The notes beneath the pieces were generated by a model that was not told the origin of the DNA, made no database searches, and saw only the letters and a program-made list of their open reading frames with translations. From a virus: DNA of 57,354 nucleotides. Made by a program: the position numbers and the translations under genes. The stretch is taken from positions 1-57,354 of the IMG/VR virus record IMGVR_UViG_3300008120_007367; one strand, 5' to 3'. Of this stretch, positions 1 through 57,354 are shown piece by piece. How positions within the stretch are numbered: the stretch's first letter is position 1; every line of letters starts with the position of its first letter.

Positions 1-2
1 TA

Positions 3-1019
3 TTAGATGCTGAGACAAACCTGGCAAATCTTTATAAGAACTCTACATCAAATTTAAATAGAGTAAATACGCAAAAACAAGGAATTCAAGAAGAAATAAA
101 CAAACAAAGTCTTAAAATACAAGAAATAGATAAACAAATTGCAGAACTAAATTCTCAAGCTTCTAATGCGCCGAATGCTTTACTTTCCATAGAACAGGCA
201 AGATCATTGGATGCAAGAGTAGGCCGATATGATGAAACTTCTGGTAAAGTTTATAATACACAAGAAGAATTAATAGGTAACTGGACAGGATATACTTTTT
301 ATTTACCCGGTTACGCATTACAACCTGGACCTTCTATACCAGACAGAAAAAAATTAATACCAATAGATTCGAAAGGTAGAATAAGTGAAGAATCTTATTT
401 ACAATCAACAAATCTTAATGGTTCAAAATCTGGTCAACTGAGTACAATTATAGATCCTTCGGATAGTGTAGCTATAGAAAAATCAAATAATGATAAAACT
501 TGGAATTGTGATATTTCCTATGAAACTAGATTAAAAATTCTCACAAAAAGACAAGAAGTTATAACAGCAGTTAAATGGTTGAGAGATAAGATACTTGCTC
601 TTTTTGCAATTGATGGAAATTCTGCCACAGCTCAGTGGATTAAACAAACGGTTAAACTTTTAACGGCTACACTCAAAAGTATTCAGAAATTTTTAAAAGT
701 AATAAATGAAATAGTACTAGAGATTGCAAAAATTACCGCACAGATAAGACAACTAATAAACTGGATATTAAGTTTACCCGCAAGATTATTGGTTCTGTTG
801 CAAGACTGTTTAACTCATTTTTTTAATTCATTGACTGATGCTTTTTCCGAATCAATATCTTTAAGTGGTGCCGGTGGTGAAAATGTATCTTTTTCTGAAG
901 TAACAGAATTAATATCTGAAACACAAAAAACATTCCAAACAGCAAAAGAAACAGTAGAAATTACAACAATAGTATATACAGAAATTAAAGCGATAGAAGC
1001 AACATTTGAAAAGGTATAA
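3..1019 (+). CDS. Baseplate/hub-associated structural protein, 5' end cut off by the window
   Basis: The reading frame is open from the left edge, so the true start lies outside the window; the TTG at 207 is an internal codon. The visible 338 codons begin with a Gln/Asn/Lys-rich stretch of about 50 residues with coiled-coil character. A middle section contains aromatic and Gly/Pro residues (around nt 270-330), then long amphipathic and hydrophobic helices (about nt 540-830). The stop overlaps the next start by one base (TAATG). I do not recognise a named family. Its place directly before the gp5-like needle gene suggests a hub or needle-associated virion protein, possibly carrying functions that sit in the N-terminal part of T4 gp5. 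That role is inference from position. Confidence 0.6.
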   Translation, partial: LDAETNLANLYKNSTSNLNRVNTQKQGIQEEINKQSLKIQEIDKQIAELNSQASNAPNALLSIEQARSLDARVGRYDETSGKVYNTQEELIGNWTGYTFYLPGYALQPGPSIPDRKKLIPIDSKGRISEESYLQSTNLNGSKSGQLSTIIDPSDSVAIEKSNNDKTWNCDISYETRLKILTKRQEVITAVKWLRDKILALFAIDGNSATAQWIKQTVKLLTATLKSIQKFLKVINEIVLEIAKITAQIRQLINWILSLPARLLVLLQDCLTHFFNSLTDAFSESISLSGAGGENVSFSEVTELISETQKTFQTAKETVEITTIVYTEIKAIEATFEKV

Positions 1020-1831
1020 TGATGGCAGATACAGAAGTTAAAAAACCCGAAGGTGATAGTACTTGGTATGAACCCGATTCTCAAGCAAATAATTCAGTTT
1101 ATCCTCATGTAAAAGGATTTTATTCCGATTCTGGTCATTTTGTGGAAATGGATGACACACCACAATATGAAAGAATGAGAATACAACATAGAATAGGAAA
1201 TTATACTGAGATACAATCCGATGGAACAGAAATTCATAAAATTATTGGTGATAATTATGAAATAGTTGTTAAGAACAATCATGTTTTGATAAAAGGTTAT
1301 TGCTCTGTGACTATAGAAGGTGATTCTAAATTAAATGTTAAGGGAGATGTTTATCAAAACATTGAAGGTAATGTTTATCAAAACATTGAAGGTCAGATGG
1401 ACGCTGTTGTCACCGGTGAGGTAAATTTAACTTCAGAAACCGATGTAAACATAACTGCTGGAGGAATAGAAGGACAAATTAATTTAAATGCTCCTTTTTC
1501 TGTTCATGTCGAAGGTGATTTAACTGTAAACGGAGGAATATCTTCCACAGGACCTATTGCTTGTTCTGAAAACATAATAGCGAGTAAAAAAGTTTTTGGT
1601 GCTTTAGGATTGGTAACTCCCACAGGAGTTTTAGTTGGCCTTCCAGATGCTGGTGCTGTTGCACCAGGAATTTATTCTGCTGGTCCCATTTCATCATTAT
1701 CCTCAGTTACGGCGCCAGTATTGAATGATATTATTGGACCAATACAGATATTCAGACATGCGTATACATATCATTTTCATCCAGGAGATTCTGGAGGAGT
1801 TACTGGAATTCCTAGCATAGGAGCTTTATAA
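1019..1831 (+). CDS. gp5: gp5-like baseplate hub needle (beta-helix spike)
   Basis: This 270-aa protein resembles the C-terminal needle part of T4 gp5, the trimeric beta-helix that pierces the outer membrane. Residues about 40-100 carry the typical needle entry (SGHFVEMDDTP, ERMRIQHRIGNY). They are followed by short Val/Gly repeats, including VYQNIEGN followed by VYQNIEGQ, which matches the period of eight known for gp5C. No lysozyme domain or OB-fold is visible, so those functions are absent or lie in the upstream gene. Near the C-terminus, H252-F-H254 forms an HxH motif; in spike tips such as P2 gpV, HxH residues bind iron. ATG 1019 overlaps the upstream stop by one base. The family call is fairly secure; the split from the rest of the hub is the odd point. 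Confidence 0.75.
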   Translation: MMADTEVKKPEGDSTWYEPDSQANNSVYPHVKGFYSDSGHFVEMDDTPQYERMRIQHRIGNYTEIQSDGTEIHKIIGDNYEIVVKNNHVLIKGYCSVTIEGDSKLNVKGDVYQNIEGNVYQNIEGQMDAVVTGEVNLTSETDVNITAGGIEGQINLNAPFSVHVEGDLTVNGGISSTGPIACSENIIASKKVFGALGLVTPTGVLVGLPDAGAVAPGIYSAGPISSLSSVTAPVLNDIIGPIQIFRHAYTYHFHPGDSGGVTGIPSIGAL

Positions 1832-2643
1832 TGGCAAATGTTTTAGATAGATTAACAACTACTTTCGATTCATCTAAATTTGGTGATGATATTAATTTGA
1901 GTGACAGAGCTAAAGCTTTTTTAAACACAAGTCCTATAAAAATAAGTTCATGGGCGGCTAGTGATTTGGCCAATGGTGCGGTGACACGTTCTGATTATTT
2001 TCAAAATCCTGTTGCATCTTATGTTTCTAGTATATCTTCTAATTTAAATTCAATTATAACATTATGTACTACTAGTCCAGATACAAACTATCCTAGTTCT
2101 AATGCTGCGATAAAAAATTTAGCTAATTCATCAAATAATTTAGTAACTCAATTAAATTTATTTTTACAACATACAAATAGAATATCTGGTGTTTCAGAGA
2201 GTTATTTTGATTCATCTACAGGAGTTATAAAACCAAATTATCAAGATTGTGTCGGATCTGGAGGAATGATATTAACTATATTGGGAACAACAGATAATGT
2301 TAGAAATTCTACTCCTATTTTAAACCAGTTTACTAGTTTGTATATTGAAGAAGAATTGGCGGCTAATAATTGGAGTATAGGAAATACTAAAAACTCACTA
2401 CAAACCGTGCCTTCTTCACTGACAACATCTCAAGTAAATGCAATGAATGTAATAATAAACACCGCAAATACATTACTTTACACCAGAAGAACCGAAGATG
2501 AGAATTATTTTTACGCTTCCCAACAAATTTTAAAAGATTTTCAGATACTAAACGGAATGCAAAACTCGGGAAGTACTGAAAAAAATCTAATTACCAATAA
2601 AATAGGAACCGCAAAACTCAAAACCTCTTTAGGAGTTGAATAA
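1831..2643 (+). CDS. Virion structural protein of unknown family
   Basis: The 270-aa product is rich in Ser, Asn, Thr and Leu, with no signal peptide, membrane segment or catalytic motif. The first 40 residues are polar, followed by mostly helical-looking sequence and a lysine-containing C-terminus. ATG 1831 overlaps the stop of the needle gene by one base, and the gp25 gene follows 7 nt later, so it is embedded in the baseplate operon. A baseplate hub or wedge component is likely from context, but I do not recognise the family. Confidence 0.55.
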   Translation: MANVLDRLTTTFDSSKFGDDINLSDRAKAFLNTSPIKISSWAASDLANGAVTRSDYFQNPVASYVSSISSNLNSIITLCTTSPDTNYPSSNAAIKNLANSSNNLVTQLNLFLQHTNRISGVSESYFDSSTGVIKPNYQDCVGSGGMILTILGTTDNVRNSTPILNQFTSLYIEEELAANNWSIGNTKNSLQTVPSSLTTSQVNAMNVIINTANTLLYTRRTEDENYFYASQQILKDFQILNGMQNSGSTEKNLITNKIGTAKLKTSLGVE

Positions 2644-2650
2644 ATAATAG

Positions 2651-3055
2651 ATGGCCACAATTACTACCAATGTTGCGAGAACTTATAAGGACTTAGACCT
2701 CCTTTTCAATGTTCACCCAATAAAAAAAGACGTTAATAAACACACAGCAGAAATGGCTGTGATTAATTCTGTAAAAAACTTGATTTTAACAAATCATTAT
2801 GAACGTCCTTTTCAACCAGAAATAGGATCTAATGTCTCAAAACTTTTATTCGAACAACTAGATTTTGTGACTGCCGCAGCATTGGAAAGAGAAATTTCTC
2901 AGACAATACGAAATTTTGAACCAAGAGCCTCTGTTTATAGAATACGTGCTTTACCAGATTATGACAACAATGGTTTTACGATAGATATGGAATTTACCAT
3001 TATAAACAGAACTGAACCAATAACAATAACATTTTTTCTAGATCGAGTAAGATAA
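2651..3055 (+). CDS. gp25: Baseplate wedge protein gp25
   Basis: This 134-aa protein has the length and pattern of the GPW/gp25 family, a core wedge protein that helps start sheath assembly and joins the baseplate inner ring. The family signature is seen in the central RPFQPEIGS and the FEPRA segment, which corresponds to the conserved EPR motif, followed by a beta-rich C-terminus ending in FFLDRVR. T4 gp25 has a similar length (132 aa). The gp6 gene starts immediately after the stop, as in many T4-like marine phages. The call is confident. Confidence 0.92.
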   Translation: MATITTNVARTYKDLDLLFNVHPIKKDVNKHTAEMAVINSVKNLILTNHYERPFQPEIGSNVSKLLFEQLDFVTAAALEREISQTIRNFEPRASVYRIRALPDYDNNGFTIDMEFTIINRTEPITITFFLDRVR

Positions 3056-5131
3056 ATGACAGATCGTTTAAGAGTAACAGAACTTGATTTTGATCAAATC
3101 AAAACAAATTTAAAAAGTTTTTTAAAAAGTCAAAATGAATTTACCGACTATGATTTTGACGGTTCTGGATTAAGTGTACTTTTAGATATACTGGCTTATA
3201 ATACACATTATAACGCTTATTATCTAAACATGATTGCAAATGAATCCTTCTTAGATACGGCTCTTTTAAGAAACTCGGTTATTTCTCATGCCAAAAAATT
3301 TGGATATGTTCCAAGATCAGCAACAGCTGCAAGAGCTACAATTAACTTTACTATCAATAGTTTAAACTCTACACCAGGTAGTTTAACTTTACCAAGAGGA
3401 TATATTTTCTTATCTTCATTGATTGATAATAAAGTATATAATTTTGTTACATTAGAAGATACTACCGTAACAAAAACTGGGACAAATTTCGTATTCAATA
3501 ATTTAAAAATATACGAAGGATCTTTGAATAGATATTCTTTCAACCATTCTGAAGCTTCAAATCCAAAGCAAATATTTTCTATACCAGATTCGAATATTGA
3601 TACATCAACATTAAAAGTTACTGTACAACAATCTTCATCTAATACAGATTCGGTTGTTTATAGTTTAGCCACAGATGTAATAAATCTTACTGCTAACTCT
3701 ACTGTTTATTTTTTACAAGAGGGACTAAACAATCAATATCAGATTTATTTTGGTGATGATGTAATCGGTAAAAAAATACCTGACGCTGGTGTAGTAAATG
3801 TAACCTATCTTTCTACGAACGGATCTGTTGCTAATAAAGCCAATACTTTTGTTGCCACGACACCAGTCTCATCTTTTACTACTTTTAGTGTGACCCCAGT
3901 TGCCGCTTCTTCTGGCGGCGCAGCAAAGGAATCTGTCGATCAAATTAAGTTTGCAGCTCCATTACAGTTTACCTCTCAAAATAGAGCTGTAACAAAAAAT
4001 GATTATATTAAACTAATTCAACAAAAATATCCACAGTTTGATGCGGTTAATGTTTGGGGTGGAGAAGAAAATATTCCTCCCGTTTATGGTAAAATTTTTA
4101 TTTCTGCTAAACCTAAATTGGGATTTGAAGTTTCTGATACCGAAAAAAATTATTTTATAAATGAGATAGTTAAACCCATAAGTGTTTTAACAGTTACTCC
4201 AGAATTTGTTGATGTTGATTATAATTACATTAAGTTAATTTCTACCGTTTATTATGACCCAACGAAAACTGATTTAAATACATCAACTCTACAATCAAAA
4301 GTTACAAATGCGATAACTTCATTTTCAAATTTAAATTTAAATAAATTTAATTCAATTTTTAGTTCATCAAAATTAAGAACTAATGTTGATAATTCTGATA
4401 TTTCTGTACAATCAAACGAATTGGAAATATTTTTGTCTAAGAGATTTAGACCTGTTTTAACACAAACTAATACTTATACTTTAGATTTTGGTGTTGAATT
4501 GTCTAGAGGCACAACACTCGATAATTTTTATTCTTCACCAAATTTTAATATACTTGACGAAAATTTAATAGAAAGATCCTGCTTTATTGAAGAAGTTCCA
4601 TCTTCATTTACAGGAGTCGAATCGATATCAGTTATAACACCAGGTTCAGGATATACGTCAACACCAACCATAGAAATTATTGGAGATGGTCGAGGAGCCA
4701 AAGCGGCCGCCATTATCGTAAACGGAAAACTAAGTTCAGTAAAAGTTATAAATCCTGGTATTGGTTATACAACAGCTGCAATAAGAATTATTGGTGGTGG
4801 AGGAACAAATGCTACTGCTGAGTCTATTTTAGAAAATAGGTTTGGTAAAATTAGAATCGCCTATTTTAAACCAGATGAGCTTACAAGTAGAAGTACAAAG
4901 GTTATTTTAAATGCCGAAAAAAATGAAGGTATTACTGGTGTTATAGATTACGTTTTAGGCACTATAACAATAGAAAATTTTGCTCCACTTTCTGTAGATA
5001 ATGATTTTGATGAACTTTCTATAAATGTTAGACCAAAATCTACAGTTTTACAATCAATTAAAAATAAAATGTTAGCTTTCGATCAAACGGATCCAACCAG
5101 TGTTGTTGTTGAACTAAAAATCATAAAATAA
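3056..5131 (+). CDS. gp6: Baseplate wedge protein gp6
   Basis: The 691-aa product matches T4 gp6 (about 660 aa), the baseplate J-family protein that forms the inner wedge ring with gp7 and gp53. The N-terminus has the recognisable segment around DFDGSGLSVLLDILAYNTHYNAY and the following SFLDTA and KKFGYVPRSATAA. Residues about 520-595 hold two copies of a Gly-rich beta unit (PGSGYTSTPTIEI, then NPGIGYTTAAIRI). The same unit recurs in the next wedge proteins. The start abuts the gp25 stop and the next gene begins 4 nt after this stop. Confidence 0.9.
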   Translation: MTDRLRVTELDFDQIKTNLKSFLKSQNEFTDYDFDGSGLSVLLDILAYNTHYNAYYLNMIANESFLDTALLRNSVISHAKKFGYVPRSATAARATINFTINSLNSTPGSLTLPRGYIFLSSLIDNKVYNFVTLEDTTVTKTGTNFVFNNLKIYEGSLNRYSFNHSEASNPKQIFSIPDSNIDTSTLKVTVQQSSSNTDSVVYSLATDVINLTANSTVYFLQEGLNNQYQIYFGDDVIGKKIPDAGVVNVTYLSTNGSVANKANTFVATTPVSSFTTFSVTPVAASSGGAAKESVDQIKFAAPLQFTSQNRAVTKNDYIKLIQQKYPQFDAVNVWGGEENIPPVYGKIFISAKPKLGFEVSDTEKNYFINEIVKPISVLTVTPEFVDVDYNYIKLISTVYYDPTKTDLNTSTLQSKVTNAITSFSNLNLNKFNSIFSSSKLRTNVDNSDISVQSNELEIFLSKRFRPVLTQTNTYTLDFGVELSRGTTLDNFYSSPNFNILDENLIERSCFIEEVPSSFTGVESISVITPGSGYTSTPTIEIIGDGRGAKAAAIIVNGKLSSVKVINPGIGYTTAAIRIIGGGGTNATAESILENRFGKIRIAYFKPDELTSRSTKVILNAEKNEGITGVIDYVLGTITIENFAPLSVDNDFDELSINVRPKSTVLQSIKNKMLAFDQTDPTSVVVELKIIK

Positions 5132-5135
5132 AAAA

Positions 5136-7931
5136 ATGTCAGAATTAATTGTTTCCAATTTAGTTTCAAGTCAACTACCTGATTTTATTAGGTCTGATAA
5201 CCCCAAGTTTGTCATTTTTTTAGAAAAATACTATAAATGGTTAGAAAGTAGTAATAATGCATTATACGAAGTCAAAACTTTAGAACAGTCTAAAGATTTA
5301 GATTTGGTCGATGATTACTATTTAAATGAAATAGCAAAAGAAGTTTTACCATATTTTCCAAAAGAAATTCTTTTAGATAAAAGAACTTTTATAAAAAATG
5401 TAGGAGAATTTTATAGGTCAAAAGGAACACCAGAATCAGTAAAGTTTTTATTTAGAATATTATATAATGAAGATATTGAAATTTATTTTCCAAAAGAACA
5501 AATATTAAAAGTTTCTGACGGAAAATGGGTATTACCTTTATCGTTAAGAGTTGAGACTGGTGATACCAATATTTTTGATATTGAAAAATGTAAAATTACC
5601 GGAACAAATTCAAAAGCAACAGCTATCGTTGAAAAAGTTATAAAATCGGTTGACCGACAGTTAGGAATAGAATATGTAGAATTATACATTTCCAATATTA
5701 ATAAATTATTTTTAACTGGAGAAAATGTAAGCACAACTATAGTAAGAACCAATGGAAATGAAGATTTTGTTACCGCAAAATTAATTGGTTCTTTATCTGA
5801 AATTAAAATTGATCCTAAAAATAGAGGATTATATTACAATGGATATGATACAGAATTAAGATATGAAGGAGATCCAGTTACAATTATAGGTGGATTGAAT
5901 CCAAGTTCTGGTAACCCTATTGGTGCTATAGCTACAGTTGGAAATGTATTACAGGGTTCAGTTGACGATGTTGTTGTTACTAATGGAGGTTTTGGATTTA
6001 GGGATCCCGCATTATATCAAAATTCCTCAATTCTTGATTTTACTGGAGGATTTAAAGATATATTATTAGGTTCTGAAGCTAAGGCTAAAATATTACTGTT
6101 GGATGAAAAAGTATATAGAACAATAAACGTAAGTAATATAACAATAGAATCTTTCTATTCTTCAACTATTGACGGAATTGATAATGTAAATGACAATAAA
6201 ACGATAAATGAATTGACTACGAAACAAACACTGAATGTTTTTCCCATATCTTTTATTACCGTAGAATCTTCTGGTGGAGGGTATAAAACTCAACCCGATT
6301 TGGACATTTATAGTTTGTATATGGAAGAACTTGATGATACATTAATTATAAATTCAACTACTGCCGTAAAGGGCACTAGAGTTTTGAGAGATGAGTCTCA
6401 AGATTTAACCAACTCTTTTGAAGTTGGAGAAACAGTAAAATTATTTTTAAGAAATAGATATGAAGAAATAAAAATTGTAGCCAACGTAAGTTCAAACACA
6501 ATAACTTTTTTTGATGAATTTGAAAATAATATAAACAATCTTTCAGTATATAAATTAAATAGAAGGAAATTAACCGAAGTTGGATCTTTAGGTAGAATTC
6601 AAATAGTCAATGGTGGAAATGGTTATTCTGTTGGGGATTTTTTAGTTTTTAGTAGTACTGGTAGAGGATATGGAGCTAATGCGAATGTTAGTTCTGTACA
6701 TGCCGGAAATAATGGAATTAAAACAATAACTTTCAATGAAACATCCGATTATATTAGAGGTGGTGAAAGTTATACTATGATTGACCTTCCAACCGTAACA
6801 GTTAATTCTCCCGGTGGAGGACAAAATGCAGTATTAAAAGTATCCGAAATATTAGGTGAAGGATTAAATAAAGAAATTTCTACAACTAGAATTGGTGCAA
6901 TATCAAGTATAAGAGTTATAAGTTACGGTTATGATTATGTTTCTGCTCCAATTATTTCTTTGAGAAATGCTGACATATCATTAACTGATGTTACCGAAGG
7001 TCAAATTTATGTAGCGAATACATTTGTTTATCAAGGAGCATCGAATACAAATTATAGTTGGTCTGCTTATGTGGACAAATATTCAACATCAAATAATTCA
7101 TTAAGAGTTTATAATTATACAGGAACTTTTGATTCTAGTCTATCTATAAAATCTGATGATAATTTAACCACAGGAAATGTTGTGACCTCGTTGTTCTACG
7201 GCGATGGTAAGGCTAAGGCAACAGCCAAATTTGAAAATGGATTGATTCGATATCCTGGAATTTACTTGAATACCGATGGTCAACCAAGTTCGGATCAAAA
7301 ATTTCAAGATGATAAAAAATATCATAACTTCTCGTATATAATTAATACAGAAAATGATTATTATAAATTTAAGAAAACATTGCAAGAAACTGTACATCCA
7401 TTAGGAACAAAAACTTTTGTAACTAAAATTGATACGAATTCAAAAAATGCTTCTGATCAAAATGTACAAATAATCTATTTAACGCAAGATTATCATTCAA
7501 ATACATTTAATATAAGTAATATTTCTAATAGTATAGTGTCAACGTCAATAACTCCAAACGTGCAATCTGAAGTTTCTGTTGGCAATTTAATTATTTTAAA
7601 AAATTTAGAAAAAACCATAAATGGTACAGCAAATATTTCATCCAGCTCAAATGTAATAACTGGTAACGGAACTAATTTTATTCATGATGTGGTTGATGGC
7701 CAAACGCTCTATCTTTCCTCTGGAAATACAGTAGTCGTAAAAAGTATATTTAATGCAAATACTATTTTTGCTCAAACAGAATTTGGCATTTCTAGCACCG
7801 ATTTGACAATTAGGGTGGTGTTTGATGAAACGAAAAATGTCTCTTTTGTGAATGCCAACACCATTTTAGTTGACACTAATCCAATAACAACAAACAACTT
7901 TGTTTCAATAATTGTACAAAAAGTGAGATAA
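5136..7931 (+). CDS. Large baseplate wedge protein, gp7 / P2 gpI-like
   Basis: The 931-aa product starts with about 110 residues that look like the tail-protein-I domain: FLEKYYKWLE, KRTFIKNVGEFYRSKGTPES, VKFLFRILYN. In contractile tails this protein (T4 gp7, P2 gpI, Mu gp48) pairs with two copies of gp6 to form the wedge core; its place directly after gp6 fits. T4 gp7 is of similar size (1032 aa). The rest is beta-rich, with several Gly-Tyr units (NGGFGF, SSGGGYKT, NGGNGYSV, ISYGYDYVSA) like those in gp6 and gp8. The gp7 equivalence rests on order and the N-terminal pattern, so no symbol is given. Confidence 0.72.
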   Translation: MSELIVSNLVSSQLPDFIRSDNPKFVIFLEKYYKWLESSNNALYEVKTLEQSKDLDLVDDYYLNEIAKEVLPYFPKEILLDKRTFIKNVGEFYRSKGTPESVKFLFRILYNEDIEIYFPKEQILKVSDGKWVLPLSLRVETGDTNIFDIEKCKITGTNSKATAIVEKVIKSVDRQLGIEYVELYISNINKLFLTGENVSTTIVRTNGNEDFVTAKLIGSLSEIKIDPKNRGLYYNGYDTELRYEGDPVTIIGGLNPSSGNPIGAIATVGNVLQGSVDDVVVTNGGFGFRDPALYQNSSILDFTGGFKDILLGSEAKAKILLLDEKVYRTINVSNITIESFYSSTIDGIDNVNDNKTINELTTKQTLNVFPISFITVESSGGGYKTQPDLDIYSLYMEELDDTLIINSTTAVKGTRVLRDESQDLTNSFEVGETVKLFLRNRYEEIKIVANVSSNTITFFDEFENNINNLSVYKLNRRKLTEVGSLGRIQIVNGGNGYSVGDFLVFSSTGRGYGANANVSSVHAGNNGIKTITFNETSDYIRGGESYTMIDLPTVTVNSPGGGQNAVLKVSEILGEGLNKEISTTRIGAISSIRVISYGYDYVSAPIISLRNADISLTDVTEGQIYVANTFVYQGASNTNYSWSAYVDKYSTSNNSLRVYNYTGTFDSSLSIKSDDNLTTGNVVTSLFYGDGKAKATAKFENGLIRYPGIYLNTDGQPSSDQKFQDDKKYHNFSYIINTENDYYKFKKTLQETVHPLGTKTFVTKIDTNSKNASDQNVQIIYLTQDYHSNTFNISNISNSIVSTSITPNVQSEVSVGNLIILKNLEKTINGTANISSSSNVITGNGTNFIHDVVDGQTLYLSSGNTVVVKSIFNANTIFAQTEFGISSTDLTIRVVFDETKNVSFVNANTILVDTNPITTNNFVSIIVQKVR

Positions 7932-7939
7932 ATAAGTCT

Positions 7940-9280
7940 ATGTCATCAATAATAACGAACACCTTTTCTACTTTACTCGCACAACAATTCATAAATTTAT
8001 TGGATGTTGGTGCGAATACGTACTTGCCCTTAAATCGAAGGTCTTATCTTTTTGCGACTATTGGCAAACAAACGCCTTGGAATCAAGGTGACACTCCTCC
8101 TGTTTCTCCCGGACAATCCACCAGAGATTTGATTGAATATTACAATAGGGGTATTGTAGCGAAGGTAATTCAATTAGACAATGTTTCTTTCGTGGTTCCG
8201 AGGTATAATTGGCAATCCGGAACGGTGTATTCTAGATATGGTTGTACAGTTTGTCCTATTGGAACACCATTTTATGTTTTAAATTCTAAAAATCAAGTTT
8301 TCAAATGTTTAGATAATAATAATAGTATTGCATCTACGGATGAACCTGAATTATTTTTATCTGCGACTTCTTTAGAAGAACCATTTTTTATAACTTCTGA
8401 CGGATATAAATGGAAGTATTTGTACACTATAAGTTCTGATCAAAAACAAAAATTTTTAAATCAAGATTGGATGCCGGTTGCTTATAATAGATTTGTTAGA
8501 GCAACTGCAATTAATAGAAGTATTGATATCGTTAGAATAGGAAATGCTGGAAACAATTATGTTGATGGTCCAACACAAAGTATAATTACTATTGTTGGTG
8601 ATGGAACCGATGCCGTTTTAAAAGCAAATGTTGTTGGTGGAAATGTAGTAAATATCGTTATTCAAAATAGAGGAAAAGATTATACCACAGCTAACTTAAT
8701 ATTTACTGATGTTGCGGGTGGCATAGGAACTGGTGCTTCAGCTAATGTAGTTTTATCTCCGCAAAATGGACATGGTTATGATCCGGTTGAAGAACTTTAT
8801 GCAAATACTGTAATGTTTAATGTCGATTTTGATGGTAGTGTTGGTGGAATTTTTCCATCAGAAAATGAATTTAGAGAAGTTTCCTTAGTATACAATCCTT
8901 ATATTAATAATACTGAGACATTGGCTTCAGCTGATACATATACACTTTATAGTAAAGTTTTAGTGTCGCCTGGTGTTGGAGATTATAATAACGATGAAGT
9001 TATTATACAAGGTGACACTTTAGAAAATTCCACATTTAGTGCTGAAGTCATTTCATTTGATGAGGGTACTAATGTTATGTACCTTAATAATTTAAAAGGA
9101 ACTTTTACACCCAATCAACCAGTAAAAGGATTGAGTAGTGGTTCAATACGAATAGGAATTAATGTAACAAACCCATCTTTAGAATTATATTCAGGAAAAA
9201 TATTATTTGTTTCAAATAAAGTTCCTGTAACTAGAGATCCAGACCAAACAGATAGAATTAGATTTATTTTAAGTTTCTAA
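7940..9280 (+). CDS. gp8: Baseplate wedge protein gp8
   Basis: The 446-aa protein has the gp8 pattern of T4-like marine phages. This includes an N-terminal segment about a short-lived wild-type folding core (RRSYLFATIGKQTPW), VVPRYNWQSGTVY, and the conserved DGYKWKYLYTIS. T4 gp8 (334 aa) is a dimeric wedge component linking the inner core to gp10 and gp7. The extra length is explained by a Gly-rich insertion at about residues 190-270 (VRIGNAGNNYVDGP, QNRGKDYTTANL), the same unit seen in gp6. The ATG lies 9 nt after the previous stop without an obvious Shine-Dalgarno sequence. Confidence 0.82.
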   Translation: MSSIITNTFSTLLAQQFINLLDVGANTYLPLNRRSYLFATIGKQTPWNQGDTPPVSPGQSTRDLIEYYNRGIVAKVIQLDNVSFVVPRYNWQSGTVYSRYGCTVCPIGTPFYVLNSKNQVFKCLDNNNSIASTDEPELFLSATSLEEPFFITSDGYKWKYLYTISSDQKQKFLNQDWMPVAYNRFVRATAINRSIDIVRIGNAGNNYVDGPTQSIITIVGDGTDAVLKANVVGGNVVNIVIQNRGKDYTTANLIFTDVAGGIGTGASANVVLSPQNGHGYDPVEELYANTVMFNVDFDGSVGGIFPSENEFREVSLVYNPYINNTETLASADTYTLYSKVLVSPGVGDYNNDEVIIQGDTLENSTFSAEVISFDEGTNVMYLNNLKGTFTPNQPVKGLSSGSIRIGINVTNPSLELYSGKILFVSNKVPVTRDPDQTDRIRFILSF

Positions 9281-9291
9281 AAGAGGAATAA

Positions 9292-12200
9292 ATGACTAAG
9301 CTTTTTAATTACGATCCATATAATGACGATTTTGATGAAGATAAAAATTTTATGCGAGTTCTTTTTCGCCCAGGATATTCCTTGCAGGCGAGAGAACTTA
9401 CTCAATTACAAACAATCTTGTCCAATCAAATTGAAAAGTTTGGTAATCACATATTTAAAAATGGAAGTCCAATAACTGGAGGTAAAATTTCCCTAGATGA
9501 TAGAGCTTATTATCTAATTCTAAAGGGTCAATATAGTGGTCAAGATATTGTTTTGGAAAACTTTTTGGACAAAACTATTGTTTCTTATAATTCATCTAAA
9601 GTAATTAGAGCCAAAGTTATAGCTATAGATAATTCAACAATTTTTCCTATTTTAATTGTAAAATATTTAAGTGGAGATTTTTTTGCAGAAGGCGATGAAT
9701 TAAAAGTCTATGGACAAAATATTTTTGCTGAATTGGAAGATGCAAATGCTACAGGACGTTCTTATGTAGCTAGTATACAGGAAGGTGTTTATTACTTTAA
9801 AGGACAATTTGTAAAAGTTAGTCCTCAATTTTTAGTATTAGAAACATATTATAGATTAGGTTTAAACACAGAAACAATTAACAAACAACCTTCTTATAGA
9901 ATAGGTATTGAATTTGATGAATTGGTTATTGATGAAATTGATGATGTTTCTTTATTAGACCCAGCACAAGGTTCGTTCAATTATCAAGCACCTGGTGCAA
10001 CAAGGTTTAAAATTAATACCATATTGAGTAAGAGAACATTAGATTCTGCTGATGAATCTTCTTTTTTCGAAGTTATCCGAATTGTTGATGGGGTAAAAAC
10101 AAAAGAAATTGATTATCCTATTTACAATGAAATTGATAAGACTTTAGCAAGAAGAACATTTGACGAATCTGGTAATTATACTGTTGATCCTTTTGTAATA
10201 TCTCTAGAAGAAGAATACGTAGATACATCAAATAATAATTACGTTGATCCTAATTATTTTACAGCATCATTGGATCCAGGTAAAGCATATGTCGGCGGTT
10301 ATGAGGTACAAACAATAGCTCCAACAAAATTACAAGTGTCTAGAGGAAGAGCCACAGCTAGTATTAATGACTATGATTTACCCACAAATTATTCGAGTTA
10401 TGTCCATGTAGCAAACGTATATGGAACCTTAGTTATATCCAACTTTGAACTTTTGGATATACATTGTGCAAATCATGCCAGTGTTAGTGTTGCTTCTACG
10501 ACAGAATATAATTCTTCAAAAATTGGTACAGTTCGTGCCAATATGATAAAATATAACAAATCTTCTAATCCCGATCTAGGCACAACCCATCAGTTTACAG
10601 TTAATCTTTTTGATGCAAATACTTCTTCAATAACAGGAAGTGTAGCTTCTTCTGGATCTACTAATACCGTTATAGTCTTACCTTCATCTTTTGCACAACT
10701 TCCAGCAAACAGTTATTTGGGAATGTTTTTTAGTATTAAAGATGGAGCAGGATTAAATTTAGCACCAGTTAGAATTAAAGAATCGAGTGGATCGTCAAAA
10801 ACAATTACGTTATCTTCAGCTTTACCTTTTGTTCCTTCTTCAAACGCATTTTCAATTGATTCGGATTTTAAATTTGCAGAATCATTAATAAAAAGAAGTG
10901 GTTCAAAAATTTTTGGTGCTGATATAACAGATGATTCTAAAACTAACGATGATAATAAGTATGCTTTTATTACTGAACCTAACAGACAAGGATTAATTTT
11001 TGATGTTCCTTTTGACGCTATTAAGGAAGATACAATAACAAATTTTGATTTTTTTGCAAGAAAAGTCTATAGCGATAAGACATCAAGTGGTTCAGGAATT
11101 ATTACTTTAGCACCGGAGGGCACTGACACCTTTGCATTTGCTGGTACTCCAGGAACTTTATCTGACAGCGTTATTTTAGATAATATAATTTGTTTTATTC
11201 GACCTGATACTTCTGGAGGAATTCCAAGTATAGCACCAAATACTGTTTTAAGTTTAGCTAATAATGAATATACCGTATCAGCTATAAGTAGCACTGAAAT
11301 TAGAGTCAATTTTGATCCTACAAACACAGGACTTTTTGGTGGTATTAGAGCAGATTTTATAGTAACAACTAAAGTGAATAATGCGGAAAATGGATCAACT
11401 GGAGCTATACGATCAAAAGTTTTATACCCATTATCTGTAAGTAAACATGAAAAAGTAGCTTATATGATTGATACTACAACGGGTTTAACTTCACTTAATA
11501 CTGGAACAACTACTGCTTTTTCTGGAGGATATGTTTTTCCAGAGTTGGGTGTAACTTATTTTGATAATGAAACGGGAGCGGGAGATGCCGGTACAGTTAA
11601 GAAATTAAAAACTCCAGGAGTTCCTGTTAGTTTACAAGTACCTGACGTATTAGAAATTGTAAAAATTATAGATTCGAGAACAATTACTGGTAACATTACA
11701 ACAGCAATGTTGACTGATCCACTTTATGACGTAACTAATAGATATGAATTTGATAACGGACAAAGAAAAACTCATTATGATCACGCAACAATCAAATTAA
11801 AAAGAGGATTTAGTTCTCCTGTTGGCAGTTCAATTTATGTTATGTATAATTATTTGAGTCATGGATCAGCACCATCTCCTCAAAATGATGGATTATTTAC
11901 TGTAGATTCTTATTTGAACGAAACTTCGGATATTACATATGCAACTATAAGTAAGTTTGTCGATAAATCTACTGGAAAAATTTTATCTGGAAGAGCTTCT
12001 TTTGATTTTAGACCAACTAGAGGTATTGCTCAAAATACTTTGTCTGGAGCGGTTTGTCCGGATCCTGATGAAATTGCAGAAGTTTCTTTTGAAAATTATT
12101 TAAGTAGGGTTGATAAAGTAGTTGTAAAACCATCAAAAGAGATGGCTATTATTGAGGGACAATCTGCTGTTAAACCTTTGATTCCTCCACATGATATAAC

Positions 12201-15200
12201 TGATATGTTACTTTACACCCTGTATATACCCCCGTATACAGAAAATGTAAAAGATGTTCGTGTAGATTTCCAAAATAATCGTAGATTTACCATGAGGGAC
12301 ATTGGTGCGTTTGAAAATAGAATTAAAGGATTGGAATATTATGTCTCTTTAAATTCTTTAGAAAAAAATGCTAATGATTCTAAAATATTAGATGCTAATG
12401 GACTCGAAAGATCAAAATATGGAATTTTAGTTGACAATTTTACTTCAACTAGCGTTCAAGCTAATTATGGTGATGTAGGTTTTGATAATAGAAATAAAGT
12501 AGAAGATGGAGAATTAAAGCCAGCTTCTTTAATGAGTACGACTAAACTCCTATGGTCGGAAAGTACTTCTTCTGGTAGTTATAAGGTTGTGGGTACAAAT
12601 ACTCAAAAATCTTTGATTATGAATTATACTTCCACAAAATTTGCCGATCAACCATATGCAACTAAAACTATTCCTATTGCTAGTGCTCTTTATGGTAATT
12701 TTAATGGAACGTTAAAACTTTTCCCAGAGTTTACGAGTGACCATGATACTAGTGTTACAGCTAAAGTTACTTTAAACTCGGTTCAAGGATTAGAAGATGC
12801 CTTTAATTTCGTTGATGATAGATTAAATTACGTAGCTGAACAGAATCCAACTTGGCTAAGTGACAAAGATAGTCCTTTTGCAAAAGTTCCAGATTCTTCT
12901 TGGTTTGAAACAAAAACCACAGTTGAAAATAAGACAGTACAAATTAATAGAAATACAAATGGTAATTTACAAACCACTACTGATCAAGTTTATGTTAAAA
13001 CAGGAGCAACATTAAGTGCAGATCAGATTGGTGTGTCAACATCAAAACAGGATTTAGGATCTTATATTACAGACACAGCAATAAATCCTTTCTTAAAACC
13101 TAGAGGTATAGTTTTTATAGGATCTTCTTTAAGACCTAAAACGAGATTTTATTCGTATTTTGATGGCACATTAGTTGATAACTACACTATCGTTCCATCA
13201 AAAGTTACTTTAACTCAGAATACTCCATTTAAATCTGGAGAAATGGTTTTAATTGCCAATACAAATGCTGAATTATCAACTCATATAGATAATTATGCTT
13301 TAGATACTGGAATATACCATTTAGGTGTTTGTGCCGTTTCTGAAGTGGGATCAGCTAATGTTTCTATAGTAAATGAAAGTAGTTTGTCATTGAGTGGAAA
13401 ATATGTATATGGTCTAGATTCGAAAGAAACTAAAATTATTAGTTCAGTATTAGATCATCGTTGTGGAAATACAAAATCGGTAACATCCAGTACAATTACA
13501 TTAGCTGCAGATGCTCCAAGTGTAGACATTACTGGCAACACAGTAAGTTTGGTTAGAATTCAAACTACTGACGCTGATGTAAATCCTGCAACTGGAATTG
13601 GTTCCACTTACACAATTACTGCTTATAATACTACTACTAAAGTAGCTACAGTATCAGGAACAATACCTTCCTCCGAAGTAGGAAAAACATTTTCTTATAG
13701 TATAGGAACGAATGTTTCAAATAAAGCTGGCCAAATTGGTGGAATATTTTATCCACCACAAGCCACTTTCTTAAGTGGAGAAAGAGTTTATAGATTAACG
13801 GAGTCTTTCAATAACTCTTATGATAAAGATGCAATTTCTTTTGCCGATAAAAATTTTGTATCATCAGGTATAACAACAACAAAAACTTCTTTAGTTGATA
13901 CCGTATACAATATTGGAATAAGTAATCAAATTGTAGGAACTGTTACTTCACCATTGTTACAATCGACAACAGTTACAAGTACAATAACAAGCACTTGGAG
14001 AGTCGATCCATTAGCACAAACATTTTTTGTGGATGAACAAACTTACCCACATGGATTGTATTTGGAGAGTGTAAATTTATTCTTTAGTGCTAAGGATGAT
14101 GAAAACCTTCCAGTCAGAGTGCAAATTAGACCTACAGTAAATGGTACACCTTCTTTTGATTATTGGTATCCTGAATCTGTAGTTGAAAAATATCCTAGTG
14201 AAATAATTGTCTCAAACACACCTAGTATTAATGATAGTGCTACCAAAAATGTTTTTACTTTTAGTTCACCAGTATTTTTAAAACCAGGATTATATGCTGT
14301 TGTTATATTAACTGATTCTCCAGATTATGTTGTTTGGACAGCAGAAAAGGGACAAACAACATTAACTAATCAAACTGTTTCTGTTAACCCTTATGTTGGC
14401 ACTTTGTATAAATCACAAAATGCTATGGAATATGTTCCATATCTAAATGAAGATTTAATGTTTGAATTGAATCGTTGTGTTTTCAATACAAGTTCTGCAA
14501 CATTTTTATTACAGAGTGAGAAACAAGATTCAAAAATTTATATTGATAGATTTAGATTGTTGGAGAAGTCTATTACAACACAATCTAGTTCTCCAATATC
14601 AATTTCTTACTCAGTTATTACTAAACCAGTAAATTCATCGAAAGAAACAATTTATAGAAATATAACACCGTCTACAATTTATAGTATGGGAGATGACACC
14701 TTCTATTCTATAGGTAATAGAAGAAAAGAGTTACTAGATAAAAATGATTTTACAGTAAGATTAGAAATTTCAACTTCAAACGATGCTGTGACTCCTTTAG
14801 TTTCTTTAGAGAGTTTATATGTAAATACTTGGGAAAACTTTATTGATAATGGTGAAATTAATCCTGAAGATTTTAATATTATTGTAGCTGGTGCAAAGTA
14901 CTCAAATGCTAATGTGCTTACTGTTATTTCTTCCACAGGAGAAGGCGCAAATGTTGAAATAGTTGTAAATAATAGTACAGATGGAAATGTGGTTCGAATG
15001 AATGTCGCTTCATCTGGTATAGGATATGTTGATGACTTTTATATTTCATATCCACATACATCAAACAGTTCAACTGTAACAGCTAATGCCTCTATTGTAT
15101 TAAATAGTGAATTTGATAGTTCTGGTGGACCATGTTTGGCGAGATATATTACTAAACCTATTATTTTGACAGACGGATTTGATGCTGGTGATTTGAGGGT

Positions 15201-15531
15201 ATTCTTATCTGCCAATAAACCTGTTGGAACAGAAATTCATGTTTTCTATAAAATTTTATCTAGTTCTGATATTATAAGTTTTTCCGATAGACCTTATGGT
15301 AAATTTGAATGTTTGAATCCTAGTGTTAGTGGCGCAATAGATGAAACTGAATTTAGAGAATATGAATACCGACCTTCTCTAACAAGTGACGAATTGACTT
15401 ACACTTCTGATGCTGGAGTTATTTACGACACATTCAAAACATTTGCAATAAAGATTGTTATGACTTCGCGTGATCCTTCGGTAATACCGAGGGTTAAAGA
15501 TTTAAGAATAATTGCTTTGCCAGCAGGATAA
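9292..15531 (+). CDS. Giant DUF4815 baseplate/tail-fibre-connecting protein
   Basis: The 2079-aa product opens with the hallmark of the DUF4815 family found in marine T4-like phages: LFNYDPYNDDFDEDKNF, MRVLFRPGYSLQARELTQLQ, IEKFGNHIFKNGS. Such proteins are virion components, usually annotated as baseplate wedge (gp10-like) or fibre-related, and sit after gp8 as here. The remainder is beta-rich with many Ser/Thr/Asn residues. A C-terminal Gly-rich segment at nt 14873-15050 resembles the unit shared by gp6, the gp7-like protein and gp8. A good Shine-Dalgarno (AGAGGA, 9282-9287) precedes ATG 9292. The exact place in the baseplate periphery is inferred. Confidence 0.8.
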   Translation: MTKLFNYDPYNDDFDEDKNFMRVLFRPGYSLQARELTQLQTILSNQIEKFGNHIFKNGSPITGGKISLDDRAYYLILKGQYSGQDIVLENFLDKTIVSYNSSKVIRAKVIAIDNSTIFPILIVKYLSGDFFAEGDELKVYGQNIFAELEDANATGRSYVASIQEGVYYFKGQFVKVSPQFLVLETYYRLGLNTETINKQPSYRIGIEFDELVIDEIDDVSLLDPAQGSFNYQAPGATRFKINTILSKRTLDSADESSFFEVIRIVDGVKTKEIDYPIYNEIDKTLARRTFDESGNYTVDPFVISLEEEYVDTSNNNYVDPNYFTASLDPGKAYVGGYEVQTIAPTKLQVSRGRATASINDYDLPTNYSSYVHVANVYGTLVISNFELLDIHCANHASVSVASTTEYNSSKIGTVRANMIKYNKSSNPDLGTTHQFTVNLFDANTSSITGSVASSGSTNTVIVLPSSFAQLPANSYLGMFFSIKDGAGLNLAPVRIKESSGSSKTITLSSALPFVPSSNAFSIDSDFKFAESLIKRSGSKIFGADITDDSKTNDDNKYAFITEPNRQGLIFDVPFDAIKEDTITNFDFFARKVYSDKTSSGSGIITLAPEGTDTFAFAGTPGTLSDSVILDNIICFIRPDTSGGIPSIAPNTVLSLANNEYTVSAISSTEIRVNFDPTNTGLFGGIRADFIVTTKVNNAENGSTGAIRSKVLYPLSVSKHEKVAYMIDTTTGLTSLNTGTTTAFSGGYVFPELGVTYFDNETGAGDAGTVKKLKTPGVPVSLQVPDVLEIVKIIDSRTITGNITTAMLTDPLYDVTNRYEFDNGQRKTHYDHATIKLKRGFSSPVGSSIYVMYNYLSHGSAPSPQNDGLFTVDSYLNETSDITYATISKFVDKSTGKILSGRASFDFRPTRGIAQNTLSGAVCPDPDEIAEVSFENYLSRVDKVVVKPSKEMAIIEGQSAVKPLIPPHDITDMLLYTLYIPPYTENVKDVRVDFQNNRRFTMRDIGAFENRIKGLEYYVSLNSLEKNANDSKILDANGLERSKYGILVDNFTSTSVQANYGDVGFDNRNKVEDGELKPASLMSTTKLLWSESTSSGSYKVVGTNTQKSLIMNYTSTKFADQPYATKTIPIASALYGNFNGTLKLFPEFTSDHDTSVTAKVTLNSVQGLEDAFNFVDDRLNYVAEQNPTWLSDKDSPFAKVPDSSWFETKTTVENKTVQINRNTNGNLQTTTDQVYVKTGATLSADQIGVSTSKQDLGSYITDTAINPFLKPRGIVFIGSSLRPKTRFYSYFDGTLVDNYTIVPSKVTLTQNTPFKSGEMVLIANTNAELSTHIDNYALDTGIYHLGVCAVSEVGSANVSIVNESSLSLSGKYVYGLDSKETKIISSVLDHRCGNTKSVTSSTITLAADAPSVDITGNTVSLVRIQTTDADVNPATGIGSTYTITAYNTTTKVATVSGTIPSSEVGKTFSYSIGTNVSNKAGQIGGIFYPPQATFLSGERVYRLTESFNNSYDKDAISFADKNFVSSGITTTKTSLVDTVYNIGISNQIVGTVTSPLLQSTTVTSTITSTWRVDPLAQTFFVDEQTYPHGLYLESVNLFFSAKDDENLPVRVQIRPTVNGTPSFDYWYPESVVEKYPSEIIVSNTPSINDSATKNVFTFSSPVFLKPGLYAVVILTDSPDYVVWTAEKGQTTLTNQTVSVNPYVGTLYKSQNAMEYVPYLNEDLMFELNRCVFNTSSATFLLQSEKQDSKIYIDRFRLLEKSITTQSSSPISISYSVITKPVNSSKETIYRNITPSTIYSMGDDTFYSIGNRRKELLDKNDFTVRLEISTSNDAVTPLVSLESLYVNTWENFIDNGEINPEDFNIIVAGAKYSNANVLTVISSTGEGANVEIVVNNSTDGNVVRMNVASSGIGYVDDFYISYPHTSNSSTVTANASIVLNSEFDSSGGPCLARYITKPIILTDGFDAGDLRVFLSANKPVGTEIHVFYKILSSSDIISFSDRPYGKFECLNPSVSGAIDETEFREYEYRPSLTSDELTYTSDAGVIYDTFKTFAIKIVMTSRDPSVIPRVKDLRIIALPAG

Positions 15532-15534
15532 TAT

Positions 15535-15774
15535 ATGAAAGAAAATCTTTTAAAAGTAGAAGGCGATTTATTCGTAAAAGATAGGAAAAATGGTGCCATT
15601 TTGGCTGTAAATAAAAATATACTCATACAAAATGAAGCTAGAAAAAAAATGGGTAAAAAAATGAGCAGTAATGACACTGAGATAAATAACTTAAAATCTA
15701 AAATAGAAGAATTATCTAACGATATGACCGAAATCAAATCGTTGTTAAAAACTTTGATTCAAAAGAAGGATTAA
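15535..15774 (+). CDS. Small coiled-coil protein
   Basis: The 79-aa product is highly charged (many Lys, Glu, Asn). The first 45 residues may form a short beta/loop part; residues about 46-76 show heptad-like Leu/Ile spacing (INNLKSKIEELSNDMTEIKSLL) expected of a coiled coil. It starts 4 nt after the DUF4815 gene and ends 10 nt before the fibre gene, so it is translated with virion genes. It may be an adaptor or chaperone for the neighbouring fibre; I do not recognise a named family. Confidence 0.6.
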   Translation: MKENLLKVEGDLFVKDRKNGAILAVNKNILIQNEARKKMGKKMSSNDTEINNLKSKIEELSNDMTEIKSLLKTLIQKKD

Positions 15775-15783
15775 TAATTAGAG

Positions 15784-18700
15784 ATGCCTACTTCACTAAT
15801 ACCAATTATTGCCAGAACTAACACTATCGATGAGTGGAGAATTCAAACTAATAAATCTGCTACAGATTTAAATGATCTTGGATTCTACACCTACGATAAA
15901 GCTCAAGGCACATTACTACTCTCGGGTACCTCCCTATTAAGTATAACAGCTGAAGGAACACCGTTACAAGTAGCTAACAATGTTTTATTTCAAAGTAGTT
16001 TGACTCTTGGTAATACTCTTTTCTTAGGCATTCAATCTTCAGCAACTGGTAATATTATTGCTGGTGGAACAATATCAGTTAGGGGTCCAGGACAATCTCT
16101 AAACGTGGCGAATAGTGTTTACGTGGGTAGAGACCTGCAAATTGTTCAAAATGTTTATACCAGTAATGTTATTGTAAATACTGACATAACCATAGCAAAT
16201 AATTTAACTGTAACAACAGGAAAATTACGATTGAATGGATCTGGAAATGTATCCTATATTAATACAGGTTCTTCTTTTACTAAAACGCTATATTCCGATC
16301 AAGTATATTCAACAAATGTAAGCACTGCAAACCTATATGCTTTATATGCTAAAGTTGATGTTTTAGATGATTTGTCTTTTGCTAGAATTATTACTTTAGA
16401 TAATACTACTACAAATTCTCATATATTAAAAACTAATGCCGCTACTTCAAATTTTTTAACAACTAAAAATTTAATAGCCAATGTAACAGCGAACATTGTA
16501 AATTTAGAATCGAATGTTGCTGTAATTAACGTAGCAACAATAATTGATGGTAATGTAGTATCTCTAGTTTCAAACAATTCTACAATAAACATTTCTACCG
16601 TAAATACTTCTACGATATTGACTGGTAATGTAGTTTCATTAGTTTCAAACAATTCTATTTTAAATAATTCCACTGTAAATACATCTACGGTGTTGGTTGG
16701 TAATGTAGTAACACTTACTTCAAATAGTTCTACTATAAATGTTGCTAGTATCAATTTAGCTTCGATTAATACTTTAACGACATGGAATATAACTTCCACA
16801 AATAGAATTACAGGAAATAGTATTGTAACAAATAATATCGTTTCTTCTACAATTAATACATCTATTTTAAATGTCACATCAAACTTATGGATGAGTACTG
16901 GTTCTTTAACAAGAATTTTTGCACCGAATGATCAGCACGAATCTTTGACTGTTGATGGTAAAACTACTTTAAGAACTGCATTAATTACTAGTAATTTAAC
17001 TGTTGAAGGAACTTGGACAGCTCTAGGTGATATTGAGTATGAAGTTGGTGAAATAATTTTAAATAAGAGAACACCAACAAACGCTGAAGCGACATTTAGA
17101 AATGAAAGACCTATAGGTGATGATGCGTTAATTAGATGGAATGAAGCTGATGATAGATGGACTATTTCGAGAGGAAATACATATTCTTCCCTCTATGGAA
17201 TTTTGGATGATAGTTTCTTAAGTTCATCAATAAACAGCACAAGTACTTCAAATGTTGCAACTTCTTTAGCTGTGAATACAGCCCATTTTGTTGCACAGAC
17301 TTCGGGTATGTACGCTAACTCAGCATTTGCCGCACAGAATACAACAGGTAGTTATGCTAACTCAGCTTATGCTCAAGCAAATTTAGCATTTACCGCGGGA
17401 GGTGTTATAGCTGGAAGTTATGCCAATTCGGCTTATCATACAGCTAATAGTGGATCATCATATGCGAATTCAGCTTTCACCCATGCAAATTCATCATTCA
17501 TTCAAGCCAACACACCATCGCATGTAGCAAATTCTGCAGCACTTTATGCAAATGGTGCGTTCTTAAGGGCAAATACACCAACACATGTTGCAAACTCCGC
17601 GTCACTTTATGCCAATGCGGCTTTCTCTAAAGCCAATACAGTTGCTACTGATTTAAATGACGTTGCTATTTCTACGGCTACAGCTGTACATACTTCAAGT
17701 TCTGCATCATTATATGCTAATGGAGCTTTCGCTAAAGCTAATAATTCTTCAGACGCTGTAGCTTTAGATAAAGCTACTTCTGGATCTGCATATGCTAACT
17801 CTGCATTTGCAGCAGCTAATAATGCTGTGCAGAAAGTTGCTCCTACACAGACGATTACTGGTGATCTTACTATAACCCGTAGATTAAATACTGCAAATCT
17901 TCAATTTGACGGAGATAGTGCTAGATATTTTGGTTCCAATTTTGTATTTAATTCGGATTTAAATCCAAATACATCTCCAGGTGAAAATGCTGCTATACAA
18001 GTTTATCGAGGAACTAATGCCTCTCCTGCTACATTCCAATGGAATGAAACATTAGATAAGTGGCAATTTGAAGATGGTGTAAATGGTTTACATAATTTGG
18101 AAGAATTTGCCAATAAAGCAAATAATATTACTGGTGGTGCAACTAATAAAATTCCATATCAAACAAACACTAGTGCAACACAATTCATTGATGCTCCTGC
18201 TGTTGCTAATCGTTTCTTAAAGTGGACAGGAACCGAGTTTACTTGGGCGGATGTTCCTGCTGCTGATTTAAATAATTTAAATGCTACCAATTTAACTTCT
18301 GGTACTGTGCCGAGTGGTAGACTAACCGGTACTTATAGTATAAACATCAATGGAACAGCATCATCAGCATGTACTGCAACTACTGCTAGTTCGGCAACTA
18401 GTGCTACAAATGCTACAAATGTTATTGATGGTGGAACTGTTCACACAAACACTATAAGATGTGATGATTTTGCAAATTTCTATTCGAACGTATTTTTTAG
18501 AAGTGGTGGAACAACAACGTCTAGAACTGACCCAAGTAATTTAGCTGCTTTAAAAGTTACTGGTGATGTTGCTGTTTCTAATGAAGTTTGGGCACTTCAG
18601 TTTCAAGGTGTCGCAGTGCGAGCCCTTTACGCTGACTTGGCTGAAAAATATTTGTCCGATAAAAAATATCCTACAGGTACCATAATGATGGTTGGTGGCA

Positions 18701-18996
18701 AAAAAGAAGTTACTGCAGCAAAAGACACCAAAAAACACGCTATCATCGGAATCGTATCGGAGAAACCAGCATACGTAATGAATAATGACTTGAAAAATGG
18801 TTTAATAGTTGGACTTAAAGGTCGATTACCTGTTAGAATAATTGGTACTTGTGAAAAGGGTGATTTAATTACTGTATCTGAAAAGTCTGGTGTAGGTATT
18901 TCTATAAAAGAAAATGTAATTTTACCATTTAGAATTATTGCTTTAGAAAATAAAGAAACTGAAGAAGAAGGTTTAATAGAAGTAGTTATTATGTAA
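15784..18996 (+). CDS. Tail-fibre protein with YANSAF repeats and a conserved C-terminal domain
   Basis: The 1070-aa protein has an N-terminal attachment-like region, three tandem 25-aa Val/Asn/Ser beta repeats (nt 16549-16773), then a helical YANSA(F/Y)xxAN repeat section (about nt 17300-17830). Two beta modules containing an RWNE/QWNE motif flank the repeats. The last about 130 residues (ALYADLAEKYLSD onward, GTIMMVGGKKEVT, IIGIVSEKPAYV) form a conserved fibre-end domain. Its layout recalls the peptidase-G2-type autocleavage domains of other fibres, though I cannot confirm catalytic residues. The repeats are shared with the two giant fibres further downstream. Likely part of the long tail-fibre system that binds the host surface. 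Confidence 0.78.
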   Translation: MPTSLIPIIARTNTIDEWRIQTNKSATDLNDLGFYTYDKAQGTLLLSGTSLLSITAEGTPLQVANNVLFQSSLTLGNTLFLGIQSSATGNIIAGGTISVRGPGQSLNVANSVYVGRDLQIVQNVYTSNVIVNTDITIANNLTVTTGKLRLNGSGNVSYINTGSSFTKTLYSDQVYSTNVSTANLYALYAKVDVLDDLSFARIITLDNTTTNSHILKTNAATSNFLTTKNLIANVTANIVNLESNVAVINVATIIDGNVVSLVSNNSTINISTVNTSTILTGNVVSLVSNNSILNNSTVNTSTVLVGNVVTLTSNSSTINVASINLASINTLTTWNITSTNRITGNSIVTNNIVSSTINTSILNVTSNLWMSTGSLTRIFAPNDQHESLTVDGKTTLRTALITSNLTVEGTWTALGDIEYEVGEIILNKRTPTNAEATFRNERPIGDDALIRWNEADDRWTISRGNTYSSLYGILDDSFLSSSINSTSTSNVATSLAVNTAHFVAQTSGMYANSAFAAQNTTGSYANSAYAQANLAFTAGGVIAGSYANSAYHTANSGSSYANSAFTHANSSFIQANTPSHVANSAALYANGAFLRANTPTHVANSASLYANAAFSKANTVATDLNDVAISTATAVHTSSSASLYANGAFAKANNSSDAVALDKATSGSAYANSAFAAANNAVQKVAPTQTITGDLTITRRLNTANLQFDGDSARYFGSNFVFNSDLNPNTSPGENAAIQVYRGTNASPATFQWNETLDKWQFEDGVNGLHNLEEFANKANNITGGATNKIPYQTNTSATQFIDAPAVANRFLKWTGTEFTWADVPAADLNNLNATNLTSGTVPSGRLTGTYSININGTASSACTATTASSATSATNATNVIDGGTVHTNTIRCDDFANFYSNVFFRSGGTTTSRTDPSNLAALKVTGDVAVSNEVWALQFQGVAVRALYADLAEKYLSDKKYPTGTIMMVGGKKEVTAAKDTKKHAIIGIVSEKPAYVMNNDLKNGLIVGLKGRLPVRIIGTCEKGDLITVSEKSGVGISIKENVILPFRIIALENKETEEEGLIEVVIM
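16549..16773 (+). repeat. Three tandem 75-nt (25-aa) repeats in the fibre
   Basis: Units start at 16549, 16624 and 16699 with GNVV(S/T)L. The first two read GNVVSLVSNNS followed by VNTST-type segments, and the third is more diverged. The period is exactly 75 nt and in frame. The Val/Asn/Ser composition suggests a beta-solenoid or triple-beta-helix shaft. Confidence 0.75.
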
Positions 18997-18999
18997 ATT

Positions 19000-19734
19000 A
19001 TGATTGGAATTATTGGTTATGGAATGGTTGGACAAGCCGTTGAATACGGCTTTTCCAAAACCCAAGTTTTCGTTTGTGATCCGAAATATAATCACGTAAC
19101 GGTCAAAGGCCTCTGTTTATTAAATCCAGAGGCAATATTCGTTTGTGTCCCCACACCAACAGACGATACTAATTATTCATTGGTTACTTCAGTATTGAAT
19201 GAAATTTTCGAGATGAACTATCAGGGAATAGTTATAGTAAAGTCCACAATTTTGCCGCAATATCTTGAAAAATATGATATTGTGTATAACCCAGAATTTC
19301 TATCAAGATCAACCTCGAAAGAAGATTTTGTAAATCCACACTTATTAATACTTTCTGGTAAAAAATCTCAACAGGCTTTGGAACTTTATAAAAAACATTC
19401 TACCGTAGATACTGAAAATATTTTTGTAACAGATATTAATACAGCATCATTTATAAAATACACCATGAATTCCTTTTATGCAACTAAGGTAACTTTTATG
19501 AACTCTATGTATGAGGTTGCTAAAAAAATGGGTGTCGATTATAATGAAGCTATAACTGTTCTCTCTAAACATCCATGGATGGGATCCAATCATTTCAAAG
19601 TACCTGGTCCTGATGGTAAAAAAGGATTTGGTGGGCCTTGTTTACCAAAAGACACAGAGTGTTTAGTTAAAAATTATGATGTTGAAATACTTAAAAAAGT
19701 TTTGGAATTAAATCAAAAGTTTAGAAATGAATAA
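19000..19734 (+). CDS. Short UDP-glucose/GDP-mannose dehydrogenase-like protein
   Basis: This family oxidises the C6 hydroxyl of a nucleotide sugar to a uronic acid with NAD+. The 244-aa protein shows the Rossmann start GYGMVGQA (residues 6-13), VCVPTPT, the conserved VKSTI and YNPEFLS segments, and the catalytic-cysteine motif GFGGPCLPKD with C214. Usual members have about 390-450 residues; here the protein ends soon after the catalytic motif, so the C-terminal UDP-binding domain is missing. Since NAD site and nucleophile are kept, it may be a reduced active enzyme or use another protein for the sugar nucleotide. It starts 3 nt after the fibre stop and is the first gene of the accessory island. 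Confidence 0.82.
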   Translation: MIGIIGYGMVGQAVEYGFSKTQVFVCDPKYNHVTVKGLCLLNPEAIFVCVPTPTDDTNYSLVTSVLNEIFEMNYQGIVIVKSTILPQYLEKYDIVYNPEFLSRSTSKEDFVNPHLLILSGKKSQQALELYKKHSTVDTENIFVTDINTASFIKYTMNSFYATKVTFMNSMYEVAKKMGVDYNEAITVLSKHPWMGSNHFKVPGPDGKKGFGGPCLPKDTECLVKNYDVEILKKVLELNQKFRNE

Positions 19735-19739
19735 GTTTG

Positions 19740-19768
19740 TTGAACAGTTTTGTCAAACACTATATATT
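19740..19768 (+). promoter_or_regulatory. Sigma70-like promoter before the radical SAM cluster
   Basis: In the 68-nt gap between the dehydrogenase and the first radical SAM gene, TTGAAC (19740-19745) and TATATT (19763-19768) are separated by 17 nt, close to the -35/-10 consensus and spacing. A short GTTTG/CAAAC inverted repeat overlaps the -35 area. A strong AAGGAG Shine-Dalgarno (19792-19797) precedes ATG 19803. This is one of the two largest gaps in the window, so an independent, host-polymerase-driven transcript for the island is plausible but unproven. Confidence 0.45.
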
Positions 19769-19802
19769 AGTACGTCTTTGGTTTAAATAAAAAGGAGAAA
19801 AA

Positions 19803-20909
19803 ATGGTAGTAGATATAAACGTAACAAGTATCTGCAATTTAGCTTGCACATATTGTTCCGAAGGTTTTGAATGTGGACTATCTACCGAGTTTGAAGAAAA
19901 TACTTCTTTGACATTAGATAATGTTGAAGAATTTATGGCTAAAATTTCTGATCCCAAAAAAGATGTTTATTTCTGGGGTGGTGAACCATTTGTTAATTGG
20001 GATTTTTGTAAAGGTGTCATAGAAAAATTTAAACATGATCCTGGTTTTTCTTTTTTCTTTTATACAAATGGAACGTATTTAAAGAGATATTTAAAAGATT
20101 TGGTTAGAATTCACAATGAGATTCCCGGTAGATTAAAGTTGCAGGTTTCATATGATGGAAAGCCTGTAAACGACATCGCCAGAGTGACTAAATCTGGTAC
20201 TCCATCGTCAGCAATGGTCAAAGCAAACTATATTGCAGCTAAAGAAGCTGGATTGAATGTTTCACTGAAATCTGTACTAACGTCTGAAAATTTCCACTTA
20301 ATCTATGAAGCCTTTTTGGATGTCATAGAAATGGATAAAAATTATTTTCCAACACCAGATTTATACAGCCAATTGACAGAAGAAGAATTTATGCCTAAAT
20401 TGGAAGTATTAAAGGATGGATTGAAGAAAATTGCTAAACATATTTACGAAAATAAATTACCTCCTGAGAAGTTTGGATGGTTCCAACAATCTAGAGCTCT
20501 ATGTGCAGCAGGTATAAATTACGTAAGTGTTGATTTAAACGGCGATTTGAGTCCTTGCCATGGATGCATGTACAAAGAATCGCATTCACATAAATTAGGA
20601 AATATTTTTAAAGTTGCAGATTTGGATCAGTTGATTGAAGAAAAATCTCAAATGTATAAGGATGCGTTGAAGAATCAACCTTTAGATTGTATGAACTGTG
20701 ACAGTCAATTCTGTATGAAATGTAATGCGGCAACTTATGAAAAATCAGAAAAAGAAACATATCTAGAAAAATGGAGTGATCATACAGCAAATTGGCAAGT
20801 CTGTAAAGTATTTAAGACAAACGAGATAGTACATCACGCATTAAGAACTGCACTAAAGAGTTATAAAAAGCCTGTAATTAAAATTCAGGCTGAACAGTGT
20901 ACAGTATAA
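19803..20909 (+). CDS. Radical SAM/SPASM protein 1
   Basis: Radical SAM enzymes cleave S-adenosylmethionine at a [4Fe-4S] cluster to start radical chemistry. The cluster motif is C11-NLA-C15-TY-C18, followed by the SAM-binding WGGEP at residues 58-62. The C-terminal part has the SPASM auxiliary-cluster layout: Cys-X12-Gly-X4-Cys (around DLNGDLSPC), then CMNCDSQFCMKC, then a last Cys at WQVC. SPASM proteins commonly modify peptides or proteins (anaerobic sulfatase-maturing enzymes, thioether-forming RiPP maturases). The 368-aa length is typical. It heads the cluster behind a good Shine-Dalgarno, and a second SPASM protein follows 9 nt later. The substrate is unknown; the Cys-repeat protein at 24377 is a candidate. 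Confidence 0.88.
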   Translation: MVVDINVTSICNLACTYCSEGFECGLSTEFEENTSLTLDNVEEFMAKISDPKKDVYFWGGEPFVNWDFCKGVIEKFKHDPGFSFFFYTNGTYLKRYLKDLVRIHNEIPGRLKLQVSYDGKPVNDIARVTKSGTPSSAMVKANYIAAKEAGLNVSLKSVLTSENFHLIYEAFLDVIEMDKNYFPTPDLYSQLTEEEFMPKLEVLKDGLKKIAKHIYENKLPPEKFGWFQQSRALCAAGINYVSVDLNGDLSPCHGCMYKESHSHKLGNIFKVADLDQLIEEKSQMYKDALKNQPLDCMNCDSQFCMKCNAATYEKSEKETYLEKWSDHTANWQVCKVFKTNEIVHHALRTALKSYKKPVIKIQAEQCTV

Positions 20910-20918
20910 GGATAATAA

Positions 20919-21917
20919 ATGTTTACATTAGAAGTAAGTGTTACTGAAAAGTGTAATCTAGGTTGTCCGTATTGTTATGTGGCAAACAGACCAACTTGGA
21001 TGACGAAAGAAGTTTTTGATCAGGGTGATAAATGTAAAGGTATTAATATCATCACAAATTTAACGATGATTGATCAAGATAAAGCTAATTATTTGAGAAA
21101 TAATGGTGTTGGCGTTTCTTGGTCTTTTGATGGTATGAGTTCTAATGAGAGTAGACCTTTACTTCCACTTTTGGAAAATACTAATCCAGAAACAGGCGAA
21201 TTGTTTGATGGTATACTTTCGATGTATGAATATAAGAAAGATATCATAAAGAATTTGACAAACGGATGTAAGGTCATGATATGGCCAGGAAATACAAAAG
21301 ACATGAAAGAGAATTTTGAATTTCTCTTAGATTGGGGTATAGATCATCCCGATTTTAGTATTGTTCGTGATGATGTTTGGACAGAAGATGATATAATACA
21401 GTTTAGATATGAATGTGAAAGACTTGCAGATTTTTGGATAGAAAAGATAAAATCTGGTAAACCATGTTCAGTAGGATTTTTAAAACTAGCTATTTTAGAT
21501 ATTCTCTATGGTTTAGTGAAAGGTAAAAGACCTTTTGGTTGTTTTGCTGGAACTAATGGTGGAGTATTGATGAGTTCTGGGGAATTCTACCCTTGCGCTA
21601 GGTTTGCATCCAAAAAAATTATGAAAATGGATGAACAGTATAATTTTAGGTACTATCAAGACATTTTTAATCCAAAAAATTATGATAAATGTGAACCGTG
21701 TGATTTGAAACAGGTGTGTAATGCCGGTTGTACATATTCTCAAATTATGAATGATAATAAACCATTAGATAGTATTTGTGAATTGTTCCACATATATTAT
21801 GAACAAGCAATGCGAGTGGTAGATGAGTGTAAAGACGAAAGAGTTTTCCAAGATTTGGTTTTAAATTATATCGAAAATGTTGGTGTTGAAAATGAAGGTG
21901 TGGAGTGTAGGAACTAA
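20919..21917 (+). CDS. Radical SAM/SPASM protein 2 lacking the GGE motif segment
   Basis: The 332-aa protein keeps the radical SAM cluster motif C12-NLG-C16-PY-C19. It also has the full canonical SPASM set: Cys-X12-Gly-X4-Cys (GEFYPC), then CX2CX5CX3C (CEPCDLKQVCNAGC) and a final Cys (SICELF). The odd point is near residue 35: MTKEVFDQ runs straight into GDKCKGINIITNLT. In related proteins about 40 residues with the GGEP strand and following helix stand there. An internal in-frame deletion therefore seems to have removed the SAM amino-group binding loop. It may be inactive as a radical enzyme and serve as a partner of protein 1, or bind SAM in another way. The gene sits 9 nt after protein 1. 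Confidence 0.85.
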   Translation: MFTLEVSVTEKCNLGCPYCYVANRPTWMTKEVFDQGDKCKGINIITNLTMIDQDKANYLRNNGVGVSWSFDGMSSNESRPLLPLLENTNPETGELFDGILSMYEYKKDIIKNLTNGCKVMIWPGNTKDMKENFEFLLDWGIDHPDFSIVRDDVWTEDDIIQFRYECERLADFWIEKIKSGKPCSVGFLKLAILDILYGLVKGKRPFGCFAGTNGGVLMSSGEFYPCARFASKKIMKMDEQYNFRYYQDIFNPKNYDKCEPCDLKQVCNAGCTYSQIMNDNKPLDSICELFHIYYEQAMRVVDECKDERVFQDLVLNYIENVGVENEGVECRN

Positions 21918-21918
21918 C

Positions 21919-22767
21919 ATGAAAATTGTTTCTTGCACCAGTCAAGATAAAATTCTTAGAATTAACTGGCATATATTAAATTGGTGTAATTTAAAATGTT
22001 CCTACTGTAATGTAAAGGAACATTTGAGTTATGATTATAATGATAATACTCAAATTTCAAATAATTATAAATTGATTATAAGTAGATTAAAAACTATTTC
22101 TAAACCTTTTGAGATTTGTTTGACTGGTGGGGAACCAACATTACATCCCAATATCGAAGATATATTAAGTGGATTAAATGAAATTGAAAATTTAACTAAA
22201 ATTTATTTTTTTACTAACTTAACTAGATCAGAAAATTTTTATAAAAATATAAAAAGTTTTTCGAAAGTTACATATTACGCATCCTTTCACCCCGAATATC
22301 ACAAAGAAGATTTTTTAGATAAGTGTAAAAATCTAAACTGTGAGGTTCATATAAGTATGATGCCTGAATATAAAAATTACATTTTGAAAATTATTGATAA
22401 GTGTAAGTTGGAGGATATAAAATTTACATTAAATTTTTTAAGAGACACAAAATATTATTCAAGTAATTTAGAAGAAGATTTTTTCGTAGAAGCTTCTACT
22501 GCTGAATCTATGATTGATATGGATGTTTTATATGATAATGGCTTTCGAGAAAATACTACAAATTTAAGATTATTATACGATAAAAAAAATAATTTCAAAG
22601 GCTATAAATGTTTACCGGAATCTTTTCAAATAGAATTAAATAATGTAGTTAAAAATGTTTGCACTAACGAAATTATGCCATTATCTTTAAAAGATATTAC
22701 GAAAAAGGTTATTTGTCCAAAAGAAGTTTGTGAAGGTGGACTTATGATGTATCCTAAGGAAATTTAA
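21919..22767 (+). CDS. Radical SAM protein 3 (short, twitch-like C-terminus)
   Basis: ATG 21919, just after the upstream stop, is preferred to the in-frame ATG at 21877, which would overlap protein 2; the product is then 282 aa. The cluster motif is C23-NLK-C27-SY-C30 and LTGGEPTLHP lies at residues 68-77. Near the C-terminus KCLPES, NVCTNE and CPKEVC provide four or more cysteines that could hold one auxiliary cluster, followed by EGGLMMYPKE. The layout resembles the proteins at 29358 and 31825, suggesting a phage subfamily. It overlaps the next gene by one base. Function beyond radical SAM chemistry is unknown. Confidence 0.85.
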   Translation: MKIVSCTSQDKILRINWHILNWCNLKCSYCNVKEHLSYDYNDNTQISNNYKLIISRLKTISKPFEICLTGGEPTLHPNIEDILSGLNEIENLTKIYFFTNLTRSENFYKNIKSFSKVTYYASFHPEYHKEDFLDKCKNLNCEVHISMMPEYKNYILKIIDKCKLEDIKFTLNFLRDTKYYSSNLEEDFFVEASTAESMIDMDVLYDNGFRENTTNLRLLYDKKNNFKGYKCLPESFQIELNNVVKNVCTNEIMPLSLKDITKKVICPKEVCEGGLMMYPKEI

Positions 22768-23096
22768 TGAAGAAAAATTTTAAAAGTATTGTATCTATAC
22801 CTATTAAAGTTGAGATGCAACCAGTTGAACATCAAAGCAATAAAGTTTTGACTGTTGATGATTTGTCGAAACAAATAGAAGAAGCTAAAAAGGGAAAAGC
22901 CAAAGTCGATAGTAAGTATGTAGGATTTGAACTGACTGAGAGAGGACATTTATTCGAATATAAATTTGATTATGTTAAATTTTTGGACAATATGTCATTC
23001 ATAATCAAAACGGCAAAACAGCGTAAAGAAATGAATCCTAATAATGTCTATACAATGGATAAAACTAAAAGTGCTAGACGAAAAAAAGAAATATGA
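22767..23096 (+). CDS. Small basic protein inside the radical SAM cluster
   Basis: The 109-aa product has no cysteine and no membrane segment. It is Lys-rich, with a central acidic-basic helix (DDLSKQIEEAKKGKAK) and a basic C-terminal tail (KSARRKKEI). It overlaps both neighbours (one base upstream, ATGA four bases downstream), so it is translationally coupled to radical SAM proteins 3 and 4. It might be a peptide-recognition or scaffold partner, but no known fold is recognisable from sequence alone. Confidence 0.55.
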   Translation: MKKNFKSIVSIPIKVEMQPVEHQSNKVLTVDDLSKQIEEAKKGKAKVDSKYVGFELTERGHLFEYKFDYVKFLDNMSFIIKTAKQRKEMNPNNVYTMDKTKSARRKKEI

Positions 23097-23986
23097 ACGC
23101 CGAAACTTTCAAAAAAAAGTATCCTCAAATAAATTTTTATGTAGGACATGAAACGGATAAAACTGTAACTAAAGATTCGGGAGTAAATGTATTATATTTC
23201 ACAAATAAATGTAATTTAGCTTGTACATATTGTTATGAAGATTTGCCTGGTCGCCCTCCACAAATTTTGTCTAAAGAAGATATTAAAAAAAGTATCGATA
23301 GAGTTATAGAAAGAGAAGATCCCAATAGTCAAACATTATTTGTTCTTTTTGGTGGAGAAGCTACTATGGAATGGGATAATGTTTGTTATGCCATGAATTA
23401 TGCCTATACAAAAAAGAAAAATGTTCATTTTAATTTAAACACAAATGGCATAAGATACCTAAAACAAAGTTTTATAGAGGAAACAAAAAACAATTTTTTT
23501 TATAAAAAAAACTTGTTAAGTATAGACGTTAGTTTTGACGGTATAGGAAATTCGGATAGAGTCACACACGGCGGCAAGGATTCAACTAATTTAATGATCC
23601 AAGTTTTCAGAAATTTGAGAAAAAACGCAATGAAATTTAGGATAAGATACACCATACATCACAAAAACGTTCATAATTGCTATGAAGATATGTCCAATAT
23701 TATTAGATATTTTAAACCAACCCGTCTTATAACATCCGTTGCGTGGGAAACTCTCAATAAAATTCAAATTGACTTGCTCCAAAACATGAAAGAAAGTCTC
23801 AGGAAAGATTGGATAAATAGGATAATTGATGTTCCAGTTTGTGAGTTATTTTGTGACATGTGTGATGGATGTGGTGAGAGAAAGGAAGTAAAAACTTATT
23901 TTACTGACGAGGGTAATGTAACCACATATGGTAATTATGAGAACTCCCCGAAATTTCATGATTTTAAAGAAAAGGTAATAATATGA
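23093..23986 (+). CDS. Radical SAM protein 4
   Basis: The 297-aa protein carries C40-NLA-C44-TY-C47 and the SAM-binding motif FGGEATMEW. The second strand of the barrel (NLNTNGIRYL) and SIDVSFDGI are as in peptide-modifying radical SAM enzymes. The C-terminal cysteines CELFCDMCDGC (C-X3-C-X2-C-X2-C) could bind an auxiliary cluster, but the arrangement differs from SPASM. They are followed by TDEGNVTTYGNYENSPK. The start overlaps the upstream gene by ATGA and the stop overlaps the next start by 4 nt. The N-terminal about 35 residues precede the barrel and could contact the substrate. Confidence 0.85.
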   Translation: MNAETFKKKYPQINFYVGHETDKTVTKDSGVNVLYFTNKCNLACTYCYEDLPGRPPQILSKEDIKKSIDRVIEREDPNSQTLFVLFGGEATMEWDNVCYAMNYAYTKKKNVHFNLNTNGIRYLKQSFIEETKNNFFYKKNLLSIDVSFDGIGNSDRVTHGGKDSTNLMIQVFRNLRKNAMKFRIRYTIHHKNVHNCYEDMSNIIRYFKPTRLITSVAWETLNKIQIDLLQNMKESLRKDWINRIIDVPVCELFCDMCDGCGERKEVKTYFTDEGNVTTYGNYENSPKFHDFKEKVII

Positions 23987-24375
23987 GCACTGATAGAGAA
24001 ATTGTAATTGAAAAGTTAACGAGTATTTCACAAAATATTAAAGAGATATCGGAATATGATGAAGGCCTCGCCAACTTAATTTGGATAGGTTTTGACACAG
24101 CTATGAGTTTAGCACAATCTATTTCTGAAAATAATGAGAAAAAGGAACAAATTGATATTTCTGTTTACATTCAACAAATTTGTGATGCTTTGGGTGTTGA
24201 TATTGAACAAATGGTTTTATCAATTATTCAAAATAACAATACTCAAGAATCTAGTAATAAAGAGCCGGACTTGGAAACTTTAGACTTTATAACATCCGAT
24301 CTTGATGACTATGAAAAGTTTTTAGCAAAAAGTTCAGCAAAAAATAATTTAGATTTTTTATCAAAGGAAATATAA
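23983..24375 (+). CDS. Small acidic helical protein, putative partner of the Cys-repeat protein
   Basis: The 130-aa product is acidic and appears mostly helical (EKLTSISQNIKEISEY, YIQQICDALGVDIEQMVLSII), with a polar Gln/Asn/Ser linker and an acidic C-terminal part (DFITSDLDDYEKFL). One cysteine only; no catalytic motif. It lies between radical SAM protein 4 (4-nt overlap) and the Cys-repeat gene (1 nt after its stop). This is where a recognition or chaperone protein for a modified peptide would be expected. No family recognised; the role is inference from position. Confidence 0.55.
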   Translation: MSTDREIVIEKLTSISQNIKEISEYDEGLANLIWIGFDTAMSLAQSISENNEKKEQIDISVYIQQICDALGVDIEQMVLSIIQNNNTQESSNKEPDLETLDFITSDLDDYEKFLAKSSAKNNLDFLSKEI

Positions 24376-24376
24376 G

Positions 24377-24985
24377 ATGGCTTTAGGTAAAATGTTTGAC
24401 ACTACTCTTGGAGTAGGTACTAACACAACTCCTGCTGGTGAACATAAAAGGCTATCAATAACTATACAAGGAACTGTTGGTAGTAATGCAGTGAATTATG
24501 ATCTTGCGAATGTTGTAGCTGGAGAGGATTTAATAACTAGATCGTTTTTTCAATCGCTGCTTGATAAAGCAAAAGAAGAAAATACGAGAAGGGGAGGCAG
24601 CGCCACTAAAGGTTCGTTATCAACAACAAACATTAGAGCTGCCGACTTTAATAATATCCGAGCACTTTTTGCTGTTGCCGATTCTAGGACAAATCAAGTT
24701 TATAATGATTGGTCTGGTGCAAATGCTAATTTGCCTAATGGTCCGACAGTAAATAGTCCCACAATAACAACCTTTCCTACTACTGCTGCACCAACTGGTG
24801 TTCCAGCAGCAGTTACCACAGATCCAGCAACTCAAATTAGAGCTACAATTCTGAATTCTCTCATTAATGCTTTGAATTCTGCTGGGCAAGTTTGCACCTG
24901 TAATTGTAATTATTGTACTTGTAATTGCAATTATTGTACATGTAACTGTAATTACGCATGTACCTGCAACTGTAATTACTCCTAA
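24377..24985 (+). CDS. Cys-repeat protein, candidate radical SAM substrate
   Basis: This 202-aa protein has an N-terminal part of about 115 residues with phage-virion flavour (ITIQGTVGSNAVNY, TRSFFQSLLDKAKEEN, IRAADFNNIRALFA). A Thr/Pro-rich linker (about 120-150) and a short helix follow, then a terminal 30-residue array. The array (residues 173-202) holds four copies of the heptapeptide CTCNCNY, the last two with one extra residue (A, S), giving 12 cysteines. The copies are identical in protein but differ in codons, so the peptide itself seems to be under selection. Coming directly after four radical SAM genes, it may be a RiPP-like precursor or a virion protein whose tail is cross-linked. 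A metallothionein-like metal binder is the alternative. Confidence 0.7.
   Translation: MALGKMFDTTLGVGTNTTPAGEHKRLSITIQGTVGSNAVNYDLANVVAGEDLITRSFFQSLLDKAKEENTRRGGSATKGSLSTTNIRAADFNNIRALFAVADSRTNQVYNDWSGANANLPNGPTVNSPTITTFPTTAAPTGVPAAVTTDPATQIRATILNSLINALNSAGQVCTCNCNYCTCNCNYCTCNCNYACTCNCNYS
24893..24982 (+). repeat. Four Cys-x-Cys-x-Cys heptapeptide repeats
   Basis: Four in-frame units encode CTCNCNY, CTCNCNY, CTCNCNYA and CTCNCNYS directly before the stop. Thr codons are ACC, ACT, ACA and ACC, and Cys and Asn codons also alternate. The repetition is thus conserved as peptide rather than as a fresh DNA duplication. Confidence 0.9.
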
Positions 24986-24996
24986 TTAAAAATATT

Positions 24997-25458
24997 ATGT
25001 TTTTTCAACTAAATCATTTAGAAGAAACCAATATGTCTTACATAAGACATTTTAATCATGGAATAAGATTGGGATCTTGGTTATTTTTGTGTTCCATCAT
25101 TTTTTTAATTTATTGTCTTTTCTCTTTAAAATTTTTAGAAAACTTTGTGATAGCACGAATAAACACAATGTATCATGGATTAATGTTGCGATGGTTTGAA
25201 GATGAAACATTTAATCGTGGAAAACCAGAAAAAGATGTTTTAGAAGAAAAGAAATATAAAAAGCAGTATGTAAAATTGATCGAAGATGGAATGATAAATC
25301 CTTTCAATAAAGTTAAAATATTTAATGGACTGTTAATTGCATCCATTACTAGTATAACACATTCTTTTATACCACAAATATTTGTGCATCATGCTGCCAC
25401 CAATGTAATAAGATTATATTTTAATTATAAAATAATGGAGAAATTAAATGAAAAATGA
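24997..25458 (+). CDS. Small membrane protein (DUF6356-like pattern)
   Basis: The 153-aa product has one strong transmembrane segment (about residues 27-48, GSWLFLCSIIFLIYCLFSL) and a second, less hydrophobic one near 110-125 (GLLIASITSITHSFIP). The beginning (NHLEETNMSYIRHF) and HSFIP resemble the short DUF6356 family, a weak match from memory. An in-frame ATG at 25033 would give a shorter form; the longer start keeps the NHLEET segment. It follows the Cys-repeat gene by 11 nt and overlaps the next gene by 11 nt. It might anchor a complex or help export, but there is no transporter motif. Confidence 0.55.
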   Translation: MFFQLNHLEETNMSYIRHFNHGIRLGSWLFLCSIIFLIYCLFSLKFLENFVIARINTMYHGLMLRWFEDETFNRGKPEKDVLEEKKYKKQYVKLIEDGMINPFNKVKIFNGLLIASITSITHSFIPQIFVHHAATNVIRLYFNYKIMEKLNEK

Positions 25459-25852
25459 TAGAGTTGAAATTGAAGGTATTGATGCGAATACTTATGCTGG
25501 AAAAGCAATTAATGCATGTAAGTTAAAAGCAAGAGGAATTTTTGGAGATGAACTTTTAACTTTTAAACTTTTGGATTTTGTAAGTTTTTTAATGTTAAAT
25601 AATGAATTTACGTCAAAAGGTTATTTTATTAGTGAACATAATAGGGAAGAAATTTATATAAAAATTATAGAAACTGGTGATATACAATTAATAAATGATT
25701 TGGAAAAATATATTAATCTTAGAGATTCTATAAAAGAATTACAAAGAAAAAAAGATGAATTTTACGATATTATTGAAAAATTAAATAATTTATCAAACTT
25801 GAATGATGAAACGAGTGTTAATGAAATTGTAGAGTCTTATCTAAGGAGATAA
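25448..25852 (+). CDS. Helical protein of unknown function
   Basis: The 134-aa product is charged and probably all-helical. The C-terminal half (LRDSIKELQRKKDEFYDIIEKLNNL) has coiled-coil spacing, and the N-terminal half contains CKLKARGIFGDELLTFKLLDF. There is no active-site motif or membrane span. It overlaps the membrane-protein gene and is followed after 2 nt by the next gene, whose Shine-Dalgarno (AAGGAGA, 25843-25849) lies within its last codons. Family not recognised. Confidence 0.5.
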   Translation: MKNDRVEIEGIDANTYAGKAINACKLKARGIFGDELLTFKLLDFVSFLMLNNEFTSKGYFISEHNREEIYIKIIETGDIQLINDLEKYINLRDSIKELQRKKDEFYDIIEKLNNLSNLNDETSVNEIVESYLRR

Positions 25853-25854
25853 AT

Positions 25855-26847
25855 TTGATAACCTTAATAAATGGACCTAAAAGTATACATTTAAGATATA
25901 TTGCTAGAAGTATTTTAGATTCTGAAAAGATATGGAATTTTGAAGATTATACTGTAAAATATAAAAATGATGGATTCATAATTTTCGATTCAGAAGGAAC
26001 AAATATATATTGCAATAACTCGGAATTGGGTAATATAAACAATGATCTTTTAATAATGACCGAAGGTCAGAAAACTTATCTATTGGAAGAAATAGATAAG
26101 TTTAGTCACGACATTAATGAAAAAATTGTAGAACATCATTTCATAGATTCTTGGCCTACAACAAGTATAGATAATTTATTCAGTGAAGAATGTTTTTTGG
26201 AAAATTATGAATCTTTAGAATATGAAATGGAGTATCAAAAACTTTTAGATGACTTGAAGGATGATAGTATAACTAACATATGGACTGGAAGATTTTCTGC
26301 TTCTTGTATAAAAACCCTAAGGGAAAAGTTAGGAACAGAAAATGTAAGAGTTATAAACTTTTTCAGGAATCCTAGTGCTTGCATTTTTGGCAATCAATTA
26401 GATCCTGATTGTCAGTTAAAAAATGGATTAATTTCTATTTTAAATATGGTAATGGTTAAAAATTTACCAAATACCTTTAATATTAGATATGAAGATTTTT
26501 TAACCAATAAAAATTTTCATCTAAATGAAAATCAGATAGATTTTCCGGAAAAAATTGTAAATTATAATGGTATTATTAGTCTTTATGAAAAAGAAAACTA
26601 TAGATTAGAATTAATAAATGAAAATTTGATGGATCAGTTAAATCAAAACTTTTTGGATTTTGACTTGATAAAAAATTTAAAAATTGGAATGAGACCAAAT
26701 AATTATAAAGATTATGAAGGTTTTGAAAAATATATGACGTTATTAGAAAATAATTTAAATTTAGAAATTGCGAATAATATTCCAAAAAACTTTTTTGAAT
26801 TTTTAGGTTATACTCCATTAACAGTGGAACAAATTATCACCGGTTAA
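25855..26847 (+). CDS. Possible sulfotransferase-like protein
   Basis: The 330-aa product begins with TTG 25855, 5 nt after a strong AAGGAGA. The N-terminal ITLINGPKSIHLRYIARSIL resembles a nucleotide-phosphate loop followed by a helix, and VINFFRNPSACIFGNQ around residue 168 resembles the R-x-P segment of the sulfotransferase PAPS site. The classic P-loop glycines are not clear, so the assignment is tentative. A decorating sulfotransferase would suit the sugar-modifying neighbours. Otherwise it is an acidic, Asn/Leu-rich unknown protein. Confidence 0.4.
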   Translation: MITLINGPKSIHLRYIARSILDSEKIWNFEDYTVKYKNDGFIIFDSEGTNIYCNNSELGNINNDLLIMTEGQKTYLLEEIDKFSHDINEKIVEHHFIDSWPTTSIDNLFSEECFLENYESLEYEMEYQKLLDDLKDDSITNIWTGRFSASCIKTLREKLGTENVRVINFFRNPSACIFGNQLDPDCQLKNGLISILNMVMVKNLPNTFNIRYEDFLTNKNFHLNENQIDFPEKIVNYNGIISLYEKENYRLELINENLMDQLNQNFLDFDLIKNLKIGMRPNNYKDYEGFEKYMTLLENNLNLEIANNIPKNFFEFLGYTPLTVEQIITG

Positions 26848-26851
26848 TTCT

Positions 26852-27730
26852 GTGTCTTTAGTAAATCTGAGAAACTATGATTTAGTTATAACTACTTCAT
26901 TTGGTTTCAAATTTGGAATTTGTGGTCATTTATTTGAAATGATTGAATATTATTGGGCTATAAAAAATTGGACAAATCTAAATCCTTGTATACTATTGTC
27001 CGATGGTACTACAATAGACGAATTTAATATAGCTTTAAACACGAAATATGATAATCTAGTTGTTGAAAATTTAATATACCATCCTTTTCCAAAACTATTA
27101 TTGTCAAAAAATTTATTGATAGTTGACGGATCTTCAAGACTTGATAATTCGGAAATATATACAGATAATTTTTTTCTATTCAGATGTCATGAAAAAAATT
27201 ATGACTTTTATATAAACAATAAAGCGCAATGTCACTTATTTCAAGATTTTGAAATATATGATGATATTCCTAAAAAAATAAATGTTTTTGATTATAAGAA
27301 AAAATTATTATATTCAAAATTTAAAAAAATAAATGATGATGTAGAAAATTCTGTAATGTTTTATTTGACAGATGTTAGTAGATTTATGTCTGAAGAAACA
27401 ATAACTGAAATTTCCAATAAATATTCTTTCAACAACACAGTAGTATTTACAAATAAACCAGAACTTTATACAAAAATAAAAACATATAAAGTTCCAGTCC
27501 CAGACATGTGGAATAAATTTTCTACATATGTTTATACTAAATTACCTGGCAAAAAAGATTGTTCCAATAGATTTATTTTAGAGTGTATGCACTATGATAA
27601 AGAAGTTGTTTATGATATAGATTATTATGATAAAGCTTTAGAAATTAGAAAAAAGGATGGAATAAAAAATACATCTTTAGAACAAGGTGATTTTTTTATC
27701 AATTATATCAATGAACAAATTAAGTGTTAA
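26852..27730 (+). CDS. Putative glycosyltransferase-like protein
   Basis: The 292-aa product uses GTG 26852, the first start after the preceding stop. It has alternating hydrophobic strands and polar helices, and a conserved-looking C-terminal block (MWNKFSTYVYTKLPGKKD, CSNRFILECMHYDKEVVYDI). That is the type of acceptor/donor region seen in GT-B-like enzymes, where an Asn/Arg/Glu set contacts a sugar nucleotide. There is no unambiguous family motif. The neighbours (sulfotransferase-like, radical SAM, GT2) support a role in glycan or metabolite decoration. The end overlaps the next gene by 20 nt. Confidence 0.42.
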   Translation: MSLVNLRNYDLVITTSFGFKFGICGHLFEMIEYYWAIKNWTNLNPCILLSDGTTIDEFNIALNTKYDNLVVENLIYHPFPKLLLSKNLLIVDGSSRLDNSEIYTDNFFLFRCHEKNYDFYINNKAQCHLFQDFEIYDDIPKKINVFDYKKKLLYSKFKKINDDVENSVMFYLTDVSRFMSEETITEISNKYSFNNTVVFTNKPELYTKIKTYKVPVPDMWNKFSTYVYTKLPGKKDCSNRFILECMHYDKEVVYDIDYYDKALEIRKKDGIKNTSLEQGDFFINYINEQIKC

Positions 27731-28703
27731 AAAAATACTGATAGATTATGATAGACCTATTAACAATAGAGCTAAATTAGATACTGGTAAACTCTGTAAT
27801 TATAAATGTGAATTTTGTTACTATAAAAATAGTTTGTCTGAGAGAGATGAACTTGATAAAATCTACAAAAGAATAGATTATTTACTTGACTATGGCATAA
27901 AAGAAATCGATCTTAGTGGTGGTGAAAGTAGTGTAGAACCGAATTGGTTTAATATATTAAATTATTGCCAAAATAAATTTGATAGAATTAGTTGCCTTAG
28001 TCACGGAGGTAAATTTAGTGATAAAGAATTTATTCAAAAAAGTTTCGACTTAGGTTTAAGAGAGATACTCTTTAGTCTACATTGTACGGATGAAAGTGTT
28101 CATGATAAAATTGTAGGCAAAAAAGGAGCTTTTAAAAATTTAATTAAAGCTATTGAGAACTCCCACCGTTTAAATATTGAAGTTAGATTGAACACAACTG
28201 TATATCATGAAAACTACAATAAAATAGACACTTCTTTTATAAAATCTTTAAACCCCACCCAAGTTAATTTTATTGCTCTCAATTATTGGAGAGACAATAA
28301 AGATTTTTATCCTATTGATTACGGAACAATTTGTTCCTATGTTTCAAATTATATTGATGACCTTAAGGACTCAACCGAAGTTAATGCTAGATATTTTCCT
28401 TATTGTTTTATGCCATCAAAAGAAAAATATATAAAAAACCATTATCATCATATATATGACTTTAAAGATTGGAATAAAGCGGTTTATAGTGGAACATTAG
28501 ACACTAAAAAAAATTATACGCACAATGAAAAAGTAGAACATTCTTTCTCTGAAGCGGAACGAATGAGAATTTATAGTTACTTTAAAACCGAAGAATGTAC
28601 AAAGTGTAAATATTTTTATATATGTGATGGTATAGAAAATGAACTTAAAGATAAAGTTAGTCCAAATCCTGTTTTTGGAGAAAAGATAAGATTAATATGG
28701 TAA
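27711..28703 (+). CDS. Radical SAM protein 5
   Basis: ATG 27711 is preferred to the TTG at 27687 because it starts just before the conserved region; the product is 330 aa. The cluster motif C29-NYK-C33-EF-C36 and LSGGESSVEP are clear. ILFSLHCTDESVHDKIVG resembles the strand/helix of MoaA- and SPASM-like radical SAM barrels. The C-terminus holds CTKCKYFYIC, a possible auxiliary-cluster segment. It overlaps the gene before (20 nt) and the GT2 gene after (7 nt). The substrate is unknown; the surroundings are carbohydrate genes. Confidence 0.84.
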   Translation: MNKLSVKKILIDYDRPINNRAKLDTGKLCNYKCEFCYYKNSLSERDELDKIYKRIDYLLDYGIKEIDLSGGESSVEPNWFNILNYCQNKFDRISCLSHGGKFSDKEFIQKSFDLGLREILFSLHCTDESVHDKIVGKKGAFKNLIKAIENSHRLNIEVRLNTTVYHENYNKIDTSFIKSLNPTQVNFIALNYWRDNKDFYPIDYGTICSYVSNYIDDLKDSTEVNARYFPYCFMPSKEKYIKNHYHHIYDFKDWNKAVYSGTLDTKKNYTHNEKVEHSFSEAERMRIYSYFKTEECTKCKYFYICDGIENELKDKVSPNPVFGEKIRLIW

Positions 28704-29383
28704 ACATTGATTTATCTATTTTAATACTTACGCATAATAGGCCTAAACTTTTTGAAAGAAGTTTAAATTCAATTTTATCATATTTAACTCCAAAAATAGA
28801 AGTAATTGTAAATAATGATAGTTCTGATATAAAAGAAATTGAAAATACTAATGTAAATTATTATTATGAAAAATTTAATAATATATCAAGTGTATATGAA
28901 TTTTTATTTCTTAAGTCTAAAGGAAAATATATTTATTTTTTGGAAGATGATGACTATTTGAGGAAGCAATTTTTCGAACAAAGTTTTGATGCTGATATTA
29001 TAGCTGGAAATTATTGTCCTACCTATAAGCCAGATAATACTTTTGAAATAATAAATTTGTTTAAAGATGAAGTTATACACGATAAATGTGAATTTTTAAA
29101 TAAATTAAACTTAGAACATTTACAATTAGGACAATTTATATTTAAAAGAAGTGTAATTGAAGATTTTTATTTTGGAATAGATAACAATATTCATAATGAT
29201 ATTAGACTGGTCTATCACGCTTCACAAAAGTCGAAGAAATTTAGAATGACCAATAAAGTATTTTACTACCAAACAAAAGATGGTAATGATAATATTTCTT
29301 TTCCTGGAACAAAAAAAAGTATAAACGTAACGGCATCTTTGGACTTTTTAAAAAATTATGAAATACAAAATACAACATCATAA
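28697..29383 (+). CDS. Family 2 glycosyltransferase
   Basis: GT2 enzymes transfer a sugar from a nucleotide donor with a GT-A fold. The 228-aa protein starts with the usual strand and nucleotide-binding segment (LSILILTHNRPKLFERSLNSIL) and IEVIVNNDSS. It has the metal-binding acidic motif E83-D-D-D86 in YFLEDDDYL. It is on the short side for the family, so the acceptor-binding C-terminal part is small. ATG 28697 overlaps the radical SAM gene by 7 nt and the following radical SAM gene by 26 nt. Confidence 0.82.
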   Translation: MVNIDLSILILTHNRPKLFERSLNSILSYLTPKIEVIVNNDSSDIKEIENTNVNYYYEKFNNISSVYEFLFLKSKGKYIYFLEDDDYLRKQFFEQSFDADIIAGNYCPTYKPDNTFEIINLFKDEVIHDKCEFLNKLNLEHLQLGQFIFKRSVIEDFYFGIDNNIHNDIRLVYHASQKSKKFRMTNKVFYYQTKDGNDNISFPGTKKSINVTASLDFLKNYEIQNTTS

Positions 29384-30260
29384 AGATCAAGATCCGGATC
29401 ATATTAATATTCATTGGGATAGTCTTACTATTTGTCAACTCAAGTGTTCTTATTGTTACGCTAGAAATGAGTATGGTAAAGAATGGGGTAAACTATCTAG
29501 TAAAAAAACAATTGATGCTGTATTGGATGCTTTAAATCGAAGTAGTTTGAATTTTAATTTGGGTTTGTTGGGTGGCGAACCAACTTTAGGTCCTTATTAT
29601 TACCATATTTTAGACTCAATCAGTAAAATGGAGAAATTTAATTGGGTTTATGTTGTAACAAATGCTGAAAAGGATTTGACACTTCACCCACATTATGATA
29701 AACTGGCTTTCCTATTCAGTTACCACCCGGCCGATTGTACGGATGAAAATAGATTTCTCAATAATATACATCATATGCTGGGTAGAGGTTATAAATGTAA
29801 AGTGAATGTTATGCTTCACCATGATAAAAGTTTATGGCCAAAAATAAAAAATATGTTTGAAACTTTGGAAAAAATACCCAATTTAAAAATACATCCACAC
29901 TTTTTATATGGTAATAGTATCACTAAATTGTTTAACTATAGAAAAGATTTTTGGGAATATTTTTCTTTTTTAGAGTCGTATGAAAAAGAATTAAAATATG
30001 ATGATGATTTTTTTAATGATTATATTATATTTAGGGATAAATTAACCAATTTTAAAGGATGGAATTGTTACAACAATAATTATGAAATTGACGTTAGAGG
30101 TAACGTTGTTAAATTTTGTATGCCAAAAACTGATAATATTAATCTCATAAGCAATAGAGATTTTTTTAAAAATATAACCAAAACTGTTCCTATGGTTTGT
30201 CCACATAAAGCTTGCAATTGTGATGGTCTTTTAAAACAATTAAAAATTAAAAATGAGTAA
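29358..30260 (+). CDS. Radical SAM protein 6 (short, twitch-like C-terminus)
   Basis: The 300-aa product carries C26-QLK-C30-SY-C33 and LLGGEPTLGP. The C-terminal half contains Cys-X10-Gly-X4-Cys (VRGNVVKFC), then CPHKACNC before DGLLKQLK. This matches the layout of proteins 3 and 8, so the three probably share a subfamily and one auxiliary cluster. FLFSYHPADC is close to the YASFHPEY and VSFHYLE segments at the same place in proteins 3 and 8. The start overlaps GT2 by 26 nt and the stop overlaps protein 7 by 8 nt. Confidence 0.85.
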   Translation: MKYKIQHHKDQDPDHINIHWDSLTICQLKCSYCYARNEYGKEWGKLSSKKTIDAVLDALNRSSLNFNLGLLGGEPTLGPYYYHILDSISKMEKFNWVYVVTNAEKDLTLHPHYDKLAFLFSYHPADCTDENRFLNNIHHMLGRGYKCKVNVMLHHDKSLWPKIKNMFETLEKIPNLKIHPHFLYGNSITKLFNYRKDFWEYFSFLESYEKELKYDDDFFNDYIIFRDKLTNFKGWNCYNNNYEIDVRGNVVKFCMPKTDNINLISNRDFFKNITKTVPMVCPHKACNCDGLLKQLKIKNE

Positions 30261-31011
30261 GATTGTTGAATGGGAAATTACACTTAAATGTAATTATAAA
30301 TGTGAGTATTGTACAAATTTGGATCCTAGTATGCGACCAGAATTGACTGAAGAAAAAATAAAAGATTTTATAAAAAAATTAGGTGAGACATATCCCGGTG
30401 TAGAAATATTTATTTTTGGAGGGGAACCATTTGTTCATCCAAAAATAAATTTTATAATAAAAACATTTAATGAATATAATATTCCATTTGTTATACAGAC
30501 GAACTTCAGTAGTTATAGTAGAAAAACAATTCAAAAAATAAAAGATCCATTTAAAATTAATATAAGTGTTCATCCTACAGAAACGTCTATAGAAGATATA
30601 GTTCAGGGATTAAAAGATACTAAAGTTAATATTAAAACTATAGATGTGATGTACACCGGTAAAGAAGCTATAGATTATTATTTTGCAGTAAAAAAATCTT
30701 TAGACCACGACAATTTATTTTTAACTCCAGTAACAGACTTTGGTGATGGTCATAGTGATACTTTACTCGCACAATATCTTTCTTTAAAAAACAATTTAAT
30801 GTATCGAAAAATAATTAAATTTGAAGATATTGAAAGACTAGGTAAACAACGAAGTGATCTTTGGATAGATTCTAATTTTAACACTTTTGGAAAACCTTGT
30901 TTATATAAAGATAAATACTTCCTCTACTCACCCAACTTAGATTTGTATAACTGTTGTTATAGAATCAAAGTCAACAAATTGTGCCCGAAAACAAAATGTT
31001 TTCTAATGTAA
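30253..31011 (+). CDS. Radical SAM protein 7 (compact)
   Basis: At 252 aa this is the shortest of the set. C13-NYK-C17-EY-C20 and FGGEPFVHPK define the SAM cluster, and NISVHPTET the following barrel strand. The C-terminal cysteines (PCLYKD, NCCYRI, CPKTKC) are many but not arranged as SPASM. TTNLDPSMRPELTEE after the cluster resembles activating-enzyme-like short proteins. It overlaps protein 6 by 8 nt, and a U32-like gene follows 1 nt after its stop. Confidence 0.84.
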   Translation: MSKIVEWEITLKCNYKCEYCTNLDPSMRPELTEEKIKDFIKKLGETYPGVEIFIFGGEPFVHPKINFIIKTFNEYNIPFVIQTNFSSYSRKTIQKIKDPFKINISVHPTETSIEDIVQGLKDTKVNIKTIDVMYTGKEAIDYYFAVKKSLDHDNLFLTPVTDFGDGHSDTLLAQYLSLKNNLMYRKIIKFEDIERLGKQRSDLWIDSNFNTFGKPCLYKDKYFLYSPNLDLYNCCYRIKVNKLCPKTKCFLM

Positions 31012-31012
31012 T

Positions 31013-31846
31013 ATGAGATATCTTTTAGCCGGAGCTTTTAGTAAGTTTGTTCCCTTAATAAAATTTTTAAGTCAAAACATAGTCGATTCTAAAGAGTTGG
31101 TGGTTTATGACGGCATTAATAAATGTAAATGGAATGGAGGTAGAATAAACAGGGATGTTTATTATAAAGATAATTTGATAGAATATTATTATAGTAAGAA
31201 TATCAAGATTGCTTTAACATTTAGTAATCATAATATTGATTTGACTGACGAATTGGGAAATCATTTACTGGAGAAATTTCACAAAAAAGGAAATGCTTTA
31301 ATTATTGTGAATGATGACTTGAGAAAATATGTTAGAGAAAAATTTCCATTATACGATTTAATTTACAGTATTACTGGAATGGGACTATTAAACATACCTT
31401 TACAAGATAAAGATATAGAATTTTATAAAAAATTGGAAGAAAATTATGATTGGATCGTTCCTAGGTTTGAACACATATTTGATCCTAGGTCTAACGAACT
31501 GGACAAAACAAAGTGGGAAGTAATGCTGAATGATACTTGTGTTTATGGATGTAAACATTGGGATGCACACTTCAAGGCAATTGCAGATGAAAATACCGCC
31601 GGTAGACCGTATAGTAAGGAAGTGGAAGAATGTTGGCTTCCTAAGTTTGATTTCAACAAAGATAGTAAATATGAATGTATGGATATAAAACCATTAGCGA
31701 TGGAAAAATTAATAAAAGATGGAGTTAGGAGTTTTAAAATTACTGGTAGAGAAATGAAAGATGATGAATACTATGGAGAATTAATGAGATTCGTTTTAAA
31801 TAGCAAATCTGTTAATATTGTAAAATGGCCAACTGGGAAAAAATAA
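31013..31846 (+). CDS. U32-like Fe-S protein A
   Basis: The 277-aa product has two signatures of the U32 family: LNDTC-VYG-C followed by an H six residues on (C176, C180, H186), and GVRSFKITGREMK at about residue 240. A third and fourth cysteine (EECWLP, YECMD) lie between. Members such as UbiU/UbiV and TrhP/RlhA bind a [4Fe-4S] cluster and perform or assist oxygen-independent hydroxylation. The N-terminal segment KCKWNGGRIN is shared with the paralogue at 34093. The end overlaps the next radical SAM gene by 22 nt. Calling it U32-like is fairly secure; its substrate is not known. Confidence 0.65.
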   Translation: MRYLLAGAFSKFVPLIKFLSQNIVDSKELVVYDGINKCKWNGGRINRDVYYKDNLIEYYYSKNIKIALTFSNHNIDLTDELGNHLLEKFHKKGNALIIVNDDLRKYVREKFPLYDLIYSITGMGLLNIPLQDKDIEFYKKLEENYDWIVPRFEHIFDPRSNELDKTKWEVMLNDTCVYGCKHWDAHFKAIADENTAGRPYSKEVEECWLPKFDFNKDSKYECMDIKPLAMEKLIKDGVRSFKITGREMKDDEYYGELMRFVLNSKSVNIVKWPTGKK

Positions 31847-32898
31847 AAGTAGTTAGAAAAAAAGAGGACATGCAAGTTGGGCAAATAAAGCCTAAATGTT
31901 CTTACAAGGTTTTACAATTAAACAACAGTTCAATAATGGAGTCTAAGTATGTCGTTACATTTAGAATTACTGAAGCGTGCGACCTCAAATGTAATTATTG
32001 TCACTGGCATAGTGGTAAACATTACAAATACGAAGATATTATAAAAACGATTGATAAGATATTTGAATTCTTACAAAAAAATAAATTAAAGTCTGTTCTG
32101 TTTTACTATCATGGTGGAGAACCAACAACACATCCTAAGATAGTTGATATTCTGAAGTATATTCATGATAAGGGAAAACAAACAAATATTATTGCGTCTA
32201 ATGAGATGCAAACCAATTTGACTTTAAAAGAATCAAAGTTAAAAGAAATACTACCATATTGTGACCTTTTTAATGTAAGCTTTCATTACTTGGAATTAAA
32301 AAGATTAAAAAAATTTAATAATTTTAATCACAATTGGAATCTTTTAAAAGAAATGAATGTGGAGATTCATAATTTAGATATCATGTTGGAGAATGTGGAG
32401 AGAACTCATTTATTTTATAATGGAGAAATTATTGAAATATATCCAGATGAGTTCTATAGTAGTATTGTAGATTATCTGAAATATGATAAAATTGTTAATA
32501 GTGAAATGATATATGGATTTTGTCACTACAAATACCCTCCAGAAATCGAAGCTAAACATATGGAGTTTTATAAAAAATATAATAAAACAGAACAGAAATA
32601 TCTTATAGATGATGTTGAGTATACCACGAATGATTTATTTAAATTCGGTATAGATGCTAGAGGTTGGCATTGTGCAGCCGGTAATGAAAGTATAACAATT
32701 AATGGTGATGGTAATGTTTTTAATTGTGGTATTCATATGACAAACTACATACGAGAAAGTTCTCCAGAAAAAGCATATACAAATTTAGTACATGATGAAA
32801 TTGGGGTAACAAAATTAACTTTATTATATAAAACTGGCACAATATGCCGTTGGGATTATTGTGGCGGCGATTTTTACTTAAGTAGAAAACCCAAATGA
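31825..32898 (+). CDS. Radical SAM protein 8
   Basis: The 357-aa product has a 50-residue N-terminal extension before C52-DLK-C56-NY-C59, then YYHGGEPTTHPK. The C-terminus has Cys-X12-Gly-X4-Cys (INGDGNVFNC) and ICRWDYCGGDFYLSR, an arrangement like that in proteins 3 and 6. The NVSFHYLE barrel strand is kept. The start overlaps the U32-like gene by 22 nt. The downstream oxygenase gene begins 12 nt after the stop, with GAGG spanning the stop region. Confidence 0.86.
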   Translation: MANWEKIKVVRKKEDMQVGQIKPKCSYKVLQLNNSSIMESKYVVTFRITEACDLKCNYCHWHSGKHYKYEDIIKTIDKIFEFLQKNKLKSVLFYYHGGEPTTHPKIVDILKYIHDKGKQTNIIASNEMQTNLTLKESKLKEILPYCDLFNVSFHYLELKRLKKFNNFNHNWNLLKEMNVEIHNLDIMLENVERTHLFYNGEIIEIYPDEFYSSIVDYLKYDKIVNSEMIYGFCHYKYPPEIEAKHMEFYKKYNKTEQKYLIDDVEYTTNDLFKFGIDARGWHCAAGNESITINGDGNVFNCGIHMTNYIRESSPEKAYTNLVHDEIGVTKLTLLYKTGTICRWDYCGGDFYLSRKPK

Positions 32899-32910
32899 GG
32901 ATTGATAATT

Positions 32911-33513
32911 ATGTCAGAAATAATTTCATTGTTTCCAATTAATGTTTTAGTTGAAAAAATAAATGTCGATTGGAATAAAGATAAAGTGATAGAACACATT
33001 GAGAACTATTTAAAAAAACAATGTAAAACTGGAGAAGTAGGAGAAGATTTACACAAACAAGAAGTATTCAGTCCAATAGTAAAATTTATGAATGATAGTG
33101 TAAACAACTATTGGAAATTATTAAATTATTCCAATCATTTTCCAATTGAAATGACAAGTATGTGGGCTAATAGACATGATAGACATCATGATAGACCACA
33201 TGATTTGGATGTTGATGGACCTGCAATTATATCAGCTGTTTTTTATGTTCAAAAAGAAAGTTCTCAAATGGGAAATTTATATTTTGGAAATCCCATTGAA
33301 TTAATTTGGCAAACACAACCACTATCCGAATCGAGGCGCCATGAAAATAGATATTTTGAATTTGATGGTAGAACTGGTGATTTAATTTTTTTCCCTAGTT
33401 GGTTACAACACGGCATAAGGCAAAATAAAACCGATATACCTAGATATTCTATAGCTGCAAACTTTGAATTGAGAGGTATTAAAATGATTAAACAATTGTC
33501 TAAGAAAAAATGA
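32911..33513 (+). CDS. 2OG-Fe(II) oxygenase-like protein (TIGR02466 type)
   Basis: ATG 32911 is chosen over the TTG at 32902 because the GAGG at 32897-32900 is one base from the latter. The product is 200 aa. The pattern MWANRHDRHHDRPHD, a following AVFYVQK, GNLYFGNP, then GDLIFFPSWLQHGI and PRYSIAANF matches the putative 2-oxoglutarate-dependent oxygenase family common in marine T4-like phages. Candidate iron ligands are an N-terminal His/Asp pair and the His in WLQHG; the Arg in PRYS would bind 2-oxoglutarate. It may hydroxylate a product of the neighbouring enzymes. It overlaps the next gene by 4 nt. Confidence 0.75.
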   Translation: MSEIISLFPINVLVEKINVDWNKDKVIEHIENYLKKQCKTGEVGEDLHKQEVFSPIVKFMNDSVNNYWKLLNYSNHFPIEMTSMWANRHDRHHDRPHDLDVDGPAIISAVFYVQKESSQMGNLYFGNPIELIWQTQPLSESRRHENRYFEFDGRTGDLIFFPSWLQHGIRQNKTDIPRYSIAANFELRGIKMIKQLSKKK

Positions 33514-34091
33514 AAGTGTCTTTGACAGGTTGGAACGGTTTTCTTTCTAAAAAATTGAGAGAAAGAACAGAAATAAAATGGCAAGAAGATGTGAATGGTA
33601 GTGATATACTTTTTCTTATGGGCAGTCCTACGTTTACGGGTTCTACTTTGGATAAAAACGATTCTCAAGTTATGCACAATTATGTAAAAAATACAATTAA
33701 TAAAATAGACTCCTATTCAAACCCTATTATTTTTGCTAGTACCACTGGTGTGAATGATATTGATTTAAATCATTCGGGAACAACTTGTTATAATTTGTGT
33801 AAACTTTACATTGAAAATTATATAATGAATAAATGTGAAAATTGGATGATATTACGTATTGGCACTATTATATCCGATAATAAGTATGATATTGATAAAA
33901 TGCGTTTCGATAGAATACAACAGAGAATGCTCAAAAATGATTTTACAAACATAGAGTTTGAAGATAATTATCTATTTGTAGATGAATTTGTAAATACTAC
34001 AATTAATAATATTTTAAACTTTAATATTGGTATAGTTCATTATAAACTAACAAAAATGACTTTACCAAAATTAATGCTTTTAGGAAAGTAA
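33510..34091 (+). CDS. Short NAD(P)-dependent epimerase/SDR protein 1
   Basis: The 193-aa product starts with the dinucleotide loop LTGWNGFLS (GxxGFL type) and has FASTTGV, then the catalytic pair in CYNLCK (Tyr-x3-Lys), followed by LRIGTI. Extended SDRs usually have about 300 residues; here the substrate-binding half is much reduced. It overlaps the oxygenase gene by ATGA and is followed 1 nt later by the second U32-like gene. Probably alters a nucleotide sugar or related ketone; the reaction cannot be told. Confidence 0.7.
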   Translation: MKVSLTGWNGFLSKKLRERTEIKWQEDVNGSDILFLMGSPTFTGSTLDKNDSQVMHNYVKNTINKIDSYSNPIIFASTTGVNDIDLNHSGTTCYNLCKLYIENYIMNKCENWMILRIGTIISDNKYDIDKMRFDRIQQRMLKNDFTNIEFEDNYLFVDEFVNTTINNILNFNIGIVHYKLTKMTLPKLMLLGK

Positions 34092-34092
34092 A

Positions 34093-34953
34093 ATGATTAC
34101 AGTAAAGGTCGGAGGAGCTGTACAAAAATATAAAAACATATTGATGTTTAATGTTAAAAATAGGTCTTTAATTGATGGTCTACAAATGATTTATTATGAT
34201 ATGCCTAATAGTTGTATTTGGAATGGCGGCAGAATTAATAGAAATATAGAATTAACTCAAAATATAATAGATACTTACAATCAACAAAAATTTGGATTAG
34301 ATTTAGGTTTTACCAATCAAGTCATAATTGATGTTGGAGATGAAGTTGGAAATTATTTGTTGGAAATGGTTTATTCGAATAATCCAAATAAATTGCATGG
34401 TGTTATTTTAGTAAGTGAAACATTAAGAAGATATTTACGTAAAAATTTTCCAGAATTTAAATTAACTTATAGTATCACTGGTCATCCGACTACCGATCAA
34501 TTAAATTTTGAGGGATATTATAAAGAACTTGAAGAAAAATATGATATAATTGTACCAAAATATAGTCATTTAGATAATATATTACCTCTAATGTATGAAA
34601 ATAAGTTAGACGCATCCAAATATGAAATACTGGTTAATGACAACTGTAATGTCACTTGCCAATTTTACTCCGAACATTTTGCACAAATATCACATTTAAA
34701 TTCTATTATAGAATTTCCTTGGGAAAAACAACACGAACTTAGTTATCAAGTCGAAATAAAACCTAAACTAAAATCTGGTCCAATTAAAAAAGAACCGAAT
34801 TGTATTCAAGGTGATCTTCTGGTCAATAATTTACAAAGATTTTATGATGCTGGAGTAAGAAACTTTAAAATTAGTGGTAGAGATTTAGAAGATATTGATT
34901 TCGAACATCAATTACCAAAACATTTAAGAGAAATAAAATCTATACATGTATAA
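34093..34953 (+). CDS. U32-like Fe-S protein B, paralogue of protein A
   Basis: The 286-aa product shares with the gene at 31013 the segments CIWNGGRIN, DEVGNYLLE, LRRYLRKNFP, YSITG, VNDNC-NVT-C (C185, C189, with H195), EPNC and VRNFKISGRDLED. The last is the U32 family's fKi-GR motif. Cysteines at the same places suggest the same Fe-S cluster. The two copies are far from identical, so the duplication is old; in UbiU/UbiV two U32 proteins act as a heterodimer, which could apply here. It overlaps the glycosyltransferase gene by 8 nt. Confidence 0.65.
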   Translation: MITVKVGGAVQKYKNILMFNVKNRSLIDGLQMIYYDMPNSCIWNGGRINRNIELTQNIIDTYNQQKFGLDLGFTNQVIIDVGDEVGNYLLEMVYSNNPNKLHGVILVSETLRRYLRKNFPEFKLTYSITGHPTTDQLNFEGYYKELEEKYDIIVPKYSHLDNILPLMYENKLDASKYEILVNDNCNVTCQFYSEHFAQISHLNSIIEFPWEKQHELSYQVEIKPKLKSGPIKKEPNCIQGDLLVNNLQRFYDAGVRNFKISGRDLEDIDFEHQLPKHLREIKSIHV

Positions 34954-35746
34954 CTATGCGATAGTGTTTTCGGTTGAAAATAAAAAAAAATTAAATTACG
35001 AAAAATTGTCTATAATACTTTCAACTAGCATCAGAGAACATTTACCTGATATTGATGTGTACTGTGGTTGTTTTACAAGTAATACTATTAGTGACGAAAC
35101 AAAAAAACATTTAAAAAAATTAAATGTAAATATTCAAGAAATTGATATTTTTAACGAGAGAGATGGTGATGACTCTTTTTATTTAAGATTGTATACAAAA
35201 TATTTTTTTTCCAAAACTTTATTAAATTCTTATGATTATCTAGTTTACGTTGATGTTGACACTTTATTTTTAAAACCGTTAAACTTTGATTTTGATCCTT
35301 TAGATAATATTGTACTAGTAGAAACAATACCCAATTGGGTTAAAAAACATGAGTCGAAGAATACTTATGTTCCAGAGGGAAATTTGTATTATAATTGGAT
35401 ACAGATATTAAACCATAAAAACAAATTTCTATATGATATAGATTTTTCCGATATAAGTTTTTTAGAAAGTAAAATGGCTGATAGTTTTATATCCAAAAGA
35501 ATAGACAATTCTGGATTAAAATTAATTGAACAGAATATAGGAGCCAACCACTGTTTAAAGCCTATAACAGAAAAAACACAAATAATACACTACGATGATT
35601 TGGATTATGATGGTTGTTTTATTGATTTGGAAGATTTATATCCAGAAACTTACAAAAAATATAAATTATTAATAGAACAAATTTTAAATTTGAAAATAAC
35701 CAATATTAAAGATTATTATAAAAATATAAGAGATTTATATTCATGA
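34946..35746 (+). CDS. GT8-like glycosyltransferase
   Basis: The 266-aa protein has the GT-A layout of family 8 and glycogenin-like enzymes: an N-terminal strand AIVFSVENKK, then LRLYTKYFF, and the metal-binding motif D103-V-D105 in YLVYVDVDTLFLKPL. A C-terminal His in IIHYDD may complete the metal site. It probably transfers a hexose from a UDP-sugar. It overlaps the U32-like gene by 8 nt and the transketolase gene by ATGA. Confidence 0.72.
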   Translation: MYNYAIVFSVENKKKLNYEKLSIILSTSIREHLPDIDVYCGCFTSNTISDETKKHLKKLNVNIQEIDIFNERDGDDSFYLRLYTKYFFSKTLLNSYDYLVYVDVDTLFLKPLNFDFDPLDNIVLVETIPNWVKKHESKNTYVPEGNLYYNWIQILNHKNKFLYDIDFSDISFLESKMADSFISKRIDNSGLKLIEQNIGANHCLKPITEKTQIIHYDDLDYDGCFIDLEDLYPETYKKYKLLIEQILNLKITNIKDYYKNIRDLYS

Positions 35747-36426
35747 AAAAAGAAATTTTAGAATATTCTTTTGAAAAAGATGTTGCTCATATACCTTCAG
35801 CTTTATCAATGTCGGACTATATTGAGGAGTTGTTTAGTGAAAAATTAGTAACACCTGACGATAAAATAATAATAGGAAAACCTTTTGGAGCTCAAGCCTA
35901 TTATATAATATGGAAAAAAATGGGATATTTGGATGATATACATAAATTAAGTCCTGTTTTAAAAATGAGTGAAGTTGATTTTGTAGATTTTTCTGAAGAA
36001 ACTATGGGAGATTCATTGGGTATAGCAGCAGGCATAGCTCTAACTACAGAAAAATTAGTTTGGGTAAATCTATCTGATGCAACTTTACAAATGGGACCAA
36101 CACTTGAAGCAATACAGTTTATAGGACAAAATTGTTTAAAGAATGTTTTAGTAACAGTTGATTATAATGGAACTCAAGTAACGGGGTATACAAAAGATAT
36201 AATTAATACTGATCCTATCGTAGACATGTTTAGAGGATATAATTGGGAAGTATTTCATGATTTGAACAATTTTAGTATTGGTAAAAAGCCTAAAGTTTTT
36301 ATTATGAAAACAATTAAAGGTAATGGAATACCAAGCATGGAAAAGGATATAAAAAAATGGCATTACAGGAAAATACAATCACAAGAAGAATTACAGTCGT
36401 TGGTGCAGGAACTTCAGGTTATTTAA
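35743..36426 (+). CDS. Transketolase, N-terminal (PP domain) subunit
   Basis: The 227-aa product corresponds to the diphosphate-binding half of transketolase. HIPSALSMSDYIE matches the entry of the domain and GDSLGIAAGIAL the cofactor region. SDATLQMGPTLEA stands in place of GDGxxxEGxxxEA. VTVDYNGTQVTG and KTIKGNGIPSMEKDIKKWHYR follow. The Asp and Asn that hold Mg2+-thiamine diphosphate remain, although the flanking GDG is altered. The partner half is at 37669, with a halogenase gene in between. Its 3' end overlaps the halogenase by 70 nt. Likely moves a two-carbon unit in building an unusual sugar. Confidence 0.78.
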   Translation: MKKEILEYSFEKDVAHIPSALSMSDYIEELFSEKLVTPDDKIIIGKPFGAQAYYIIWKKMGYLDDIHKLSPVLKMSEVDFVDFSEETMGDSLGIAAGIALTTEKLVWVNLSDATLQMGPTLEAIQFIGQNCLKNVLVTVDYNGTQVTGYTKDIINTDPIVDMFRGYNWEVFHDLNNFSIGKKPKVFIMKTIKGNGIPSMEKDIKKWHYRKIQSQEELQSLVQELQVI

Positions 36427-37700
36427 CTGTTTTATATTTTTGCAAAAAATATCCTGATATGCAGGTGACATGGATTTATCCAGAAGTCAACCAGCCCATA
36501 GGTGTTGGTGAAGCAACAGTACCACAAGTTCAAAGATTTTTAGCTGAGTTGGGAGTATCTGTTCAAGATATGATATTACATTGTAATGCAAATTTAAAAA
36601 TTGGAGCAATGTTTGAAAATTGGTCACCAACACAAAAATCTTTTTTTCATCCATTTGGATCCACAGATGAAAATTGTTTGGATTTGGAGTGGTACTTAAA
36701 AAATAATCAAATTCCACCAAATATTTTAGAAGCTTATCCCGAAACATTAGAATATATGTTGGAGAATGATGATTTTCCAGATTTTGCAACAAATTTTGAT
36801 GTAAGAGAATTGTGTAAGTACTTGGATAAAATTTTTGAAAATTTTAAAAATTTAAAAGTAATACGTAAAACTATAACAGATGTTGATGAAATTGAAGATG
36901 ATCACATCATAGATGCCACAGGATTCTCCAAAACATTAATCAATAAAACTGATAAAGAAAATTTCAAAAGTATTAAACACATTATACCTAATAATAAAGC
37001 TTTTGTTTATCGAGCTGAATATTCCGATAAAGAGAATCAACAACAACCTTATACAACAATTACCGCGGTGACGCATGGTTGGATATGGACTATACCATTG
37101 AAAGATGTTATAACATTTGGTCACGTACATGATGATCGTTACGACACTAAACAAGAATACATAAATTTTGTGGAGTCTAGACTTGGTTACAAAATAGACG
37201 AATCTAAAATTGTTGAAGTTAAAATGATTACTGGTAGGAATATAAAACATTTTAGAAAACAAGGAAACAAGTCGATTTATTCAATTGGTTTAAGTTCTTA
37301 TTTTATTGAACCTATAGAAGCTACAGGATTATATCTTGCAACTTATGGTATTAAATTATTAGATCGTCTGTTAAAAAATGAAATAACCGTGGATGAGTAT
37401 AACAATGATTATAACAGAGAATTTGATGCTGTTACAGACTTTATTACTACATATTATAAATTTTCAAAAAACTCTAATGAATATTGGGATCATTTTAAAA
37501 AATTAAATATAGAAACTCATAGGAAAAATAATATTTTTCCGGCCAGAAGTTGGAATTTAATATTATCTGGAATGGGACAAGAAGAAAAAAAATACAAAAT
37601 AAAAGCAGAACGTATAATAAAAATTAGAAAAAATAATGTAAAATATAGTGAATGGTTAAAAGAATTTCATGAGAAAAACTCTACATCAATATCTAAGTAA
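36357..37700 (+). CDS. Flavin-dependent (tryptophan-type) halogenase 1
   Basis: FAD-dependent halogenases use FADH2, oxygen and halide to halogenate an electron-rich ring. The 447-aa protein has the FAD loop G16-A-G-T-S-G21 and PIGVGEATVP. The catalytic lysine is K81 (NLKIG), equivalent to K79 of PrnA. It also has the family motif WIWTIP and the Glu-containing EPIEATGLYL. All key residues are present. The marine phage enzyme VirX1 (cyanophage Syn10) shows that such viral halogenases can be active. ATG 36357 lies 70 nt inside the transketolase gene, but both reading frames are needed for conserved segments. The free substrate or protein carrier is unknown. Confidence 0.88.
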   Translation: MALQENTITRRITVVGAGTSGYLTVLYFCKKYPDMQVTWIYPEVNQPIGVGEATVPQVQRFLAELGVSVQDMILHCNANLKIGAMFENWSPTQKSFFHPFGSTDENCLDLEWYLKNNQIPPNILEAYPETLEYMLENDDFPDFATNFDVRELCKYLDKIFENFKNLKVIRKTITDVDEIEDDHIIDATGFSKTLINKTDKENFKSIKHIIPNNKAFVYRAEYSDKENQQQPYTTITAVTHGWIWTIPLKDVITFGHVHDDRYDTKQEYINFVESRLGYKIDESKIVEVKMITGRNIKHFRKQGNKSIYSIGLSSYFIEPIEATGLYLATYGIKLLDRLLKNEITVDEYNNDYNREFDAVTDFITTYYKFSKNSNEYWDHFKKLNIETHRKNNIFPARSWNLILSGMGQEEKKYKIKAERIIKIRKNNVKYSEWLKEFHEKNSTSISK

Positions 37701-38148
37701 ATTAAAACATCCCGACATTTATCTATTACATGGAGATATGTGGGGTTTCCCCACAAAAGGCAATGTAATTAATTGCGGTATACAAGAACCAAATATGGTT
37801 AATATTGCAGCTGGTCTTGCCAGTCAAGGTAAAAAAGTGATAGTATATGGTGTTGCTGGATTTGTAATTTATAGAGCTTACTCTCAAATCAAACTCAATA
37901 TTAAAGATTGGGCAGAAAATTTTGGTTCGATTATATTTGTAAATGCTGGTTATAATGGGTGTTATTCATACTGCGGTAGAGGACATCTCGTATATGATGA
38001 TCATTTATTGATGAATGCTTTAGACATTCCGTTATATACTCCCGACGATTGTAGTGGTTTTATACGTACAGTAAAAGAAGGACTACAACAGAACGGAGTT
38101 CGTTTTATTCGATTGGGTTGGGATGGTGCACCATGGAAATTGCGGTAA
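37669..38148 (+). CDS. Transketolase, pyrimidine-binding subunit (minimal)
   Basis: The 159-aa product matches the pyrimidine domain of transketolase-like enzymes: GNVINCGIQEPNMVNIAAGL holds the catalytic Glu that activates thiamine diphosphate, followed by VIVYGVAGFVIYRAYSQIK and CGRGHLVYDDHLL. The usual third, C-terminal domain is missing; only PP and Pyr halves remain, which is the minimum for a thiamine-diphosphate active site. It overlaps the end of halogenase 1 by 32 nt and the next gene by 16 nt. Confidence 0.78.
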   Translation: MRKTLHQYLSKLKHPDIYLLHGDMWGFPTKGNVINCGIQEPNMVNIAAGLASQGKKVIVYGVAGFVIYRAYSQIKLNIKDWAENFGSIIFVNAGYNGCYSYCGRGHLVYDDHLLMNALDIPLYTPDDCSGFIRTVKEGLQQNGVRFIRLGWDGAPWKLR

Positions 38149-38729
38149 CTGGACACACGGGATTTATTGGTAGAAATTTGGTCGAAGAATTTAAACGCCA
38201 AGGCTATAATCCAATTTTAATAGACAAAAATTTTACACCAGTTAAGTGTGATAGGATATATCATTTGGCTTGTCCTGCAACTACATATCACATTACAAAT
38301 AATACTATTAGTGTTATGGATGCTATATTAGATTTAACTCGCAAAGCAATGAATATATGTAGTGATGCTTTATTTGTAAATGCTAGTTCTTTTGGCGCTG
38401 CTGATATTAATGAAAGTAAGCAAGGTGGATATAATGTTGCTAAAAGATGTATGGAAATATATTTGTCGCATTCTAAAATTAATTATATAAATTATAGAAT
38501 ACCTTCCGTTTATGGTCAAGACGCCAGTACCGATTCCTTTATTAAAAGGTGTGTTTTAGGTACTGCTTACAAACCCACAAACTCCTCACAGATTTGGCCG
38601 ATATCTCATGTTGATGATGTCGTTGAAGCTTTAATTAATCTTTCAGAAATTAAAATTGAATATATTACTTTGGGTGAAATATACGAACAATTTACTTCGG
38701 GAAAAAGAAATTTGATAAAACATGAATAA
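38133..38729 (+). CDS. Short NAD-dependent epimerase/SDR protein 2
   Basis: ATG 38133 is preferred to the TTG at 38118; the product is 198 aa. It has GHTGFIG (dinucleotide loop), RIYHLACPA, NASSFGAAD, the catalytic GYNVAKR (Tyr-x3-Lys) and RIPSVYGQ. It is an extended SDR related to sugar epimerases/dehydratases but shortened to about two thirds. It overlaps the transketolase half by 16 nt and halogenase 2 by 8 nt, so all are coupled. Confidence 0.75.
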   Translation: MEIAVTGHTGFIGRNLVEEFKRQGYNPILIDKNFTPVKCDRIYHLACPATTYHITNNTISVMDAILDLTRKAMNICSDALFVNASSFGAADINESKQGGYNVAKRCMEIYLSHSKINYINYRIPSVYGQDASTDSFIKRCVLGTAYKPTNSSQIWPISHVDDVVEALINLSEIKIEYITLGEIYEQFTSGKRNLIKHE

Positions 38730-39987
38730 TATAGAAAATATTACAGTTATTGGTGCAGGCACTACAGGTTATTTAACCGTTTTTCATTTGTGTGAAACTT
38801 ATCCTAATAAAAAAATTACTTGGATTTATCCGAAAGAAAATCAACCAATCGGTGTTGGAGAAGCTATTATACCAGATGTTAGTAAATTTTTACAAAATTT
38901 TGGAGTTAAACATCAGGATATATTAAAACATTGTAATGGAACACTAAAATTTGGAGTCTATCTGAAAGGATGGAATAAACCAGGAGAAGATTTTACTTTT
39001 CCTTTTGGTTTCGAATCTGCTAATCCTAGACACAACTCGTCCAGTCAAGATAGAATAATGAAAACTAATAAAATACCAAAAAGAATATTTGATTACCAAA
39101 ACATTTCTACGCATTTTAGGGTTACCGAACTATTGGAATATCTAGACAACTATAAAAAGAAATATTCTAATTTAACTGTTATTAGAGAAAAGGTGACATT
39201 GAATGATATAAAAGACTGTTATGATTTAATAATAGATTGCACTGGATTTGAAAGAACTGTTAGTTATATTCCAAATAATTTTAAAAACATTTCGGATAAA
39301 ATACCAAATAATCAAGTTTTTCTTTTTAGACATACTTACACAGATAGGGAAAAACAATGTGTTCCTTATACCGTTGCAGAAGCAATGAATTATGGTTGGT
39401 GTTTTAATATTCCTTTAAGGAATGAATTGGCTTGCGGTTATGTACATGACGGAAAATTTGATGTTAAAGAAGAATATATTAATTATTTGGAAAAAAAGTT
39501 TAATATAAAAGTTGAACCTTCGAGTATAAAATCGTTAAAGATGGTAACTGGTAGAAATAAAATACATTTAAAAAACAATATTGTAGCTATGGGTCTTGCC
39601 TCATCTTTTATTGAACCGTTGGAATCTACAGGTTTATATTTGGTAACTAGTGCTCTTAGAAAATTGTGTGATTATATAGATAAGAAAATTACTGAAACTG
39701 AATATAATTTTTTTATTAATGAAGAATTCGATACTATTACAGATTTTATAGTCGAACACTACAAATATTCTAAAAGAGACAATGAATATTGGAACTTTTA
39801 TAAAAAAGTAAATACCAAAAAACGCACAGTTAATATATTTCCTAATTCTGGATGGGACACAATAAAAAGTGGTTTTCTCTCCGAAGTACCTAGGCCTACT
39901 GAACCCATGGATAGTAAAGAATTAATTGAAATACATAAAGGTAAACCTTTTCATGAGTGGATATTAAACGAAGAAAATTACATATGA
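38722..39987 (+). CDS. Flavin-dependent halogenase 2
   Basis: The 421-aa protein is a diverged paralogue of halogenase 1. The FAD loop GAGTTG (11-16), PIGVGEAIIP, catalytic K76 (TLKFG), and EPLESTGLYL are kept. The WxWxIP motif reads WCFNIP, with the second Trp changed to Phe; viral and other halogenases tolerate changes here. Spacing to halogenase 1 is identical in the first 80 residues. It overlaps the epimerase on both sides (8 and 4 nt). Two different halogenases suggest two positions or two substrates. Confidence 0.86.
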   Translation: MNNIENITVIGAGTTGYLTVFHLCETYPNKKITWIYPKENQPIGVGEAIIPDVSKFLQNFGVKHQDILKHCNGTLKFGVYLKGWNKPGEDFTFPFGFESANPRHNSSSQDRIMKTNKIPKRIFDYQNISTHFRVTELLEYLDNYKKKYSNLTVIREKVTLNDIKDCYDLIIDCTGFERTVSYIPNNFKNISDKIPNNQVFLFRHTYTDREKQCVPYTVAEAMNYGWCFNIPLRNELACGYVHDGKFDVKEEYINYLEKKFNIKVEPSSIKSLKMVTGRNKIHLKNNIVAMGLASSFIEPLESTGLYLVTSALRKLCDYIDKKITETEYNFFINEEFDTITDFIVEHYKYSKRDNEYWNFYKKVNTKKRTVNIFPNSGWDTIKSGFLSEVPRPTEPMDSKELIEIHKGKPFHEWILNEENYI

Positions 39988-40907
39988 ATAATTTGATATT
40001 AGGTGGAGCTGGTTTTATAGGACAGCACTTAACACATAAACTTTTAAAAACTAGACAACAAAGAGTTACTATAATAGATAATTTATCTACCAGTAAAATA
40101 AATTTAGATAACTTTTCTGAATACAAAAATTTATTTAAATTTGTTGAAGGTGACATTTCCAAAATGGAAGATAAAGAACTACTCAAACATATGAGAGATC
40201 ACAATAGAATTTTTCATTTTGCGGGCAGTGTTGGTGTCGAACATATTGATAAGGATCCATCAGGCACTCTTTTCAATAACAATTCTTTAACTAATAAATT
40301 AATACCATTATTTAAAGAATCCAAGAGGCATGTAATATTTTCCAGTACCAGTGAAATTTACGGAAATGGACCCTTCAACGAAGAAGATTGTAGTAACATA
40401 GGACCTAGCAATAAGTTAAGATGGGGATATGCAACAAGTAAATTGATGGCAGAATTTTTATTAAATGCTAGTGGTGTGCCGTATACTATTTTAAGATTTT
40501 TCAATATAGTTGGACCTGGACAACTATCAGATTACGGTATGGTTTTACCTAAATTTATAGAAGCTGCAAAACGAAATGAAGATTTAATTGTTTATGGAAC
40601 TGGTGAACAGATAAGGTGTTTTTTTCATATTGATGATGCGACAGATGCTATAATAAAATGTACCAATTTTAAAAATGAACTTTTTAATGTTGGAAATGAT
40701 GAACCGATTACCATAAACAAACTTGCCAAAAAAGTTATTAAAATAAGTGGATCTAGTAGTAAAATTGTTCACATTCCTTATGAAAAAGTTTTTAGTAAAA
40801 ACCACGGTGATATACAAAAAAGAATTCCCGATATAACCAAACTCAGAGAAAAAACAAATTTCAGACCAAAGAAAAATTTGGATGATATCATAAAAGATAT
40901 GTTATGA
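39984..40907 (+). CDS. NAD-dependent nucleotide-sugar epimerase/dehydratase
   Basis: ATG 39984 (4-nt overlap with the halogenase stop) starts directly at the Rossmann strand; an upstream start at 39957 would add nine non-conserved residues. The 307-aa protein is full length: GGAGFIGQHL, IDNLSTS, FHFAGSVGVEH, SSTSEIYG, catalytic WGYATSK (Tyr-x3-Lys) and LRFFNIVGPGQ, as in UDP-glucose 4-epimerases and UDP-glucuronate decarboxylases. Together with the dehydrogenase at 19000 it could supply a uronic-acid-derived sugar. It overlaps the deacetylase start by 4 nt. Confidence 0.85.
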   Translation: MNNLILGGAGFIGQHLTHKLLKTRQQRVTIIDNLSTSKINLDNFSEYKNLFKFVEGDISKMEDKELLKHMRDHNRIFHFAGSVGVEHIDKDPSGTLFNNNSLTNKLIPLFKESKRHVIFSSTSEIYGNGPFNEEDCSNIGPSNKLRWGYATSKLMAEFLLNASGVPYTILRFFNIVGPGQLSDYGMVLPKFIEAAKRNEDLIVYGTGEQIRCFFHIDDATDAIIKCTNFKNELFNVGNDEPITINKLAKKVIKISGSSSKIVHIPYEKVFSKNHGDIQKRIPDITKLREKTNFRPKKNLDDIIKDML

Positions 40908-41548
40908 AAATAGTTTTTATATTTGCACATTTAGACGATGAGTCTTTTGGGCCAGCCGGAACAATATCAAAATTGTGTGAAGATAATGAAGTTACAATTG
41001 TATCTTTATGCAAAGGAAATCGTCCAGGTAACGAACATGTTGAATCCAAAAGATTGAATTCTTTTTATAAAGTTTGTGATTATTTTGGTGCGAAACCTAT
41101 AGTTTTTAATAACTCCGATTGCACTTTAACTTTAGAAAAGTGTTTGAGTGATGTTGAATTGGTTATCAACGAAATACAGCCAGAGATAGTCTTTACGAAT
41201 AATATATCGGACATACATAGAGATCATAGAATAGTTTCCGAATCTGTTATGGTTGCCTGTAGACCTAAACCAAATTCTTCGGTAAAACAACTCTATATGT
41301 GCGAGATACCAGCTTCAACCGAATGGTCTATGGGTCAAATAGAGCCTATTTTTATACCAAATTATTTTGTGAATGTTGAGTATTATATGCATAAAAAGAA
41401 ATTCGTATTGTCACTATATGATACGGAAACGTATTCTTATCCTGATGCTAGATCAGAAAAAAGTATGATAGTTCTATCGGAACAAAGAGGTAAACAAGTT
41501 GGATATAATCACGCAGAATCATTTAAGATGATATATAACCTTCAATAG
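40904..41548 (+). CDS. PIG-L family N-deacetylase
   Basis: PIG-L/LmbE enzymes are zinc hydrolases that remove an acetyl group from GlcNAc-type substrates. The 214-aa protein has A8-H-L-D-D-E13 (normally AHPDDE) and DIHRDHR, together giving His, Asp and His zinc ligands and the catalytic Asp. The change of Pro to Leu is mild. The 3' end converges with and overlaps the minus-strand deacetylase by 26 nt. It fits the sugar-modification series. Confidence 0.85.
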   Translation: MKIVFIFAHLDDESFGPAGTISKLCEDNEVTIVSLCKGNRPGNEHVESKRLNSFYKVCDYFGAKPIVFNNSDCTLTLEKCLSDVELVINEIQPEIVFTNNISDIHRDHRIVSESVMVACRPKPNSSVKQLYMCEIPASTEWSMGQIEPIFIPNYFVNVEYYMHKKKFVLSLYDTETYSYPDARSEKSMIVLSEQRGKQVGYNHAESFKMIYNLQ

Positions 41549-42077
41549 AAACCCTCTCTCTACCATAAAATTCATTAATACCGTAAGACTTTAAGACGGT
41601 TTGATATAATCCATTTAAATCGTTATTATATGGGAAACAAAACTTAACCGGAAAAATATTTAAGTTTTTATTGAACCATTCCAACATTAATTCGGTGTCC
41701 ATTTTTATATGGTCTATTTTATCTTTCAGGCTGCTGAAAAAATTCAAATTTTTGTGAAAATGTGAATGTCCTCCTATAATAACGTTTTTTCTAGTAGATA
41801 AATAACTTATCTGGTCCACATTCATAAAATCTTCATAATTTCCTTCGAATGCTTTTTTATGGCAATTTTCGGAACTTATGAATTTTTTAGATTGTTTTCC
41901 TTTACAAATAATGTTTGTTGATACAAAAAATATTTTTTCTGTTTCTATTTTTTCAATTTTTGGGTAATAATAGAAGTGGTTGTAAAGTCCATCATCAAAA
42001 GTTAGAACAAAATCTTTTAATTTTGGAACTATTAAGTTTTTTTCTATTTTATGTATCATTAAAACTGGTTTGTCCAT
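41523..42077 (-). CDS. NodB-type polysaccharide deacetylase-like protein
   Basis: The only convincing minus-strand gene in the window. From the ATG at 42077 the product is 184 aa and has the NodB motif 1 VLTFDDG and motif 2 GHSHFH (His-Ser-x-x-His), then VKFCFPYNND. These residues bind metal and act as catalytic base in deacetylases of chitin, xylan and peptidoglycan type. A longer reading from 42167 would run antisense into hesB and is rejected. Its 3' end overlaps the PIG-L gene. It may work on the same N-acyl sugar or on host surface glycans. Confidence 0.75.
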   Translation of the reverse strand: MDKPVLMIHKIEKNLIVPKLKDFVLTFDDGLYNHFYYYPKIEKIETEKIFFVSTNIICKGKQSKKFISSENCHKKAFEGNYEDFMNVDQISYLSTRKNVIIGGHSHFHKNLNFFSSLKDKIDHIKMDTELMLEWFNKNLNIFPVKFCFPYNNDLNGLYQTVLKSYGINEFYGRERVSIEGYISS

Positions 42078-42082
42078 ATCAA

Positions 42083-42089
42083 ATAAATA
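42083..42089 (+). promoter_or_regulatory. Late-promoter-like box in the divergent gap
   Basis: ATAAATA at 42083-42089 resembles the T4 late promoter (TATAAATA). The 28-nt gap between the minus-strand deacetylase and hesB also holds the hesB Shine-Dalgarno AGGAGA (42094-42099). The expected start would fall close to that Shine-Dalgarno, so its use is doubtful. Confidence 0.25.
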
Positions 42090-42105
42090 TAGTAGGAGAA
42101 AATTA

Positions 42106-42420
42106 ATGCTTAATATAACTGAATCTGCTGTAAATGAAATCAAACAATATTTAGACGATGAAAACAAATACTTGAGGGTCTATGTTGAGGGTGGTGGATG
42201 TTCTGGTTTTAAATATGGTTTTGATTTTGAAGAATCTGTTTCCGAAGATGATTTTGAAATTCCTTTAGATGGTTTTTCAATTCTTGTAGACTCTTTCAGT
42301 ATGCAATATTTGGAAACCGCAACTTTGAATTTCAAAGAAGATATTATGGGACACACTTTTACTATAGAAAACCCTAATGCACAGACGACCTGTGGCTGTG
42401 GAAGTAGCTTTTCGGTATAG
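42106..42420 (+). CDS. hesB: HesB/IscA-type Fe-S cluster carrier
   Basis: A-type carriers pass [2Fe-2S] or [4Fe-4S] clusters to target proteins. The 104-aa product has GGGCSGF (C32) and CGCG (C96, C98), the three invariant cysteines. ATG 42106 follows AGGAGAA with good spacing; an in-frame upstream ATG at 42070 lacks one. hesB is common in marine T4-like phages. Here it stands at the end of an island with eight radical SAM and two U32-like proteins, so cluster supply to them is an attractive idea. Confidence 0.9.
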   Translation: MLNITESAVNEIKQYLDDENKYLRVYVEGGGCSGFKYGFDFEESVSEDDFEIPLDGFSILVDSFSMQYLETATLNFKEDIMGHTFTIENPNAQTTCGCGSSFSV

Positions 42421-42437
42421 TAAAGATGTCAGTTTGA

Positions 42438-42444
42438 CTAAATA
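42438..42444 (+). promoter_or_regulatory. Late-promoter-like box before the 110-aa virion gene
   Basis: CTAAATA at 42438-42444 resembles late promoters of T4-like phages. If its last base lies near -6, transcription starts at about 42450, inside the following hairpin, so late transcripts would not contain the full 5' arm. Confidence 0.4.
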
Positions 42445-42472
42445 CCACATTAACAAAGGGAGTTTAATGTGG
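42445..42472 (+). promoter_or_regulatory. Start-codon hairpin with Shine-Dalgarno in the loop
   Basis: CCACATTAA (42445-42453) pairs perfectly with TTAATGTGG (42464-42472), leaving a 10-nt loop CAAAGGGAGT that holds the Shine-Dalgarno sequence. The GTG start (42469-42471) lies in the 3' arm. Read-through RNA from upstream would fold and hide the start. Confidence 0.6.
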
Positions 42473-42801
42473 CTGAATTTGTAGAACTTACCATAGACCA
42501 GGGTGCGACTTTTAACACCGTAATTACTGTAAATGATGGTACCGGCGCAGGCCAAAACCTGTATGGATATATTGCCAGGTCCCAGATGAGAAAATCTTAC
42601 TACTCCTCAACAAAATACGATTTTAATGTTCAAGTGACCACTCCTAACATTGGAGAAATCACTATGATCATGTCAGCAGCAAATACTGCAAATTTAACTC
42701 CGGGACGATACGTTTATGATGTAGAAATAGATGATGGCGCAGGTGAAATCACAAGAATTTTTGAAGGTATAATTACTGTCCTTCCTAACGTTACGAGATA
42801 A
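42469..42801 (+). CDS. Small virion protein (beta-sandwich-like)
   Basis: The 110-aa product is rich in Thr, Val and Asp and looks all-beta (VELTIDQGATFNTVITV, YVYDVEIDDGAGEITRIFEG). GTG 42469 is the start; the ATG at 42467 is in another frame and stops after five codons. The gene sits before a 66-aa gene and a giant fibre, the order expected for fibre-attachment proteins in marine T4-like phages. I do not know a name. Translation may be controlled by the hairpin over its start. Confidence 0.7.
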   Translation: MAEFVELTIDQGATFNTVITVNDGTGAGQNLYGYIARSQMRKSYYSSTKYDFNVQVTTPNIGEITMIMSAANTANLTPGRYVYDVEIDDGAGEITRIFEGIITVLPNVTR

Positions 42802-42804
42802 AAA

Positions 42805-43005
42805 ATGCCAATAAATGTAAACGTAAAACCACAAAAAACAACTATATCTTCGGTTACCGTGGCCAGAACTGCAAATTTAGCTCTATCACAATTGAATAAT
42901 GTTGAAACTCAGGGTGTGGAAGAAGGATTCGTTTTGACTTATGAATCTGGATCCAATAAGTATGTTATGAAAGAAATTCCTGTAATTAACGGCGGAAGCT
43001 TCTAA
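42805..43005 (+). CDS. Small virion-associated protein
   Basis: The 66-aa product starts 3 nt after the previous stop and ends one base before the fibre start. It has a polar N-terminus (PINVNVKPQKTTISSV), a segment NLALSQLNNV and ends with NGGSF. Too short for a family call; its tight position between structural genes suggests a connector or fibre-associated role. Confidence 0.6.
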   Translation: MPINVNVKPQKTTISSVTVARTANLALSQLNNVETQGVEEGFVLTYESGSNKYVMKEIPVINGGSF

Positions 43006-46000
43006 GTGTCAACAGCAATTGTAACCAAGTATTCTACCGCGAATACTGTACCTACTGCAAACTCACTTCTTGGTGGTGAATTAGCTTATTCATTTCCTTC
43101 TGGTAATTTATTCATAGGAACTGAAGCCGGATCGTATGAAATTATTGGTGGTAGTTATTACACTAACATAATAGATCAGAGAAGTAGTAACACTTCATCC
43201 GGAACTTTAGTTTTACGGAATGTAGATGGTGATATTAGAACTAGTGTTTTTATATCAACACAAGATGATACTCCTGGATTTATTGGAAATTTAGATGGTA
43301 TTGCGGATAGAGCAAACGCACTCCATAATTCAGTTCAAATAGTTCTTTCGGGTGATGTTCAATCGAATGTATTTACGACCTTTGGTAATACAGTTAATTT
43401 TCAAGTTGAATTAAGTACTATAGTTCCCGGTGTATCTGGTACATACGGTAATTCTACTAATATTCCTGTAATTACAGTTGACACCAAGGGTAGAGTAACA
43501 GCTGTTTCCAATTTAGCGATTTCTGTAGCATCACAAGAACAAGCAACTGCTGCCTTTGATAAAGCTAATGCAGCAAATGTATTAGCGCAAGCAGCTTTTA
43601 ATGCAGCCAATAGTTTAAGTCCCAATTTTAATCAGTCTGCATTTGATCGTGCTAATGCGGCTTTTAATTTAGCAAATTCTAGTTCTTTAGCTGCTAATAC
43701 TCCTAGTTCAATTGCAAATATAGCTTTAGATTTGGCTGGACTAAGTTATATACATGCTAATGCGGCTTTTGCTGTTGCGAATACTGGAGCTAACGCAGGA
43801 CAAACTGCAAATGAAGCCTACAGTTTAGTCAGTTATGTTTCAACTTCCGTAAATGCTTCGTTTGATACAGCAAATTCAGCTTATGATGCTTCAGTAAATA
43901 CAGCTAATATTGTTGTTGCTCTTGGTGAGTTAATACAGAGTTTTCAGGGAGTTGCAGTAAATGCTGAAAATATTTCAGTATCTACAAATACTTCTACTAC
44001 ATTAGCTTATAGACACGCCAACGCTTCATTTAATGCTGCTAATACTAAATTAAGTTTAACTGGCGGCACAATTAATGGTAACGTATCGATTGTTGGTAAT
44101 TTAAGTATATCGGGTGATGTCAATTATATTGGCACAAATCAGTTACTTATTGGCGACAATATCATCACATTAAATGCTGATTTACCTAACAATTTAGCTC
44201 CCACTCAAAATGCTGGCATAGAAGTTGCAAGAGGTTCCTCATCAAATGTTCATATAACATGGAATGAAGTTGCAGATAGATGGACATTTACAAACGATGG
44301 TACAAACTATAGTAATTTTGCAACAGACTCAGCCGAGTCATATGCGAATGCCGCCTTTGCACAAGCTAATTCATCATTTGCATTAGGTACTCAAGCTGGT
44401 ATTAGTGTTAGTGCAGCTTTTGATAGAACCAACTCTGCATTTACAAGAACAAATTCTTCGTTTAGTCAAGCAAATGCCTCCTATAATACGGCTAATGCAG
44501 CGTTTATACAGGCTAATACACCAAGTCATGTTGCAAACTCCGCGTCACTTTATGCCAATGCAGCGTTTGCTGCTGCGAATTCTTTAAGTCCAGAGTTCAA
44601 CCAGAGTTCTTTTGATAAAGCTAATGCAGCTTTTAATTCTTCAAACTCTGTTGCTAACGTAGTAGGTTCTTATTCTAATTCAGCATACACTCATGCGAAT
44701 GCGGCATTTGCTGCTGCAAATTCAATTACGTTTTCTGTAACTGACTTATATGCAAGAGCTCATTCTAATGCTGCTTATACAAATGCCAATAATACGTTAG
44801 CTGTAGCAGATTCTTCTTATACACAGGCAAACCTTGCTACTGTTATTGCTGTTGCTGCTTATGCTAAGGCGAATAGTATTATTGATTTGGCAACAGGTCA
44901 AGCAGCTTTCGATGCTTCGAATAGTGCTGGTAATTATGCTAATTCCAGTTTTATACATTCTAATGCAGCATTTGCTTATGCAAATACTTTAGCTGCTGAC
45001 TCTGTAGACTTCTTTGCTAGACCTCATGTTAATGCGGCATTTACACATGCCAATGCATCGTTTATACATGTAAACTCCGCATTTAGTGCCGTAAATACTA
45101 AATTCTCATCTTCTGGTGGAACAATTACCGGTAATGTAATAATTAACGGTAATGTAACGATAGATGCAATTCAGGCATCACTTAGTGTATCGACTTTAAG
45201 TGTGCAAGACAATATTATTGATATTTCATCGGAGACAGTTGGTACACCTACAAATCCTGCTGGTATTAGAGTAATTCGTGGAGATGAGGTACCCGTACAG
45301 TTTAGATGGAACGAATCATTATTAAAATGGACATTTACTAATGATGGATTTACTTATAGTAATGTAGGTTCGTCAACTGCTGAAGAATATGCTAACTCAG
45401 CTTTCTTAAAGTCCAACTCATCTTATGAGAGTCAGAATACAACAGGCATTTATGCTAACTTAGCTTTCACTCATGCAAATTCTGCTTATGAAAGTCAGAA
45501 TGTAACAGGCATTTATGCTAATTCCGCTTATTCTTTAGCTAATACTAAATTCTCATCTTCTGGTGGTACTGTAAGTGGTGATATCGTTGTTACTGGCAAT
45601 TTAACAATAGTTGGTGAGACAGTTTATGCTAATACACAAACTGTATTAATCAAAGATAATATAATTACATTAAATGCAGCAACCAATTTATTATCTCCTG
45701 CTATCTTTAATGCTGGTATAGAGGTTAATAGAGGATCATTATCAAACGTAGCTTTAATTTGGAATGAAACTGTAGACAATTGGCAGTATACGGTAGATGG
45801 AACAACCTATACAAACCTTTCTTCTGCATCGGCCGAATCTTACGCTAATGCAGCATTTGCTGCACAAAACACAACTGCAATTTACGCCAACTCATCCTTT
45901 AGTGCAGCTAATACTGCTGACGATAAAGCTGTAACGTCTGGTAGTTATGCTAACTCTGCTTTTGTTGCTGCAAATTCTTCTGGTGCTTATGCTAATGCTG

Positions 46001-48276
46001 CGTTTAATTCTTCGAACATAGCTTTTTCAGTTGGTGCTACATCTGGCGCTTATGCTAATGCAGCATTTGCTTTAGCCAATACGTTATCTATAAGTGCAGT
46101 TGATACTTATGCAAGACCACATGTTAACGCAGCATTTACTCATGCTAATGCATCATTTAATTTAGCTAACACCGCAAATGATACTTCTTTAAGTGGTAGT
46201 AATTATGCTAACTCGGCATTTAGTGCTGCAAATACCTCGGATTCTAAAGCTGTAACATCAGGATCATATGCTAATGGAGCTTATACTCAAGCAAATACCG
46301 CAACTACTAATGCGGCCACTGCTGATGGTAAAGCTGTAACAGCAGGTGACTATGCTAATGGTGCGTACAGTGCTGCAAATACTTCCGATTCTAAAGCTGT
46401 AACAGCTGGCAGTTATGCTAACGGTGCTTATGATAAGGCTAATACAGCAGACACTAAAGCTGTAACATCAGGTGTTTATGCAAATTCAGCATTTACTGTT
46501 GCTAATACTGCTGATGTTAAGGCTGTAACATCTGGTTCTTATGCTAACTCAGCGTATGAACAAGCTAATACTTCAAATACCAATGCTGCAACTGCTGATT
46601 CAAAAGCAGTAACAGCCGGTAACTATGCTAATGCTGCCTTTGGATCTGCAAATACATCTGATAGCAAAGCTGTAACGGCAGGTAACTATGCCAATTCAGC
46701 ATACGGACAAGCAAACACTGCTACAACTAATGCTGCTACAGCTGATGGTAAAGCAGTAACATCCGGATCTTATGCTAACTCTGCTTTTGATACAGCTAAT
46801 ACTGCTGACGGTAAAGCTGTAACATCTGGTAATTACGCTAACTCTGCTTATGGTCAGGCCAACACCGCAACTACAAATGCTTCTACTGCTGACAGTAAAG
46901 CAGTAACAGCTGGCGATTATGCTAATTCTGCTTACAGTCAAGCTAATACATCGGATAGTAAAGCGGTAAGTGCAGGATCTTATGCTAATGGAGCTTATAC
47001 TCAAGCTAATACCGCAACTACTAATGCAGCTACAGCTGATGATAAAGCGATAAGTGCTGGATTATACGCCAATTCTGCGTTCACTGCTGCTAATACTGCT
47101 GACAGTAAAGCATCAAGTGCAGGATCTTATGCTAATGGAGCCTATACTCAAGCAAATACCGCAACTACAAATGCGGCTACTGCTGACAGTAAAGCGACAA
47201 GTGCTGGACTATACGCCAATTCAGCATTTGGTGCGGCTAATACCAAGTTCTCATCTTCAGGTGGTACCGTAAGTGGTGATGTAATCATTACTGGTAATGT
47301 AACAATTCAAGGAAATACCGCCGAATTTAGTGTACCACATTTCATTGTTCAAGATGGCATAATTGAAGTTAATGTTGAACAGATAGGAAATAATCCCGTA
47401 GAAAACGCTGGTTTAAGAGCCATGCGTGGAGATTTAAATCCAACATTAATTTTATGGAATGAAACGAATGATAGTTGGTCGTTTACAAATGATGGATTAA
47501 ATTATAGTAATATTGCTTCACAATCAGCAGAAAGTTATGCTAATGCAGCATTCAGTTCTGCCAATACGGCCAACAGTAATGCTATAAGTGCAGGCAGTTA
47601 CGCTAATTCAGCTTATGCTTTAGCTAATACTATATCTTCTGGCGCAATTGATAACTACGCTAGACCACATGTTAATGCAGCATTTACACATGCTAATTCA
47701 TCTTTTGATGCTGCAAATACTGCCGACTCTAAAGCTGTAACAGCTGGTAGCTATGCCAATAGTGCATTTGGTGTTGCTAATACTAAGTTAAGCACATCAG
47801 GAGGCACAATCTCTGGTGATTTAAGTGTTACTGGTAATTTGACGGTATTAGGTAATGCTACTTCTATAGCTGTTTCAAGTATAAAAATAGATGATTCTTT
47901 AATTCAATTAGCTGCTAATAATGAATCGTCCGATACGATTGATATAGGTTTCTTTGGTCATTATAGCCCAGATGCTGGCGTGTCTAAAAAACATACTGGT
48001 TTATTCCGTGACGCTAATGATGGTCGTTATTATCTATTTTACAATTATGAAGATCCTAGTTTCGAAACTCTATCGCCGAATAATGTAATTGATGTTGCTA
48101 ATTCTACTTTTAGAGTTGCTAATTTAACTGCAAACGTCATTACAGATGTAATATCAATTCGTGGATATGATCCAATTAATTATACAAATACTGTTTATAC
48201 TCATGCAAATGCATCTTACTCTGCAGCAAATACTGCTATATCCGACGCTTTAGCCTTTGCCATTGCACTAGGATAA
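43006..48276 (+). CDS. Giant tail-fibre protein 1 with heptad repeats
   Basis: GTG 43006 follows the previous stop without a gap; the product is 1756 aa. After an N-terminal beta part come many YANSAFxxANTADSKAVT units (densest about nt 45930-47240). These are broken by five beta modules of about 100 residues (starting near 44048, 45100, 45547, 47246 and 47790), each with GG(T/S)xxG near the start; the first four have a WNE motif. Repeat lengths of 21 and 28 residues are multiples of seven, as expected for a trimeric coiled coil. The C-terminal module (IGFFGHYS, FRDANDGRYYLFYN) recurs in fibre 2. It is the likely shaft of a long tail fibre. Confidence 0.8.
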   Translation: MSTAIVTKYSTANTVPTANSLLGGELAYSFPSGNLFIGTEAGSYEIIGGSYYTNIIDQRSSNTSSGTLVLRNVDGDIRTSVFISTQDDTPGFIGNLDGIADRANALHNSVQIVLSGDVQSNVFTTFGNTVNFQVELSTIVPGVSGTYGNSTNIPVITVDTKGRVTAVSNLAISVASQEQATAAFDKANAANVLAQAAFNAANSLSPNFNQSAFDRANAAFNLANSSSLAANTPSSIANIALDLAGLSYIHANAAFAVANTGANAGQTANEAYSLVSYVSTSVNASFDTANSAYDASVNTANIVVALGELIQSFQGVAVNAENISVSTNTSTTLAYRHANASFNAANTKLSLTGGTINGNVSIVGNLSISGDVNYIGTNQLLIGDNIITLNADLPNNLAPTQNAGIEVARGSSSNVHITWNEVADRWTFTNDGTNYSNFATDSAESYANAAFAQANSSFALGTQAGISVSAAFDRTNSAFTRTNSSFSQANASYNTANAAFIQANTPSHVANSASLYANAAFAAANSLSPEFNQSSFDKANAAFNSSNSVANVVGSYSNSAYTHANAAFAAANSITFSVTDLYARAHSNAAYTNANNTLAVADSSYTQANLATVIAVAAYAKANSIIDLATGQAAFDASNSAGNYANSSFIHSNAAFAYANTLAADSVDFFARPHVNAAFTHANASFIHVNSAFSAVNTKFSSSGGTITGNVIINGNVTIDAIQASLSVSTLSVQDNIIDISSETVGTPTNPAGIRVIRGDEVPVQFRWNESLLKWTFTNDGFTYSNVGSSTAEEYANSAFLKSNSSYESQNTTGIYANLAFTHANSAYESQNVTGIYANSAYSLANTKFSSSGGTVSGDIVVTGNLTIVGETVYANTQTVLIKDNIITLNAATNLLSPAIFNAGIEVNRGSLSNVALIWNETVDNWQYTVDGTTYTNLSSASAESYANAAFAAQNTTAIYANSSFSAANTADDKAVTSGSYANSAFVAANSSGAYANAAFNSSNIAFSVGATSGAYANAAFALANTLSISAVDTYARPHVNAAFTHANASFNLANTANDTSLSGSNYANSAFSAANTSDSKAVTSGSYANGAYTQANTATTNAATADGKAVTAGDYANGAYSAANTSDSKAVTAGSYANGAYDKANTADTKAVTSGVYANSAFTVANTADVKAVTSGSYANSAYEQANTSNTNAATADSKAVTAGNYANAAFGSANTSDSKAVTAGNYANSAYGQANTATTNAATADGKAVTSGSYANSAFDTANTADGKAVTSGNYANSAYGQANTATTNASTADSKAVTAGDYANSAYSQANTSDSKAVSAGSYANGAYTQANTATTNAATADDKAISAGLYANSAFTAANTADSKASSAGSYANGAYTQANTATTNAATADSKATSAGLYANSAFGAANTKFSSSGGTVSGDVIITGNVTIQGNTAEFSVPHFIVQDGIIEVNVEQIGNNPVENAGLRAMRGDLNPTLILWNETNDSWSFTNDGLNYSNIASQSAESYANAAFSSANTANSNAISAGSYANSAYALANTISSGAIDNYARPHVNAAFTHANSSFDAANTADSKAVTAGSYANSAFGVANTKLSTSGGTISGDLSVTGNLTVLGNATSIAVSSIKIDDSLIQLAANNESSDTIDIGFFGHYSPDAGVSKKHTGLFRDANDGRYYLFYNYEDPSFETLSPNNVIDVANSTFRVANLTANVITDVISIRGYDPINYTNTVYTHANASYSAANTAISDALAFAIALG
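45900..47240 (+). repeat. Dense heptad-based fibre repeats
   Basis: Consecutive units of the type SYANSAF-GAANTAD-SKAVTAG (three heptads) alternate with SYANSAY-GQANTAT-TNAATAD-SKAVTAG (four heptads). DNA copies differ by scattered synonymous changes and some blocks are nearly identical. Confidence 0.8.
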
Positions 48277-48300
48277 ATATTGTTTATTGAGGAAAATAAA
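48272..48300 (+). promoter_or_regulatory. Late-promoter-like box and weak start hairpin
   Basis: GATAAATA (48272-48279) is followed by TTTATT (48283-48288), loop GAGGAA and AATAAA (48295-48300). The loop is the Shine-Dalgarno and the 3' arm ends at the A of ATG 48300. The stem is only six A-U pairs. A start at about 48285 would cut the 5' arm, as proposed for 42445. Confidence 0.35.
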
Positions 48301-48623
48301 TGGCAAATACGTTTAAAAATAGTTTTTCACAAAGTGTAGGTCAAACTTCAGACACAATTTATACTGCTACTGGTGTTCAAGCCACCGTTATAGGTATGAG
48401 TGTTGCGAATGTTACTCAGGCAGATGTAAAAGCAAATGTTTTTGTTACTTCTTCCGGAACAGATTATTTCTTAGTTAAAAGTGCATTGATAGAACCTGGT
48501 AGTGCATTAGTTCCTATTGGAGGAGATCAAAAATTGGTTTTAGAGTCTGGTGACTTAATTAAAGTTCAATCAGATACATCTTCTTCTTTAGATGTAATCT
48601 TAAGCGTATTAGAAATAAGCTAA
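48300..48623 (+). CDS. Small virion structural protein
   Basis: The 107-aa product is beta-rich (TDTIYTATGVQATVIG-like segments, ANVFVTSSGTDYFLVKS, DLIKVQSDTSSSLDVIL), with Gly-Pro turns and no cysteine. Such proteins occur beside fibre genes in marine T4-like phages. It is preceded by GAGGA and follows fibre 1 by 23 nt, with fibre 2 starting one base after its stop. Role inferred from position only. Confidence 0.65.
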   Translation: MANTFKNSFSQSVGQTSDTIYTATGVQATVIGMSVANVTQADVKANVFVTSSGTDYFLVKSALIEPGSALVPIGGDQKLVLESGDLIKVQSDTSSSLDVILSVLEIS

Positions 48624-48624
48624 C

Positions 48625-51600
48625 ATGACATATTCTTATATTGGCAATCAGTCTACTTCCAATCAACTTAATAAAGTTAAAACTGAAGCTAACTCAGCAT
48701 TTAGTGCTGCAAATTCTTCAGGTTCTTATGCTAACTCAGCATTTAGTGCTGCCAATACAGCCGACAGTAAGGCTGTAACATCTGGATTATATGCTAATTC
48801 AGCCTACGCTTTAGCTAATACTGTATCCTCTGGTGCAATCGATAATTATGCTAGACCACATGCTAACGCTGCATTTGAGGTAGCTAACAGTAGTTCTTCT
48901 TATTCTAATTCTGCATTTTTAGCAGCCAATACATCAGACAGTAAAGCTGTTACGGCTGGTTCTTATGCTAACTCTGCTTATGGTCAAGCAAACACTGCCA
49001 CAACTAATGCTGCTACGGCCGATACTAAAGCTGTAGATGCTGGTAATTACGCTAATTCAGCGTTTGGTATTGCCAACACAGCAAATGTCAATTCTATTTC
49101 TGCTGGCAGTTATGCTAACTCTGCTTATACTCAAGCAAATACCGCAACTACAAATGCTGCTACAGCTGATGGTAAAGCAGTAACAGCTGGCAGTTATGCT
49201 AACTCATCCTTCAGTGCAGCTAATACTGCTGACGGTAAAGCTGTAACATCTGGATCATACGCTAACTCAGCATTTGCAACAGCTAATACTGTTGATGATA
49301 AAGTATCAACATCTGGATCATACGCTAACTCAGCATTTGGTGCTGCCAATACAGCGGATACTAAAGCAGTAAACGCTGGATCATATGCTAATGCTGCCTT
49401 TGGTCAGGCTAATACAGCCACAACTAATGCGGCTACGGCCGATAGTAAGGCTGTTAGTGCTGGTAATTATGCTAACGCAGCATTTGATGTTGCTAACACT
49501 GCTGATGGTAAAGCTGTAACAGCTGGATCGTATGCTAATTCGGCATATGTTCAGGCTAATACAGCTACTACTAATGCGGCCACTGCTGACAGTAAAGCAG
49601 TAAGTGCTGGAGAATATGCTAACTCATCTTTTGGTGCAGCTAATACTGCTGATAGTAAAGCTGTAACAGCTGGTAATTACGCTAACTCAGCATTTGGTTC
49701 TGCAAACACCGCAGACGCTAAGGCTGTAACATCTGGATTATATGCTAATGCAGCCTATGCTTTAGCTAATACTATATCTTCTGGTGCAATTGATAACTAT
49801 GCTAGACCTCATGCTAATGCTGCATTTGAGGTAGCTAATTCAGCTTCCAGTTATGCTAACAATGCATTTGCTTCTGCTAACACGGCCGATAGTAAAGCAG
49901 TAACATCTGGTAGCTATGCTAACTCAGCATTTAGTGCTGCCAATAACAAATATTCTTCCTCTGGTGGTACTATTACAGGAGATGTTGTTGTTACTGGTAA
50001 TTTGACAGTAAGTGGAACTCAGACTATTATTAATACTGAGACATTAAATCTTGCTGACAATCTAATTGACCTCAATAGTAACTTTACATCGGGAGCACCT
50101 ACTGAAAATGCCGGTATAAGAATTATACGCGGTGATGAGTTGCCCGTACAATTGAGATGGAATGAAACTGTAGATCAATGGCAATTTACTGTTGATGGAT
50201 CTAATTATAATAACATAGCTTCACAATCAGTAGAAAGTTATGCTAACTCAGCCTTTGGTACTGCTAATACAGTAGACAGTAAAGCAGTAACAGCTGGCAG
50301 TTATGCTAATTCCGCTTTTGGTACTGCTAATACAGCTACTGCAAATGCTGCTACAGCTGATGGTAAAGCAGTAACAGCTGGCAGTTATGCTAATAGTGCT
50401 TTTGCTGCTGCGAATACTGTTTTAAGTGGTTCAGTTGACAACTATGCTAGACCTCATGCTAATGCAGCATTTGAGGTAGCTAATAGTTCCTCTGTTTATG
50501 CTAATTCGGCTTACGGTCAGGCTAATACCGCAACTACCAATGCGGCTACTGCTGACAGTAAAGCGATAAGTGCTGGCAGTTATGCTAATTCAGCATTTAG
50601 TTCTTCTAACACCGCCACAACAAATGCTGCTACTGCTGACAGTAAAGCAGTAAGTGCTGGAGAATATGCTAACTCTGCTTACGGTCAAGCTAACACCGCA
50701 ATCACTAATGCTGCTACTGCCGATTCTAAAGCTGTATCAGCAAGTGACTATGCTAATGGTGCATTTAATACTGCGAATAGTGGTTCGAGTTATGCTAATT
50801 CAGCATTTTTAACATCCAATACTGCTGATAGTAAAGCTGTAACATCTGGTAATTATGCTAATGCAGCCTTTGCTTTAGCTAACACAGTATCAAGTGGATC
50901 GGTTGATAACTACGCTAGACCACATGCTAACGCAGCATTTGAGGTAGCTAATTCAGCTTCCAGTTATGCTAACGGTGCATTTGCTTCTGCTAACACGGCC
51001 GATAGTAAAGCAGTAAGTGCTGGTAATTACGCTAACTCGGCTTATACTCAAGCAAATACTGCTACGACTAATGCTGCAACTGCTGATGGTAAAGCAACAA
51101 GTGCTGGTTCATATGCTAATTCAGCTTATACTCAAGCAAACACTGCTACGACTAATGCTGCAACTGCTGATGATAAAGCAACAAGTGCTGGTTCATATGC
51201 TAACTCCGCATTTAGTTCTTCTAATACTAAATTCTCATCTTCTGGTGGTACTATTACAGGAGATATTGTCGTTACTGGTAATTTAACGGTAAGTGGAACT
51301 AGAACGATAGTAGATACAGAAATTGTAACTATAGCTGATAATTTAATTGATCTTAACAGTAATTTTGTTACCGGTACTCCTACTGAAAATGGTGGCATAA
51401 GGGTTATCCGAGGTGATGAAGTACCTGTACAATTAAGATGGAATGAAAGTGCAAAATATTGGCAGTTCAGTAATGATGGTGTATCATATTCAAATGTAGC
51501 TTCTCAAATATCTGAACAATATGCCAACTCGGCATTTGCAACTGCTAACTCCGCTGATAGTAAAATAACTACAGTAGGTAACTATGCTAACTCGGCATTT

Positions 51601-54600
51601 GGTGCTGCTAATACATCAGACAGTAAAGCTGTAACAGCTGGATCGTATGCTAACTCTGCTTATGGTCAAGCAAATACAGCAACTACGAATGCTGCTACGG
51701 CCGATACTAAAGCTGTAACAGCTGGCAGTTATGCTAATGCAGCCTTTGCTTTAGCTAATACAGTATCAAGTGGTTCGGTTGATAATTATGCTAGACCACA
51801 TGCTAATGCTGCATTCAATACTGCTAATAGTGGATCAAGTTATGCTAACTCTGCATTTGGTGCAGCTAATACTGCTGACTCTAAAGCAGTAACATCTGGT
51901 AATTACGCTAACTCAGCTTATGGTCAGGCTAATACAGCAACTACGAATGCTGCTACTGCTGACGGTAAAGCAGTAACAGCTGGATTGTATGCTAATGGTG
52001 CGTACAGTGCAGCTAATACTGCTGACGATAAAGCAATAACATCAGGATCATATGCCAATTCAGCATATGGACAAGCAAATACAGCAACTACCAATGCGGC
52101 CACTGCTGACAGTAAAGCAGTAACGGCAGGAGACTATGCTAACTCATCCTTCAGTGCAGCTAATACTGCTGACGGTAAAGCTGTAACAGCTGGTAATTAC
52201 GCTAACTCAGCCTATGGTCAAGCAAACACCGCAAACACCAATGCTGCAACTGCTGATGGTAAAGCAGTAACAGCTGGCAGTTATGCTAATAGTGCTTTTG
52301 CAGCTGCCAATAATGCGGTAGATACTTGGGTTAGAGATGCTGCCAATAGTGCATCTAGTTATGCTAATTCAGCATTTGGCGCAGCGAATACATCTGACAG
52401 TAAAGCTGTAACAGCTGGCAGTTATGCTAACTCATCATTTACAAAAGCAAATTCTGCTTATGACTTAGCTTCAGCTGTAGCGGCAAATGGTAATTTTATA
52501 TTGAGTGTTAAAAATGACACTTTTGTTGGAACGGGTTCTTGTACAACTTTTCAATTATCAACAACTCCTGCAAATGAAGATTATACTTTAATTACTATAG
52601 AAGGTGTCACTCAATTAAAATCTTCTTATAGTTTATCTGCTGCAAATGTTATATTTTCTGAAGCGCCAAAGTTAAGTGATAATATTGATGTATTAGTATT
52701 TTCTTCTGATGTTAATCCTTCATTTGGTGCAGCCAACTCAGCAGGACTTTATGCTAATGCTGCCTTTGCTTTAGCTAATGCAGTTTCGAGTGGTTCTGTT
52801 GATGCTTATGCCAGACCTCATGCTAATGCTGCCTTTGATGTAGCTAACAGTGCTTCTGGTTATGCCAATTCAGCATTTGGTGCAGCTAATACTGCAACTA
52901 CTAATGCGGCCACTGCTGACAGCAAAGCTGTAACAGCGGGTAGTTATGCCAACTCAGCATTTAATACTGCGAATAATAACGTATCAAATACTGGCGGCAC
53001 AATCTCTGGCGATTTAAGTATTACTGGCAATTTAACAGTATTTGGCAATGCAACCTCAATTGCAGTCTCTAGTATAAAAATAGATGATTCTTTAATTCAG
53101 TTAGCTGCTAATAATGAATCTGATGCAATTGATATCGGGTTTTTTGGACATTATAGTACTGATGCTGGAGTAACTCAGAAACATACTGGTTTATTCCGTG
53201 ATGCTACCGATGGTCGTTATTATTTGTTTTACAATTACGAAGATGCCAGTTTCGATACACTAACACCGAATAATGTAATTGATGTTGCTAATTCTACTTT
53301 TAGAGTTGCCAATTTAACTGCGAATATTGTTACGGATGTAATATCAATTCGTGGATATGATCCAATTAATTATACTAATTCTGCTTTTAATGCAGCAAAT
53401 ACAGCAGATAGTAAAGCAGTATCAGCTGGTAGTTATTCTAACGCAGCATTTGAGGCAGCTAATAGTTCTTCTGGTTATGCTAATTCAGCTTATGGCCAAG
53501 CAAACACTGCCACAACTAATGCTGCGACTGCTGATGGTAAAGCTGTAACAGCTGGCATTTATGCTAATGCTGCGTTTGCTTTAGCTAATACAATCTCAAG
53601 TGGTTCAGTTGACAACTATGCTAGACCACATGCTAATGCTGCATTTGAGGTAGCTAATTCAGCTTCCAGTTATGCTAACGGTGCATTTGGTGTGGCTAAT
53701 ACAGCAGATAGTAAAGCCGTAAGTGCGGGACTTTATGCTAATGCAGCATTTGGTACTGCTAATTCAGCTTCAAGTTATGCTAACTCAGCATTTGGTACTG
53801 CTAATACGGCAGATGCTAACGCTGGAACTGCTGATAGTAAAGCTGTAACAGCTGGTAACTATGCTAACTCTGCATTTAGTGTTGCTAATACGTCAGACAG
53901 TAAAGCTGTAACAGCTGGCAGTTATGCTAATGCAGCCTTTGCTTTAGCTAATACAGTTTCAAGTGGTTCAGTTGACAACTATGCTAGACCACATGCTAAT
54001 GCAGCATTTGAGGTAGCTAACAGTGCTTCTGGTTATGCTAACTCAGCTTATGGTCAAGCTAATACATCAGACAGTAAAGCAACGAGTGCTGGCAGTTATG
54101 CTAACTCAGCTTATGGTCAGGCTAATACAGCTACTACCAATGCTGCGACTGCTGATCAGAAAGCAGTTACTTCGGGTTCTTATGCTAATTCTGCATTTGA
54201 TACTGCTAATACAGCCACAACTAATGCTTCTAATGCCAACAGTAATGCTTTAATTGCTGGATCGTATGCTAACTCAGCATTTGCTGCTGCTAACAATGCT
54301 ACAGACACATGGGTAAGAAATGCTGCTAATGCAGCTTCCAGTTATGCCAATTCAGCATTTGGTACTGCAAATACATCGGATTCTAAGTCTCAATCCGCAA
54401 GTTTGTATGCTAATGCTGCTTTTGCTTTAGCTAATACACTATCTTCAGGTAATGTAGATCAGTATGCTAGAGACCTATCTAATGCAGCATCATTACATTC
54501 AAATACCGCATTTAATTTTGCAAATACTTTAATAGGAACTGGAACATCAATAGTTGGTTATGTAGATGAGTTTTTGGGCGATGGAGCTTGTACAGAATTT

Positions 54601-57354
54601 ACACTAATAAACACTCCTAATAGTGAGAATTTAACTTTAATAAGCATTTCCGGATTAGTTCAGTCTAAAAACAATTATTCGTTAACGGGTAATGTAATAA
54701 CATTTAGTACAGCACCTCCATTAAATTCCAAAATTGAAATTAATACTTTCTCTGGCGGCGGCGCAGGATTAAGTTTTGATGCTGCTAATTCAGCTGGTTT
54801 ATATGCTAATGCAGCTTTTGCTTTAGCTAACACAGTTTCAAGTGGCTCAGTTGATAATTATGCTAGACCTAATTCTAATGCTGCATTTGAAGCAGCTAAT
54901 AGTGGATCAAGTTATGCTAACTCAGCTTATGGTCAAGCTAATACAGCTACTACAAATGCTGCAACTGCTGATGGTAAAGCTGTAACAGCTGGCAGTTATG
55001 CTAATAGTGCTTATGGTCAAGCTAATACAGCTACTACAAATGCTGCTACTGCTGACAGTAAAGCAGTAACAGCTGGCGATTATGCTAATTCGGCATTTGG
55101 TGTAGCAAATACAAAATATTCTTCTTCTGGTGGCACTGTTTCTGGCGATGTAATCATTACTGGTAACTTAACCGTAAGTGGAACTAGAACGATAGTAGAT
55201 ACAGAAATTGTAACTATAGCTGATAATTTAATTGATCTTAACAGTAATTTTACAACAGGAACACCCACTGAAAATGGTGGCATAAGAGTAATTCGTGGAG
55301 ATGAAGTACCTGTACAATTAAGATGGAATGAAAGTGCAAAATATTGGCAGTTCAGTAATGATGGTGCCTCTTTTATTAATATTTCTTCACAGTCAGCAGA
55401 AAGTTATTCTAATGCTGCATTTAGTGTTGCCAACTCATCATCCAGTTATGCTAACTCAGCATTTGCTGCTGCTAACAATGCTACAGACACATGGGTAAGA
55501 AATGCTGCTAATGCAGCTTCCAGTTATGCCAATTCAGCATTTGGTACTGCAAATAGCGCAACTACTAATGCTGCAACTGCTGATGGTAAAGCTGTAACAG
55601 CTGGCAGTTATGCTAACTCAGCATTTGGTGCTGCCAATACGTCAGATTCAAAAGCTTTAAGTGCAGGACTTTATGCTAATGCTGCCTTTGATTTAGCTAA
55701 CACAATTTCTAGTGGTTCAGTTGATAACTACGCTAGACCTCATGCTAATGCTGCATATAATACTGCTAACAGTGCTTCCAGTTATGCTAATTCTGCATTT
55801 GATACTGCTAATACAGTAGATAGTAAAGTAGTAACATCTGGCAGTTATGCTAATGGAGCTTATACTCAAGCAAATACCGCAACTACAAATGCTGCAACTG
55901 CTGATGGTAAAGCTGTAACAGCAGGATCTTATGCTAACTCAGCTTATACTCAAGCTAATACCGCAACTACTAATGCTGCAACTGCTGATGGTAAAGCAGT
56001 AACAGCTGGCAGTTATGCTAATGCTGCATTTGCTTTAGCTAATACAATCTCAAGTGGATCAATTGATAGCTATGCCAGACCTCATGCTAATGCTGCTTTT
56101 GAGGTAGCTAATAGTGCTTCTGGTTATGCTAATGCTGCATTTGCTTTAGCTAACACAATTTCAAGTGGCTCAGTTGACAATTATGCTAGACCTCATGCTA
56201 ATGCAGCTTTTGAGGTAGCTAATAGTGCTTCCAGTTATGCTAATGCAGCATTTGATACTGCTAATACGGCAGATAGTAAATCAGTAACATCTGGTAACTA
56301 TGCTAATGGAGCTTATACTCAAGCAAATACAGCCACAACTAATGCTGCAACTGCCGATTCTAAAGCAGTAACATCTGGATCGTATGCTAATAGTGCTTTT
56401 GGTACTGCTAATACAGCCACAACTAATGCTGCAACTGCTGATGGTAAAGCAGTATCAGCTGGCAGTTATGCTAACTCAGCATTTGGTACTGCTAATACAG
56501 CCACAACTAATGCTGCAACTGCTGATGGTAAAGCAGTATCAGCTGGCAGTTATGCTAACTCAGCATTTGGTACTGCTAATACATCGGACAGTAAAGCAGT
56601 AACATCTGGATCGTATGCTAATAGTGCTTTTGGTACTGCTAATACAGCCACAACTAATGCTGCAACTGCCGATTCTAAAGCTGTAACAGCTGGCAGTTAT
56701 GCTAACTCAGCATTTGGTACTGCTAACAATAAATTAAATTCTTCTGGTGGTACAATTTCTGGTGATTTAACTGTTAATGGAAATATTAGTGTAACAGGTT
56801 GTACAACGACATTAACAGTCAATACATTAAGAACTTCAGATCATATTATCGATTTAGGATTTGGCACTGTAGGAGTTCCTACACAAAATGCAGGTATAAG
56901 AATACTTCGTGGTGATGAAAATCCTGTGCAATTGAGATGGGTTGAAGATGACAATTCATGGGAATTTACCAACGATGGTGCAAATTATTTAAAAATAGGT
57001 GCTCAATCTGGTGAAATTTATGCTAATTTAGCATTTACTGCTGCTAATACACCAAGTCATGTAGCTAATTCTGCATCAAGTTATGCTAATGCATCTTTCA
57101 TACATGCTAATGCAGCTTTTGCTGTTGCTAACTCCGGTGGAGGTGCTGGTACAGACTCTTACGCAAGAGACACCGCAAACTCAGCTAGTGTGTATGCTAA
57201 TGCAGCCTTTGCTGCAGCAAATACAGGAGGTGGTGGAGGCGGAGGTACAGGTCAATATGCATCTACGATGAAAGTGGACTCATTCACTGGAACTGGTGCC
57301 TGTACACAATTTACACTGACACAAGAACCAAGTGGTGAAGATTATACAATTGTT
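48625..57354 (+). CDS. Giant tail-fibre protein 2, 3' end beyond the window
   Basis: From ATG 48625 (MTYSYIGNQSTS) the frame stays open to the last base, at least 2910 residues. It is a paralogue of fibre 1: the same heptad repeats and a recurrent 37-residue variant with SGSVDNYARPHANA. Beta modules lie near 49948, 51227, 52986, 55112 and 56737; most contain RGDExPVQ and RWNE or RWVE. A second module type, found near 52510 and 54560 and beginning again at 57272, has a (S/A)CTxF(Q/T)L start and an EDYT- or ENLT-type strand. The module near 52986 is almost the same as the C-terminal module of fibre 1. No tip domain or stop is seen, so the protein is larger still. Probably a long host-recognition fibre shaft. 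Confidence 0.82.
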   Translation, partial: MTYSYIGNQSTSNQLNKVKTEANSAFSAANSSGSYANSAFSAANTADSKAVTSGLYANSAYALANTVSSGAIDNYARPHANAAFEVANSSSSYSNSAFLAANTSDSKAVTAGSYANSAYGQANTATTNAATADTKAVDAGNYANSAFGIANTANVNSISAGSYANSAYTQANTATTNAATADGKAVTAGSYANSSFSAANTADGKAVTSGSYANSAFATANTVDDKVSTSGSYANSAFGAANTADTKAVNAGSYANAAFGQANTATTNAATADSKAVSAGNYANAAFDVANTADGKAVTAGSYANSAYVQANTATTNAATADSKAVSAGEYANSSFGAANTADSKAVTAGNYANSAFGSANTADAKAVTSGLYANAAYALANTISSGAIDNYARPHANAAFEVANSASSYANNAFASANTADSKAVTSGSYANSAFSAANNKYSSSGGTITGDVVVTGNLTVSGTQTIINTETLNLADNLIDLNSNFTSGAPTENAGIRIIRGDELPVQLRWNETVDQWQFTVDGSNYNNIASQSVESYANSAFGTANTVDSKAVTAGSYANSAFGTANTATANAATADGKAVTAGSYANSAFAAANTVLSGSVDNYARPHANAAFEVANSSSVYANSAYGQANTATTNAATADSKAISAGSYANSAFSSSNTATTNAATADSKAVSAGEYANSAYGQANTAITNAATADSKAVSASDYANGAFNTANSGSSYANSAFLTSNTADSKAVTSGNYANAAFALANTVSSGSVDNYARPHANAAFEVANSASSYANGAFASANTADSKAVSAGNYANSAYTQANTATTNAATADGKATSAGSYANSAYTQANTATTNAATADDKATSAGSYANSAFSSSNTKFSSSGGTITGDIVVTGNLTVSGTRTIVDTEIVTIADNLIDLNSNFVTGTPTENGGIRVIRGDEVPVQLRWNESAKYWQFSNDGVSYSNVASQISEQYANSAFATANSADSKITTVGNYANSAFGAANTSDSKAVTAGSYANSAYGQANTATTNAATADTKAVTAGSYANAAFALANTVSSGSVDNYARPHANAAFNTANSGSSYANSAFGAANTADSKAVTSGNYANSAYGQANTATTNAATADGKAVTAGLYANGAYSAANTADDKAITSGSYANSAYGQANTATTNAATADSKAVTAGDYANSSFSAANTADGKAVTAGNYANSAYGQANTANTNAATADGKAVTAGSYANSAFAAANNAVDTWVRDAANSASSYANSAFGAANTSDSKAVTAGSYANSSFTKANSAYDLASAVAANGNFILSVKNDTFVGTGSCTTFQLSTTPANEDYTLITIEGVTQLKSSYSLSAANVIFSEAPKLSDNIDVLVFSSDVNPSFGAANSAGLYANAAFALANAVSSGSVDAYARPHANAAFDVANSASGYANSAFGAANTATTNAATADSKAVTAGSYANSAFNTANNNVSNTGGTISGDLSITGNLTVFGNATSIAVSSIKIDDSLIQLAANNESDAIDIGFFGHYSTDAGVTQKHTGLFRDATDGRYYLFYNYEDASFDTLTPNNVIDVANSTFRVANLTANIVTDVISIRGYDPINYTNSAFNAANTADSKAVSAGSYSNAAFEAANSSSGYANSAYGQANTATTNAATADGKAVTAGIYANAAFALANTISSGSVDNYARPHANAAFEVANSASSYANGAFGVANTADSKAVSAGLYANAAFGTANSASSYANSAFGTANTADANAGTADSKAVTAGNYANSAFSVANTSDSKAVTAGSYANAAFALANTVSSGSVDNYARPHANAAFEVANSASGYANSAYGQANTSDSKATSAGSYANSAYGQANTATTNAATADQKAVTSGSYANSAFDTANTATTNASNANSNALIAGSYANSAFAAANNATDTWVRNAANAASSYANSAFGTANTSDSKSQSASLYANAAFALANTLSSGNVDQYARDLSNAASLHSNTAFNFANTLIGTGTSIVGYVDEFLGDGACTEFTLINTPNSENLTLISISGLVQSKNNYSLTGNVITFSTAPPLNSKIEINTFSGGGAGLSFDAANSAGLYANAAFALANTVSSGSVDNYARPNSNAAFEAANSGSSYANSAYGQANTATTNAATADGKAVTAGSYANSAYGQANTATTNAATADSKAVTAGDYANSAFGVANTKYSSSGGTVSGDVIITGNLTVSGTRTIVDTEIVTIADNLIDLNSNFTTGTPTENGGIRVIRGDEVPVQLRWNESAKYWQFSNDGASFINISSQSAESYSNAAFSVANSSSSYANSAFAAANNATDTWVRNAANAASSYANSAFGTANSATTNAATADGKAVTAGSYANSAFGAANTSDSKALSAGLYANAAFDLANTISSGSVDNYARPHANAAYNTANSASSYANSAFDTANTVDSKVVTSGSYANGAYTQANTATTNAATADGKAVTAGSYANSAYTQANTATTNAATADGKAVTAGSYANAAFALANTISSGSIDSYARPHANAAFEVANSASGYANAAFALANTISSGSVDNYARPHANAAFEVANSASSYANAAFDTANTADSKSVTSGNYANGAYTQANTATTNAATADSKAVTSGSYANSAFGTANTATTNAATADGKAVSAGSYANSAFGTANTATTNAATADGKAVSAGSYANSAFGTANTSDSKAVTSGSYANSAFGTANTATTNAATADSKAVTAGSYANSAFGTANNKLNSSGGTISGDLTVNGNISVTGCTTTLTVNTLRTSDHIIDLGFGTVGVPTQNAGIRILRGDENPVQLRWVEDDNSWEFTNDGANYLKIGAQSGEIYANLAFTAANTPSHVANSASSYANASFIHANAAFAVANSGGGAGTDSYARDTANSASVYANAAFAAANTGGGGGGGTGQYASTMKVDSFTGTGACTQFTLTQEPSGEDYTIV
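51289..51366 (+). repeat. 78-nt segment duplicated at 55174-55251
   Basis: By eye the 78 bases starting GTAAGTGGAACTAGAACGAT are identical at 51289 and 55174, about 3.9 kb apart within fibre 2. A further 60-base block (51421-51480) is repeated at 55307-55366. Both lie in beta modules, pointing to recent recombination or gene conversion between modules. Confidence 0.8.
56399..56566 (+). repeat. Two perfect tandem 84-nt units
   Basis: Units at 56399-56482 and 56483-56566 look identical, each coding one four-heptad (28-aa) fibre repeat; the identity continues for about 16 bases before diverging. A recent in-frame unequal duplication. Confidence 0.8.

Follow-up and report, generated by a model that had tools for sequence, protein, structure and literature searches.

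Among described radical SAM (rSAM) enzymes, CteB modifies a small bacterial peptide with six cysteines, and QhpD acts on a protein subunit, not on a secreted peptide, forming Cys-to-Asp/Glu thioethers within it. PapB accepts Cys-Xn-Asp motifs with n from 0 to 6, in both in-line and nested arrangements (PMC9413430). Phages carry rSAM genes as well. CP220 and CPt10 were reported with 11 and 12 of them, and with an intragenic 21-bp repeat in CPT_0180 and its counterpart; no link was drawn between repeat and enzymes, and a metabolic role was suggested for the latter (PMC2853527). The host recognition cluster of pelagimyophages is hypervariable, differs by its rSAM cassettes and carries sugar genes (PMC7029224).

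Here we analysed a window of 57,354 bases, the IMG/VR virus record IMGVR_UViG_3300008120_007367, in which four rSAM genes share one run with the gene for a protein that ends in a cysteine-repeat array. We consider it reasonably probable that the locus encodes rSAM maturation of a fibre-associated protein, with a thioether as the most likely product; the core of this proposal is independent of the exact bond.

The cluster, its enzymes and the cysteine array

The run at 19803-24985, on the plus strand throughout, comprises rSAM genes A to D, two small genes (s1 and s2) and the gene for a 202-aa Cys-array protein, all at the positions given in the original prediction. With the start of rSAM C set at 21919, successive junctions measure +9, +1, -1, -4, -4 and +1 nt, a span of -4 to +9 nt that agrees with the predicted overlaps and gaps of 1-9 nt. 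The promoter-like gap proposed ahead of the run did not hold up (38 promoter-like sites vs 35 in shuffles), and a promoter and terminator scan returned no more than chance. The genes of the cluster were present as predicted, but the feature runs further than first drawn: a second plus-strand run (27687..32898) contains four more rSAM genes, at 27687-28703, 29358-30260, 30253-31011 and 31825-32898, with a family 2 glycosyltransferase inside it (28697-29383). Across the window PF04055 gave eight matches, seven of them over cut-off.

Both runs lie between upstream and downstream tail-fibre genes. On the upstream side, baseplate genes (2651-9280) are followed by a 2079-aa protein of unknown function (9292-15531), a tail fibre gene with the self-cleaving C-terminal domain PF11962 (15784..18996, plus strand) and a UDP-glucose dehydrogenase (19000..19734, plus strand) that is present at 17/41 array loci. 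The downstream side holds a protein for tail-fibre assembly (42469), a 1756-aa protein that is fibre-like (43006-48276) and an open frame of 2910 aa. The interval also holds the glycosyltransferase, epimerases, two tryptophan-halogenase-like genes and a 2OG oxygenase, and a transketolase gene lies near the cluster. Two plus-strand genes of the interval recur at other array loci: post2 (25448..25852, phrog_25260), conserved downstream of the array at 29/41 loci of both array types, and phrog_24441 (26852..27730), a conserved family of unknown function found at 27/41. Profiles of post2 and of a 293-aa family searched against the PDB gave nothing meaningful.

rSAM A (19803..20909, 368 aa) is a SPASM-type protein that matches PF04055 at 8.8e-16 and PF13186 over its cut-off, and it is the family most tightly linked to Cys arrays. 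Its CxxxCxxC motif, GGEP and seven SPASM cysteines are invariant across 17 sequences, its profile finds CteB (5wgg) as the closest solved structure (6e-25), and the protein starts at the CxxxCxxC motif with no leader-binding domain ahead. rSAM B (20919..21917), the second SPASM-type protein, matches rSAM only weakly in Pfam (17.8 bits, with the cut-off at 29.5); its best NCBIfam match is NF047865 (6.1e-25), and its SPASM domain passes TIGR04085 (29.7 bits, cut-off 27). It has 332 aa in this record vs 374 aa in its closest relatives, lacking 42 aa (126 bp, in frame) that include GGEP, a motif kept by 10/10 aligned relatives. The deletion junction was found in this record only, and contigs that are near-identical (100% over 10 kb, 99.97% over 9 kb) supply 12 loci with an intact rSAM B. 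The gap is a private deletion or an assembly error, and the window's own rSAM B is probably inactive as read. rSAM C (21919..22767; PF04055 4e-11, phrog_13987) adjoins the array in close relatives only. Its first ATG, at 21877, would give 296 aa; since the relative in locus L070 has 282 aa, that start is probably too early and the ATG at 21919 the likelier one. rSAM D (23093..23986, 297 aa; PF04055 3.1e-12) has PapB as its best NCBIfam relative (NF047865, 1.9e-22, under its cut-off), and it has matches in 37 loci, some hitting members of other rSAM families. The prediction of four radical SAM proteins, two of them with SPASM domains, is thereby upheld, with A, C and D over the PF04055 cut-off and B, whose deletion lies in the core, below it.

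The Cys-array protein (24377..24985), our candidate substrate, joins an N-terminal domain to a C-terminal array (24893..24979, plus strand) of four CTCNCNY units with 12 Cys and an Ala before the last unit, and ends in CTCNCNYCTCNCNYCTCNCNYACTCNCNYS. As had been noted, the units are identical as peptide and differ in their codons, which read TGC-ACC-TGT-AAT-TGT-AAT-TAT, TGT-ACT-TGT-AAT-TGC-AAT-TAT, TGT-ACA-TGT-AAC-TGT-AAT-TAC and TGT-ACC-TGC-AAC-TGT-AAT-TAC in units 1 to 4. Tandem units with such synonymous differences speak against a chance origin, and occurrence in many independent contigs and in isolates speaks against an assembly artefact; both readings were rejected. Selection on the Cys pattern was also proposed earlier. 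In 54 arrays most differences between adjacent units are synonymous (pN/pS 0.12), a value that is partly so by construction because the search pattern fixes Cys. The 170-aa N-terminal domain is predicted to fold (pLDDT 80-90 across much of its length), and the array is predicted to be disordered when unmodified (pLDDT 34-37). A fold search with the protein found no significant match among viral or solved structures, and a tblastn search with the whole protein found none among cultured phages; repeat-specific searches recovered what tblastn missed.

Arrays elsewhere are diverse, with units of the types CTCNCNY, CPCNCNF, CICNSDCACN, CTCNVD, CDCDARTGVAV and others, in numbers from 4 to about 25 and with up to 86 Cys; the array proteins of several relatives have 172-534 aa. 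Their common core is CxC[N/D], with CxC followed by N, D, Q or H in 96% of cases among heptads and 69% among the others. Cys is the residue common to all array types, and in heptads Tyr and Asn are almost as regular.

Co-occurrence of arrays and radical SAM genes

Viral contigs were scanned for a single unit, and tandem arrays were then used instead, many of the single-unit DNA matches being chance 35-aa frames or otherwise unrelated. In the forward direction, 44/45 heptad-array records carry 3-16 rSAM genes. Over all array types, at least three rSAM genes occur in 50/53 viral records (median 8) and with 36/38 distinct arrays. The exceptions are three contigs of 16-44 kb (the array fragments L092, 22.7 kb, and L093, 16 kb; and L013, 43.8 kb). 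A common occurrence of arrays without rSAM genes, which would have spoken against the original prediction, was thus not seen. Among bacterial and archaeal genomes the tandem pattern appeared in two contigs only, each with an rSAM-like gene near the array.

As a control, contigs were chosen by an S74 motif (SDxRLKxN type), ignoring Cys, which gave 19 further records of at least 20 kb. Six of these had 5-12 rSAM genes, and exactly those six carry a different Cys array (CICNSDCACNLVCDCNGNCGCNY type) just before S74. The remaining 13, of which six to eight were read around the motif and the others screened by the array detector, were pooled with five chance-match contigs; none of these 18 had an rSAM gene over cut-off, with at most one sub-threshold match. 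The contrast between 50/53 array records and 0/18 controls has a Fisher p of 9e-13 after de-duplication and bears on the co-occurrence check suggested with the original prediction.

The association also holds in reverse. Within the rSAM A family proper (L126-L183 and L203), 54/59 loci show a Cys-rich array gene no more than 9 kb away, whereas a motif test for rSAM on 58 control loci (520 kb) returned none. Of the other five rSAM A loci, three are on short contigs (L135, L151, L152), one has its array gene truncated in the contig (L144), and one, L150, is a real exception, with an A-type rSAM and no array in 16.7 kb. The array gene often starts 0-5 bp from the rSAM A stop, across diverged lineages. 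Hexad and heptad types on the rSAM A tree require 5 changes vs a shuffled mean of 17.2, an agreement that partly owes something to near-copies and vertical inheritance. Around matches of the distant rSAM in human faecal phages there was no Cys array nearby.

These results bear on whether array and enzymes belong together at all. They could be unrelated passengers on a host-recognition island that is hypervariable, with the rSAM enzymes making or modifying a glycan or other metabolite; the rSAM cassettes and sugar genes that vary in the pelagimyophage cluster (PMC7029224) would fit this, as would the sugar, halogenase and transketolase genes near the window cluster. Such independence would leave unexplained both the near absence of rSAM genes from S74-motif contigs without a Cys array and the coupling of A-type and array genes within 0-5 bp in diverged lineages, and we give it very little credence.

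A second possibility is a metallothionein-like or metal-stapled fibre tip, in which the array would hold Zn, Fe, Cu or an Fe-S cluster and the neighbouring rSAM genes would serve another purpose. Metallothioneins are typically rich in CxC, metal-stapled fibre tips are known in T4-type phages, and an array that is predicted to be disordered on its own would be in keeping with both. Metal binding by itself does not account for the near-absence of arrays without rSAM genes, the frequent abutting of rSAM A-family and array genes, or the way repeat type follows the enzyme tree, and the Cys-array protein has no match in Pfam or NCBIfam, metallothionein families included. We regard it as unlikely.

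The original prediction of rSAM enzymes that modify a 12-Cys substrate is supported by the two-way co-occurrence, the adjacency and the array type following the enzyme tree, and the array is very likely the substrate of neighbouring rSAM enzymes. Since 3-16 rSAM genes exceed the need of one substrate, some of them probably do something else.

Proposed place in the fibre and proposed chemistry

Arrays lie near the C-terminus of their proteins and are often joined to S74, a chaperone domain of tail fibres. The S74 domain (PF13884) scores over cut-off in three array proteins (L080, L168, L171), starting right after the array, and of 54 heptad proteins 29 continue with an S74-like start and 12 end within 6 aa. 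A glycine-rich tail-fibre domain precedes the array in L081, and a collagen-like fibre gene precedes the array gene in L092 and L095. The window's own protein stops at the array, before any S74 domain. Where S74 is present, its removal by self-cleavage would make the array the extreme distal end of the mature fibre, and from these contexts we think it likely that the array protein sits at the fibre tip in the virion.

The original prediction had left open a RiPP-like or a virion-protein modification; of the two the virion branch fits better and the RiPP branch is weaker. The preference rests on the S74 fusions, the tail-fibre position, the 170-aa N-terminal domain and, in the proteins examined, no indication of either an RRE or a small peptide for secretion. 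A 202-aa protein with a predicted folded N-terminal domain does not resemble a short leader/core precursor, and none of 14 rSAM proteins examined had a PqqD-like (RRE) Pfam match. Of the two small genes, s1 (22767..23096), a 109-aa accessory protein found in 19 heptad-type loci, gives a helical, low-confidence AlphaFold model (pLDDT 59) that is not RRE-like, and its profile and that of s2 (23983..24375, 130 aa), which lies directly upstream of the array gene and occurs in 22 loci, found nothing meaningful in the PDB.

We infer from these patterns a substrate role for the array, a bond type, a place in the virion and a part in stiffness or receptor binding. The locus would be a phage-encoded protein-maturation module within the tail-fibre, or host-recognition, region, in which several rSAM enzymes, at least one of them SPASM-type, modify the C-terminal CxC[N/D] repeats of a virion protein associated with the fibre. 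The likeliest chemistry would be a thioether joining the Cys sulfur to an Asn, Asp, Tyr or Thr close by, the kind of bond made by PapB, CteB and QhpD. Cross-linking could turn a floppy repeat into a rigid, knotted tip, which might serve stiffness or receptor binding.

If the array is an rSAM substrate, we put a Cys thioether at about even chances. Another rSAM reaction could operate in its place: D-epimerisation, C-C or C-O cross-links at Tyr or Asn, conversion of Cys to formylglycine, or an S-linked sugar added by neighbouring glycosyltransferases. Matches of the rSAM families extend to anSME, MoaA and other enzymes, sugar-related genes lie within the cluster, and the regularity of Tyr and Asn in the heptads comes close to that of Cys, all of which would suit such a reaction. 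Against it, A, B and D find their best matches among thioether formers (PapB; CteB, SCIFF), and Cys is shared by every array type; we hold it to be rather unlikely.

Many diverse phages carry such a fibre-like protein with Cys-rich repeats at its end, almost always beside several rSAM genes, and probably cross-link their host-contacting tip by radical chemistry, a role filed by annotations as metabolism. We suggest tentatively, at slightly less than even confidence, that there is a broad class of tailed phages with a covalent, Cys-knotted fibre tip, and that much rSAM 'auxiliary metabolism' is virion maturation; to the same tentative degree, repeat length and type would then vary like other receptor-facing parts. 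A search of open papers turned up no description of a phage tail fibre modified by rSAM enzymes, and as far as the searched literature shows, maturing a viral structural component in this way would be new. A function would then be available for many phage rSAM genes at present labelled auxiliary metabolic, or for the rSAM cassettes of the host recognition cluster (PMC7029224), and perhaps for some of the 261 phage 'ahbD' instances (PMC9301287). The arrays would also offer many natural repeat substrates for peptide cross-linking enzymes, and cultured Campylobacter phages make the idea testable now.

Comparison with known systems

The rSAM proteins score far under the curated cut-offs of known maturases. 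In NCBIfam, A, B and D each match PapB (NF047865) best (5e-22, 6e-25 and 2e-22), at 78.5, 88.1 and 79.9 bits against a cut-off of 340, so that equivalence to PapB is not indicated. PapB acts on repeated Cys-Xn-Asp units and the phage array is made of CxC[N/D] repeats, which would suit a PapB-like substrate tolerance; the PapB substrate, however, is a short precursor peptide with a leader, whereas the proposed phage substrate is the C-terminus of a fibre-like protein. CteB, the SCIFF thioether maturase, is SPASM-type, as is rSAM A. QhpD (TIGR03906) is matched by A (3e-14) and D (4e-14), far under its 453-bit cut-off, and is the nearest parallel to a structural use, although its substrate is an enzyme subunit and not a virion repeat. 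The CXXX-repeat and Cys-every-fifth systems (TIGR04115, NF038107) likewise place a repeat Cys substrate beside an rSAM/SPASM gene, but their matches are weak and below curated cut-offs, their Cys spacing differs and their setting is bacterial, not phage.

Among phages, the window interval resembles the hypervariable host recognition cluster of pelagimyophages (PMC7029224). The isolates with arrays are the Campylobacter phages CP220, CPt10 and CP21 (Firehammervirus), in which a 534-aa protein bears the shared CTCDCNY/CTCNCNY array and which have 11 rSAM genes including an A-type. In CP220 the array is carried by gp140, near genes for tail sheath, tail tube, fibre attachment and the A-type rSAM; as the sole gene with an intragenic repeat, gp140 corresponds to CPT_0180, whose product is not among 11 identified CP220 bands. 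In these phages the array and A-type rSAM lie about 2 kb apart rather than next to each other.

Radical SAM genes with and without an array

In the window, rSAM B (20919-21917), the second radical SAM (rSAM) gene of the cluster, carries a 126-bp in-frame deletion that is confined to this record when compared with near-identical contigs, and its GGEP motif is lost. In another viral locus, L165 (7750-9921), an intein that contains a LAGLIDADG domain splits the rSAM A gene.

An A-type rSAM gene, a relative of rSAM A, occurs in L150 (9001-10086) without a Cys array in 16.7 kb, over which it is the only rSAM gene. This locus is an exception to the pairing of array and A-type rSAM, and another substrate might be involved.

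Unusual array proteins and other genes of the fibre region

Single phages encode four (L024, 4721-7285) or three (L040, 7386-9443) tandem array proteins, whose N-terminal parts differ while the array is identical within each phage. The array proteins of L191 (10240-11334) and L041 (6681-7721) hold ~80-86 Cys, and the N-terminal domain of that in L011 (4351-5139) is also Cys-rich (MTYCSCLACGSVCC...). Inside the fibre region of the window phage lie two tryptophan-halogenase-like genes, two transketolase-like pieces and one epimerase gene (35743-39987).

Cys repeats in cultured jumbo phages

In Erwinia phage phiEaH2 (L227, 3099-4143) and SNUABM_29 (L232, 3115-4137), three consecutive genes for small proteins with similar N-termini, partly missed by existing annotation, precede two rSAM genes. 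Of the three proteins, two are long repeats of Cys, Ser and Gly (DCGGTCSWSCSNGCSASCTSCSGTC...); the third has a short Cys-rich stretch at its end. This is a second Cys-repeat/rSAM pairing, with different Cys spacing, in cultured jumbo phages.
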